From assembly GCA_032622095.1 (NCBI GenBank), contig CP136064.1, positions 264,719,863 to 264,783,862 on the forward strand: DNA of 64,000 nucleotides. The letters run 5' to 3'. This DNA comes from Siphonodentalium dalli. Lineage: Eukaryota; Mollusca; Scaphopoda; Gadilida; Siphonodentaliidae. The notes beneath the pieces were generated by a model that ran no database searches, had not been told where the DNA came from, and saw only the letters and a program-made list of their open reading frames with translations. The position numbers were made by a program, and so were the translations under genes. This document shows, piece after piece, positions 1 through 64,000 of this stretch (position 1 is its first letter; every line of letters begins with the position of its first letter).

Positions 1-366
1 AGTTATCCAATGTGATGGTTTTATCCATCCTTAACTCTTTCAACACTGTATATACAGATATAGATATCTCAGAACCCTGGATTTACAGCCTGCCTAAGTA
101 AAACTATGTGTGCCTGATGTATTGCTTCAATACTACCTTTAGATGTCGGATATGGCAAACTGCATGTTTTTATGATCATTAGTAAGCCTCCTTAAATTTG
201 TGTTACATACCAGTTGGTGACGTCATCTCAAAATGATATCTCAGGTGTGTACAGGTGAGATCTGAGAAGGGACATTGAAACCTAATAACCACTAATTGTA
301 TCACATGTATCTGGGATATCTTGAATAACAACTTCGCATAACAATGTGTCTCACAACTACATGTAT
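1..366. other. Left edge, no gene recognised
   Basis: AT-rich non-coding DNA, presumably a DIS3L2 intron. I see no exon, no tandem repeat and no transposon end in it. Confidence 0.4.
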
Positions 367-700
367 TAACCCTTTACCCAACAAACCGGCCAAAAACGGC
401 CAAATAAAGCTGCAACAGCATAAAATATATTCGGTCTGTCTCAATAAAACGATACAAATATGGATATCATTGGAACCGGCTCATTGGCCACATTGTGATG
501 GTTACAGTTATGCCCTGTGCCAATGCATTCTCTTATATAAGAGAATGCATTGGCCTAAAAAATTATTTTTTTAACACTTTTTACCATTTTTTCTTACATT
601 CTTTAACAATTTTATAATTTTTAATGTGTTAAGCCAATGCATTCTCTTATATATAAGAGAATGCATTGGCACAGGGCCCTTCTGTTGGGTAAAGGGTTAA
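367..700. mobile_element. MITE family A copy A1 (TTAA-flanked)
   Basis: TTAA flanks the terminal inverted repeats CCCTTTACCCAAC and GTTGGGTAAAGGG. TTAA target sites with CCC ends fit a non-autonomous piggyBac-like element. Inside are two shortened palindromes built on CCAATGCATTCTCTTATATA. The loops of both palindromes are deleted here compared with other copies. Confidence 0.85.
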
Positions 701-811
701 TTTCTTGCAAGTGTGGCACATATGTGTGGTTGTGATGACACCCTGCATGGTTTCAAATGTTCCACCAATCGGTTCATTAAACCTAATTGCTTTATAAAAG
801 GCGAGAACATA

Positions 812-3800
812 CCGGTGTAACAGTTTATCTCCCCCCCTGGGTATCTCCCCCCCCCCCCCCCCCCCCCCCCCCGCCCTGGGTATCTTCCCCCCCACTCATA
901 TTTTTTCTCTCACTTATTTTATATTATTATGGTAAGAAATGCTGAGAAAACTATTAAAAAAAACATTATTAAAAAAAAAAAGTTTAACTTAACCCCTCAC
1001 AACCCAATAGCATAAATATGTCAAAATATTACCTTACGATTTTATCGTTTATTTTGCTTTATATTGTCATGAAATGGCGAGAAATTTACTTTATATGAGA
1101 ACAATTTAATAGAGTAAGAATTTGGGGTGGGGGGGGAAATATCCAGGCCTGAGTATCTCCCCCCCCCCCCACCCAGTGGCTACATATGACAAAAATTAAA
1201 CGTATGATTTTATTGCTTAATTTGCTTTATATAGTTATGAAAATGGCGAGAAATTAACTTTATATGAGCAAAATTTGATAGAGTAAAAATTTTGGGTGGG
1301 GGGGAGATACCCAGGCCTGAGTATCTTCCCCCCCCCCATAATTTAATAGAGTAAGAATTTGGGGTGGGGGGGGAAATATCCAGGCCTGAGTATCTCCCCC
1401 CCCCCCCCCCACCCAGCGCCTATATATGACAAAAATTAAACGTATGATTTTATTGCTTAATTTGCTTTATATAGTCATGAAATGGCGAGAAATTAACTTT
1501 ATATGAGCAAAATTTAATTAGAGTAAGAATTTGGGGTGGGGGGGGGGGAGATACCCAGGCCTGAGTATCTTCCCCCCTCCCACCCAGCACCTACATATGA
1601 CAAAAATTAAACGTATGATTTTTTTGCTTAATTTGCTTTATATAGTTATGAAATGGCGAGAAATTAACTTTATATGAGCAAAATTTGATAGAGTAAGAAT
1701 TTGGGGTGGGGGGAGGGAAGATACCCAGGACTGAGTATCTTTATGTGTATCTCATACACAAATCTTTTCTGATTTTATCTCTATATTGCTTGCTTTATAT
1801 AGTCTTGGTGGATAACTTAAAAGGGATTGTGGAGATCATGCACGTTTTACTTAAAGTGTTGATAATGAAAGACAAATGTATTTTAAATGATAACTTTATA
1901 TAATCAGAATACAAACATATATTTTAACAAACAGGAGTCATGTAAACAAAACTTATAAAAGATAGTATACAATGAAGTTTGTGTGCGCATTAATATTCAA
2001 ATAGTGGTCTCGGTATCAAATCCCCGATTTCAGGCCACGTCACCATCACTATCCGTATCACTGATACGTGTGAATTGTGTTGACAAAGCAATAGCGACAA
2101 TTTGGAGAACATACCAAGGCAACTATTTGAATATTTATGCACACCAAACTATGTCACAAGAGAATGAACAAACTAGGGTTTAATCATTTGGTTTTTTTTC
2201 ATTTGTAGAATATGAATTAATAACCTTTGAATGTACAGTCTCTTGTTCCCACTGAATTAATTTTTGTCATATGTAGCTGCTGGGTGGGGGGGAGGGAAGA
2301 TACTTAGGCATGGGTATCCCTCCACACCCCAAATTCTTACTCAATAAATTTTTTTTCACATAAAGTTAATTTCTCGCCATTTCATGACTATATATAAAGC
2401 AAATTAAGCAATAAAATCATACGTTTAATTTTTGTCATATGTCGCTGCTAGGTGGGGGGGGGGGAGATACTCAGGCCTGGGTATCTTCCCCCCCCTCACC
2501 CCAAATTCTTACTCAATCAAATTTTGCTCATATAAAGTTAATTTCTCGCCATTTCATGACTATATAAAGCAAATTAAGCAATAAAATCATACGTTTAATT
2601 TTTGTCATATGTAGCTGCTAGGTGGGGGGGGGGGAAGATACTCAGGCCTGGGTATCTTCCCCCCCCCCCTCACCCCAAATTCTTACTCGATCAAATTTTG
2701 CTCATATAAGTTAATTTCTCGCCATTTCATGACTATATAAAGCAAATTAAGCAATAAAATCATACGTTTAATTTTTGTCATATGTAGCTGCTAGGTGGGG
2801 GGGGGGGGGAGATACTCAGGCCTGGGTATCCCCCCCCCCTCACCCCAAATTCTTACTCGATCAAATTTTGCTCATATAAAGTTAATTTCTCGCCATTTCA
2901 TAACTATATAAAGCAAATTAAGCAATAAAATCATACGTTTAATTTTTGTCATATGTAGGTGCTGGGTGGGGGGGGGGGGGGGGGGGGGGAGATACTCAGG
3001 CCTGGGTATCACCCACCCCCCCCCCCCTCCCAAAATTTTTACTCTATAAAATTTTGCTCATATAAAGTTAATTTATCGCCATTTCATGACTATATAAAGC
3101 AAATTAAACGATAGAATCATAAGGTAATATTTTGACATATTTATGCTATTATTGGGTTGAGTTAAAGGCACGTGTGGCCTTAATTGTCGAAAATATTCAA
3201 ATTTGTTCCAATCACCGTAAACAGAAAAACATTAAAACGCATGTAGTTTCGTTCATATATACCATGACCATCGCGTAAACAGCATGTTATCATAAAGATT
3301 TACTATATTTTACCTAAGTAAGAGCCTGATTGTATTACAGAAGACAACACAATGCTGCTGGCTAATCACACACAAATGGCATAAACGCTCTTTATTCGTT
3401 CCATATCAGGAATTGACCCACAAAGAACGCTCTTTATGTTTACCATCATAATATAAACAAACACCAGAAAAGTAACTTTTTATGCCTTTGTTTACATAAC
3501 AATGGTCAAAGATATGACAATAACATACTGTTTATGCGATATTTCTTATTTGTATACGGACAAAGTCTGTCTACATTTTGTTGTTCTTTCTGTTTGTGGC
3601 GGTTTTTGACGGGTGGAAATATTTTCACAGGATACCCACCGCCAAGGCCAACCGTACCTTTAAACTTCAAAATAACCAAAACAAATTTTTTTAAATAGTT
3701 TTCTCGGCATTTCTTACCATAATAATATAAAATAATTGAGGGAAAAAAATGTACGAGTGGGGGGGAAGATACCCAGAGTGGGGGGGGGAGATACCCAGGG

Positions 3801-3826
3801 GGGGAGATATCGTGTTACACCGTAAT
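812..3826. repeat. 3-kb foldback inverted repeat with tandem units and G/C tracts
   Basis: The left arm (about 812-1740) and right arm (about 2270-3826) are inverted copies of each other. Both ends read GGTGTAACA, and both outer arms share the TAATATAAAATAA and GATACCCAG blocks. Each arm holds four to five tandem units of about 165-185 bp. A unit has poly-C, AGGCCTG, poly-G, then TGACAAAAATTAAACG and ATGGCGAGAAATTAACTTTA. Homopolymer tracts reach 26 C (847-872) and 22 G (2968-2989). The central 1740-2270 and the segment 3140-3640 are not duplicated. This resembles a foldback transposon. I see no transposase. Confidence 0.7.
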
Positions 3827-4123
3827 AACCTAGTTTGCCAAAAAAGACGTTATTTGACAGAAATAGATATATTTTCCTACCTTTAGACCCACATTCATTT
3901 ACTTGTGATTATGTTGATGAATAATGAGTAACTTGCCAACTAAAACAATTGCCAATGTCTTGATCGGGTTCCCAACCTAGACTCCTCCTGACATTTTTAA
4001 TAGTAATTTCTTTTATTGATAGTTATCTTTAGTACATTGAAACCAGGATTTTATTATTTTTTTTAAGTCGGAATACACATGTACCGCATAATAGAAGACT
4101 GAAAAACAATTATTCAATTTCAG

Positions 4124-4177
4124 GGGTCAGTGAGAATAAACGCAAAGAACTTTGAAGAGGGATATGTTCCACATCCA
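4124..4177 (+). CDS. DIS3L2: DIS3L2 exon 1 of those visible
   Basis: The acceptor is TTTCAG and the donor GTGAGT. It encodes [18 protein letters not shown], phase 0 to phase 0. This matches the start of cold-shock domain 1 in DIS3L2 (human GVLRINPKKFHEAFIPSP). No upstream coding exon was found in 1-4123, so the preceding exon lies outside the window. Confidence 0.9.
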
Positions 4178-7100
4178 GTGAGTATAATATATATAAAACC
4201 AAGTATTCATCTTTGGATCTGTCTGTAACTCTGTCATGATTTTGGCACAGTTTAAAAATATATGACCCTCATGTCCGTTACGCCCAAATTTTGAGCATCT
4301 CATGTGGCACATCATAGAATATGGCACGCAAAATTTCAGGCCAATCGGTACAAAATGACCCGAGAAATAATGCATTTCCCACAGGTTATCAAGGTGATAT
4401 TTTCTCTGATATTTTTCACATCTGCGAAGAATGTGCTTTCAGCGGCGTCTGTAATTATAAAACACCAATGCCAAATTCCAGACAAACACCACGCACTGTT
4501 TGCCGGCTTTCTTTATATCGTTATCAGTAGTGCAGCGGTGATGATTTTTTCCTGCATGTCATGTTTTTGTCACCCATCATTTTTACGGGCAATGTCCTGG
4601 TAATATATATAAATGGGAATGTAGCAATCTAAATTATTATTTATTCAAAATTGGGGTATACTGGATTAACTATCTATCCACCCATCCATACATCAGTCAT
4701 TCTGTCATTCTGAGAATACATCCACCTCAGATGTTGGGCATTGTTTTTAGTCATATTTGCAATGAAGATTGCCTATGTAGATGACTTCAAAGTGAGGCTA
4801 CAGCAATGTACATATGCATATAATTCATACAAATGAATAACATTGCTTTTTTCCAATTTGGATATCAAGTTTTATCATTATGATAATAACTTTTCCAATT
4901 TGATCACTCCTGCGTAGTTGTTCCACATCACTTATTGAATTATTTTCCATTTATTCAAATCGCAATAACCCTGATGTGGCCAAGCTGAGGTTTGTGTGCC
5001 TGTCATTTGCAGAATGAGGATCCCAGAGGGTGAATTTAGTGATACTATCCCGCATAGTGGACTAGCATCACCAAATTCACCCTCTGGGGACCTCATTCTG
5101 CATGGCCTCATCTGCTATGGGAGACATAGACTCAGATTGAAGTTCCCAAATGGTGAATATTGTGATGTACACCCATTGAGAACCTTGATTATGCAATGTG
5201 CCGTCTGCCGATTTGGGGATTTAGAGAAACTAAACTAAAAAAGAAATAGAATCTATGTGAAGCATATTTCTATAGAAATTTGATAATCAAGAAACTTTCA
5301 AGAGAAGATGAGGCCACTCAGAATGAGGTCCCAAGAGGTGAATTTGGTGATGCTAGCTCGCTGTGTGGGGTAGCGTCACTAAATGCAACCTATGGGGACC
5401 TCATTCTGCAAATGACAGGCACTATAAGCTCAGGCTTGGTAGAAAGGTTGTAGAAATCAAGAAAGTGCGAAAAGTGAACTCATTTGGAAGGCCTTGAGTC
5501 CCTTTAAATAAAGAAAAAATATTCACAAAATTCTACGTTAAAATTTGTGTATGTTACAGGACGGCACATCAGACATCCTGATTCAGGGACTACCGGACCG
5601 GAACAGAGCGCTTAATGGTGATGTAGTTGCTGTTGTTCTCTATGATAGAGACCATTGGAAGGTAATGCTATGAGGTTAGAGGGATTATTGAGTCACCTAA
5701 TATGTTGTGATGTTCTAAAAGTAGTTGTCCAGATTCATAGAAAATAATTGGAGAAAATAAATATTTCCTAGTGACAGAATCTGCTGTTACCTGTTCTCTC
5801 TGACTTAGATATTAACCCTTTCATGATGGAGATGCGCTGGTGCAGCATTGAAGACCCTGTGCCAGTTCATTCTCTTATATATGGAGCCTCTCATATATAA
5901 GAGAATGCATTGGCTTACAAGGTCAAGGTAAATATTGTTAGGCCATTGCATTCTCTTATATATGTGAGGCACCCTATGGGCGTGGCACAAGGTTTTTTGA
6001 CAAAATTTCAGGAAGCTCCCGTCATGAAATGGTTAATATTTTATAACCCCCACAAAGTATACAGAAAGTTTATAAACAGATACACCATCTTTAACCCTTT
6101 ACCCAACAGAACGGCCATGTGCCAATGCATTCTCTTATATATGCGAGTCAACCATAGGTCGCCTCGCATATATAAGAGAATGCATTGGCTTAACACATTA
6201 AAAATTATAAAATTGTTAAAGAATGTACCAGTAAGAAAAAATGGTAAAAAGTGTTAAAAAAAGATTTTTTTATAGCCCAAAGCATTCTCTTATATATGCG
6301 AGGCGACCTATGGTCGACTCGCATATATAAGAGAATGCATTGGCACAGGGCATAACTGTAACCATCACAATGTGGTCAATGAGCCGGTTCCAATGATATC
6401 CATATTTGTATGGTTTTATTGAGACAGACCCAAGATAATTTAGGCTGTTGCAGCTTTATTTGGCCGGTTTTGGCCGGTTTGTTGGGTAAAGGGTTAACCC
6501 TTTCTATACTAAATGCTTGATGCAGGGTTTATGAGTAGACAGTCTCTAATGGATGTACGTCTCTGGATGTGTCCATTATATTTCATTTCTATAATAATAA
6601 AATAAACCATTTCCAAATATGGAGTGCATTCCTGGTGTAGTAAATGTTTGTAAGAATCGTAGTATTTAGAAATAGTTATAAATACATCACGACGTGAAAG
6701 AATAATCAGTCACGAATATCATTGACTGATAAAAACTTGAAGATTATTTCTCCTATATTGCGATGAATAAAATGAATTATTCATATATCACCTGTGTTCA
6801 GTTTTCCAACAATAGTTGAGTTTGACAATGCATGGGAAACATGTCAACATGTCATTGACCTCTGATTTGTGAAATGATCTGTTATGCTATATATAAACAA
6901 ATTTGAAGCTGGTGTCATTCACTCTCCAATGAAATTGAGGGAATCCCATCAATTCAGTAACTAATTTTGAATGAGATATCCAGTGAAGTAAATATTGTAA
7001 AATGATCGTCGGCTTTTAAATGAGACTGACGAGTAGTTACCCCTTAGGAAGTGTTCAGATAATATTATAAGTTCAACAAACGACTATATGTTGAACTTAT

Positions 7101-10100
7101 TATCTGAACATTTTTCCCTGCAATAAATAGCACTCCTTCTGCACTTGTATTATCCGTCATCTGCTTATTTTTTTTGAATACCCCACCAAATGGCTAATAG
7201 ACCATTCCAATGTATACTTTTATAACTGAGTGCGAGAATCCACTTTATAGTATAGAAAGGGTTAAACAGTCTGTAAATTACTTCCGGTTGATATTTCTAA
7301 GGTTGAGTTGTAATATGAATCATACGTGACACAACCACGCACACTGTGCCTCGATTTTGCTTTTTATCGGCGGTATAAAGCTGAGAATAATTTATGTAAC
7401 AGCATGCAATGGCCCTGGTGGAACGACATGCCAAGTATTGTCATGGATTGTGCAATCTTGTCTGGATTCTGGCCCACATATCCAACATGACTTCATGAAC
7501 TGTGCCATCACGTCTTCTCTGGTTTTCATTAAGCTAACAAACGAAATTTGTCTAAATGAAACTAACATGCCTAAATCACATGTGAAGTTGACAATTTTAT
7601 TTTCATTTCATCTCATTCACTGCCGATTCCGCAATTTAACAATCTCCAGACAGTTGCTAGCCGGAAGTCACGTGTCAATTTCACAAAAAACTTGCACGTC
7701 ACCAGTATTTGGCTCATCGCTATAGAAAATATAGAAAAAATTATATGACGTTATCATTCACCTGCGCCAAAGTTATAAGCAACAACAAACGCTTCGCATC
7801 CTTGTGGTTCCTACTAAATAGTCGTTGATGAGTAGTGTCCTCAGGAAATGTTCAGATAATAAGTTCAACAAACTACCATAGGTCTAAACATTTCCCACCA
7901 ATGAATATGAATTCTCACTTGTATTATCATTTGTGTGCTCTTATGTCCTTAACATCCCTCCAAATGAATAATAGACCATTCCAATGTTTACTTTTATTAC
8001 TGAGTAGGAGAATCCATTTTGTATAAAAGGGTTAATTAGGGTTTGTGAATTGCACATTTCAGGTTGATATTTCCAAGGTTGAGATGTATGAGCGAGACCA
8101 GTTGAAGAGTGGGAATGATGGACACTTATTAGAGAAACCAAACAAGGACCAAATGGATTCCGCAGATGATTCGGAACCAAACCCTGCCGTTCAATCTGCA
8201 GAAGCCACAAAGGGAGACGATGTGAAACAAACTGACGAGTCTAATCTGGAGAAAGCAGGAACAAGCTCCAATGATGCTGCTTCCAATCAAAAAGGTCCTG
8301 GCAGTGGCAAGACAGACAAAGGATCGCCCGGAACGAAAAGGAAGCACCGTGAAAAGAACACACCTAAGTTCAAGAGTACGCTTCTCAAGGACATAAAAGC
8401 TGATGGGAGTCCGGCTGCGAAAAAGCTGTTTCTTGATTCCGAGAATTCATCAATGGCTAACAAGTGTCTGCAGTATACTGGCAGGGTAAATTCTCTTCTT
8501 ATTTAGTGACAGGGACCAGTCTAGACTGTTGACTTCATGGCTGCACGCCAGACCTGTTAAGTTTTGAAAATGGGCATCCGGGGGAGATTTTTGCGGGAGG
8601 TATGCCCAAATATGCTCATGTTCCAAAAAAGTTTTTTATTTGATTTTCAAATTTCATCTTTTTATCATTTTTATATTTGTGCTTGTTTTGTAAATTTATA
8701 CACCTAAATAACACAGTAATGAAAACAGAGTTTTATACTGCTACCGTGAGTGTGAGATACATGCATGTTTATTTAAAGCACAGCCGTGCCAGACATTGTC
8801 ATTCATGCTCGCTTACTTAATCCTAAGTCGTGTTATTAAATCTATTGCCTATACTATAATGACAGCTTGCATGACTGAAGGGTATGAAAATTAATTAGCC
8901 TCAATTGATTCACTGCTGATTAGTACTGAATGACGATGAATGTGAAATTACTCTTGTTATTACCGACAGTTCATTTAAATTTTATGCAGTATTGCTTAGT
9001 GTTGAAGTTACCAACAGTGCATCTGCACATGTGGGAGAAATTGGTGGTGTTCCCTATGTTGGAGATTTTCACCTGTGCTTATGGAATCAGGGAGCTAAAT
9101 GTGTTCTAGAGTCGGGGAGCGAGTACACCGTGGAATGCTAAAGGTGAAGGTAACTGAAGAATGACCTTCACCTGATACATGCGACACGTTATTAAAGGAT
9201 GACATCGCGTTTATTTGATTTGTACATAATATCTAAATAATTTAAACTGGTGAATGAATGGGGGAATGGATTTTTGTGAGCGGGAAATTTATTTAACTAG
9301 CTGCTGTAGTTCTGGGTTTTTCCAGATCAAATTTGGTTGTGGGATAGCCCTGTCGTACACTTGGGGATTTATTTAAAAAAGTAAACACATGACCTATGAT
9401 TTTTCTTTCATTTTCGTGATCAACTGGTGTCAATCTAGCTGGGTAAACATCACTGGTATGGCCTGCAGGCTTCAATTCAGTGAATTTTGCCGAAACGTTA
9501 ACACTGTCGCCTATGGGAAACCATTTAGTTCAGTGATTCCTTATCTGATTGGCTACATCACACTTCAGTTTACGATTCTGTTGTTTGGTAATTGGGTCAC
9601 ACATTCAACACACGACTGCCGAAGTGAAATTGGGGAACTTTGCAGGTGTCCAGGCATATAAAAGATTTTCCAAATTATCTGTTAACAAGTGCATGTGTTG
9701 GGATATAAATGTAGGATTTGTGGACATAATAGCTCTAATTACTGACCGACTCCGAAATGTGATTCAAAATTATATTCTTCTATGGAATATTACTCTTCCT
9801 ATTTAGTGACAGACCAGTCTAGAGGTTTATGTTGGGATATTATCAGGGAGAAGTCATAAAGATTGAAGTTGAAAATCAACTCAACTGTATTTTATTCCAC
9901 TTAGCAATAATTAAGGACATATTGTGTACTTGTTCGGGTATATGAAACTGTTAAGTTCGCATTCAGGCACTATGCCAACTGGAGTAATATAGCATTCCAG
10001 TAACATCGACAAAAATTTCAAGCAAATTGACCATACCACTCCATAGAAATCATCGTTTGAACTACCCTCAATTGTAAATATTTACTTCTCGATTTGGGAC

Positions 10101-13100
10101 GCAACTATCTGCGATAAACTAACAAAAATAATTTCACCTTCGAGAATTACTGCAATTAATTAATATATAAGAATGCCAATTTGGATATAATATTTGTAAA
10201 AATAACTACCTTGAGCTCCTTTTCTATTTGTTTACATTGTTACCAGGCCCCACGCTAGGAGGCGACTCGGGCGAAATTCTCGCCTTCGGGCCGACGAAGT
10301 CGCCCTCGGATGTCCGCAAGGCGAAAACGAAGTCGCCTTCCAAATTTGACAAAACTAGCTTAGGATTTACGGTAATTTTACTGGTGAAAATTTGACTCGT
10401 TTTGCAAAAAAAAAAAATATAGTCTCAACTGTTCCAACGAGGCATTTTATTTATCAATTATACATGGTGTACCCTATCCAAATATTCTAATCAGATTGGG
10501 TGTTTTTGGAAACGGCAAATTGCGCTGAGCAACGAAGTTTATGATGAGCTACTAGTTCGTTTTAAAGAGACTGGAATTTAGAATTACTTTGTTCCGTCGG
10601 GTCATTTTGTAACCGCAAATTGTATAGCCATACGTGGTCACCACCGCTCATACAGTAGACAATGTGAACAAATAATACTGTCTTTGACTTTAAACTAAAA
10701 CATATCTATGAATTTTCGATTTTACAAAAGTAGTTTGTGTCGAACTCCGTTTCCCGATCCAACTTTTTTACTTTTTGGAATTGCACATTTTTATTTATAT
10801 GTTTACAAACAAGAACACGTGCTTGCTTACTATTAAACACAGAGGTTTGAATGTGCATTGGAAGTAATTAATTTAATGTTCTTAGTTAAATCAAAGATCT
10901 ACATAATAAACTATTACTATCCAAACTCATTTAAAGGGATTAATTTGTGTCAAAACTATGTGTTAATTGCAAATTACAATTGTTGTCAATCTATCGCTCA
11001 GGCCACGTGCTCAATATACGTCTGTCAACGGTTGCAAATTAATTGCATGTAGGCCTACTTTGTACAATGCAGATATTTAAATAACCTGCTGGTGTATATC
11101 TATATTATAAGCTCAACTGGCCTCTGTTAAGAACACATTAATAGTAATCACTACCTATTGTGCCACAGCTATCAAACTGTCAAGTTTATTGCTTTAATCA
11201 GATTATCATCAGACATCACTGATGGCATACGGTCGTGATGTTGGTATTCAACAATAAACTCTTTAGAAATAAAATTAAAAGCTTTTACACCTCCTTAGTT
11301 AGTCCTTATTGTTTTATTTTAACGGACACCCACAATACAGCAGCTGCCAAAAGCCATTTCCAAAAAAATTAAATTTATAATATAATCCAGTTTCAGATAT
11401 TAAAAGTTATGAAGTCAACAATTAATTTCTTCAGATAAAGTCAACAGTTTAAAAATAATTTAAGTTTTCAATTTAGTTAAAAATTTCAGATTATCGTGAA
11501 GTCTCCCTAAATTTCCTGGAGGGAGACTTCAAGTCTCCCTGTTCTGAACCTCTAGCCTGAGGCCTGATTGTTACATAGTGTTTAGCATCACTTTAAGCTC
11601 TGTTTTAGATGGACAGCAAAAATTATTTTGTTAAAATTTCAATACTATAATGACCTTTTAATTGGTATTTAATATAAGTTTAATTTAAAAATATGTCACG
11701 TTTTCAAAAAGCAAAAAGTTATATTTTGTATGTTGTTGTTGTAACTGGATGTCTGGAACCCTGTTTACCTCTTAAAATAGTTATTATTGTTTATTACATG
11801 ATCCTACCCTTATTCCATTCTATAATCCATTTCTATAAATTGTGATATTAAACATTTGTTTAATAACAGGAAATAGTGCCAGGTGACCTTTGACTTCCGG
11901 CTTGTCGTCTGCTTACATTCCATACGCTACATCTCAAAATACTATGGCTTCCAATATTTTCCAACAAACTATAATGAATGATGAGTTTGAAAAGTTATGT
12001 CATTAAATATACGCCATTATATATGCCAAAGAGTCTTTATTTATCTGGGACTATTTCTTTGCATGGCCAAACAATGCATAGTTACGTGAAACATCATCGC
12101 ATGCCTTATAGAAGCCGATGTTAGTTTCGCGTACAATTTGTTGATTTAAATATGTTTTGTCAATGTTTTGGAATCATGTAATAAATAGAATCTACAACTG
12201 GTCCCCAGTTTATAGCGGAATTTACAAAACTTGTCCAGTAATTAGGTCTGGAACTCGCCAAAGGCTCGATCCAGACATAATTTACTGGACTCGTTTTGTA
12301 AATTCCGCTATAAACTGGGGACTCGTTGTAGATCCTCTATATATCTAACCTTTCAGGTGGTGGCTATCATAGAAAGAGTGCATTCTAGAGCTGCGAGTGG
12401 AAATATCAGGTTACACAAAGACAAGAATAGTAATACAGCCATGTTTGCCCCATCAGATCACAGATTGCCGAGAATATATGTAGCAATGAGTGGTTGTCCC
12501 AAAGGTGAGACATGTTGTGACTAATAAAAGGCACATTCTTTGTTTGAGGCCTTATATAAATAGTGATGTTTCCGGTAACGGAAGAAAATAAGTAGGGGCG
12601 GGTGGGTGGTCGGAAATTTTTTGTTTTTTGTATTTTATTTTTTGAAACATCAATATTATGGAATATATTCATTCTGAATATATGCCCCTGGCACAACAAG
12701 TGATAAGAGGACACAATGAGATAATTACTGTAGGCATTGGAAGGGATAATGGAGGCTTGGTAGTATTTTTAATAAAATATTATCAGGACATGGACTGGCC
12801 CATATACGCAAGGGTGTCGCCATCTTAAAACACTGTCTTCCAGTGTAAATAATGCAGATCGGCAACTGGTCACCGCAGTTTTGCTATGACTGAAGATCGA
12901 TGAACGCGATATTTTTTGTTTATGGGGTAAACAAAATTAGTAGGGGCGTAGGTCTGGACAAGGGGCGGGCATGTTACTGGAAACATGGCATTTTTTTAAA
13001 GCCTTATTGTGAGAAGATATTATAACTTAAGTACTTGGAAGCCGCACGTATGGGTTGCTACATAAAACATATCAACTCAAAGTGATGTGAAACACTCCAC

Positions 13101-16100
13101 TGGGGCAAACAGAGAATAACTTTTCTCAAAGCAGGTATTCTTATTAGTAATTTTGTATTAGTTTTCCAGCACACAACGTCATTATATAATACTAGAAGGT
13201 GACCCGACTTCGTCCGGGCTTTGACCTTGAATTGACCATTTTGAAGGTCAAGGTCAGGTGGGGTCAAACACCAACACCCCAAAAATGGTGGAAATCAGCC
13301 CAGCGGATACCGGGAAATCGGCCCAGCGGATACCGAGATACCCTATGCATCAAATTTCGTCCGTAAAAATCCGCCAGTTTAACCCGATTTGATTTCCACT
13401 CAAGTATATAAACGCGCCTCATATACACACGCTCATTAATTATCAAGTTTCAACGCAAAGAAAAATTACCATCGGTGTCCGAGATATCGCCAAGACGTCT
13501 GAAACAGTCAAATGCATCGGCCGGTTCAGCGTTAACGTGATCTAACGTTACGACCTCTAACGACGTCATAGAAGTTACGCATTGTTTTTATCCTGATGGA
13601 AGATAGTACCACTTCTTCTTGATAATTGAGGCAGATAACTAAAACGGATACATGTGCATTATATATCGTTGGAAAGAGGAAACACGAAAGATTCTCACAG
13701 TGTCATTATTATGACTGGCATTTTATTATTCGCGCTGTTTCGAATCGATTTGTAAGCACCGAACTCAAATGAAAGTCCCGTAACACAGCGTAAAAACAGA
13801 TTTGACCTCGGCACGTGAAAAGTTGACCTCGGATCTGAAAATTAATATGTCTATGTCACCCCCCGGCCGATAATACCCCCACATACCAAGTTTCATCGAA
13901 ATCGGTTTGGCCGTTTTCGAGTCCATCGATTACAGACAGATACACACACACACAGACCACACACACACACTTTTTACCATTTTTTCTTACATTCTTTAAC
14001 AATTTTATAATTTTTAATGTGTTAAGCCAATGCATTCTCTTATATATGCGAGGCGACCTATGGTCGACTCGCATATATAAGAGAATGCATTGGCACAGGG
14101 CCGTTCTGTTGGGTAAAGGGTTAAGCCATGTATTGATTTCTTAATTGACCATATCTTACAGATTTCCTTGAGAGGGCAGACGACTATTCAACGACGTTGT
14201 TCATAGCCAGAATCACAGACTGGAAGGAGACATCTCTATTTGCTGAAGGGTAATGTGCATGCAAGCATATAAATTCAGAGACCAGCCTAAAGGGCGACAT
14301 GGCTAATATCTTCTCCCTCAATTATGTCACTTCTCCTTATATTTATCGTTGGGAGTAGTGACTCCTCTCATATACCAGTATATATATGATCAAACAGAAT
14401 ATTCAAAGCGCATTTACTGATTTAATTAGTGTACTTACTCATAATAGTGGTATAATAAATGGGCTCTTGTCTTGTATTGGATAATAACGAACCAAAGCCG
14501 GACGCTTTGGGTCATATATGGACTATATCTGATTTTATGACGTCACCAATTATTATCTAATACGACACTGCTGTTTTGAATTTTCGCGCCCACTTTTGTC
14601 GCACAGTAGATCGGTGGGGTTTAAGCATTAATGTCGTAATCAGCTGTCAAGAGGCCAACACAAATCAGTGCAACATTCTCCTATTTATATAAACGTCATA
14701 CAATCATTTATGTGTTTTGTTATTTATAAGGGCAAATAGCTTGTCTATAATGAATTTCTAAAAGGTCTACTTACTCTATTGGATCAAATTATCTGACCTA
14801 TATAGCTCTCTGTCAGAGGCGGAGAGTTTTGCGAGGTGCCTCATCGTGACAGCCACAACACGATATACGTGTATCTCAAAGCTTTATTTTCCAATTGATG
14901 CACGGCAGTTGATCAATACTGCATGGTGCTGTAGAGACTATACTGTGCGAAAGGAAATAACATAATATTTAATATTGATTTATATTATTATCACAAGTCT
15001 GTATAGTACGTACATGCTTCTGTTAATCCATATATATCCTATTTTCTTGAATAGAATGAAATCACATACTTATGAACAAAGCAGAAGATACATTCAGTTC
15101 CACTCGAATTCGGTCAATGGGGAAACTTACATGATGACGTTGTTTGTCGACTGTCGTTGAAATCGACATGATGACATGTTATGAATGAAATGAACATTAT
15201 GAAATGCGTAATGAGTATCTCAAGCGGAGAGCTCCCCCCAGCACGCCAAGTAATATAATGGTTAGGTCCAGTTCCACTCTCGTCAACATACATGTATATA
15301 ACTATTTATAATTACCGACACAAAATATAAGCCGTATGCATGTGAATCTTATTTGGTGGGAATCTATAAAGTGATCTTGATAAGAATTGTTTTAGACACT
15401 ACAGATACCCTCATGTGAGTGGTTTAGCTTTGGTTCGTTAATTACGCTAGCGTATGATCATATTACTATTGGACTATAGAAGGATAATGTAGGATGTAAA
15501 TTGAACTTGAACAGTTATCATGAATTCTCCCCGATAACTGTCTACTTCTCCTTGATCTTCTCCTTGACTTTCCCAATTTCAAACCTCTAGGCTGGTTCCT
15601 GTATAATTGATAGGCTCAGAATAAAACTTAGGTACCTTGTATAAATATTATGTTATTATCATATTGTGGTAACATATTTAGGAGTTAACCCTTCTATGAC
15701 TGGAGCTTCCTGAAAATTGCGAAAACCCTGTGCCAATACATTGGCCTAACAATATTTACCTTGACCTTGTAAGCTAGTGCATTCTCTTATATATGCTAGG
15801 CTCGCATATATAAGAGAACACACTGGCACAGGATCTTTAATGCTGCATCAGCACATCTTCTGTCATGAAAAGATTAAGCTAGCGCAGAGATGGCTCGTTT
15901 CAGCATTGGTTGCCATGGCAATTTTTCCAAAATAAAATCTTCTGTAAACAAAGCTACATCTTTTAGGCTATCCAAAGTTAGTAAATTGTTTATATGCTTG
16001 CCTATAAAATAATGGAAAATTACCGAAATATAGATCGTCGTATGTGTATCTTCGAAGCTACAGTGAAATGCGATTTTGCTATTTCACTGTAGTTATAATG

Positions 16101-19100
16101 CTCATAGAATGATATTCATCAACCTATTTCGATACCGGGAAAATTTCAAAAGCGAATATTATTATGTGTATTTTTGGAGTACAAACCACCATGTAGCTTT
16201 AACTTAATACAAACATTGCCACTAGTTTATTTTTTGGTATAAAATTCTCAATCGATGATTGTCAATATGTTGGAGTATATTTTGTGTTGGTGTTTAACCA
16301 GTATAGTAAAGTAGATGCATTCTAATGTTTTATCTGTTTCTTTATAGTGAGATAGCGAGAAGTCTTGGCGAGGCTGGTCAGATTGAGCCAGAAACAGAGG
16401 GAATGTTGATAGAGTATGATGTCGACTACCAGGAATTCCCAGAAGAGGTTTGTTTTATTTGTTTTTCTGTTTCTGTTCAGCGTTTTTAGCGGTAAGGCCA
16501 CGCAAAGTCAAATTCCCGTTTTTCACGTCCTTGTGCATGGTCCCGAAACCCTGTGCATGCATTTTTTTTATTTGTGTTCAATCTGTTGGAAAATGTTTTT
16601 AATCGGAATGAAATCATTGTTGTACAATCTTAATACTGATAGCCACCTTAATCGGGCGAACATGTGGCTTAGCATGAATATTTACTATGGTCCTGTGTGA
16701 CACACTAAAATCATGTTTGATGATTGGTCAACTGCCAATTGGGCCATGCGTTTCATATTCTATTACACAACATAACACGAATCAATGCGGTATGGTATAA
16801 TATCCAAACTGCAGGCACAAATCTGAAGAACAAAATTTAGTTTGAGTTTGTAGAAATTAATAAGGAAAAAGTTATAAATATAATAATTGAATGTAGATTG
16901 AATGTGTTTTGAATTCGCGCAGTACTATTTTACGCTCAGTTTTGAATTCGCGCACCTATCTGCACGAATTCAAAACTGCCAAAATATTTTCGTAAAAGTC
17001 TTGGATCTGATATCAGACCGTTTCAGTGCTCAGTCATTTCTGAAGATACATGTGTATATTAAACACGATCACAGTGGATGTGTACATCGCTGTAATGGTT
17101 TTGAATTATTTATATTGGTTGACCGAAAGTAAACATAGACCTACGTGTATGGGCGTAATTGTCTATTCATTATCCCACATTTCGTAATGTATGTAACTCA
17201 TCAACTTAAGTAACTCTCTTGTTTTCCCTGTGGTATATCTTAAATTCAGAGTCGTACTATTTTTCGCTCAGTTTTAAATTCGCACACTGGTGGATGCATG
17301 AAAAATAGTACTACACGAATAAGTAAGGTAGTGCAGTGGCTGTTGGAGCACATTTATTGTGAACCACATCGTTCAGAATATATCTATAAAATATTAATTT
17401 AATTTTCTATCTGTTTACATTCTTGTCCAGTCTGCTAACTGCTGATGTGTGTATATTTCAGGTACTGCAGTGTCTTCCTCAGGACTTGCCATGGAGGATA
17501 CCCAAGGAGGAACTTTCATGGAGGAGGGACCTCAGGAAACAGTGCATATTTACTATTGATCCTGCCACCGCCCGTGATCTTGATGATGCCCTATCTATTG
17601 ATGAGGTGGAACCAGGTATGTAGCATCCTCCACTCTAGATTAAAGAAATTGCATCAATTTTGCCAATTGACCATTTTTGACCCAAGTTCTGAGCTCTGCA
17701 TTATGGTAGACAAAAGACTAACCCTTACTTTACTAAATGGATTCTTCTGTTCAGTTATAGAATGGTGAATAATGGTATATCAGGGTTCGTACAGAAATGA
17801 ATAGTACTTGAATTTCGGACCTTGGAATCAATAGTCCTTGGATCCGATTTGAACCTTGAATATTGAGAAAGTACAGAACCCTGCCTGGCTCCTTTCCTAT
17901 GCTTGTATAGCTTTGTAAATATCCGATCGGTACACATATTTACTAGTAAGCGGTAACAGTTGCTCTTCATTTCATCCAACATTCAGACTTTTGACTATAC
18001 ATTACCTGCCGGGAAAGTTTCCCTTCATAAATACTATTTTAAATATTCCCACTTTTTAAAATTATATATTAGAGAAATTTGCACTAGTCTCCCGATGCAG
18101 GAGGGTTCGATAATTTATCGCTTCAAGATTATTTTGAATAAAATAAAACCTTTTGTGTGACATCACATCAAATTTAATCTTGAACGTTCGCTCTAGCCTA
18201 TTATACTTAGGGTACACCCACATGGTAGTATGCACTGGGTGATAGAACAGCTCTTGTTTGATTACAGATTCGTTTAGTTGTGCCAAAAACTTGACATAAT
18301 AGTAGTCCATCTATCTGGCATCGATGTGTGCTGTGCATCAGGGACCAGCCTAGGGGGCGACGTGGGCGAAATAGTCGCCCTGTGTGGCCGCAAGTCTCCC
18401 TGAAATGACATCAGGGAGAAGTGGATGTCTCCCTGAAAAAAAAATAAAAAAAATAAAAAATAAAAGATTTTAGTTAAATTTTTAATCTCCCTGAAGAATT
18501 GGTGACTGGATGATCTACTGCTCAGCTTAACACTTCCAGTTTATCCTCACCCATGTAGAAAATCTATTGTGGACAATTATAACAGCTAAAACAATCAGTT
18601 CTAATGAATAGTTACTAGCGACAAATAGTCGCACTAACGTTCCACTTCTCCCTGGTAAGCCCTCACTTCTCCTTATTTTTCCAAGAGGGAGAAGTCACTT
18701 CTCCCTATATTTTGACCCTAGGCTGGTCCCTGCTGTGCATTATCTGTATTATATTTTGATCTCACACTTTATTTGGTCATGTATTTCAGGCACGTATGAA
18801 GTTGGTGTTCATATAGCCGATGTCGCATATTTCCTGAAAGAGGACACGCTTCTCGATAAAATGGCAGCTAATAGGGCAACCAGTGTCTACCTAGTCCAAA
18901 AGGTAATTACACAGGCTTAATAAGGTTAAACAGAATGAATGTTCTGTTTCTCAGTCACCTGCCTCCTCATAAAATTTGGCCGCTGAGTGCTTTTTATGGC
19001 TCACCGAAAAAAAATTAAAATATTAAATCACCCTACCGCTTGGCTTCATTATGTGATGTTAACAATCTGTCTGATACAAGACACATTTCAACTGGTATTT

Positions 19101-22100
19101 GATACATTCCTTTGTTATTTAAAAAGATAAAAACACAATAGAGTTCTCTTTTTCGTTTTTTTAAATTTATGTACTTGGGTTGTACAACATATTAAAACAT
19201 TTGTCCATAAAATGCCACATTTTATGTCCATAAAATGCCACATTTTATGATGTGCGGGATAGCATCGCTAAATTCACTCTCTGGGGACCTCATTCTGCAA
19301 ATGACAGACACACTATTTGTAGGCTTGCTGCCGAGGGAGATGTTGGTTCCAAAGGGAGACTATCCGCAATGATCCCATCAAGCACGGTCATTATTTATTT
19401 TATTATACCGAATAGACATGTCCCGCGAGATGTGACTAAAATGGTGTCTAGACACTTTCTTTTATCATCGAAGTCATTTTGGTGCTAAAAAATTGCTCTC
19501 TGTTTTCTTGTTACAGGTCATTCCAATGTTGCCGCGTATGCTGTGTGAACAGTTATGCAGCTTGAATCCAGATGAAGACAGACTCACGTTCTCTGTTATG
19601 TGGAAGATGAATGATAAGGGAGAGGTAAGAGGCCTAAGCAGAATGAGGTCATGCACAATGAGGCCTTGTGGGATTGCGTCACTAAATTAACCCTCTGGGG
19701 ACCTCATTCTGCAAATGACAGACACAGAATTTGCAGGCTTGAATGTAGGCTGATAGAATTTGAAAGTAAAGGGTAAAATCAACAAACAAAAAGACACAAA
19801 TACCAGCAGCAAGTAAATTATTTATCAGAAAATTCTAGGTTTGTTAGGCCATTCAAAATAATTATGTGTTCTCAGGCAGATCAGGGAGGGAGGGAGGCTA
19901 TTTAATTTTATTCCTGATGTGACCACATGTTTACTCACTCCTGACTGGGCGTTACATGTATATGTTTATAAAGTGCTGGATTATGTCAATATATCAGTCA
20001 TATTTCTAATCAAGTCATTGACTCATTGCCATATAAACCACATATAAACAGGATATGAAATACAAGCCATCGATTCAATTATTTATAGTGATATAGGGGG
20101 TAGCAGGAAGACAGCCTGATAGGGCTAGGCTAACCCCCAACAATATACAACATTACCTTTTATGTGTTACTTCCATTGTATTATTCATGTGTATATTGTA
20201 AATAAATTATCCTATCCTATCCTATCCACACACCCTACAAAGCAGACTAACGGGTTACAAGGTATATAGCTTCCTGAACGTTACGTAAAATGTTATACCT
20301 GTAACAAATAGAGCCATGTAATATATATTCGCAGTTGGGATATCATCGAGCTAAAAATAGATTGCGCATGCACCGGGAGTTAGGAAGCTTGCTGCATCCA
20401 GTATATCGAAGTCGCTCTATAGTATTTATGACCGTCACTTTGTTGGGAACTCACGTGAACATAACTTCAATGCTGAAGTTTACCCCAATATTATATAATT
20501 TAATTGATGTTCATGATACTTATACCTGTCATTAGGCTGTCATCGTCAATAAATATAATGATAAATTTACAATGAAAAACAGCTGTGAAAATTTGCATTC
20601 CAACACGTTGAATTAGGCACATCATCATTGTCTAAGAAAATACTTTGATAATCCTGTGTGTGATTTTTATCATTCTATTCCAGTTGACTATGGCTGCCGA
20701 CTAGTTGACTACGAAATACCTTAGTCGTTTCAACACTAATTGTCTGAGTCTGTGTTAAACTAAAAATGAAATCTAAACTTTCTGTACCTTTGATTCACAA
20801 TTAACATTTTTAAATGCCATAACATATTTAATATTACTTTCTTAATTAATTTTTCCAGATATTTGACGAGTGGTTTGGTCGCTCTGTGATATCATCCTGT
20901 GTGAAGCTCAGCTATGACCATGCTCAGGTAATTCTGTTATTTGGTTACTCACAATACAATTACTTCATCATAATATGGTCAAGTAGCTCTAACCAATTAT
21001 ATTAAATTCATATACAGGTTGACTCTTTTTTTGCATTTCCTCCATGTGGACCGTGACGTGATCGATGTGACATCAAATTTCCTTGGTACACATATAGTAT
21101 GATTATATATACCAATGCCATGTATATGTAGTACAGTACAGTCGATTTCGGTTAATAGAATATGCTCGGTGCAGCAATTTATTATTTGAATAGCCGATTA
21201 TTTGATTAGACGAATTTGCACCAAAACGTTGTAATTTCGAGTTGACGATTTCGTAATTTCGTAATTTCGAGTTGTACCACTGACTTGACCGATGTTTGTT
21301 TGATATAAAGACTTTTAAATACCTGTTATTAAATGTGTATTTACTCCATAATATTGTTCTCTTTATTGATTGTTTCATGTAATATTAAAATATTTGTAAT
21401 ACCATTGTCAGATTGTGTGTTTGTTGTTACTTTTTACCGAGGGAAAATTGTAAAAACATCGATCGATAAAAGCACGTGTTCAATGTTTACATTGAAGGAC
21501 TGGTTAGAGTTATTCACCTTTGATCGATTGACTGGTTAGAGTTATTCACCTTTGATTGATAGAAGCACATATAGTGATTGAGGAAGACCATTTATATAGA
21601 ACATGATTTTATTTATTTTAAAACATATAACGGATAAAAATTAAATAACAGTGACAATATAAACAGTAATATAATAAAGTGTTCATGGTATCCACGACGC
21701 AAATTCGGTTATTTTGCATTGGCGTTGGCGTTTAGAAATCAGAGACTGGAATAGGTTCTCGATTTTGTAAAAGGCTGCCCAGTCCATTTCGTCCTTCTCC
21801 TCGAGGTTTTCTTCTAAGAACTGCCGAATATCGCTGAACCCCTGTGTACACTGCATCGGCATGATGGGGACCTTGTATTCATCGTCGTCGTCGGAGTCGT
21901 CATTGTCGTCGGTGTTTGCTTTTACTTCGTCGGCGATTTCTTGGTCGGTGGGTAGACCGTAGCATTCAACTTCTTCGTCGGTGGTGATGAACTCTACGAG
22001 AGCTTCAGTTGAGATGCTGTCGGGAATGGTGCCGATGTCGGAGAGAGGGTCAATTGTCGTATCAGGCTGGTCGTCGTTATCGTCGTTGTCCTTCTTTTTG

Positions 22101-25100
22101 AATCCTCCCTTAGCGAAGCAGTTCTTGATTGTGTTGGGCTTCACGTCGTTCCAGCTGCTGTTCAGGAGATGCATTGACTCTAGGAGATCCAGTTTCTTTA
22201 TTATCTGCCCGGCTGTAGTGGTGTCGTCGTTATCGATTTCGGAGATGACTTTCCTGACGATCTTCTTCCGATAGAACACCTTCAGATTGGCTTCAAACTT
22301 ATCAGCCAGGGAGAGGTCGTTGCGCTTTCGTTTCGAGTTCATAATGACTGAGTAATTATGACTGGTGTACCCACAGCATAGCATTTATAATAGCCCTGGT
22401 TTTGTTTTTACAAGTGACACGTTAATTTGCCCTTTGTTAGCGGGTGTACTCAAACAAATACTTAAACAAACACGCTGTCATCATTAATGGGACAATCCTT
22501 TCTTCGCGGCATAGAGTGTGAAACGAACAAAACAGTTTGTACAGTCTAATTCTTTATGCATGTTCAGACATCAAATACAAAAGAACCGAGTCGCTAACAT
22601 GTGTCTGTCCAACTACAGTACTGGCTTTTGTTAAACATGCAATTAGTCGCTATTGTAATGTTGTTCATCCTCTACGTGGACAACGGATCACGAATAAAGC
22701 GTCGGGTTTATTGATATAAACTATAGACTATAGATGCGGGATTTACCCGCACTGCTTACAAAATTTAATATTGTCATTTATGGCGTGAATTATTAGCCCC
22801 CTAAATCACCTTATCATCATCATCATGGCGTGAATTATGGGAATGTTGGGCAATAAAACAACAAGACAAGTGTTATTATAATATTTTAATATTCACATTT
22901 AATTGAAAAATCACTTTCTTATAGTAACTTATGACCGTAAAGCACTCGCTTTTGAAACGTTTTATGTCACCCATTTTCGATCTAATACGATTGTCTGCGG
23001 TTTCTTGACATAAACTATAATATTTTGGATGAAATACCTTCAACTGAGTTCTAGAATGCACGAAAATACCGACTTTCAGAGCACATTTTTGCGAATTTTC
23101 TATTCTATTAAGCGATAGTCCCATCGGGAGTCTATTCGAATAAGCAATTAAAAAATACAGATGTACTATTAAAATGGTTTTGGAATCCGAAATATTATTA
23201 TAATAAACGAATTATTTGATTAACCGTTATTCGATTAATTGGAATTGACTGTACTTCACTCCCTTCTTTTTTTGGTCATTGTAGCAAATACCAATGTTCG
23301 ACTTGATAATTATTCTTTCTTCCTGCACTCATCGCCCTCTTAGACCAGAATATTTTTGGATCTAACATGTTGTCCCTGTCAGCTAAATTTCTTATTCCGA
23401 GGAAAAGATTTAATAAAAACCTTTGAGGTTTGTTTGTCTTAACCCAGTTTTTGAACATTTGTTGTTTATATTCAAATATTTACATAGCCCGTCTGTGTTA
23501 CACTATATCCTGTTTGGTGATTGGTCAACTGCCAATTGGGTCACCCATTTTATATCCCAATAGCACAAAGAGTGTTACACGAACACGACATCACAAATTG
23601 TTGACCTAATTTTACCGTATCACTAAAATCTGTCAGCAGAATAATTGGGCATGCTTATCAAAGTTCAGCCGAATTGCATCTGAAGCCAGTTATTTATTTC
23701 AATCACATTATCATTGCGAAGTGCTTGGAAATCTTATATGGGGCTGGATGACATAATGTGCTGCGTGGGCAGATTTTGTGAAAATAAATAGGAATACATT
23801 CAATTCTTAATTGTTTGTATGTGTTGATGTTATGTTCTAAAATAATAAAATATTGTTACACTAAAACCTTCTGTTTGTGGTCTCAGTTTTCCCATTGTCA
23901 ATTATTTTTTGCAGGGTTTCATAGAAGAACCAGACAGAGTATGGTCCACAGAAGAGCTGCCACGCATATCTAGTCCATTCACTGAAGGTGATATCAAAAA
24001 GAGGGTTCTTAATCTACATAAGGTGTGTCCGATTTAAAATCCCAAAAATACTATTTCGTCGGCTTCAGGGGTGAAAAATAATTGATTTGAGTCAGGAACC
24101 CACCCTTCAAAGCTCAGAGCTATTAGAATTTTATTTTTGGAATATATTTATTTTGTACACCTCGAATTCCATATATGCTGATGCCCATTCGAACTGGGAT
24201 TGTCCAGCATGTGTCATCGCATATTGTAAACAAAGATGTTCTTTAACGTATAATCCGCACGGTATTATAACTTGTCTATGTCCATGCATAAAACGTGATT
24301 ACAAGGGTAGTTAACTCATTCACTCTGTTAGAGTTTTTAATCTTTATTAAGGCAGTGAAGAGTTGGCTAATTTAAAAAAAATAAATTATTTGTGGTTTTA
24401 AATATACATAGCACCGGGTCCAGGCAACAGGCAAGCCTACAATGCTATACCTTCCTCTGTCGAGTATTAAACCAGAAAATGTAGAGTCAACTGTCATGCA
24501 TATATACTCATTTAATCTTATATAAAAATGGCATTGTACTACCAGTATATGCCAGGGTTTTTACCTAAAATTATATAATGCCTTTGACTATTCACTATTG
24601 TTATTGTTGTCTATAAACTGATACCTCTCCGTTCTACTATGTTATCCTGAATTTCAATTGTCTGGAGTACATAATTACTAATTGTAATAAAAGCATAAGG
24701 ATAAGCTAATAATAAATGTAGTCATCTACTTCATGTTCTATGTCCACAAGTCACTTTTCACACATTACACATAATGTTAGAGCTCAATGTTTTGGTGACC
24801 TCTAGTTTACTTACCTTCTTCTTTATAATTCTATTCATTGCTCAGCAAAAAATTAACTCCTTCCCAAGTTGAGCCAAAGTGTTATTGACTTAGAATTTGA
24901 CTGCATTTTGGCATTGAAATTAGCGGCATATCAGATATTCTTTGTAAGCTCAAATTGTTATTGTATTTTGCGGTAGTACAATTCGAAATGGATAAAGGGC
25001 GTATTTTGCCACCCCCTAGCAATGCTCTTGTTAAAAAAAGCCAACAACCAAAAAACCATGTTTTACAGAGACATGCATCAGAAAATTAGTAATATGTTGG

Positions 25101-28100
25101 TAAACTAATGAACATTTATTACTTGTCGATTGAATTATCAGAAGTGAGTTTGAATTCCAGATTGCTAAATGTTTGCGGCAGTATAGATTTGACAATGGAG
25201 CTCTGAGACTTGACCAAGTAAAGATGCAGTTCTGTTTGAGTTCCGAGACGGGTCTTCCAAATGGGTACAGTGTGTATCGCCAGAGAGATAGCAACAGGTC
25301 AGTCACAATGAATAATTTGAACTAATTAGGACAGAAATTTCACCAGTTTAGAATGTTAAATACATTTTTGATCGAAAATCTATATTTTAAAACATTCTGT
25401 GCTGGGTTTATCTCCCCCATGACATGATAAGACTGCTGCCACTGCAACATTTTACCCACATTTTGTGGACTTCCGCGATATTATTATATATGCTACTAGT
25501 CAGTCTGATAAATATCCAGACTCCATCTCATTACTTTCATCTACGTCTGATGACTGATGGCATTCTAACTGATATCAGAGATGAAGGGGGATCCCTGTTT
25601 TGTGAATATTCATTAACCCTTTACCCAACAAACCGGCCAAAACCGGCCAAATAAAGCTTCAACAGCCTAAAATATCTTCGGTCTGTCTCAATAGAACCAT
25701 ACACATATGGATATCATTGGAACCGGCTCATTGACCACATTGTGATGGTTATAGTTATGCCCTGTGCCAATGCATTCTCTTAGATATGCGAGTCGACCAT
25801 AGGTCGCCTCGCATATATAAGAGAATGCATTGGCCTAAAAAAATCTTTTTTTAACACTTTTTACCATTTTTTCTTACATTCTTTAACAATTTTATAATTT
25901 TTAATGTGTTAAGCCAATGCATTCTCTTATATATGTGAGGCGACCTATGGTCGACTCGCATATATAAGAGAATGCATTGGCACAGGGCCCTTCTGTTGGG
26001 TAAAGGGTTAATATTCATGAAGGCAATGTTTATACACAGTAGTAGTATGCTTTATTCTCTCATCCAAATAAACACATGAAAATTACATGTAATGGATATT
26101 GAGAAACAGAGTTATATACAATAGTCATATAACATGATTATAATTCAAAAGATAATATATACATGTAACCCCGGATCTATAGATCTACACGCCTGAGGTC
26201 ATGTAAACATGCAAGATTAGTCACTCTTCCTCCAACCAATTTCGTGCAATAAAATGCATGTTTCAAGGTTTGCTTCACTTTGCATGTAGAATACAACGCA
26301 ATGAAGATATATCGATTAGCATGCTATAATAAATATTATTGAGCTGTACCACGGTCATGTTGCATCATCTCCTTATTTAGAATACGCGTGTGACAATAAT
26401 GATTCGATTACTCTAAGTTGTAATGATCCTTATTTGGCACGTGACCTAATATTCATATGTTAGCTGAGGTTAGGAGAAAATACTAACTAGATTTAACCAG
26501 TTTTGAATATCTTTGCAAATATGATTCTTGTAAACTTGTTCTGTCTGACCATTCCCCAATTATGAAGAAACATACGTTAGTTTTTATTTTGAACATACGG
26601 CATTTGGTCAGTTAAGATACGTGACACTAACATGTATTTTATTTGATAACATCATGAGATTGCAGTCAAATACCGCTGGTGTGGCTTCTATGAATAATTG
26701 AATTTGCAGGAAGCTATTCATTGGTCAAGAAAAGCATCATTCACTGTGCATTGGCTCAATTTCTCCCATTTGAAATAATTTTAGCCATGAGAGTCTTTAG
26801 ATATTGTTAGGGATAGCAGGAGAGAGAGAGCAGAGGAGAGAGATAGTTTTGGGGATAACAGGAGGCAGAGAGAGAGTGAGGGGGTGGAGAAACTAGAAGA
26901 CAAGAGGTGGGCAGATGAAGTCGCGAGATGATGACAGTGGTGCAGAGTTTTAAATAATTGGGTTGCTGCGTGATAAAAATGATGCTCGTCTATAGTAATC
27001 TTCATGCGTCGGGCACCATGGGAGGGGGTCAATCACAATGGCTGTTAACTGGTTACATTCGTCAAAAAGAAAGTTGTCAACAAGACTACTGCTCTAATTC
27101 CTCTTTTTGTCAATATGATTTTAGTGAGGGAATAATTGTTCTAAATGAATGCCATACAGTAATTCCCTAAATAATCAACTCCTTAACCACAGCATAATTA
27201 TGTGCAATTTTTCAGGATTTAGTCAGAAATATGGCTTGTTGCCATTCGTGAGAGCTTTCCGATGAATGGCAACAAGCCATATTTCCGACTAAATCCTGAA
27301 AAATTACCCATAATTCTGCAGTGGTTAAGGAGTCAATTATTTAGGCATTACTGTAGCTTTAAATTAGGTCTCCTCTTGTGTCACGTTATGACCATTCTGT
27401 TGAAAGCAGCATTAAACCACAATTAACTCTCACATTCTCTGTTTATGTTATACTCTCTCAAATACTTTTAGGTCTGGTTCAAATATTTGAGTAGGCTTCT
27501 CTATTCCAATGGTTCTTTATTAGGCCAATATAGAAACATTGCTTGATTTACATCCCCCGGCCTCCCGACCCTATTTTTAGTCCTCTCCTCAATTGTTTTT
27601 TTATTTGGATATCTTTAGTGTAACTTTTTTTTCATGTCTTATCCATCAAATTACATTTCATTGACCCATTAATTTGTTTATTTTGATCAAATTGGACAAT
27701 CTAAATCACCTTGTATTATATAAGATAGGATACTGCTTCAATATCTAGAACTGTTCATGACCATTTATGTTAGGAAGAATAAAATATAATTTTTTTTATT
27801 TTCTCTCCTTCCCACATTTTTCTGAAAGAGTTGGATGTAAATTTATTGATATTGGCCTTACGAATGTTCTCTATTCCGAAGGTTCTTTATTTCATAGATT
27901 TTCTATTCTGAAGGTTCGCTATTCTGAAGGTTCGCTATTCCTAAAGTTTTTTTTCTATTATGGGCGTTATTTATTCAAAAATGAATCAAAATTTACATTG
28001 CCCCCAAAAACCACGTATGGAATGAACAATACTATTACTCTAGTATTCCCATATAGTACATTTAGTACATGCTCATGTTATTTGATCACCCTAACAGAGT

Positions 28101-31100
28101 GTTTCACATCACTTATAGTACATTTAGTACATGCTCATGTTATTTGATCACCCTAACAGAGTGTTTCACATCACTTATAGTACATTTAGTACATGCTCAT
28201 GTTATTTGATCACCCTAATGGAGTGTTTCACATCACTTATAGTACATTTAGTACATGCTCATGTTATTTGATCACCCTAACAGAGTGTTTCACATCACTT
28301 ATAGTACATGCTCATGTTATTTGATCACCCTAACAGAGTGTTTCACATCACTTATAGTACATTTAGTACATGCTCATGTTATTTGATCACCCTAATGGAG
28401 TGTTTCACATCACTTATAGTACATTTAGTACATGCTCATGTTATTTGATCACCCTAACAGAGTGTTTCACATCACTTATAGTACATTTAGTACATGCTCA
28501 TGTTATTTGATCACCCTAACAGAGTGTTTCACATCACTTATAGTGATCATTTAGTACATGCTCATGTTATTTGATCACCCTAACAGAGTGTTTCACATCA
28601 CTTATAGTGATCATTTAGTACATGCTCATGTTATTTGATCACCCTAACAGAGTGTTTCACATCACTTATAGTACATTTAGTACATGCTCATGTTATTTGA
28701 TCACCCTAACAGAGTGTTTCACATCACATATAGTGATCATTTAGTACATGCTCATGTTATTTGATCACCCTAACAGAGTGTTTCACATCACTTATAGTAC
28801 ATTTAGTACATGCTCATGTTATTTGATCACCCTAACAGAGTGTTTCACATCACTTATAGTACATTTAGTACATGCTCATGTTATTTGATCACCCTAACAG
28901 AGTGTTTCACATCACTTATAGTACATTTAGTACATGCTCATGTTATTTGATCACCCTAACAGAGTGTTTCACATCACTTATAGTACTTTTAGTACATGCT
29001 CATGTTATTTGATCACCCTAACAGAGTGTTTCACATCACTTATAGTGATCATTATTCTCTCTCTGTATTTGCAGGCTAGTTGAGGAATTCATGTTATTAG
29101 CAAACATGGCTGTTGCTCATAAAATAAAATCATCATTTGAGGACCTGTCATTACTGCGACGGCATTCCCCTCCACAAACCAAAATGGTTGAGGAATTGGT
29201 AAGGTTCACTTAATAATAAAATCTCAGAGCTTTAAGGTTCACTTAATGATAAAATCTCAGAGCTTTAAGGTTCACTTAATGAGAAAATCTCAGAGCTTTA
29301 AGGTTCACTTAATGATAAATTCTCAGAGCTTTAAGGTTCACTTAATAATAAAATCTCAGAGCTTTAAGGTTCACTTAATAATAAATTCTCAGAGCTTTAA
29401 ACACACTGAGTAATTATTTTATGTGTATTATTTTGAGTTATCGAAAACATTTCAAATGTTTCAAGCAAAATTTAGATTAGTTTGATTCCCCGGCAATTCC
29501 GCGTAGAAAAAAAACTAGCATTGAGCTATTTTATTGAAATTTTAGTTTTGTTGAGAAATGACTTGAAGATCGATTGGGGTCATTGGATTTTGACCGGCAG
29601 AGTAATTAACCCTTTGAGTGCCAGGTCCGATTTTTGTATCAACCCATATACCCTGTGCCAATGCATTCTCTTATATATGCGAGTCGACCATAGGTCGCCT
29701 CGCATATATAAGAGAATGCATTGGCTTAACATTTTTATTTTTTTATTATTTTTTTTTACAGTTTTTTTACAATTTTAATATATTTTATTATATTCTATAA
29801 CAGACTTATTGTGTAGGTTTAGGGCCGATAATATCGGCCCCTGGCACTCAAAGGGTTAAAGTGTGTAAATCCTGAACTATGTTTAGTTACTCTGACGATC
29901 AGAACCAATGACCCCAATCGATCTTAAAAGTCATTCCTTATAATCAGATACCAGTACATTTTAATAGAACATTAATAACATGAACAACTTTTTAAAACTA
30001 CCAAAACAATTGTAAGTAACATATTGTTCAAATTCCAACACAGTCTCCCAATAACAACAGGGAGCATGTGCACATGATCAGCTTGAAGTGACGTAGGCGG
30101 TTCATCACTTTTTATGAAAGTGGCTGCAGTTATTGTTTGAGTAATATCGGAAACATTCGTGTAAACCATATGGCGATTTATACTGATTCTTGTGGGTGCT
30201 AATTATGTGACTGTAGAATGTGTGTGATTATTTCCTGATGTATGGCTAGACTATTGTTTATAACATGAAAATAAGAAGACTGACAAATTGACAAGTTTCG
30301 AAAACTTAGACTAGCTAATAAAATTGCTTTAGTCCAATAATATACCACAGAATAAGTCCAATGAAAACGTAACAATTAAAATTGGAAAAGATCATAGCGT
30401 TGAAAAATATTCTCAAAAACAGATTTAGAATATAATATATGAATAAACTCTGCATCAGCGATGTTTCTTGCTAAATCAGTGAAATCACTGTAAACAATAA
30501 TATTTACATAACAGTGGTTTTAACAGGTGAAATTTTATTATTGGAGAATTATTTATAATGATAATAAGAACAAAGTCAATCCCATGACCTTCTTGTTGAT
30601 GATGGAGTTATAGTTTCTTACATATATCTACCCATCGTGAATGCCTTGTGTCCCTTTAACAAATAGGCTGAGAAGTATCTGATTATTTTTAGAGATGGGA
30701 GATATGGTTTGTGTCGTGATATGATATGTATCTTGATATATGGTTCAAGATACAAATATGTGTCTAGATATGGTTAGTGTTCCAGATCATATGCTGAAAT
30801 TGTGATAATTGAATTTGAGAACCATTTTATCACATAATCAAATTTTAGCACAAAAAAATAACGATCTCAAAACAGCTGTTGTAAAGACACCTTCAATAAA
30901 AAATATAGTTCCATTTTAAATGTCTCTTTATGTTGACAAAATTGTTCAACCACCCTTATCACCAGACCTGTTTAATCTCCCGGATCGTGCGGGAGACTAC
31001 CGGTTTGAGGCCTCATCTCCCGCACTCCCGGATTAAGCTTGTAATCTCACGGTTTCAATCAAATGAACAACAACAAAAAATTTAATGTCAAAATTCTCAG

Positions 31101-34100
31101 AACGCGGAAGTGTTTTCAATTGAAACCACATGTGAACGAGATTTGCCGAGATCAGGTGTGGCCTGCCTCGGGCATTAATTAGACTGCTTTTTTATCGCGA
31201 CTAATAAATCGCACTCTTTCAAAAGAACTTAATTGAATGCATGGCAGTTTGTTTTCTTTGGGGGATCAATAATTACTATAAGCACCCAAACATGGCATGT
31301 TAGTAATAAATGCACACACTATATATACTGGGGTTGGGTTTATTTCCGCAATAAATCATTCTAGTTTACTAGTTCTGGTGTTAAATTTAGAAATGTCTGG
31401 TATTTTAATTCTGCGAAACGCTACCGAAATGACAGTGACAAAGTTGTTGATAGTCCATCGAAACTACGCCCATATGACTGCAAATATAGGGATTTGTGGG
31501 CCGAAGAATTTTCTTGGTTTTAAATGTTATAACGCTATACATTGATATTATGAAATAAATAATCAAAGAAAAAAATATTCAATTTTTTTTATTTGAATAA
31601 ATACATTCAAGTGTGATCAGAAATGTGCATTTACATTAATTCATCCTTTGAAAAGTGAAGATTAATTACATTTAACTGCTTTAAAATCACTACCCACAAT
31701 TTTTCAAAGGAAGAAATAGTGAAAATGTAACTTTTTGGCTGCAATTTGTAATCTCCCTGACAAGACCCAAATCTCCATGACTGAAGGGGCAGAATCTCAC
31801 TGACAGATTTTTAGGCATTAAACAGGTCTGTTTATCACACATGTTTATCTCACAGTCAACACTAAATAACCCAACACAAATTGAATGTCATAATTATAAT
31901 CTAATTAACATATTAATAAAGTTCCGGCATTGACATCAATATCATTGCGCAAAGTTCTGATAGTGCCGATAATACACGCGTGTCTTACTAAAAGTATGAG
32001 GCCGGGTTTAGGGGCTAATTATGTGATAAATATGTTTGGGAAGATTCAAGATTAGCTTCGAATAGATGAAGATTTGATATTTCTCTTTAATAATGCTGCA
32101 TATAAGTTTGTTATCTTAACCCTTTACCCAACAGAAGGGCCCTGTGCCAATGCATTCTCTTATATATGCGAGTCGACCATAGGTCGCCTCGCATATATAA
32201 GAGAATGCATTGGCTTAACACATTAAAAATTATAAAATTGTTAAAGAATGTAAGAAAAAATGGTAAAAAAAAATTTTTTTTAGGCCAATGCATTCTCTTA
32301 TATATGCGAGGCGACCTATGGTCGACTCGCATATATAAGAGAATGCATTGGCACAGGGCATTACTGTAACTATCACAATGTGGTCAAGGAGCCGGTTACA
32401 ATGATATCCATATTTGTATGGTTCTATTGAGACAGACCGAAGATATTTTAGGCTGTTGAAGCTTTATTTGGCCGGTTTTGGCCGAAAGGGATAACCGACG
32501 ATGTGAATGGAAATTGTGGGAAACAATGGTTGATAGATCGAACGTTTCATCATAAATGTGAATTCCAGTGTACTGAAATAAAATTCAATAAAATGACTTG
32601 AGGTTACATTACACAATACCAAGAAAGCCTAAAAACTGCTATTGTTCACAGTCAAAAAGAGTAATTAGGAATATCACAATACATAATATTATATAGTCCG
32701 ATATGATACATGTATCTCAGCTTCCGTATCTCGTTTCACCAGTACGCATGTTGTATCTCCCATCCCTAGTCCACTTTCCTAGTTGTCAGGTTAACCTTTC
32801 ATGATGGGATCTGCGCTGGTGCAGCATTAAAGATCGTGTGCCAGTGCATCCTCTTATATATGTGAGTCTCCCATAGGGAGCCTCACATATATAGGGAATG
32901 CACTGGCTTACAATGTGAAGGTAAATATTGTTAGGCCAATGCAGTGGCCAATGTATTCTCTTATGTATGCAGGGCTCCCCATGGGAGACTCGCATATATA
33001 TTGGCATTGGCACAGGGTTCTCGCTAAATTTCAGGTGGCTCTAACCATGAAAGGGTTAACATTCACTGAGTAACACAGGTTGTAATTTCCATCCATAATT
33101 ATTGCAGGAAGCTTTATGTGTTGGACTTGGAGTTCCTCTAGACTTCAGTAGTGCTGGTGCCATTCAGGAATCGCTTCAGCAATATTACGGTGATGACGAT
33201 CACACGCGAGCCAGGCTTCAAGTGCTCACTAGTCTCTGTTCAAAACCAATGCAGGTAAATATGACCAGGCCTGTACCATCTGTTGTCGCTCCTATTTCCT
33301 GAACATCCCTCCAGATGAATAATAGACCCTTCCGATATATATTTTTATGACTGACTGGGAGAATCCATTTAGTATAGAAAAGGTTAATGAAAGAAATAGA
33401 GCTGTGTGACATATGCAGAATGTGTATAAAATGTGTTTCATTTTATTAAATATTCTTTGTTTTAAAATTGATATAATGAATAAATGAAATTGCAAATCGT
33501 TTTGTGCTTATTAAATTCGACTGAAATGGGGAGACAGGTGACTTTGATTGACCTTCTTCCGTACCATTTTCGATCTCTCGAAAACTATGATAACTCAATA
33601 TAAACAAATTGTCCTCTGGAAAACGAGTTATCAAGTTTGATGCCTTGACCACTGATGCAATGTAATGTCAATGGCCTGTCATTAGTGTAAATACCTTGGC
33701 TCAATTTGGCCATGAAATTCGCATTTATTAACATAATGTAATTTATGCATACCCAAGATAAAATTGATGCAACATCATGTTTATCCCCTAAATTTATTTA
33801 CAAATTGTTTGCTATCACCAGACTTTGAATTTATCAACAGATACTGGTCCACATTCGACTAAGCCAAACAAAGAACTGTTGAATATTTTCACTTTTTGTA
33901 GCACTTTAATATCAACCTTTGCTCATTTTATATTCATATTTTTTTCTTTCTACATTCAGCTTGCTAAATATTTTTGCACAGGGTGCATACAAGATGAAGA
34001 GATGTATCGCCATTTCGCTCTAAATGTCCCGTTATACACACATTTTACATCACCAATCAGAAGATTCGCTGATTGCATGGTTCATAGATTCTTAGCCGCT

Positions 34101-37100
34101 AGCCTTGGTAAGTCTGAGTATACGCCTAAAATATTAATCTACATTCTGTGATGGTAAGGTAAGGAGAATATCTAGTGGTTTTGAGTGGATACCGACTATT
34201 ATCTGATAAGTGACAGAGACAAATCTTTATTTTTGCGAGATCGCTGCAAACTGCGGGCTAAAACAGAGATGTATCTCAGTCAAGATGGAATTTTTTTTAA
34301 ACACGTTCACTACCGACCCATTCAATTACATGCAAAAAGTATGAGATAACTCGTAGTCGACAGTGACCATGTTAATACACTAAAAAACACTAGATTTTCT
34401 TTTTATTATGCAAGTTTCAAAAGAAATTCACCATTGAGAACAATTAATTTTCTCATTTCTCAGTTTTACGTTACTGCCTTCCACACAGAAACATACAGTA
34501 ATGCTCTAATTAATCGACCTCTTAACCAAAGCAGAATTATGGGTAACTTTTCAGGATTTAGTTGGAAATATGGCTTGTTGCCATTCATCGGAAAGCTCTC
34601 GGGGAGAGCTTTCCGATGAATGGCAACAAGCCATATTTCCGACTAAATCCTGAAAAGTTACCCATAATTCTGCTTTGGTTAAGAGGTCGATTAATTAGAG
34701 CATTACTGTACTTCCTCTATTATTAATCCATTCATTTCACCATATTTATTTGAATTTCAACACAGAAACAAGTTTTATCATGAATATGTTAATAACAATA
34801 AGGATCTCTATCTATTCTGGAGGATTTTTAAATATTTGTGGCATACATGTAAGTGAATTGATTGCACACAAAAATTTGCCTTTTGTGGGCTTTTCCTAAG
34901 TTTTTAATTCGCTACTTCAATGACATTTATGAGTTCAAGCAAACTTATTAGTATTAATGAAGTGGGCAAACTGGAATGCAGCTTAGAGCAAAATAGTTTG
35001 TTGTTTCTGTTAAAAATTACAATTAACAGGGCTGGATACCTAACACACCAAAGTGTGGTGACACTGACCCCATCAGCGTCATTAGTAATGGTACAACACA
35101 TACTTATCATCCTATGATTATTGTAATATTAAATCACAGCATGTGTGGTTTGCTCCAATACGTGTCACATACGGTCATATTATTTATTAACCCTTTACCC
35201 AACAGAAGGGCCCTGTGCCAATGCATTCTCTTATATATGCGAGTCGACCATAGGTCGCCTCGCATATATAAGAGAATGCATTGGCTTAACACATTAAAAA
35301 TTATAAAATTGTTAAAGAATGTAAGAAAAAATGGTAAAAAGTGTTAAAAAAAGATTTTTTTTAGGCCAATGCATTCTCTTATATATGCGAGGCGACCTAT
35401 GGTCGACTCGCATATATAAGAGAATGCATTGGCACAGGGTATAACTGTAACTATCACAATGTGGTCAAGGAGCCGGTTCCAATGATATCCATATTTGTAT
35501 GGTTCTATTGAGACAGACCGAAGATATTTTAGGCTGTTGAAGCTTTATTTGGCCGGTTTTGGCCGGTTTGTTGGGTAAAGGGTTAAATTACTCTTGACAG
35601 GGTATTGTTCGAAACCATCAAAATCGTCCCTTGAGGTACAGAAACAAGCTGATGTTTGCAATGTAAGGAAAGCTAACTCTAAAAAAGTCCAAGAGAGGAG
35701 CCAAGAACTCTTCTTTTCAGTGTTTGTCAAGGTAAATATCATAACGAGCTCAAGCCTGGATATAGTGTGTCTGACTTTTATAAAATGAGGTCCCCAGAGG
35801 GTGAATTTAGTGATGCTACCCCGCAAACTGGGACAGAATCACAAAATTTACCCCCTGGGGACCTCATTCTGATTAGGCATCATCGTCTGGGAAATATCTA
35901 TACTAGTAGTCTCAAATTAAAATTGTTTTTAGTTACTTTTTCCCTGCTGTTCAGTTTCTATATCCCCTAATTTGCAAAAGATAAATTGCATAATCGAGGT
36001 GACTAATGAGTGAACATCACCAAATCGCCAAATAATATTTAAAAGCGATCTTGATATTTAATTTTTTATTTTTGGTGCACACCCAACAAAGCATTTCCAC
36101 CTCTGTGTCGACTAACTCTAGGTCTAATTTCAGTTTCCTGTGGACCAAGTCTGAGTTTAGTGTGCCTGTCATTTGCAGAATGAGGTCCCCAGAGGGTGAA
36201 TTTAGTGATGCTATCCCAAATAGTGGGCTAGCATCACTAAATTCACCCTCTGGGGACCTCATTCTGCTTAGACCTCATCTTCTCTGGAAAGTTTCTTTAT
36301 TATCAAACTTCTATATATTTTTTTAGTTTAATTTCTTTATATCCCCAGATTGGCAGACGACACATTGCATAATGGGTGTACATCACAATATTCAATCATT
36401 TGGGAACTTCAATCTGAGTCTGTCTCCCATAGCAGATGAGGTCATGCAGATTGAGGTCCCCAGTGGGCTAGCATCACTAAATTTACCCTCTGTGGACCTC
36501 ATTCTGCAAATGACACACACTATAATCAGGCTTGCTGTGGCCATTTTTTCCCAGACAGATGTCCATGAAAAGCTACAGTAACGCTCTAAGTAATCGACTC
36601 CTTAACCACAGCAGAATTATGGGTAACTTTTCAGGATTTAGTCGGAAATATGGTTTGTTGCCATTCATCGGAAAGCTCTCGGTAATTCTGCTGTGGTTTA
36701 GGAGTCGATTACTCAGAGCATTACTGTAATTGATTATTAGTATTTAATACATGTTTGAACATACTTAACAGTAACAGTAATGAATCGCAAATCTCAATCG
36801 AGGCAATCAGGTCTGTTCGATCTCACTTCCATGTATGTTTGCAGGGACCAGCATTAGTGACATCTGCTCCCTAAATGTGCCACTTTTCCCTATTTTGGTT
36901 CCAGGGAGAAGTGACCTCTCTCATATACCAGTATGCATATCGCCCAACAGCATATTTAAAGTATATTTACTCATTATAATAGGGTTCTTACTAGCTATAA
37001 TGGTTTTATAATCAGGCTCTTGTGTTGCATAATGCATAATCGATCATAGGGCGATGATGGGGTGTAAATTGAACTTATAACCAGACTGGGAGAAGTGACT

Positions 37101-38359
37101 TCTCCCAAATTTAAACCACTGGACTGGTCCCTGCATGTTTGTATACAAAAACGTACTGCAATTATTTTTGTACTGATTAAAATATTTCCTGACAGATTGA
37201 ACGAAAATTAAATGGTTGCATGTGCTGTGGTTTCCGGACCTATGGACGCAGACCTGACAAATGGAAAATTGAAATTGCGTAATAGCATGAAATTTAAGAA
37301 AGTCTTATTAGGTGGCTTGCATTTAAGATGCATTTAAGATGCTCTGTCTCTTCCCAGAAACATTTTATATAGATTCTGGTTATAAAATAATTAATATGAA
37401 TCGAAGACACCTCTCTGGAAAAGTCTCTTATCAATTAATATAAATTTATTATCACATCCGCGGGATAGGTTTAGGGATCATGTTTGGAACAGAAATCTGC
37501 GTGAAAACACTTAGGAGCATACTAGGAGCATACCAAAACATACCAAGAAGGATAACTATCTTGTTAGGTCCCTCAGTCACGTCAAATTGCATTTAAAGGG
37601 TGTACTGTAGGTCGCCTCGCATATATAAGAGAATGCATTGGCCTAACAATATTTAACATTTTTTAGGACATAAAATAAAAAACATCCATTACCCTGCAGG
37701 GATCCCCACACATATATAGAAGCATATAGAAGAGTGTCGTCTGCTCATGTTTGTCGGGGGCTCTGTATGGGTGAAATTATAAAATTGTTTAAGAATACAA
37801 GAAAAAATTTGTAAAATTGTAAAAAATTGTTAGGCCAATGCATTCTCTTATATATGCGAGGCGACCTATGGTCGACTCGCATATATAAGAGAATGCATTG
37901 GCACAGGGTAAAAAAATCCCGACTTACGACTGGATTTGATATGGCGGGTCACATTTATGGGACCATCTTCTTTTATACTCAACAGAATATATACAATAAA
38001 TGAATGAATTTGAGCCATGGATTCATTTTCGTTATATTTACATACACCTAATATCTCTTCCGATTTCCCCATAGCGTTACGGTAGACACGCCCCTTATCC
38101 AATACGTTCATAAAGCTATGAACGCAACGTGACGTCACTTCCAATGTCGTTCATAGGTTTATGAACACATTGGTCCCGGAAATGACCGGATATTGTCGGA
38201 CATTGCCGACTGCTTGAGTATCTATATAGTACGTCCGGATTTGGCAAGAAATTTATTTTGGTCTATAATCAGTGTTGTTGCCCGTTATTACTGAGCGTTG
38301 ATGTTAAAAAAGCCCGATACTCAATAGCGTTTTACCATTTTCCTTACCGCTACACATAT

Positions 38360-38398
<39 letters not shown>

Positions 38399-41300
38399 AA
38401 CCTCACAAATATATCATTATGGTAGTCGATTTCTTATCCATAGCCGAAACTTAATTGTTAGTTTCAGATATCATTCTTGAAATCAACAGGTCTACATTAG
38501 TTACTAGCTAAACAAGACAGTTTGTCATATGTGTATACGTAACTGTGAAATTGCTTTTTTTTCCGTTCTCCGTGAACGGATTCTCAAAATGTTTGGTTTT
38601 CCAAAAAAACAGGATTCAAACTTTCTTAACTGGACTCCATGCGTTCATTTAAATAGATGAATAAATAGTGGGAAAGACAGACAATCATAGTTCATAATGA
38701 ATTTAAGTATATAAATATAAATAATAAACGGCGGATTCAACGTGGTCATGGGTTTAGACCGCGATTAAAAATCAGCAAACTCCACATGAACCCCTTCGGG
38801 GTTCATGCAGTTTGCTGATTTTTTCTCGCGGTCAAAATCCCATGACCACGTTGAATCCGCCGTTCATTTCTTATATAATTACCATGTTGTTTGTATTGGT
38901 CATACAGTAATTGGGTGTATTTTGCACTAATCCATGGCTCAAATTCATTCATTTGTTGCATATATTCTGTTGAGTATAAAAGAAGATGGTCCCATAAATG
39001 GCCGGATTTAGTGTACAGTTTAAACTAGATATCATCATGATCTGATGATCGAAACAAACCACTTTATTATGACTTAATGGATGAATAATGTACCCAATCT
39101 TCAGTTTTACAGCCCTGGGAATTAGCCTAGGCAATAGGCAATGCCTAGGTAAAAGCAGAGGCAAAATCAGTTTGCCTAGGCAATTATATTGCCTTGGTAA
39201 AACAAGTTCATTGGGTTACTAAAATTGATTTGTGGCTATCATAATAGGAACCTCTTTAGCCAAAATGACTTCCTTAAATCACTCTTTACATATATTGTCC
39301 TAAAATTGATTTTTGGAATGTAAATATATGATGAGTAGTGGCCTGGAAATGTTCTCCAAGATAACTAAGCTTTCAGGTTATTATTGAATCATATTGATTT
39401 GAGATGGCAATATTGTTGCAAAATTGCCTAGGTAAAATCTGTTTTTGCCTAGGCCGATTTTCTTTCACCTAGGCAAAAATATTGCCTAGACAAATTTTCC
39501 TTTATTCCCAGGGCTGGTTTTATCTGTATTTTATTCACATAATAGCTGTTTGTAGTCTTGAAATCAGGAATATATTGTTGCTATGATGATGGTCACATTA
39601 CAGGAGGCTGGACCATTTGAAGAGAAGGGTATGGTGATGGGTGTATTGGATAAGGCATTTGACATCTTCCTGCTAAAACTTGGTGTAACCAAGAGAGTGT
39701 ACACTGATGTAAGTAAGAATACTGAAATCTATATATTGTTGCGGTCACGTAAATATAGAAGGCCGATGACTTCTCTGATCGGGAGGTCTAGATCTGTTGG
39801 TCACAGCCGTTAGACTTTTTGTGTGATCACCGAAGTTAAGCAACGTCTAGCTCGGTTACTCCTTGGATGGGTGACCAGCATGGGATATCGGGGGCTGCCA
39901 ACTTTCAGTACGACTCCCGCACTTCTCTCTTTCTCATTCTGTTACAATATATAAAAGCTGTGTGTGTGTGTCTGTCTGTCACGATTTTGGCGAGTTAAAA
40001 AATATATGACCCTCATGTCCGATTGCGCCCAAGTTTTTACCATGTCCGGTTGGACGTCTCAGAATACGACACACAAAATTGCAGGCCGATTGGTTAAAGA
40101 GGGTCATAAAAGCAATATTTTACCTGTGATCATAGTGTGGTATACTATGATAAATTTAGAGTTACGCCACTTGGTTCGGATGGACTCAATTAATTGCATA
40201 TAGATATTGTTGAAATCCGTCATATTTGACTGGCAATCCCCTATACTATAATAGTATACAACATATTACTCTCCGTTTGTTTGGTGGACTGGCAATCCCC
40301 TAAACTATACTAGTATCAAACATATTACTCTCCATTTGTTTGGTGGACTGGCAATCCCCTAAACTATACTAGTATCCAACATATTACTCTCCGTTTGTTT
40401 GGTGGACTGGCAATCCCCTAAACTATACTAGTATCCAACATATTACTCTCCGTTTGTTTGGTGGACTGGCAATCCCCTAAACTATACTAGTATCCAACAT
40501 ATTACTCTCCATTTGTTTGGTGGACTGGCAATCCCCTAAACTATACTAGTATCCAACATATTACTCTCCGTTTGTTTGGTGGACTGGCAATCCCCTAAAC
40601 TATACTAGTATCCAACATATTACTCTCCGTTTGTTTGGTGTAAAATTATCATTCATTAACCCTTTCTTTACGGAATGGATTTGTTGCATAACAGGAAATA
40701 GTGCCAGATGACCTTTGACTTCCGGTTTATCTTCTGTTTACATTCCGTATGCTACATCTCAAAATATACTATGGAATCCAATATTTTTCCAACAATCTCT
40801 AATGAATGAAGAGTTTGAAAAGTTATTTCATTAAATTTATGCCATTAAATACGTCAAAGAGTCCTTATTTATCTGGGACTATTTCTTTACCCGGCGGAAC
40901 AATGCAACGCTTTCTAAGGGTCATAAAAGCGATATTTTACCTGTAAGTGCATTCTCTTACCGTACTGACCCGGTTCAAAGTCCATGCCCGTGTTTAAGCC
41001 CACCCATATCTTTTGGCCAAATTCCATGCATAGGGGTATATTCGTGTTTAAGCCCACCCCAAATTTTGGTCAATTTCAGCAGTGGTAAGTAAGTATTTGC
41101 TAATGATACTCCCCAAATAAATAATCCCAATATAACGGGAAGTATATTCACAAACAATCGGTGACGGCGAGAATGCCACGAAAAATGGAAAGTTATACTT
41201 TGTAGGTAAGTGATAATATTAAATGAAATAAAATAAAGTGAATCTTAAATTCTCATTTGTTTATTCAATTATACTTCCCGGGGGAAACCAAAGGTTAACA

Positions 41301-44300
41301 AACAAACAAGCTTTAAAAACCATGTGCGGCTATGCGCGTGCAATACTTTAATCAACGCGCACCTGTTCAACTACAGTACTGTAAAAAACATATTTTTCAT
41401 GTTCAGTGACAACGTACCGTAGGTATGTTCCTGCATGTGACCCAACACAAAGAACTGGCTTCTTGGTTATGTAAACACACAGTGGGTAAAATAATGGAAC
41501 AGAAGGGGGAACTTGTCTTCCAAACTACGTCAACGTTATTCACTCGAAACCAAAATAAAGGTTATCGACATCAAACTGCATTTTGTTCACGTTTTACAGT
41601 ATAAACAATTCAAACACGTGCTTTTTTCATTCGGCAAACCTCATCAGATTTTGTCACACCAAGAGGTCACAGGTCGAGGAGTTCAGAATGGTGCTTTTTT
41701 TTATACGTTTTAGCACAAATACAAGCCTTTTGTCAGTGCTGTTAAATAATTACACTCACTGGCTTTTGTTAAACATGCAATTAGTCGCTATTGTAACATC
41801 CTCTATGTGGACAATGGATCACGAATAAAGCGCCGGGTTTATTGTTTTCCTAATCGGATTAAGTCTGAACATTGATATAAACTATAGACGTCTTATAGAC
41901 TATAAGATAAGGGATTTACCCATAACCCACAATGCCGCTTACATAATAGTGTCATTTTAAGATGGGAATTTTGGGCAATAAAACTACAAGACTTAAAGTG
42001 TTATTATAATATTTTAATATTCACATTTAATTGAAAAATTACTTTCTCATAGTAACTTATAAATACTTACCTAATTTACTTAATCTGGAAGCCGGGTATA
42101 TTTCCCAAATAATCGGCGTTAGATCTGGTTAGATCGGCTTTCATAAGTTTTAATGTCCCGATTTCTTAGGATTTTTGGTCTGCAAAGGGCCATATCCGAG
42201 TTTAAGCCCACTTGGATTTTTGAGCTCAAATAAAACAAAGGCCCCCTGGGCCTAAACGCGGGTCAGTACGGTATATATACCAGTCCCACATAGTGAGCTT
42301 CACATATATAAGAGAATGCATTGGTTTACACAGCCTAGGTAAATACTATGGGAGAATCGCATATATAAGAAAATGCACTGGCACAGGATCTTGAATGCTG
42401 CACCAGCACAGCTCCCATCATGAAAGGGTTAAAATTGACATCGATTATAACAAAAAGTATCTTGCTCTGCCCATGTCTTTAAAATTCTTCTGAATAAAAA
42501 TGTATTATTGATCATCTATAATTGTATTCTCATGACCAATGCTACTCTCAGTAATTATTTTTCAACCAAGAACATAGCAAACCCAGATCATATATTGTGT
42601 GTCTGACATTTTTAGAATGAGGTCCCCAAAGGGTGATTTAGTGACTATCTCACTCAGCGGGCTAGCATCTCAATATATTCACCCTCTGTGGATCTCATTC
42701 TGCTTAGGACTCATCTTCTGCAAAGTATCTTTATTATCAAATTAACATTGTTTTTAGTTACTTTTTCCCTTCTGTTCAGTTTCTATATCCCATAATTTGC
42801 AGAAGATAAAATTAATAATCGAAGTGACTAATGCGTGAACATCTCAAACTTCAACTCGGGTACTTTATCTGATCCTAGGTCTCCCATAGTCTATGAGAGA
42901 CTCGCATATATAAGAGAATGCACTGGCATAGGATCATTAGTGCCGCATCAGCATGGCTCCCTTCATGAAAGGATTAAACTTTTCACATTCCTTATCCCTC
43001 CATTGACTGTAATATATGACATTATCCCCTCTCCAAGTTGAGCTACAGTGTCATTGATACTTTCATTGCCATTCTTTTCAGAAACTTAACCTGGCTGATA
43101 AATCATTCCACAAGGAACAAAAATGTCCTGTTTTGACCTTGAAGTGGGCAGCGGAGGACGGTCATCCAGAGATCACGCAAACAATCACCATCTTCACTTT
43201 GGTCGACGTTGTAATTCAAGCTGATAAGGAACCAATGCGGTGGTCGGTGAGTATGCTAATGTTCCAAATAAACATTCAAGCACATTTATTAATTTCATCA
43301 AAAAGTTCCACCCTGCGTGTTGCTTATTTGTAAATGCAAATTTCCTATTATTTGCTACCTCAACCGGAATTTTGAGTATGTTTTGTTAATAAAGTTTACT
43401 GGTTCTTATTTCTCCGTTGATGCCAGCTCTATATGTTTTTATGTCAGCTTTAAATAATCATGTATGACTCGTATTGATACCAAACATATGGCATCAAATA
43501 TGCTCCATTTCATATCAGGGTTCGCACGCATGTACTGGAAACTTGAATATACTGGAAAAAGCAAATTTAACTTTCCAGTACTGGAAATATACTTGAAAAA
43601 CGATCTCCGGCCGATCGATACTGGAATATACTGGAATCGGCCGATTTTATGTAGCACCGGTCACTGGCACCGGTTGTTATTTTTCGTAACACCGGTAAAA
43701 CACAATGCGGTGCTTCTTGTTTGACCATTTATTTTCTCGTGTCTTATTTCTACGGCACCGGTTTATAAATTTAGAATAGATGTGTAGTTCAGCGCGAATT
43801 CTAGATGAATTATAAATTTGTACATTTAACACATTCAAAACATGTGCAGGAGGTTTGTTTTTTGCGAGAATTGGCTTGAGATTACCGAGTTTAGTGGATG
43901 GTTGGCTGCCATCGATGGAGACCGACATCGTGCGAAGTGTCTTGTATGTTCAAAGACATTTGACATTGGAAATATGGGACAACATGCACTTCATAGTCAC
44001 GCTATTCGTAAAAACCACATAAATGCCATGAAAATCAGAGATGGCATGAACGTTCGTACATTTTTTTGTACATGTACTTCAACTAGAGGTGCCACGATTA
44101 TTTATTCGATAATCGGTCGTCAATAATCGACTATAATCGATTAATCGTACATAATAATAATAACATCAGTAGACGTATTCCGTAATATGGCCTATTGCCA
44201 TATTGGCTGGATGCTGGTTAACTGCTTTCGCTGCTTGTTTGAGGCTTCGGCTGATGTAATTTTTGTGTTAATAAAGTGCATCATAAACCACCGGTAATGA

Positions 44301-46633
44301 CTAATGAGCACAATGTGTTCAATACAAGCACAGTTCTCGGCGATGTCATGGTTATAATATTTGTGAGTTCATTGGAACGAACGTAGCGATTAATTTAACA
44401 GCCAAACATACAAGCAATATAAAAGTAGGAATGCACGACGGACCGACGGTGGTTCCTAAAAAAAGGAATCTAATGTTACGGAAACTATAAGTTTCAGCGA
44501 ACTTCCAGAGCATGGATAACAATTACAAAGGTGGCCCCTGCCTGCAAATTTCAGGACTCATAAAAAAATAAGTATTTGGTAATAGTTTATTTCATTTAGC
44601 AGTCACCACACTATAAGCGATAGCCTGTACTAGTAACATCTAAGTATACTTATACAAACAAAGTATACTTGCTGCAAATGACACCGCCGAGAATATCGCT
44701 GATTAAAATGCCGTAGGTTCCCTGATATCGAGAGAATGTCAATCAACTCCCCTTTGGTCCAATGAGATTCAAGGGCGAGGGCATTCAGTTCACTGACAGT
44801 CAGTCCATTTCAAAGACGTAGTGCCGCCTTTCTTGTAGAAATATACAACGATGTCGGCATAAGTTCAAAGCTGCAGTGCCGCCATCATGGCGCCATGCAA
44901 TTTGAAGAATATACAATGACTCGAAGAGTAACCATGTCATCAAATGAACTGCCGGCTGTTTGCAACATATACTAGTAGTACTCAAGTTGTCGGAATCTCT
45001 TATCAGGGTATTCAACAATAACCGGCATTTTCCAACGTCCGAAATAAATAACGCAGATTAATCGACGACGGAAATGGTAATCGATTATCGGCTTTATCAA
45101 CGGTTCATCGATTATACTATTAATCGTGGCACCCCTAACTTCAACTTCTAACTCTAATACATCTGGCAATTCAAATTCTGCTGCTACGGTACAATTAGTA
45201 CTAGTAGTGCAAGTACTAGTAAAACAACACGCTCAACAGTGACAGCAGCACCTGCTAGTGGCAGTGATAATTCTACCACGTCCACGATTCGAAATGCACA
45301 GAATGAGAAGAGTGTCTGAAATCAGAAATAATATGGATATTACACACTATTTCAGCTCATCACTCATATATATCGAATGAGAAAATTGATGTTCTATTCA
45401 AAGAAATGTTTCCCGATAGTATTGTTGCATGGTTTTGAGGTGCTGTTTATAGACAGTGACTTAAATATCACTGACGTAATGAAGCCAACATGTGAATTAT
45501 CATTAAAAAGGATGTTTGGGTGAGTTCATTGGTTCAAATCTTGGACTGTCACGGACTGGATAGAGTGAACCCTTATGGAAAATGGAGATGCTGTTGATTG
45601 TTTATGGACATTCCACGCAATTTCTGTATTCCATAGTCACAAATGTCAACAGTTATAATGGTTTTGAACTGCACTTCCTGGAACGTTTACATGTTTATTT
45701 GGTAATCCATGTTTATTTGGTACTCCATGTTTATTTGGTACTCCATGTTTATTTGGTACTCCATGTTTATTTGCAAGCCTTTAAATAGTGTGTCTGACAT
45801 TGGCAAAATGAGGTTCCCAGAGGGTGAATTTAGTGATGCTAGCTTGCTAACATCACCGACCTCATTCTGCTTAGGCCTCATCTTCTGGGAAGTACTGTAC
45901 TGAGAATTTTCCGTACTGCCATGGCGCCACCAGCAACAATGGAGGTCCGACTTCACTAAATAGATGAAAACATTGTTATACTAGTGCTGTGAAATATTCC
46001 TGACCAATCTTCAGTGGCTAACATCTAGACCCGTACATAATCTTAACTTATGAGTCATAAGACAGACAAGTCTGTTATTTGACAATGCAATCGCCATTGT
46101 ATCAAGGCAGAATCAGCCACATGGCTTTTAGCGATGACCACTTCGATATCTTTCAAAATAAGATTTATTTTCCCTAAAAATGGTTCATTATTTGTCAGCG
46201 TTTATCTTCATTTATCATTCCCATTGGTTTATTATGTCAGGTTATGGTAGGCTTTAATCTTGAGATCAGGTTTGGGAAAATGTTGGAGGGGAAATTTGGG
46301 CTAGAGAAAAAGGGCCCTAAAAGGAACACGCTACCCCCTCAGTGTGGAACCTGTTATTATATTAGCTTAAAACAATCCAATCAGAATTATCCTAGCAGGA
46401 ACGGTTTCAAAGACAGAAATACAACATTTTAGAATGAACGATTTTCCAGAAAATGACATTTATAATTGAAAAATTTACAATTTATTTGAAACTAGATTCT
46501 AAACAATGGTATGCAAAAAAGTGCTTTTGTACCAACCAAAATGCCATATATGAATCCCCGAATACACTTCTAACACCGCTTTGATTCTCTTATCTTCCAG
46601 GCTGTGATAACAAGACCAAATGATAAATCTTAA
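4124..46633 (+). CDS. DIS3L2: DIS3-like exonuclease 2 (DIS3L2), 19 exons, 5' end outside window
   Basis: Join: 4124-4177, 5560-5661, 8063-8485, 12357-12504, 14162-14249, 16348-16447, 17462-17615, 18790-18902, 19517-19624, 20859-20927, 23915-24022, 25161-25297, 29075-29198, 33108-33254, 33960-34107, 35601-35731, 39604-39708, 43082-43246, 46601-46633. All introns are GT-AG and all phases close, giving 2454 coding nt (818 residues) plus TAA. Order: cold-shock domain 1 (exons 1-2), a charged linker (exon 3), cold-shock domain 2 (exons 4-5), the RNB catalytic domain (about exons 6-15) and the S1 domain (exons 16-19). The four metal-binding Asp of the RNase II family are present in [16 protein letters not shown] (visible residues 338, 344, 346, 347). 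Known role of the family: processive 3'-5' decay of oligouridylated cytoplasmic RNAs such as pre-let-7 and mRNAs. There is no PIN domain, as expected for DIS3L2 rather than DIS3. The human protein has about 885 residues, so about 65 N-terminal residues lie to the left. The joined exons look intact and functional. Confidence 0.97.
4185..4400. repeat. Dispersed repeat, also at 39960-40115
   Basis: Both copies share an AAAATATATGACCCTCATGTCC block, a GCGCCCAA/ACGCCCAA stretch and CAAAATTxCAGGCCxAT. The second copy follows a (TG)n/TCTG tract and the 5S-like sequence. Class unknown. Confidence 0.5.
4969..5440. mobile_element. Family E palindromic element
   Basis: Its ends are inverted copies (TGCCTGTCATTTGCAGAATG left, CATTCTGCAAATGACAGGCA right). 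Each end is itself a hairpin: GAGGTCCCCAGAGGGTGAAT is followed about 40 bp later by its complement. Relatives lie at 19225-19330, 19640-19735, 35755-36545, 42590-42720, 45785-45895, 52545-52790 and 53620-53890. Confidence 0.65.
5560..5661 (+). CDS. DIS3L2: DIS3L2 exon 2 (cold-shock domain 1)
   Basis: Acceptor TTACAG, donor GTAATG, 34 codons, phase 0/0. It begins [10 protein letters not shown] and contains the hallmark [12 protein letters not shown], ending in LYDRDHWK. This is the conserved RNA-binding strand segment of the first OB fold. Confidence 0.95.
5812..6036. mobile_element. MITE family B copy B1 (TTAA-flanked)
   Basis: TTAA-CCCTTTCATGA at the left and TCATGAAATGG-TTAA at the right. 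Inside are two truncated TATATAAGAGAATGCATTGG hairpins. This is a second TTAA family, with GCAGCATT and AGGAAGCTCC subterminal blocks. Confidence 0.75.
6091..6497. mobile_element. MITE family A copy A2, full length
   Basis: It runs from TTAACCCTTTACCCAACAGA to TTGGGTAAAGGGTTAA. Two near-perfect palindromes are centred on GTCGACCATAGGTCGC. Between them is an AT-rich spacer with AAAATTGTTAAAGAATGTA. The right TTAA is shared with the next element. Confidence 0.88.
6494..7265. mobile_element. MITE family C copy C1, enlarged
   Basis: TTAACCCTTTCTATACTAAA at the left, TTTATAGTATAGAAAGGGTTAA at the right. Near the right end are the inverted blocks AGATAATATTATAAGTTCAA and TTGAACTTATTATCTGAACA. About 500 bp of unrelated DNA sits in the left half. 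Confidence 0.7.
7266..7325 (+). pseudogene. Decayed duplicate of the start of DIS3L2 exon 3
   Basis: GGTTGATATTTCTAAGGTTGAG at 7284-7305 matches the exon 3 start (GGTTGATATTTCCAAGGTTGAG at 8062-8083). Both follow a family C MITE end by about 20-30 bp. The acceptor AG has become CG and the frame stops soon after, so it is not a used exon. Confidence 0.55.
7811..8035. mobile_element. MITE family C copy C2
   Basis: It contains the family blocks TTGATGAGTAGT, GGAAATGTTCAGATAATAAG, ACATCCCTCCAAATGAATAA and ends GTATAAAAGGGTTAA. The left terminus is degraded (CTACTAAATAGTCG). It ends 27 bp before exon 3. Confidence 0.65.
8063..8485 (+). CDS. DIS3L2: DIS3L2 exon 3 (charged linker)
   Basis: This is the largest exon, 141 codons, phase 0/0, acceptor TTTCAG and donor GTAAAT. 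It begins [13 protein letters not shown] and ends NKCLQYTGR. The middle is low-complexity and rich in Lys, Asp, Glu, Ser and Gly. It corresponds to the poorly conserved insert that follows EEHWK in human DIS3L2 and is probably disordered. It continues in frame into VVAIIE of exon 4. A TTAA-type MITE ends only 27 bp before the exon. Confidence 0.92.
8486..12187. other. DIS3L2 intron 3, mostly unassigned
   Basis: Near its start lies ATTTAGTGACAGGGACCAGT (8502-8521). A near-direct copy is ATTTAGTGACAGACCAGTCT (about 9803), as if a 1.3-kb insertion had duplicated its target. 10246-11560 is bounded by GGACCAG-like, hAT-type subterminal motifs (AGGAGGCGACTCGGGCGAAA and AAGTCTCCCTG). 11874-12060 is a dispersed repeat, also at 40691-40905. 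No coding exon seen. Confidence 0.4.
11874..12060. repeat. Dispersed repeat, second copy at 40691-40905
   Basis: Starts AACAGGAAATAGTGCCAG and ends TTTATCTGGGACTATTTCTTT in both copies, at roughly 85-90% identity by eye. Class unknown; no ORF is conserved. Confidence 0.6.
12188..12338. repeat. 150-bp hairpin next to DIS3L2 exon 4
   Basis: The left arm GAATCTACAACTGGTCCCCA returns as TGGGGACTCGTTGTAGATCC on the right, with about 70-bp arms and a loop of about 7 bp. Probably a short palindromic MITE. It ends 19 bp before the exon 4 acceptor. Confidence 0.75.
12357..12504 (+). CDS. DIS3L2: DIS3L2 exon 4 (cold-shock domain 2)
   Basis: Acceptor CTTTCAG, donor GTGAGA, phase 0 to 1. It encodes [15 protein letters not shown] and [15 protein letters not shown], matching human KVVYILEKKHSRAATG and FSPSDHRVPRIYVPL. 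A long hairpin ends about 19 bp upstream of the exon. Confidence 0.96.
13190..13955. repeat. Unclassified dispersed repeat with (AC)n tail
   Basis: Begins with GGTGACCCGACTTCGTCCGG. It has two tandem copies of CAGCCCAGCGGATACCGGGA-like sequence. It ends AAGTTTCATCGAAATCGGTT, then GATTACAGACAGATACACAC and a CA run. That 3' motif is typical of abundant invertebrate retroelement or SINE-like tails. The truncated MITE A3 abuts the CA run. Confidence 0.5.
13968..14124. mobile_element. MITE family A copy A3, right half only
   Basis: Internal spacer (CTTTTTACCATTTTTTCTTA), one complete GTCGAC-centred palindrome and the right end GTTGGGTAAAGGGTTAA are present. The left half is replaced by the preceding repeat. 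Confidence 0.8.
14162..14249 (+). CDS. DIS3L2: DIS3L2 exon 5 (cold-shock domain 2)
   Basis: Acceptor TTACAG, donor GTAATG, phase 1 to 2. It reads [14 protein letters not shown] then [15 protein letters not shown] across the junctions (human DFVARPKDYANTLF and CRIVDWK). A truncated family A MITE ends 37 bp upstream. Confidence 0.95.
14277..15602. mobile_element. GGGACCAG-type (hAT-like) element with nested insertion
   Basis: The ends GAGACCAGCCTAAAGGGCGA and CTCTAGGCTGGTTCCTG are inverted. The same family is complete at 18339-18732. A second element (14484-15440) sits inside it. Confidence 0.55.
14484..15440. mobile_element. DNA transposon remnant with TAACGAACCAAAGC ends
   Basis: Terminal inverted repeats are TAACGAACCAAAGC at the left and GCTTTGGTTCGTTA at the right. 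No transposase ORF. It is nested in the GGGACCAG-type element. Confidence 0.6.
15685..15877. mobile_element. MITE family B copy B2
   Basis: TTAACCCTTCTATGACTGGA at the left, GTCATGAAAAGATTAA at the right. Between are the AGGATCTTTAATGCTGCATC block and a shortened hairpin. Confidence 0.7.
16348..16447 (+). CDS. DIS3L2: DIS3L2 exon 6
   Basis: Acceptor TTTATAG, donor GTTTGT, phase 2 to 0. It contains [14 protein letters not shown], nearly identical to human LGQAGEIEPETEGI. It links cold-shock domain 2 to the RNB domain. Confidence 0.96.
17462..17615 (+). CDS. DIS3L2: DIS3L2 exon 7 (RNB catalytic aspartates)
   Basis: Acceptor ATTTCAG, donor GTATGT, phase 0 to 1. It begins [14 protein letters not shown] and contains [18 protein letters not shown]. 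The Asp codons at 17558, 17576, 17582 and 17585 have the 0/+6/+8/+9 spacing of the RNase II metal-binding aspartates (D201, D207, D209, D210 in E. coli RNase II). The active site therefore appears intact. Confidence 0.97.
17781..17883. mobile_element. Short MITE with CAGGGTTCGTACAG ends
   Basis: CAGGGTTCGTACAG at the left and GTACAGAACCCTG at the right form terminal inverted repeats around a 75-bp core. The longer element starting at 43517 has a related left end. Confidence 0.55.
18339..18732. mobile_element. hAT-like MITE with 8-bp target duplication
   Basis: Inverted ends CAGGGACCAGCCTAGG and CCTAGGCTGGTCCCTG. It is flanked by perfect 8-bp direct repeats CTGTGCAT (18331-18338 and 18733-18740), as expected for hAT transposition. 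No coding capacity. Confidence 0.85.
18790..18902 (+). CDS. DIS3L2: DIS3L2 exon 8 (RNB)
   Basis: Acceptor TTTCAG, donor GTAATT, phase 1 to 0. It encodes [13 protein letters not shown] and [10 protein letters not shown], the classic HIADV block of the RNB domain. Confidence 0.97.
19225..19735. mobile_element. Family E fragments around DIS3L2 exon 9
   Basis: ACTCTCTGGGGACCTCATTC at 19280 and CCCTCTGGGGACCTCATTCT at 19692, with CTGCAAATGACAGACACA after each, mark two partial copies, one on each side of exon 9 (19517-19624). Confidence 0.5.
19517..19624 (+). CDS. DIS3L2: DIS3L2 exon 9 (RNB)
   Basis: Acceptor TTACAG, donor GTAAGA, 36 codons, phase 0/0. It encodes [18 protein letters not shown] and RLTFSVMW. 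A family E hairpin repeat starts about 10 bp after the donor. Confidence 0.96.
20050..20232. mobile_element. Possible non-LTR retrotransposon 3' end with (ATCCT)n tail
   Basis: GTATATTGTAAATAAATT is followed by four ATCCT units (20207-20228), a tail form common in LINE 3' ends. Upstream is a short GC-richer stretch (GGGCTAGGCTAACCCC). No reverse transcriptase is visible. Confidence 0.35.
20859..20927 (+). CDS. DIS3L2: DIS3L2 exon 10 (RNB)
   Basis: Acceptor TTTTCCAG, donor GTAATT, 23 codons, phase 0/0. It encodes [13 protein letters not shown] and KLSYDHAQ (human ILDEWFGRTIIRS and KLSYEHAQ). Confidence 0.95.
21139..23251 (-). mobile_element. Tigger/pogo-type transposon, internally deleted
   Basis: It is flanked by TA. 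Inverted ends are CAGTCGATTTCGGTTAAT and ATTAATTGGAATTGACTG. The minus-strand gene inside retains the first and last parts of a Tigger protein (next entry). The rest of the left flank holds palindromic ATTTGATTA subterminal repeats. Confidence 0.8.
21683..22345 (-). pseudogene. Tigger-derived ORF: CENP-B-type N-terminus fused to transposase C-terminus
   Basis: From the second Met ([20 protein letters not shown]) it is about 220 codons. The first 20 residues match the start of a CENP-B/psq helix-turn-helix. The frame then jumps to the region after the DDE domain ([20 protein letters not shown], the typical Tigger C-terminal segment). Acidic stretches and [15 protein letters not shown] follow. 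The DDE catalytic core is missing, so it cannot transpose by itself. The reading frame is still clean. Confidence 0.7.
23915..24022 (+). CDS. DIS3L2: DIS3L2 exon 11 (RNB)
   Basis: Acceptor TTTTGCAG, donor GTGTGT, 36 codons, phase 0/0. It begins [11 protein letters not shown] and ends KRVLNLHK. It matches the variable loop followed by the conserved VLNLH of DIS3L2. Confidence 0.93.
25161..25297 (+). CDS. DIS3L2: DIS3L2 exon 12 (RNB)
   Basis: Acceptor AATTCCAG, donor GTCAGT, phase 0 to 2. It encodes [14 protein letters not shown] and [17 protein letters not shown] (human RFVDGALRLDQLKL and ETGLPQGCHIYEYRESN). Confidence 0.96.
25613..26011. mobile_element. MITE family A copy A4, full length
   Basis: TTAACCCTTTACCCAACAAA to TTGGGTAAAGGGTTAA with both palindromes. 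Its flanks are GAATATTCA and TATTCATGA, so the insertion site was itself palindromic around TTAA. Confidence 0.88.
26012..27156. other. DIS3L2 intron 12 segment, no gene
   Basis: Contains a GA-rich purine tract at 26815-26905 (AGGAGAGAGAGAGCAGAGGA) and otherwise unremarkable AT-rich sequence. The reading frames over the purine tract are simple-sequence artefacts. Confidence 0.4.
27157..27353. mobile_element. TA-flanked hairpin MITE, copy F1
   Basis: TA-CAGTAATTCCCTAAATAAT at the left and ATTATTTAGGCATTACTG-TA at the right. The arms are about 95 bp and nearly complementary (ATATGGCTTGTTGCCATTC in each arm). The TA target fits a Tc1/mariner-type origin. Confidence 0.75.
28046..29049. repeat. 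62-bp minisatellite, 16 copies
   Basis: The unit carries TAGTACATTTAGTACATGCT, then CATGTTATTTGATCACCCTA and GTGTTTCACATCACTTA. Sixteen GTGTTTCACATCA blocks are present, with two main variants (GTACATTTAG or GTGATCATTTAG; AACAG or AATGG). The last unit runs into the polypyrimidine tract of DIS3L2 exon 13. Confidence 0.95.
29075..29198 (+). CDS. DIS3L2: DIS3L2 exon 13 (RNB)
   Basis: Acceptor ATTTGCAG, donor GTAAGG, phase 2 to 0. It encodes [17 protein letters not shown] and [12 protein letters not shown]. The exon is sandwiched between a 62-bp minisatellite (ending about 26 bp upstream) and a 33-bp minisatellite that starts at intron position +3. Confidence 0.97.
29201..29400. repeat. 33-bp minisatellite, 6 copies, at a splice donor
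   Basis: Units of AAGGTTCACTTAATAATAAA plus ATCTCAGAGCTTT begin at intron base +3 after exon 13. Small A/T and GAG/GAT differences separate the copies. Confidence 0.92.
29560..29937. mobile_element. Nested inverted repeats: MITE family D (29606-29859) inside a larger hairpin
   Basis: The inner element is TTAACCCTTTGAGTGCCAGG to CCTGGCACTCAAAGGGTTAA. It has its own subterminal sequence but one copy of the same TTCTCTTATATATGCGAGTC palindrome as family A. The outer arms GATCGATTGGGGTCATTGG and CCAATGACCCCAATCGATC flank it. Confidence 0.8.
30963..31830. mobile_element. hAT-like element with CAGACCTGTTTAAT ends
   Basis: Inverted ends CAGACCTGTTTAATCTCCC and ATTAAACAGGTCTG. Flanking octamers CTTATCAC and TTTATCAC are a 7/8 target duplication. 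The internal reading frame at 31297-31545 (82 codons) has no recognisable domain. Confidence 0.7.
32116..32494. mobile_element. MITE family A copy A5
   Basis: Left end TTAACCCTTTACCCAACAGA and both palindromes are complete. The right end has lost GGTTTGTTGGGT, so it closes as GGCCGAAAGGGATAA. Confidence 0.82.
32791..33059. mobile_element. MITE family B copy B3
   Basis: TTAACCTTTCATGATGGGA to ACCATGAAAGGGTTAA with two decayed hairpins. It lies 48 bp upstream of DIS3L2 exon 14. Confidence 0.75.
33108..33254 (+). CDS. DIS3L2: DIS3L2 exon 14 (RNB)
   Basis: Acceptor ATTGCAG, donor GTAAAT, 49 codons, phase 0/0. It encodes [17 protein letters not shown] and SLCSKPMQ (human MGLPVDFSSAGALNKSL and NMCSRPMQ). 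A family C MITE fragment begins about 30 bp after the donor. Confidence 0.96.
33287..33387. mobile_element. MITE family C fragment C3
   Basis: Right-end blocks ACATCCCTCCAGATGAATAA and GAGAATCCATTTAGTATAGA, ending in AGGTTAA, just inside intron 14. Confidence 0.6.
33960..34107 (+). CDS. DIS3L2: DIS3L2 exon 15 (RNB end)
   Basis: Acceptor ATTCAG, donor GTAAGT, phase 0 to 1. It encodes YFCTG and [18 protein letters not shown], the strongly conserved RNB C-terminal block that contacts RNA, then HRFLAASLG. Confidence 0.97.
34496..34708. mobile_element. TA-flanked hairpin MITE, copy F2, near-perfect palindrome
   Basis: TA-CAGTAATGCTCTAATTAATC at the left returns as GATTAATTAGAGCATTACTG-TA on the right. 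The arms are about 105 bp with only isolated mismatches and almost no loop (GCTCTCGGGGAGAGC at the centre). Confidence 0.85.
35187..35586. mobile_element. MITE family A copy A6, full length
   Basis: TTAA-flanked and both GTCGAC/AGGTCGCC palindromes intact. It ends 14 bp before the exon 16 acceptor-exon boundary, so it supplies part of the branch-point region. Confidence 0.88.
35601..35731 (+). CDS. DIS3L2: DIS3L2 exon 16 (start of S1 domain)
   Basis: Acceptor TTGACAG, donor GTAAAT, phase 1 to 0. It encodes [17 protein letters not shown] and ELFFSVFVK (human LQKQADHCNDRRMASKR and SLFFAVLVK). Family A MITE copy A6 ends 14 bp upstream of the exon. Confidence 0.96.
35755..36545. mobile_element. 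Family E palindromic element, long copy with three hairpins
   Basis: Hairpins at about 35787-35872, 36178-36267 and 36455-36510 are all built from GAGGTCCCCAGAGGGTGAAT and its complement. GTGTGTCTGACTTTT starts it and CTGCAAATGACACACACTAT ends it. Confidence 0.6.
36576..36726. mobile_element. TA-flanked hairpin MITE, copy F3, deleted
   Basis: TA-CAGTAACGCTCTAAGTAATC to GATTACTCAGAGCATTACTG-TA. The right arm is shortened by about 60 bp relative to F2. Confidence 0.75.
36843..37135. mobile_element. GGGACCAG-type hAT-like fragment
   Basis: Begins GGGACCAGCATTAGTGACAT and ends CCACTGGACTGGTCCCTG. The GGGAGAAGTGAC blocks are shared with 18339-18732, 57197-57422 and 61493-61859. Confidence 0.55.
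37607..37907. mobile_element. MITE family A-like fragment without TTAA ends
   Basis: A half palindrome (TAGGTCGCCTCGCATATATA at 37611) and a full one (37833-37907) flank a divergent spacer. The CCCTTTACCC termini are gone. Confidence 0.6.
38361..38397. repeat. Poly-C tract, 37 bases
   Basis: An uninterrupted run of C after TACACATATT in intron 16. It can form an i-motif, and a G-quadruplex on the other strand. Length may be affected by assembly. Confidence 0.8.
38729..38862. repeat. 134-bp hairpin
   Basis: CGGCGGATTCAACGTGGTCA at the left and TGACCACGTTGAATCCGCCG at the right. A second stem around ATGAACCCCTTCGGGGTTCA closes the centre. Confidence 0.8.
39110..39516. mobile_element. hAT-like MITE with CAGCCCTGGGAAT ends
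   Basis: The inverted ends are CAGCCCTGGGAATTAGCCTA and TTCCTTTATTCCCAGGGCTG. The interior is made of repeated TGCCTAGGCAAT palindromes. The flanking octamers are only partly alike. Confidence 0.6.
39604..39708 (+). CDS. DIS3L2: DIS3L2 exon 17 (S1)
   Basis: Acceptor ATTACAG, donor GTAAGT, 35 codons, phase 0/0. It begins EAGPFEEKG and contains [19 protein letters not shown] (human MVMGILKQAFDVLVLRYGV). Confidence 0.96.
39785..39898 (+). pseudogene. 5S rRNA-like sequence (pseudogene or head of a 5S-derived SINE)
   Basis: GATCACCGAAGTTAAGCAAC is followed by CTCGGTTACTCCTTGGATGG and GTGACC, then GGGATATCGGGGGCTG. These match the middle and 3' parts of animal 5S rRNA, including box C (GGATGGGTGACC, 39864-39875). 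The first 30 bases are diverged and GTTAGTACTTGG reads GTTACTCCTTGG. The (TG)n sequence and dispersed repeat that follow suggest a SINE3-like retroposon rather than a working 5S gene. Confidence 0.7.
40226..40640. repeat. 59-bp minisatellite, 7 copies
   Basis: Unit: GGACTGGCAATCCCCTAAAC, TATACTAGTATCCAACATAT, TACTCTCCGTTTGTTTGGT. Copies are nearly identical after the first, which indicates recent expansion. Confidence 0.93.
40960..42271 (+). mobile_element. Second Tigger/pogo-type element, internally deleted
   Basis: TA-flanked ends CCGTACTGACCCGG and CGCGGGTCAGTACGG, with subterminal GTTTAAGCCCACC repeats in opposite orientation at both sides. Inside, frame 41513 onward reads [18 protein letters not shown], the start of a CENP-B-type DNA-binding domain, then breaks. 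Two internal blocks (41760-41850 and 41955-42065) are shared with 22625-22720 and 22840-22930 of the first Tigger. Confidence 0.75.
42274..42432. mobile_element. MITE family B copy B4, split by the second Tigger
   Basis: GTGCATTCTCTTA stands just left of the Tigger (40947-40959) and TATATACCAGTCCCACATAG just right. Together they restore the family B hairpin TTCTCTTATATA, with the duplicated TA. The copy ends CATGAAAGGGTTAA. Confidence 0.65.
42590..42720. mobile_element. Family E hairpin
   Basis: GTGTGTCTGACATTTTTAGA leads into ATGAGGTCCCCAAAGGGTGA and its later complement TTCACCCTCTGTGGATCTCA. Confidence 0.55.
42868..42977. mobile_element. MITE family B fragment B5
   Basis: One hairpin (GTCTCCCATAGTCTATGAGA), then ATATATAAGAGAATGCACTG and TTCATGAAAGGATTAA. 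Confidence 0.6.
43082..43246 (+). CDS. DIS3L2: DIS3L2 exon 18 (S1)
   Basis: Acceptor TTTTCAG, donor GTGAGT, 55 codons, phase 0/0. It begins [16 protein letters not shown] and contains [18 protein letters not shown] (human AQQVITIFSLVEVVLQAE), ending EPMRWS. Confidence 0.95.
43842..45240 (+). pseudogene. Broken zinc-finger ORF of transposon origin
   Basis: From ATG 43842 it codes [20 protein letters not shown], then [20 protein letters not shown] and NHINAMK: a C-x2-C ... H-x4-H finger of the type at the N-terminus of many hAT-family or ZBED-like proteins. The hAT insertion at 44084 cuts it. Beyond the insertion a Ser/Thr/Asn-rich linker continues ([15 protein letters not shown] from about 45145), then a frameshift and stops. 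No transposase core remains. Confidence 0.55.
44084..45137. mobile_element. hAT element, non-autonomous, 1054 bp
   Basis: Inverted ends TAGAGGTGCCACGATTA and TAATCGTGGCACCCCTA, with a perfect 8-bp target duplication ACTTCAAC (44076-44083 and 45138-45145). Subterminal AATCGATTAT repeats. No transposase recognised. Confidence 0.88.
45690..45780. repeat. 18-bp tandem repeat, five copies
   Basis: Five units of CATGTTTATTTGGTACTC, the first and last slightly variant. They directly precede a family E hairpin (45785-45895). Confidence 0.85.
46601..46633 (+). CDS. DIS3L2: DIS3L2 exon 19, terminal micro-exon with stop
   Basis: A pyrimidine-rich acceptor (TTATCTTCCAG) opens GCT GTG ATA ACA AGA CCA, coding [10 protein letters not shown] then TAA. 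It fits directly after MRWS of exon 18 in phase 0, and it matches the human C-terminal motif YSAILKRPG. Only 30 sense bases are coding. Two other candidate last exons (46241 and 53351) give no resemblance to the family. Confidence 0.85.
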   Translation, partial: AVITRPNDKS

Positions 46634-46747
46634 GCTGGATACTGATGATGATTTGTCATACTGGGAGGAATCTCTTATCATTTTTGTAGATTATACATGA
46701 ATTGCGTTTTCATGACTGCCAATTTGTTGTTCTCATGCAGGAACTGA
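46634..46747 (+). other. DIS3L2 3' UTR start
   Basis: The 114 bases between the TAA and MITE copy A7 contain no AATAAA. The first AATAAA beyond lies past the MITE (about 47194, inside the 68-bp tandem repeat). The mature 3' UTR may therefore run through the MITE hairpins. This is inference. Confidence 0.4.
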
Positions 46748-47136
46748 TTAACCCTTTACCCAACAGAAGGGCCCTGTGCCAATGCATTCTCTTATATATG
46801 CGAGTCGACCATAGGTCGCCTCGCATATATAAGAGAATGCATTGGCTTAACACATTAAAAATTATAAAATTGTTAAAGAATGTAAGAAAAAATGGTAAAA
46901 AGTGTTTTTAGGCCAATGCATTCTCTTATATATGCGAGGCGACCTATGGTCGACTCGCATATATAAGAGAATGCATTGGCACAGGGCATAACTGTATGGC
47001 ATAACTGTAACTATCACAATGTGGTCAAGGAGCCGGTTCCAATGATATCCATATTTGTATGGTTCTATTGAGACAGACCGAAGATATTTTAGGCTGTTGA
47101 AGCTTTATTTGGCCGGTTTGTTGGGTAAAGGGTTAA
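46748..47136. mobile_element. MITE family A copy A7, in the DIS3L2 3' flank
   Basis: TTAACCCTTTACCCAACAGA to TTGGGTAAAGGGTTAA, with a shortened spacer and a small GGCATAACTGTA duplication after the second palindrome. It begins 115 bp after the DIS3L2 stop. Confidence 0.88.
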
Positions 47137-47667
47137 CCCTTTCGTTACTAAAGCATCATTGATGAGTAGTTATCCCTTAGGAAATGTTTAGATAATAAAT
47201 TTAACCCTTCAGTTACTAAAGCATCATTGATGAGTAGTTATCCCTTTGGAAATGTTCAGATAATAAATTTAACCCTTTCGTTTCTAAAGCAACATTGATG
47301 AGTAGTTATCCCTTTGGAAATGTTCAGATAATAAATTTAACCCTTTCGTTTCTAAAGCAACATTGATGAGTAGTTATCCCTTTGGAAATGTTCAGATAAT
47401 AAATTTAACCCTTTCGTTTCTAAAGCAACATTGATGAGTAGTTATCCCTCAGGAAATGTTCACATAATAAGATGAACAAACAACCTATTGAACTTATTTA
47501 ATACCTGAACATTTCCCACAAGGAATTGGAAATCGAATCCTTCTGCACTTTCAATTATCTGTTGTCTGCTTATATTTGCTTAGCATCCCTCCAGATGGAT
47601 AATAGACACTTCTAAAGTATCCTTTTATAACTGAATGGGAGAATTCATTTAGTAAAGAAAGGGTTAA
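47133..47667. mobile_element. MITE family C copy C4 with five-fold amplified left end
   Basis: TTAACCCTTTCGTTACTAAA at the left and TTTAGTAAAGAAAGGGTTAA at the right. The left terminal 68 bp is repeated in tandem at exact 68-bp steps: 47133, 47201, 47269, 47337 and 47405. Each unit starts with TTAACCCTT. Confidence 0.88.
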
Positions 47668-48518
47668 GATATGATGGATGATATTGATTAGTTTCAAATT
47701 TGTTTCTAAAACGTTCTTTTTACACTTCTTCAATATGATATTTTACTGAAATGTGCTTATTTCATAGAACAAGTCGGCCCACAACAGCTTGGGATATCGG
47801 TTGGGTTGATGCTGTTTTGGACCAAGTTCTGCCCCGTTACTCTTCTGTAACAGACTTTACACCCTGAATCATGGGCGGGAATTATCTTGCTTGTATGTCT
47901 TTGGATTAGGTCAAATGGACGCTTTGCGTATATGGACATGGAGGGCAACCTTTCCCAAGCATGATTATATTAAACATGCACTCCTCAAAATTGGCCATGG
48001 CAATAAGCAATGCCGTGGGAAATGCCTTGGCAACATGTGGAATCTAACATGCCACAGTATTGAATTTGCTGCGGGACACTTTTCCTAATTTCAAGGGCTA
48101 AACATGTGTATATCAGAGTTCCGTTAAATGTCAAAGCAACAAGATTTATAAGTAAACAAAGCCTTATTTTCCAGAGAATTTTATATCAATATATTAAACG
48201 ATTGTATCATCACTTTACCTTTTTCTATAATGGTAAATGATGTATCATTTTGAAGACAGATTAATCACAGGCATGTCAGATGGTTAATCACATTCAGGGG
48301 TTCACATAATGCTGGGCTCCATGTGTAAATTTAATACGTCTTTTCAATAAAATTATGTTATAGAAGAGTAACGGCACGGGTATCAGTCCAAAACAGCATC
48401 AAGCCAACTGATATCCCAAGCTGTTGTGGACCGAGAAGAGACTTGGTCTATTATTTCGCTACTGGTACTCTGATATGATATTGCTATCTGAACTACGCAA
48501 ATTTGTCTATAGAGTCTT
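47668..48518. other. Intergenic, two inverted 45-bp blocks
   Basis: ACAACAGCTTGGGATATCGG and TGCTGTTTTGGACCAAGTTC (47780-47830) recur inverted at 48385-48430 (GTCCAAAACAGCATCAAGCC, ATATCCCAAGCTGTTGTGGA). This marks a roughly 650-bp element with long inverted ends. No ORF recognised. Confidence 0.5.
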
Positions 48519-48908
48519 TTAACCCTTTACCCAACAGAAGGGCCCTGTGCCAATGCATTCTCTTATATATGCGAGTCGACCATAGGTCGCCTCGCATATA
48601 TAAGAGAATGCATTGGCTTAACACATTAAAAATTATAAAATTGTTAAAGAATGTAAGAAAAAATGGTAAAAAAAGATTTTTTTTAGGCCAATGCATTCTC
48701 TTATATATGCGAGGCGACCTATGGTCGACTCGCATATATAAGAGAATGCATTGGCACAGGGCATAACTGTAACCATCACAATGTGGTCAAGGAGCCGGTT
48801 CCAATGATATCCATATTTGTATGGTTCTATTGAGACAGACCGAAGATATTTTAGGCTGTTGAAGCTTTATTTGGCCGGTTTTGGCCGGTTTGTTGGGTAA
48901 AGGGTTAA
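48519..48908. mobile_element. MITE family A copy A8, full length
   Basis: TTAA-flanked, both palindromes and the CCGGTTTTGGCCGGTTTGTT right subterminal region complete. Virtually identical to A6, so recent. Confidence 0.88.
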
Positions 48909-49329
48909 TTCTTCCCAAATGAATCACTGCTAAACAAATGAAATGCGTTCACTCATGAGATTCACTAATGAGATTCACTACCCCTTATTTATATGAAAGA
49001 AAAGTGCTCTGGGTCCTACTAGTATATGGATATGGAACTGTCATATTTAACTAAAATAGTAGTCCACATAAACCAGATAGTGAACTCGGATGGGAGTATG
49101 AACTCATTTGACCTTGCGAAGTGAGCGTCGCCAGTAAATGTAAACAGAAGACAATTGGTTCGTGACTGAAAGAAATATCCGGTAATTTGTAAATTAGAAA
49201 TTACATATACATCGCGAGATTTCCAGTGAAAGACTTAAGGATTAACTAATAAGTAATATGTGTCCACTTACAATTTAAAAAGCCCATAATAGTGAATAAT
49301 AGTTGTTGCGATTTGGGCGGGTTCGATTT

Positions 49330-49490
49330 TAACTCCGGATAGCCAATATATAAGAGAATACATTGGCCTAACAATATATTTACCTTTTAAGCCAGTGAAT
49401 TCTCTTATATATGCGAGGCTCCCTATGGGAGACTTGCATATAGAAGAGAATGCACTAGCAGATGATCTTTAATGCTGCACGAGCTCATTA
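49330..49490. mobile_element. MITE family B fragment B6
   Basis: Two half-hairpins (ATATAAGAGAATACATTGGC and TTCTCTTATATATGCGAGGC) and TGATCTTTAATGCTGCACGA. The termini are lost. Confidence 0.6.
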
Positions 49491-49840
49491 TACTCGGTAT
49501 ACTTGCGTCTATTTTAAATATTTTAAACCGAGGTTAGTCCTAATAACACTGCATATATTCTAGCGTAATTTAACGTGAAGGATAGATTATAATATATCTT
49601 TATAACCATAAGAAAACACACTTTCCGATATATATAGCATCATGTATTGATTTGTTGGGTAAAATTGATTAAAACTGACGATAAATCCCACCACATAGAA
49701 AGATATATACGCAGGACTTTGTCATAAAAACAGCATTATTCCAACCAATTTCACTAGCTGGTTTATGTTGAGGAAACTCAGACTACTATAGTAGTTGAAT
49801 ATGAGTATAATAGTTATTTTCAGGATGTGCCAGGCTTGAT

Positions 49841-50096
49841 GACCCTTCCATAACTTGAGCTTCCTGAAATTTTGCAAAAACTCTGTGCCAATGCATTCTC
49901 TGATATATGCGAGTCTCCCATATGGAGCCTCGCATATATAAGAGAATACATTGGCCTAACAATAGATTTACCTTTTAACCCAGTGCATTCTCTTATATAT
50001 GCGAGGTTCCCTATGGGAGACTCACATATATAAGAGAATGCACTGGCACAGGATCTTTAATGCTGCACTAACTCAGCTCCTGTCATGAAAAGGTTA
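49841..50096. mobile_element. MITE family B copy B7
   Basis: Runs from GACCCTTCCATAACTTGAGC to CTGTCATGAAAAGGTTAA with two hairpins of the TCTCCCATATGGAG/CCCTATGGGAGA loop type. The left TTAA is lost. Confidence 0.7.
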
Positions 50097-51087
50097 ACTA
50101 CTGATGTCTATTAGTTTCTCAGGGCATGTAATTTGGGATGAACAGAAAAGTTATGGTGACCTGTCAAACAGGTTCCCTCCAATTCCCATAGTGATCCAAT
50201 CACAGAAGTGCCCCCAGGACAGGTTTACCCAAAACCCCATAAGCAACAGCACCACTGTTGCATTTGGGGCCATTTCCTAGAACTTAGTAGTTTATTCAAA
50301 AGTTAGGTATAATATTTTATCTGGAAATTCTTTCTCAGAATCGTGAAGGTTCAGGCTGATCTCTGTTCAGTTTCTATTTACCCTATCAGTGCTATTGCGA
50401 GCAGAAATTAGGTCCCCAACATTTCTATTTGGGTGAATGAGGGGCAAACGAAAAATCTGTTCACCCAAAATTTCATGTCCTGTTTCTTGAGCCCATGGAT
50501 GTTTATATTGTATGATAGTTGTATTGTATGAATTTTATATTAAAAAAAAAGAAAAAAAGAAGAAAATCAGTTGGTGTCATATTACAATGTTCTTATTATG
50601 TTTTCCATGTTTTATGGTCAATTTAAATATTTAAGTTCTAATGTGTGATCAAACTGATTCAAATCCAGTCTATTGAACTAGCTACTCATTTGATAGTCTG
50701 AAATGCCTCTATAAATAGCTTTCCCCAGCTATCCCCGCCTTATAATGCAACCGTGCATATTTTGAATTAAAAATAAGATTTTGTGAATAACAAATTCTAT
50801 GCTACCAGTAAATGTTAAAATTCTTGGAAATATTTAATTTCATTCTCCTTGTTAGGTAATATTGGTCAATTATGGACTTTTTATCAACGCTTTTTATTCA
50901 ATTAGTTGCGTAATCTCTAAAATATAACCATTGTGTGAAATCAGCCATGTAACAGGAAAATTATTACCGGTATGCTATTTTTAACTATGTGGTGGGGTTC
51001 ACTGGTACCGTGTTCGCTGAAGAAATTGCGACAGTATTCTGATTGGCTTCATCTTTTTTCTCTGGAAGGTAGTGATTTGCTGACGGT
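50097..51087. other. Intergenic, nothing recognised
   Basis: AT-rich sequence between the DIS3L2 3' flank and a hAT element. I see no exon, no transposon ends and no tandem repeat beyond a short A/G-rich run at 50541-50565. Confidence 0.4.
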
Positions 51088-51095
51088 AGACTTAA

Positions 51096-52069
51096 TTAGA
51101 GCTGAAACGGACAGCCGGATAACCGGTTAGCATCCGGATAACCGGTTAGAAAAAAATGAACCGGACGAAACCGCATCCCGCTCTGTCAGTTGAATGTGAA
51201 CGTGAATAATGCCCTGGTGCCCTCAAAATATTAAGATAAATGATGCAAAAGTAATTCTAACCCCTGTGCCACCGATAGTAGAGTGCAATGCAAGCATTAG
51301 TTGGTGCACGCGGAAGTTTCAGACACTGAGTAGCGTGTCGGCGACCTTCAATCAATTCCGGCCTTTGAAGTTTTCTCTGATCTTCTGACGAGAGCACGTG
51401 GGCAGTCACTGTGTATCCAGGCGGGATAGTTCAAAGCAATGACGTCACTGAATCAGTGAATCTGTCATCTGATTGATACCCCTCAGACTCGGTATAATTT
51501 TGTGTTGAAATTTGAAAAGTGAACACGGCTATCGATAGTTAGTGTCCGCGATCATGATACCGACGAATAGTTCGAATACTGAATAGGACTGTGAGTCTGT
51601 GACCTAACTGACCTTCCTTTTAGTTCTATAGTTATTACTTTCTAATCTTTATTTATAATTCATTGGAGGATATACCAATGATGATAATGATATATTACAG
51701 ATCTTTAATATATAGTTTTGTTACTCGTTTTACCAATACCCATACTATTGTTACTCGTTTTACAAATGCCCAAACATATGCTGATCACGGCAAATAAGCG
51801 ATACCCTGCCATTCACAAATTTCACTTGCTCTTTCCCCATCACGATAGCAAAAGAACAGTGAATGCATGTTTTTGAATATCGTTAAATGCCGTGAATAAG
51901 GTCTTTATTTCAGCTACTATTTCTCACCTAGGTTTGTCCCTAGAGCATGGCATAATGTCGACATAATTAGTCTGAGAGAAGTCCGCTAGAAATTAGCGGT
52001 TAACCGGTTAAAATCCGGCTAACCCCAATGGTTAACCGGTTAGAAGAATGGGTCAACCGTTTCAGCTCT
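51096..52069. mobile_element. hAT element, non-autonomous, 974 bp
   Basis: Inverted ends TTAGAGCTGAAACGG and GTTTCAGCTCT, flanked by the perfect 8-bp direct repeat AGACTTAA (51088-51095 and 52070-52077). Subterminal ACCGGTTA motifs are repeated at both ends. No ORF of note. Confidence 0.87.
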
Positions 52070-52073
52070 AGAC

Positions 52074-52246
52074 TTAACCCCTTTACCCAACAAAACGGCC
52101 AAAACCGGCCAAATAAAGCTTCAACAGCCTAAAATATCTTCGGTCTGTCTCAATAGAACCATACAATGGTTCTATTGACCTATGGTCGACTCGCATATAT
52201 AAGAGAATGCATTGGCACAGGGCCGTTCTGTTGGGTAAAGGGTTAA
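52074..52246. mobile_element. MITE family A copy A9, internally deleted
   Basis: TTAACCCCTTTACCCAACAA to TTGGGTAAAGGGTTAA, with only half a palindrome left. Its left TTAA is the last four bases of the hAT target duplication AGACTTAA. Confidence 0.82.
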
Positions 52247-52544
52247 TGCTTCTTGAAATTAATTGGATTCCCTGCTCTTTGTTTTAGATTATCAAAGTTA
52301 ACTTGGATTTGAATCAGATTGACTTGTGATGACTTTGTGATAACATACCGGTAATTAAAGTTATTGGAACTGAAACTAAAATTGTCTTTGTTTGCCGACC
52401 TTGGACACTGGAGAAGATGTCTGAGCAGTGATCAGCCCAGTGGAAGATATGGGAGATTTCTTCTCCCTGGAATATGTCCATTCTCCCTCTTTTCATACCC
52501 CCCCCCCCCCCCCCCACTAAAGAAGTGAATGGTCAGGACACTCA

Positions 52545-53890
52545 AGCCTTGAAATAGTGTGTCTGTTTTTTGCAGAACGAGGTTCCCAGATGGGTGTATT
52601 TAGTGATGCTATCCCGAACGGCAGGCTGGCATCACCAAATTCACCCTCCGGGAACCTCATTCTGCTGAGGCCTCAACTTCTATGGGAGACCTATGATCAG
52701 ATTGTGTGGGATGCCATCACTAAATTTACCATCTGCAGACTTCATTCTGCAAATGACAGACAGACTATTTCAAGGCTTGCCCAAAAAAGAAGTGAATGGT
52801 GGGCACACTGGATTGCATGTGACTGGTCCTCTGTCCATCTGTTCAAGCAGATATCTCGACCATGAGTTATCAGATCTCAATTAAATTAGGTATGGATGTT
52901 CACCACCCATTCAAAGCAGTAGTCAATGGTTTTGTTTGCGGTTTCCATTTTGGAGTTATTTGTCTTTGTTAATCTGGAAATGTTGAATTTTTGTCCATCC
53001 GAGCAGATATCTCGGACATAGGTTATCAGATCTCAATGAACTATGGCAGGATTTCGATCTTGGTCATCAGGATGGATTTGGTAGAAGTGTAAAGGTCGAA
53101 AAGTTGGTGTTCATACATTTAGTACGGCACGGGTTAGCAACTTGCAACTGATGAAGATCTTATTGGCTTTGTCTCTTTTCCTTCTCTGGTGATTTCATTT
53201 ATAAATTATAAATTTTTACTTTTTGGTTTTATTAATTAAAATATTTTGGTGCACAAATTTTTAAAAACCGCTCCAGGCCACGGCTCTCTGCCCTAAAATT
53301 ATGACAAGTGAACGAGGAATCAGGTATCTGCATAAAATGTTATATGACTAATTGGTTTCAGGCCATTTTTCTTTCAGCTTATCCCAATTTGACATATCAA
53401 AACGCTTTCAAGCCATCAGCCAACATTTCATTATGACTTTTTATTGTCATCCTGGGATGCTAGGTATGATTTTCGCTAACCCTACATGATGTTACCTGGT
53501 CAGACATCCACTTACCTCTCATTCGTTACCCGGCTATAAAACAAGCATTTTGATGTTGGCCATCAGGATGGATTTGGTAGAAGTGTAAATAAAGCCCATT
53601 GATGTGATCGACAAGGCTTGAAATAGTGTGTCTGTCATTATCAGAATGAGGTCCCCCAGAGGGTGAATTTAGTGATGCTATCCGACATAGTGGGGTAGTG
53701 TAACCATATTTGCCCCCTGGGATCCTCATTCTGCTGAGGCCTCAACTGCTATGGGAGACCTGGGATCAGATTTAAGTTGATGATGTTCACCCATTAGTCA
53801 CCTCAATTATGCATTTAGTGTTACTAAATTCACCCTATGGGGACCTCATTCTGCAAATGACAGACACTATTTAAGGCTTTATGATCGAGA
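52545..53890. mobile_element. Family E hairpins and an internal direct repeat
   Basis: Hairpin arms at about 52575-52670, 52725-52765, 53640-53730 and 53825-53870 use GAGGTCCCCCAGAGGGTGAA-like sequence and its complement. CATCAGGATGGATTTGGTAG occurs at 53067 and 53563. No coding exon. Confidence 0.55.
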
Positions 53891-54329
53891 AGGGTCACGG
53901 TCCAGTGATTTTTCTGTGGGTATATATGGCAAAACTAGGCAATTTTTGAAAAATTGGAAGGGGCTATTATGGCTGCGTTACTGCTCTATAGATGCCATGG
54001 AGTGGCACCGTACACATATGCAAGGATTCCCAGGTGACCGTCATGGTTCCGAGCGAAAATCAGGATCAATTTTCAAGCTTGATCTGGTTTGATCTCAATG
54101 TGCCATTCCAATCGACACATGGCTATTTTGATAAGAAATAATGATAAACTAATAACTTTACACACAACTGTAATTATTATAAATAAACCTTAGCCCGGTC
54201 CAAATTACACCACATACATGACTTAATCTCAATTCCTGACATGCTGCCATAATTATTCTATTACACCATAGCTCGTATGTAGAACTTATTTTCTGAACAT
54301 TTCCATGAAAGTCAATTCGTCCTAATATT
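53891..54329. other. Intergenic gap between the convergent genes
   Basis: Downstream of the GH9 extension on the minus strand. AATAAA on the plus strand occurs at 54182, but no clear AATAAA on the minus strand near 54330. Nothing else recognised. Confidence 0.4.
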
Positions 54330-55415
54330 TCAGCAAGTGGATTCCAAATTATTCACAGGATTGGTGAACTCTGGAATAAACGACCTTGAACCATCTTCAT
54401 TGGGGTGAGCTGACCTTTGTTCAGGTTGATCTGAAGCCAACTTCTTATAAACAAAAATCAATAACATGAAAAAGAAAGTTCCAAATACTAATGCGAGCAT
54501 TTTGTCAGTAGACGAGGTTATCTCAGAAGTTAGGGTGTTATTGGTGGCTGATGTGTCCTCAGTTGGCGAAGTATTCACAGTAGTTGAAATGTTTTCAGAA
54601 AGCAGGGCTTCCTCAGAATGCAATGTGGTTGAGGTAGTTGATGTGTCCTCGATAGTTGATGTGCTTTCAGCAGGTAAGGTGTTTTTGGTGGTTGATGTGT
54701 TCACTGTAGTTGATGTGTTCACTGTAGTTGATGTGTTCACTGTAGTTGAGGTGTTCACTGTAGTTGATGTGTTGTCATATGGAGAAGTATTTGATGTTGA
54801 TGCATACTCGGTAGTTGACATGTCCTCTATAGTTGAAGTACTCTCAGCAGTTAAGGTGTTCTTGGAAGTTGAAATGTTCTCAGAAGGCAAGGTTTGCTCA
54901 GAATTTGATGTGGTTGATATGTTCACCATAGCAGCGGTGTTTTTAGTTGAGCGTGATGAGGTCTCGATAGTTGAGATGTTCACCAGAGCAGCGGTGTTTT
55001 CAGTTGAGTGTGATGTGGTCTCGATAGTTGAGATGTTCACCATAGCAGTGGTGTTTTCAGTTGAGCGTGATGAGGTCTCGATATTTGAGATGTTCACCTT
55101 AGTAGTGGTGTTTTCAGTTGAGCGTGATGAGGTCTCGATAGTTGAGATGTTCACCATAGCAGCGGTGTTTTCAGTTGAGTCGCTCTCAGTAGTTACGGCA
55201 TCATCAGAAGTTGAGATTTCCTCGGTAGTTGTGGTGTTATCTATATTTGAGGTGTTTTCAACAGACAATGTGCTCCCCACTGTTGATGTGTCTTCAGTTA
55301 ACGAGGCGATATCAGTAGATGAAGTATTCACAGAAATTGAGGTGCGCTTGGTATTCAAGATATTCTCAGTAGTTGACATTCCATCAGTAGTTGAGGTAGC
55401 GTTCTCATGATCTAG
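54330..55415 (-). CDS. In-frame 3' extension of the GH9 gene: mucin-like stalk plus transmembrane anchor (candidate stop-readthrough product)
   Basis: Directly after the GH9 stop (TGA 55418-55416) the same frame continues CTA GAT CAT GAG AAC for 361 codons to TGA at 54332-54330. Composition is dominated by Ser, Thr, Asn and Glu, with dozens of N-x-S/T sequons. It holds about five copies of a 20-residue unit (type STENTAAMVNISTIETSSR, about 54925-55180) and five of a six-residue unit (NTSTTV, about 54690-54770). After the repeats comes a single hydrophobic helix, MLALVFGTFFFMLLIFVY, then KK and a polar 34-residue tail ending NLESTC. That is type I topology. It could be made by readthrough (TGACTAG context), by use of the in-frame acceptor ending at 55412, or from its own ATG at 55379. 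The last is least likely because it would lack a signal peptide. The coding interpretation is inference. The unique TM and tail outside the repeats are its best support. Confidence 0.65.
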   Translation of the reverse strand, partial: LDHENATSTTDGMSTTENILNTKRTSISVNTSSTDIASLTEDTSTVGSTLSVENTSNIDNTTTTEEISTSDDAVTTESDSTENTAAMVNISTIETSSRSTENTTTKVNISNIETSSRSTENTTAMVNISTIETTSHSTENTAALVNISTIETSSRSTKNTAAMVNISTTSNSEQTLPSENISTSKNTLTAESTSTIEDMSTTEYASTSNTSPYDNTSTTVNTSTTVNTSTTVNTSTTVNTSTTKNTLPAESTSTIEDTSTTSTTLHSEEALLSENISTTVNTSPTEDTSATNNTLTSEITSSTDKMLALVFGTFFFMLLIFVYKKLASDQPEQRSAHPNEDGSRSFIPEFTNPVNNLESTC

Positions 55416-55421
55416 TCATGA
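55410..55421 (-). promoter_or_regulatory. Candidate stop-codon readthrough context (TCA TGA CTA GAT)
   Basis: TGA followed by CTAG is the strongest readthrough context described in animal genes (the UGA-CUA motif of the readthrough set including mammalian LDHB, MDH1 and AQP4). Here it separates two long in-frame segments. The overlapping TAG at 55414-55412 could also act as a splice acceptor that keeps the frame. Confidence 0.6.
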
Positions 55422-55450
55422 CAAATCGATTAATTCAAAATGCTTCAAAC
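55416..55450 (-). CDS. GH9 last exon, main reading frame to TGA
   Basis: Acceptor GGTTTTTCAG, phase 1. It encodes [11 protein letters not shown] then TGA, a normal short GH9 C-terminus after AVAG. The stop is immediately followed by CTAGAT. Confidence 0.88.
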
Positions 55451-58400
55451 CTGAAAAACCGAAATACAAAGATGTCATGAAGACAAGGTGGGAAATCACA
55501 TGCTTTCGAGGTTGGTTGAGTACCACGCATTCAAAATGTACGAATGCACAAAAACATATATGAGGAACTGACACAAAACATAGCATGTTGACTGTTACGA
55601 GCATATGCTTGTTTATTTTTAAAACAAGTTGATACCTTATTTGTTCGGAAATACTCAGTAGTGTTCTATATTCTGACCAAAGTTGCCAGGCGGACGTTCA
55701 TGGTATACACAAGTCCAGGAGACAACTTTGATGTTAGAACAAACAACTGAGTTTGGACACAAATGAGGTATCAGCTTGTTTGAAAAATAGTATAGCATAT
55801 GCTCGTAGCTGTAATATATCATTATCCTAGTTTATTATCTTTATCCTCATTTCTGGTCATGTTGCGATCACACAGCATATTTTTCAATTGTCAACCTCAC
55901 GTTTTTTTTTATATAACATTTCCCAGGTTCCCTAAATTTGTGATACACTTACCCAGGTTGGGGAGAATTGTGATACCCAGCTTAATAGCAACCTCATATT
56001 AAATTCATTGATTAAATTTGCAACGCCAACACTTTATATACTAATAGTTATAAATGTACGGTCAACGAGGACGATTAATCAGCAAATCTGAACAGTATTT
56101 TTCCCTCAGTCATATTAATTCCCATTCATATTCATATATGTCTACGTACCAGCTACCGCCGTCTGGAGTCCTGCATTATAATCACATGTCACTTCATTGC
56201 GAATATAATCTGTTCTTATATCCTCAAATCCATCTGTTTTATTCGGACCACCGCTCATGGCTCCATAAAGTATGTAGGTATTATCCTCAGATCCGAGGAA
56301 ATTAGACCAACCACAGGGATCAGGAGAGGGAGGGCAGGCACTGCAAACAGAGAAATATTTGCTAATTCATTAACCCTTTTGTGGTAGAATGACATTTATT
56401 TCTGGAACATTGTAAATCAAATAATAAATATCAAAATGTTTTTTTTTTAATTTTTTTGGCGACCAACAAAATAATGTTAAATTACTTGAGTGCAATGACG
56501 TTCACCTCAACCATGAAAACAGAACTATAAAATAAAATATCATCACACATGACAAAACAAGCCTTGTATGTGCATAAAAAAACCTTGTAAGTCTGTTTTG
56601 TTTTAACTCGATGATTCTACGACATATGGCATGCAATAAACACAGAATGACACATTTGTTAAAAGGTTTGTTGATATGGCACTTGTGCCATCGATCGATG
56701 ACAGATAGAAATTGAGGCTATGCCTCTCGTTCTATCCTTTCATGCTGGCACTCATGTTGTATGGACAAACCCATTAACACACTCGTGTCATATCGACAAA
56801 CTCATTAACACACTCGTGTTGTTCTGTGTATTTGTGTCAATTTATATGGATGGCGGGTGGGTGGAACAACATTTGTCTTTTACGGTAGTTCTATGGTAAC
56901 ATGTTACAGTGTGTATAAATACGTGGTGAAATTGTGCCCTAAAAGGAAACATTTCACAGATATTATGCAGATGGATATTATCCTGTTCTAATTTTATGAA
57001 ATGTCACTTTTGTTCACAATTTAAAGAGACAACTCGCAAAAATTAAAGATGGTCTATCTCTTCCTGAAAAAAAGTTTTATATAGTTTCTGTGATATAAGA
57101 TATAATAAATATGCATCAAAGACACCTGTCCGGCAACGCTTCTATCATTTAATATTGATTTTATTTTATTTTTTTCTGGTATACAGGTAAATATACTAGG
57201 GACCAGAGGGCAACTTTGGAGATATCTTCTCCCTAAATTGTGCCACTTCTTCCAATTTTTGTGTAAGGGAGAAGTGACTTCTCTCTCATATACTAGAAGG
57301 CTGATGTTGGTGTGCAAGTTGAACTTCACACATGACTACTCCCTGACAACAGTCCATTTCTCCCTGATGATCAAACAGGGAGAAGTGACATCTCTCAATT
57401 TTAAACTTCTAGGCTGATCCTTGTGATATACATACCACCATTTGGGGCAGTTTTACGGGGCTATTTTTAGAACAGAAACTTCAGGCGAATTGTTAAAGTT
57501 CTTTTTGTTACTTCAGATTAAACAAATCGCTCAAATACTAGAAATTTAGACACAGTCTCCCTTTATAATGTAAGGGAAGTTATGTTTGCAAAAAGATGAT
57601 GTTAGTTTACTTTACCTCGCTGAATGGTGTTGATTGACTGGGGGATTGAATCCGAACCCAGCAACGAAGCTCCGCCCAGTGTCTCCTAATGCATAGTGTA
57701 CCTGACTTTTGGCCCATGCTACGTTTTCTGTTTTGTCCAATCCCAAATCAGCTGCCAGTAATGCGATAAATGCTGCGTTCACTGAAGAGACAATTAGCCA
57801 GGTTCAGCAACACATATGTGTAACTTGTAACATGTTTAACTATGGTGTTGCTATGGATATGTACTTGACAGGAAAAGTATTGTGATTTTACGGCATCAAT
57901 TAAAGCTCACGTTTTAGATACCGGCAGAATGTGTAAAAAATAATCCGGTGGTAGAGAAAAATGACATGTCCACAGTGCGACTGACCACATGCTTAATTGG
58001 CTTCAATCAAAACATAATCTTACCACATGGACATATAGAATACACCCATAATAGCCGAGAATCCCAAATTTTCACCACGAGTGAGAGAGCCTTTTGGCGA
58101 GCGGTTAATACCACGAGTGGTGAAAATTTGGTACTATCGGCTACTATGCGTGTATTTTATTTATACCATAATTATTATTTTAGTAATTTTGTTTGCGAAT
58201 TGAACTACCCCGCTGTTTACTTTCAATGTGTATCCTAACTCAGAGACACAAACACGTCGCTATAAAGAATGTGTGTCGCGCGTAGTGATGCTTACATTAA
58301 CGTCATCCTGTTTCTGAGTGATCAGTCACTTGGAATTATCATTCATATGTTTCCTAGTTAATATAGCACTAGCAAGCTACATTTGATTGAAATTCAGGCA

Positions 58401-61400
58401 ATTTTCCTCATATCTAATTGATATCATGACAAATTCCAATTTTAAATGAATGTGACATAGGAACTATTTTGCTAACTAGATGTAGTTCTACTATGGGTAT
58501 GCACGTTTAACACATGGAATTACGTTTGAACATTTACACCCACAGTAGAAATTTATACCCACAGTAGGGTGTAAAGATGCAGTTTACAACATGGGTGTTA
58601 TACACACAATAGAACAGGCAATTATGGTATAAATATCTTATTCTCATATATTCTCCTACTGCCTGAATATATAGCATTGGCTTTTCTTTATGAGGCCCCC
58701 ACCCCCCCTTTTCGTACGCTGTATTCCATGCCCTGTTATGAGGTACGCCGTATTCCGGCCCCTCTGTTAGGAGGTATTCGGTATTATCTTATCTGATCTT
58801 AACTGGTACTCCGTATTCCATATGGCTGTTAACTGGTATTCCGTATTCCACCCTCTGTGTTAAGTGGTATTCCGTATTCCAGGGGGGTGGGGGCCTCCTT
58901 TATAGAAGATCTTATCAGAAGATTGAATTGTTTAAATGGCACAAACGAAATTATATCAGATTTATCGACAAATATAAGAAACAGAACACATATTTTCAGT
59001 GTTATATATATTACGAATTTGTTTGGAAATCTTCTGCTTTGGTAAGTTTTGAGATACCTCTTGTCAAATCATGTTCAAATAATTTGGGGTTGAACGAGCC
59101 ATTTCCGTTTAATGATGAGAAAAAATCAGAAGGTTTCTCACTTTTAACAACCAGGGAGATACTAAATACTAACTTGCATATCTTAGACTCCCCCACTTGA
59201 GATGGAATACCAGGCCTTTTGGAGTGTAATCTTTCAACGTCTTCCATCGGTCCAGGAACTGAGTGAGCTTGTCCGAGTATCGTGTATCTCCAGTCAAATA
59301 GTACATCAGTACCTTAAATAGTTCAAGTAAAACACCATTGCATTAAATAGTATGTCACTCATTCATACATTAAATAGTTCAAGTAATACAGTGGTATCTT
59401 AAATTGTTCAAGTAATATATAGTATACCGTTAAAAATGGATTATCTCTTTTAAATAACAAATTTTAGATAGTTTCCTGGGCATGAAATAATACGTATGAG
59501 TTGGAAATCGACCCCCCCCCCGGAAATGATTCTATCAGTTAATATTGATTTTATTTCGATATTATTTTATTCAATTAAACACTTCTTTGTTCTATTAATA
59601 GAACTTTTAGATAGAGGCCTCCAGCGTGGTGCTCCGAACGAATGCGTGCCGCAAAATGTCTCTGATTGATTGTATCTATTGTAATATTAAGTGCGAATCA
59701 AGTATAGATAACATCTAGAGTGTACCATATGCCATTACACTTAAGTGTAATGCTTAAGTGTATTATGCTTAATCATAATGCCATTTAATTGGTTTTCATA
59801 GCCTTTCAACCTTACATATAATGGTATCATCTAAGGTAAATAAGTTACTAGCATTAGTAATTGGCTGCATCCATTTCCGCTTCAGGGGAGTTTTGAGATA
59901 TGGAATTTGAATTCTGTAATAGCATAATAGCATTACATTTAGCGTAATAGCATTACATTTAGCATAATAGCATTAGGCTTAAGCGTAGTTGGTTATTAAA
60001 TGTGATTTTGGCCTCCCATACATACTGTTAATGACAATCACACAATTGAGTCATTGGAAATCATTATAGTTTTAGTAAAGTATAAAAAAAACTCTAACTA
60101 TGGTTTGGCGAGGGACAGTTAGCTGAAGGGCCTCTCGATTGGGTTGCCCTAAACCTATGTATAACATAGCCGTTTATTGATGGATTCTGATTTTGGTATG
60201 TGAGTTTATTGTCATGTGCGACATCTTCACAAGGAAAATCAGCCAGCCCCAACATAGGTCGATAATTGTTGAACTTATTATCGGAGCATTTCCCACCAAA
60301 GAATATGAATCCTTCTGCACATGTACATGTATATTATCTTTTTATATGTATGTTGTCTGCACTTATTATCTGAACATCCCTCTATATCAATAATAGAACA
60401 TTCTAATGAATACTTTTATAACTGTTTGGGAGAATTCATTTAGTATAGAACGGGTTAATAGAGCTCTTTAAAATCACTTCATGAAAAACGCTCCTTATTT
60501 TTTCATTTAGTCAAATATCGATTTTGTCGGAAATAAAATCTTGTGTGTCAAAACTTGTTAGTTACTTCAAAACATGGGGTTACACTGGTTTCAAATGGTG
60601 GTTCTGGTTCACATAAATGTGACTATTTGGTAATTGACACAACTGAAACATCCACTTAATTTTCAAATTATTTACATGCAATTTCAGATAAGCCAAATTA
60701 TTGGTATAAATTTAATGCATTGATTGACCTATCTTGATCTTATGGAATGTGACAATGCATATACAATTACATGAACTAGGTTTTATTTGAGACACAAAAG
60801 CAATATGTCACTTTAACCATTTATATACTTAAAGATGCATTCTCCGAATAAACACTCCTAAATTTCTATATTTTTGGTTTCGGGGATAAAAAATATTTGA
60901 TTTGAGTCTCGGAACCCACCCATCAAAGCTCAGAGTGATCAGATATCGATTTTTAAAGTTTGTTATTTCTCGAGATGTGCAATTATTTGTGGCCCAGAAA
61001 CACGTCATCAAACAGACGGTCTCAGGCAAAATTGCAGATGAAGATGGATAACTCTAAAATCAAGTGGTAAATCGGCCAATTTAGGTGATATTCAAGTGAT
61101 AATATAGCTATATTTTGTTGAACATAATGTTGACAAATAACAAGTTTTTGGAAATTTGATACCATAGTTGACAGTGCAGGTTAGCATTATTTTGTTGCAA
61201 TTAATCGATTCTGATAAACCAAAGCGTATTTTGAAGAAACATTTTTGTTGTTGTATCTTGATGATATGGGGACCATCTGATCAGATTGAGTGCCTTTAAT
61301 GGATTCTCCCGTGCCACTCACTTATAAAAGTCTATATTGGAATGGTCTATTATTAATTTGGAGGGATGTTCAAGTAATATAACCAGACGACAGACGGGAG

Positions 61401-64000
61401 AAAATATAACAGAAGTGCAGAAGAATACATATTCATTAGTTGGAAATGTTCAGATAATAAGTTCAACAAATGGTTGTTTGTTGTTTCCCACTCAGGGACC
61501 AGCCTAGGGTCAAAATATAGGGAGAAGTGACTTCTCCCTCTTGGAAAAATAAGGAGAAGTGAGGGCTTACCAGGGAGAAGTGGAGCGTTAGTGTGACTAT
61601 TTGTCGCTAGTAACTATTCATTAGAACTGATTGTTTTAGCTGTTATTATTGTCCACAATAGATTTTCTACATGTGTGAGGATAAACTGGAAGTGTTAAGC
61701 TGAGCAGTAGATCATCCAGTCACCAATTCTTCAGGGAGATTAAAAATTTAACCTTTTTTTTTTAGGGAGACATCCACTTCTCCCTGACGTCATTTCAGGG
61801 AGACTTGCGGCCACACAGGGCGACTATTTCGCCCACGTCGCCCCCTAGGCTGGTCCCTGTTCACACTAATGAATATGTATTTTGGTACAGATATGGTTAA
61901 AATTACAGAACAATCACTAAATTTCAGATTATCTACTGGAGTCCACTTTCGATGTTTTTTTTCTGTCAGGTGACACTCACATATATGTACATGATAACTA
62001 AGAATATACATACACATGATAACTAAGAATATACATACAATAGCGCCTATTCCCTTGTCATCCCAGGACAATTCTGCATGCCATATTAAAAGACAATTCT
62101 CAGCATCCGTTTTGTAAGTGGTGCTGTTAGTTGCATAGTACAACCAAGCAGCTGCCCAGGCAAGTTCATCATAGTATCCATTGTAGGACCTGAGAGTGGT
62201 TCACGGAAATTACTGTTACATCCAGGTGGGAGTGGAAAAAAATTTGCAGGCACGTATGCTGATTTTTTACTTTCGACCCAACAATGGGACCCACCCACCC
62301 CAGCGTCCAAATTTTTTTCCGTTTTCGGCAGTTTTTTCTGACCATTTTTTGACACCCACCCCCATTTTAACACTAAAACAGATATTTGCGGGGGAAATTC
62401 ACTGTAAACAGCAGTATATGAATTACTGTGCATACTATTAGTCATGGATGTTAACATTGACATGTAAAAGGGAACAAGTCATTTTGGGGTCATTCGGTCA
62501 AAAAAAACATGGCTGCCAGCAGCCATCTTGGATTTCAAAATTCAATCCATTAGCATGGGCTACAGGCTATACTGTTTGTCTGATCATCATGGAATTTGTC
62601 ATTTATGTTAATATTGACATATAGATGTATTTTAAGCCAAACTCATTGCAAAAACAGTCAAAAAGACTTGTAGGAAAAATATTTTTGAGTTGCGGAAAAA
62701 ATTGTTTGTTGGTCCTATCGACCACCCACCCAGCCCCGTGTTACATCCCGATAACAATTAGACCTAGTTTCCCATGCCTCTAACACCTTGGGATAGTATA
62801 GGTCAGTTAATGAAAACGCACACAGCTGTGTTTTTTTTTCAGAAGCGAAAAATTAAATTATGATAACAATATCATGAGATTTTTTCAAAGAATATTCAAA
62901 TTATCATCCGGACAACAAAATTATCAGCAAAATTAAGTTGAAAAGTGGCATAATATTGTCAGAAATGGTCTGACAGGAACCAAGTTTGAATTTGATTGTG
63001 ATCTTCTCATATAAAGGCCATATTCATAATGATAATACAATGATATCAAATACTATTAAGGTTATCATCCAGACAACAAACATTTCGGACGGCTGGATAA
63101 ACGGATGGACGCTGCTCATTTCCATAGTCTCCCAAATCTTTTGGGGGGGGGGGGGGCAAGGGAATAAACGACCTTTAACCCTTTCATGATGGGAGCTGCG
63201 ATGATGCAGCAATAAAGATCCTGTCCCAGTGCATTCTCTTATATATGCGAAAATCCCACATTGAGCCTCACATATATAAGAGAATGCACTGGCTTACATG
63301 GTGAAGGTAAATAATTTTTAGGCCAATGTATTCTCGTATATATATGTGAGGCTCCAAATTTTCAAAATTTTAAGAAGCTCCAGTCATGGAATAGTTAATT
63401 TTTATATGCATCATTATCAGGAAATGCACTTCATATCAAAGATGGTGGTTGGAAAAACACGAATGTGACGTCATCAAACACAAAATCTGCAAGGTAAAAC
63501 TGCCTCTGTTAAAACTTTTTCATACACGTAGCCAAATCATCAGAACCCTTGCACCAACACTATAGCATTAAGACAGGGCCATAAATTTTAGCATTGGTTT
63601 AATGTGGCAATGTCATTTGTTGTCCTGCAAGTACACTAGAAGATGTTGCGATATTGAACTTACATGTATGATTCACCAACATCTTGAGACTCGGAATACA
63701 CTCCGCGGGAAGTATTGGCGAAGTTATACAGCTGTATGGCATGTCCAAGAAGTACTTCACTGTAAGTAGCATCTGAAATAAAGATAAGATTGGGTGACAT
63801 CATAATGTGTGAATGATTAGAGTAACTATTCAAAATGAAAGACATACAACTTTGAGGTCAATGCCCATAACAGAATAGCCAGGCCAATACCGGAAATTTC
63901 TGGTAACCTCGATTAGATAATGCTTTATTATTAAAGTGCGGCTCAACCAACCTATGCTTTGTTGCCTACCTGTCGTGGCAAACCACACAAAAAGATTCCA
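55416..64000 (-). CDS. Glycosyl hydrolase family 9 endoglucanase (cellulase), C-terminal 273 residues
   Basis: Join on the minus strand, from the right edge: 63970-64000 (partial), 63664-63772, 62039-62189, 59174-59312, 57616-57781, 56150-56340, 55416-55450. All phases close, giving 822 nt including TGA. GH9 blocks in order: [105 protein letters not shown], which holds the catalytic acid Glu. Known activity of the family: inverting hydrolysis of beta-1,4-glucan, normally secreted; animal members digest plant or algal cell wall. The signal peptide and the nucleophile/base Asp region lie outside the window. The HHR motif reads HHS here. The stop is TGA followed by CTAG, and the frame stays open beyond it (see the next entry). 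No gene symbol is given because animal GH9 genes lack a uniform one. Confidence 0.95.
55451..56149 (-). other. GH9 last intron
   Basis: Donor GTACGT at 56149, acceptor GGTTTTTCAG at 55451. Inverted blocks CATATGCTTGTTTATTTTTA (55602) and TATAGCATATGCTCG (55791), together with AAGTTGATACC/GGTATCAGCTT, form a roughly 200-bp hairpin element. No exon seen. Confidence 0.5.
56150..56340 (-). CDS. GH9 exon with catalytic acid region
   Basis: Acceptor TTTGCAG, donor GTACGT, phase 2 to 1. It encodes [32 protein letters not shown] and [20 protein letters not shown]. The Glu of NEV is the GH9 general acid, and flanking Asp residues are conserved. Confidence 0.96.
56341..57615 (-). other. GH9 intron with hAT-like fragment
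   Basis: 57197-57422 is a GGGACCAG-type element (AGGGACCAGAGGGCAACTTT to TTCTAGGCTGATCCTTG). The remainder is AT-rich. CATTAACACACTCGTGT is repeated at 56772 and 56803. No exon seen. Confidence 0.45.
57616..57781 (-). CDS. GH9 exon with signature 1 region
   Basis: Acceptor TCTTCAG, donor GTAAAG, phase 1 to 2. It encodes [14 protein letters not shown] and [20 protein letters not shown], then VNQHHSAS. In most GH9 enzymes the last segment reads HHR; here Ser replaces the Arg. Confidence 0.96.
57782..59173 (-). other. GH9 intron with two foldback structures
   Basis: 58060-58140 pairs CCCAAATTTTCACCACGAGT with CACGAGTGGTGAAAATTTGG. 58693-58902 has the ends GAGGCCCCCACCCCCC and GGGGGGTGGGGGCCTC around repeated GTATTCCGTATTCCA motifs. 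No exon seen. Confidence 0.5.
59174..59312 (-). CDS. GH9 exon
   Basis: The acceptor is a weak TATTTAAG, the donor GTTAGT, phase 0 to 1. It encodes [20 protein letters not shown] and [18 protein letters not shown]. Spliced to the next exon it gives the family-typical RYAMNAAFIAL, which fixes the donor at 59173. Confidence 0.93.
60254..60458. mobile_element. MITE family C copy C5
   Basis: GTTGAACTTATTATCGGAGC, AACATCCCTCTATATCAATA and TTTAGTATAGAACGGGTTAA match the family C right half. Confidence 0.6.
61296..61487. mobile_element. MITE family C copy C6, inverted
   Basis: The same blocks as C5 on the opposite strand: TTAATGGATTCTCCC, TTGGAATGGTCTATTATTAA, GGAAATGTTCAGATAATAAG. It abuts the next element. 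Confidence 0.6.
61493..61859. mobile_element. hAT-like MITE, inverted relative to 18339-18732
   Basis: CAGGGACCAGCCTAGG to CCTAGGCTGGTCCCTG. Its sequence is the close reverse complement of the copy at 18339-18732. The flanking octamers TTCCCACT and TTCACACT differ at one position. Confidence 0.82.
62039..62189 (-). CDS. GH9 exon
   Basis: Acceptor CTCTCAG, donor GTATGT, phase 2 to 0. It encodes [19 protein letters not shown] and then [14 protein letters not shown], both strong GH9 blocks. Confidence 0.95.
62190..63174 (-). other. GH9 intron, nothing recognised
   Basis: AT-rich sequence containing a 14-bp G run near 63143. I see no exon in it and no clear transposon ends. Confidence 0.4.
63175..63398. 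mobile_element. MITE family B copy B8
   Basis: TTAACCCTTTCATGATGGGA at the left, GTCATGGAATAGTTAA at the right, with one full hairpin and half of the second. Confidence 0.75.
63664..63772 (-). CDS. GH9 exon
   Basis: Acceptor TATTTCAG, donor GTAAGT, phase 1 to 2. It encodes [18 protein letters not shown] and [13 protein letters not shown], the typical helix of the (alpha/alpha)6 barrel of GH9. Confidence 0.93.
63970..64000 (-). CDS. GH9 exon, partial at window edge
   Basis: The open frame [10 protein letters not shown] ends with one base of a Gly/Asp codon before donor GTAGGC, and joins in phase to DATYSEV of the next exon. The block is less conserved, so this boundary is the least certain of the gene. 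Confidence 0.6.

Follow-up and report, generated by a model that had tools for sequence, protein, structure and literature searches.

A GH9 gene of Siphonodentalium dalli with a UGA-CUAG stop followed by an in-frame extension for a mucin-like stalk and a predicted membrane anchor

A single last exon of a GH9 gene, located on the minus strand of the window (the whole stretch of 64,000 nucleotides that was analysed), would encode two alternative C-termini. Readthrough of the UGA in its CUAG context is the best fit for the bypass of the TGA that separates them, with belief and doubt about evenly balanced; the weights given to readthrough and to its rivals are judgements and were not computed. According to the proposed mechanism, most ribosomes would halt at the UGA just past the GH9 fold, giving a soluble, secreted enzyme. 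In a minority of ribosomes, a near-cognate tRNA would decode the UGA, and translation would proceed through a further long in-frame extension. The readthrough product would thereby gain a stalk with glycans, a single transmembrane helix and a short tail in the cytosol, and this extended form would be a type I membrane protein with the same catalytic domain outside the cell. Here we infer readthrough, secretion, glycosylation, topology and enzyme activity from the DNA.

The gene is represented in the window by six GH9 exon pieces, which splice in a single frame through the GH9 domain, the TGA and the extension:

63664..63772, minus strand: GH9 exon a, the most upstream piece in the window, with an acceptor TTTCAG followed by A and a donor GTAAGT
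62039..62189, minus strand: GH9 exon b, joined in frame, with a Pfam GH9 match
59174..59312, minus strand: GH9 exon c, joined in frame
57616..57781, minus strand: GH9 exon d, carrying His-His-Ser where the displayed PDB relatives have His-His-Arg
56150..56340, minus strand: GH9 exon e, with the catalytic-Glu region
54330..55450, minus strand: last exon f, with the GH9 end, the TGA, the extension and the final stop, running on into the 3′ UTR

The spliced 262 residues preceding the TGA match the Pfam GH9 profile from position 173 to 443 of 444 with E = 4.3e-63 and a score of 214.6 bits (Pfam cut-off 27.7), and GH9 is the sole Pfam family found at E ≤ 0.01 in the three minus-strand frames of 54001–64000. 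Since the match starts at profile position 173, the N-terminal part of the protein, with any signal peptide and the DAGD motif, should lie beyond the window end (64000). The catalytic Glu, in an NEV adjoining DYNAG, is present in exon e; the NEV/DYNAG motif of GH9 is named in a passage of PMC11083476. Among 22 PDB matches, the best are endoglucanases, e.g., 1ks8, 3wc3 and 4zg8. A tblastn search of the window for a second GH9 copy recovered the exons of this gene, and every other match had an E of 2 or worse.

The acceptor of the last exon, located at 55450 on the minus strand, reads ...GGTTTTTCAG before the junction and GTTTGAAG after it, and its score lies at the 99.9th percentile among AG sites of the strand. 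The six inferred GH9 acceptors have scores of 4.6 to 11.1 and occupy the 91st to 99.9th percentiles, as scored with a generic matrix and ranked against every AG of the strand. The first 32 bases of the exon finish the GH9 domain with its usual C-terminus LIDLS, after which the following features succeed one another:

55416..55418, minus strand: internal UGA stop, located from the spliced frame and the sequence
55412..55415, minus strand: CTAG directly 3′ of the TGA, the readthrough motif, whose AG might also act as an alternative acceptor in frame
54507..55415, minus strand: Ser/Thr/Asn-rich stalk, 303 residues long, in which an 18-base unit with the consensus TSTTEN occurs 44 times
54444..54500, minus strand: single predicted transmembrane helix MLALVFGTFFFMLLIFVYK, with a Kyte–Doolittle mean of 2.18 over 19 residues
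54333..54443, minus strand: polar C-terminal tail KLASDQPEQRSAHPNEDGSRSFIPEFTNPVNNLESTC, containing SFIPEFTNPVNNLESTC

The GH9 residues encoded by the last exon align with AVAALRAIQLRD at the C-terminal end of chain 3wc3_A, and because the alignment ends there, the TGA is placed two codons past the aligned GH9 end. Counting the present site, CTAG comes directly after only 2 of the 2726 TGA triplets that the two strands of the window contain. The arrangement described in the sequence-only reading, LIDLS-TGA followed by CTAG and then 361 codons in the same frame, is confirmed by the frame of the six spliced exons. The sequence, the frame and the motif are direct observations.

Passages of PMC4132726 describe efficient readthrough at UGA-CUAG in four mammalian genes (OPRL1, OPRK1, AQP4 and MAPK10), with 12 downstream bases being enough for readthrough of the four and with deletion of CUAG leaving it almost undetectable. 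The same source counts 23 human genes with UGA-CUAG, of which just four score positive for coding past the stop. Hence, the motif alone is no proof of readthrough and independent coding evidence is needed. A structured readthrough stimulator after the stop was also considered and rejected: the RNA folding 3′ of the stop was not significant (z = −0.36), 73 of 200 shuffles folding equally well.

The GH9 frame is open past the TGA from 55415 to 54333 and is closed by a TGA at 54332–54330 on the minus strand; it is the longest stop-to-stop frame of the window. The stalk includes 87 Thr and 59 Ser among its 303 residues. It carries 21 N-glycosylation sequons against a shuffle mean of 15.2, a modest excess, since 61 of 2000 shuffles reach 21. 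The stalk is followed by DK, then by MLALVFGTFFFMLLIFVYK, the second K of a KK pair and the polar tail. In a hydrophobicity control, only 6 of 15,372 overlapping samples from both strands of 1–54000 were open 67-codon stretches with a 19-residue segment that equalled or exceeded the hydrophobicity of the one in the last 67 codons of the extension. No Pfam family was found in the extension at E ≤ 1. The antisense frame is likewise open, spanning 319 codons from stop to stop (54451–55407), as the sequence-only reading had warned.

Independent coding evidence was sought in the stalk's own repeat copies, which were compared within one sequence and not between species, the repeat units being searched at every base offset. 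All 44 units of the 18-base consensus ACCTCAACTACTGAGAAC fall in the GH9 frame, and the first of them opens six codons past the TGA (offset 18). The nine irregular unit spacings are all multiples of 3 and represent about six independent events when grouped by eye with a 57-base array counted once; this regularity follows from all units lying in the GH9 frame, so it is the same fact and not independent evidence. For the silent-change test, 12 units that are recent copies were dropped, which left 32 of the 44. Of 79 single-base codon changes, 32 were silent, where the estimated transition bias would predict 28.4% (P = 0.014). The P value ranged from 0.0033 to 0.018 over three kappa values with 32 units and from 0.0051 to 0.031, depending on kappa, with all 44. 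The same test applied to the antisense open frame gave 26 of 82 (P = 0.29, ranging from 0.14 to 0.32 over kappa), and the other sense frame left open by the consensus acquired seven stops among 72 single changes and four more among multiply changed codons. Third positions took 70 of 164 substitutions (P = 0.0078), a number reached in 1 of 2000 neutral simulations. These P values for coding derive from a single sequence and are modest. The signature itself is a direct observation and suggests that the GH9-frame stalk was translated while the repeats diverged.

Codons differing by more than one base from the repeat consensus, which lie outside the silent-change counts, number 40 in the 32-unit set, and all of them change the amino acid; the 57-base copies, as read from the sequence, also differ chiefly by amino-acid changes. 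On this ground, the constraint on the stalk seems to concern frame and composition and not exact residues. The choice between the sense and antisense frames, previously unsettled, is now tipped by the repeat test towards sense. The absence of stops does not contribute much to this choice: in simulations, a frame with zero stops had P = 0.016 in the sense and 0.015 in the antisense direction, and since the antisense frame is equally stop-free, the argument was kept as weak. A far smaller P of 6.9e-05 for zero stops was set aside as too strong, given the relatedness of the copies. Together, the repeat test and the hydrophobicity control support the view that the stalk, the transmembrane segment and the tail are real coding sequence.

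One further feature relates to the end of the transcript:

53440..53445, minus strand: first AATAAA after the last-exon acceptor, found with a poly(A) signal scan

A minus-strand scan from 55450 to 53445 revealed no earlier AATAAA or ATTAAA. With ordinary signals, the cellulase mRNA would consequently include the extension, as the first of them appears only at 53445, and the extension is probably carried by that mRNA. Variant signals do exist, e.g., AATATA at 55247, ACTAAA at 54947 and AATAGA at 54262.

In PMC5100048, readthrough candidates were screened by first excluding splicing, a downstream ATG, opposite-strand translation and selenoproteins. In the present case, the rival that survives best is alternative splicing, in which a second acceptor past the TGA would lead to soluble and stalk-and-anchor isoforms; it is unlikely, while deserving the most attention among the rivals. 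The CTAG itself provides a candidate acceptor at 55411, TGACTAG before ATCATGAG, which is of the YAG type and lies exactly 39 nt (13 codons) downstream, so that its use would keep the frame and remove the TGA. A second in-frame AG at 55291 (+159 nt), with a score of 2.45 versus 1.54 at 55411, would also skip the TGA, and a TTAAT seen by eye about 18 bases 5′ of the CTAG might serve as a branch site. Soluble and membrane isoforms produced by splicing are common. However, the in-frame acceptor at 55411 appears weak, ranking at the 73rd percentile of strand AGs, where the six inferred GH9 acceptors span the 91st to 99.9th. Both candidate sites are situated 3′ of the very strong acceptor at 55450, and splicing to either would delete residues partly aligned with the GH9 C-terminus of 3wc3.

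Somewhat less likely again is a recent nonsense change, a null allele or an assembly error in a gene that normally encodes a single long anchored GH9, so that the extension would be a genuine C-terminus and the TGA a defect of this haplotype. For the coding signature, past translation of the extension would be enough, and the TCATGA could be derived from TCACGA by a CpG transition; the Arg-to-Ser replacement in the HHR signature could also reflect relaxed constraint on the gene. A random TGA, however, would have to hit exactly where the stalk adjoins the GH9 fold and to precede CTAG, as just 2 of the 2726 TGAs do, and the six GH9 exon pieces show no other break in frame and have usable splice sites.

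It is quite improbable that the extension is part of another gene, one transcribed separately or spliced in a different way, or has its own start at the ATG at 55379. This ATG opens 349 codons of the extension frame, but its product would begin in the Ser/Thr repeat with no hydrophobic leader; the extension frame is continuous with the GH9 exon, and the first repeat unit begins 5′ of the ATG. Slighter still is the chance that the extension is an untranslated 3′ UTR left open by repeats with periods in multiples of three. The repeats do leave the antisense frame open as well, but chance would have to account for the silent and third-position enrichment in the GH9 frame, for the presence of all units in one frame, and for a non-repetitive transmembrane segment and tail of a quality found in so few of the sampled stretches.

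Least likely of all is recoding of the UGA by selenocysteine or by A-to-I editing to UGG, either of which would open the identical frame: no SECIS family was found among 12 Rfam matches at E ≤ 5 (50000–64000) and no element in a simple core scan of 55415–52000, both of limited sensitivity, and the A to be edited would follow a G, which ADAR disfavours, while the region just past the stop folds no better than shuffles. The selenoprotein reading was lowered on account of these empty scans of limited sensitivity. All 12 Rfam matches were to microRNA families, scored far under the respective gathering thresholds and were disregarded.

UGA-CUAG readthrough therefore stays the preferred reading for the bypass of the TGA. 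That it acts as a translational switch, by which a single mRNA would yield secreted and membrane-anchored GH9 in a set ratio, in a digestive or cell-surface hydrolase, is a prospect just short of even. The protein is filed as GH9 by its profile match, and cellulase activity is an assumption. The catalytic-Glu region is present, but the HHR signature reads HHS in exon d (57616–57781), with Ser replacing Arg. This Arg is kept in 5 of 5 PDB sequences displayed out of the 22 matches; four of the five are near-identical, leaving two independent sequences. The Arg belongs to the H-x-R signature of the PROSITE GH9 pattern, from which the present sequence departs at this residue. The enzyme is possibly altered or weakened by HHS, and if catalysis were weakened, the role of the anchored form may be to bind glucan at the cell surface and not to digest it. 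Digestive enzymes are described in part of PMC11083476 as either secreted or held at microvilli by transmembrane domains, and the annelid GH9 enzymes treated there are catalytic domains of slightly more than 420 residues. A gut or digestive-gland site for the anchored enzyme is speculation.

Comparison with known systems reveals both common and distinctive traits. OPRL1, OPRK1, AQP4 and MAPK10, as presented in PMC4132726, share the UGA followed by CUAG and an in-frame extension with a coding signature. The first three are multi-pass membrane proteins even without readthrough, their extensions are predicted to lie in the cytoplasm, and that of MAPK10 has 13 residues, whereas 361 residues with a stalk and an anchor would be added here to a presumably secreted enzyme. 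Readthrough that exposes a peroxisomal signal, treated in portions of PMC5100048 and PMC4132726, likewise relocates a protein, the target being the peroxisome instead of the plasma membrane proposed here. The passages of these two papers used here hold no mention of a switch from a secreted to a membrane-anchored form by readthrough.

The animal GH9 endoglucanases 1ks8, 3wc3 and 4zg8 share the profile region 173–443, the NEV-DYNAG motif and a C-terminus at about the same point. Their PDB chains have 426 to 460 residues, while in the present gene a stalk and an anchor come after an internal stop and the Arg of HHR is Ser. Plant KORRIGAN-type GH9 enzymes are also membrane-held, by an N-terminal (type II) anchor; the one predicted here would be optional and sit at the C-terminus (type I). 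Mucin-like type I membrane proteins have Ser/Thr-rich tandem repeats, one transmembrane helix and a short tail. The extension follows this plan downstream of a GH9 catalytic domain, from which a possibly leaky stop separates it.

The earlier reading knew of no described GH9 of this kind, and a literature search of open-licence PubMed Central, covering titles and the openings of abstracts, found no GH9 with a readthrough stalk and anchor. A scan of viral contigs for relatives gave three pattern matches, none of which was confirmed. UGA-CUAG readthrough, GH9 enzymes and relocating readthrough are each known; their predicted combination with a stalk and an anchor did not turn up in that search. 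If true, readthrough would decide between the secreted and the tethered fate of an enzyme, and a general signature to seek would consist of a catalytic domain, TGACTAG, a Ser/Thr-rich repeat, a transmembrane segment and a tail.

The window also contains several other features. A DIS3L2-like exonuclease gene (8036–43330, plus strand) is located tail to tail with the GH9 gene. It comprises RNB pieces at 18612–18917 and 33792–34148 and a Dis3l2_C_term match below the cut-off at 43058–43330; its N-terminal region may be held in 8036–8503, which has no Pfam match at E ≤ 0.1. A DDE_1 transposase fragment (PF03184) with 233 open codons occupies 21686–22384 on the minus strand. A repeated element at 13859–14140, 32106–32383 and 48479–48786 has inverted arms and encodes the same peptide on both strands, and is perhaps MITE-like. 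A 62-base unit is arranged in tandem at 28052–29046 in 16 copies with 96% matches. At 1016–1741 and 2257–3140 lie two arrays built from a related unit, about 170 bases long, with long G and C runs; the arrays are apparently oriented in opposite directions.
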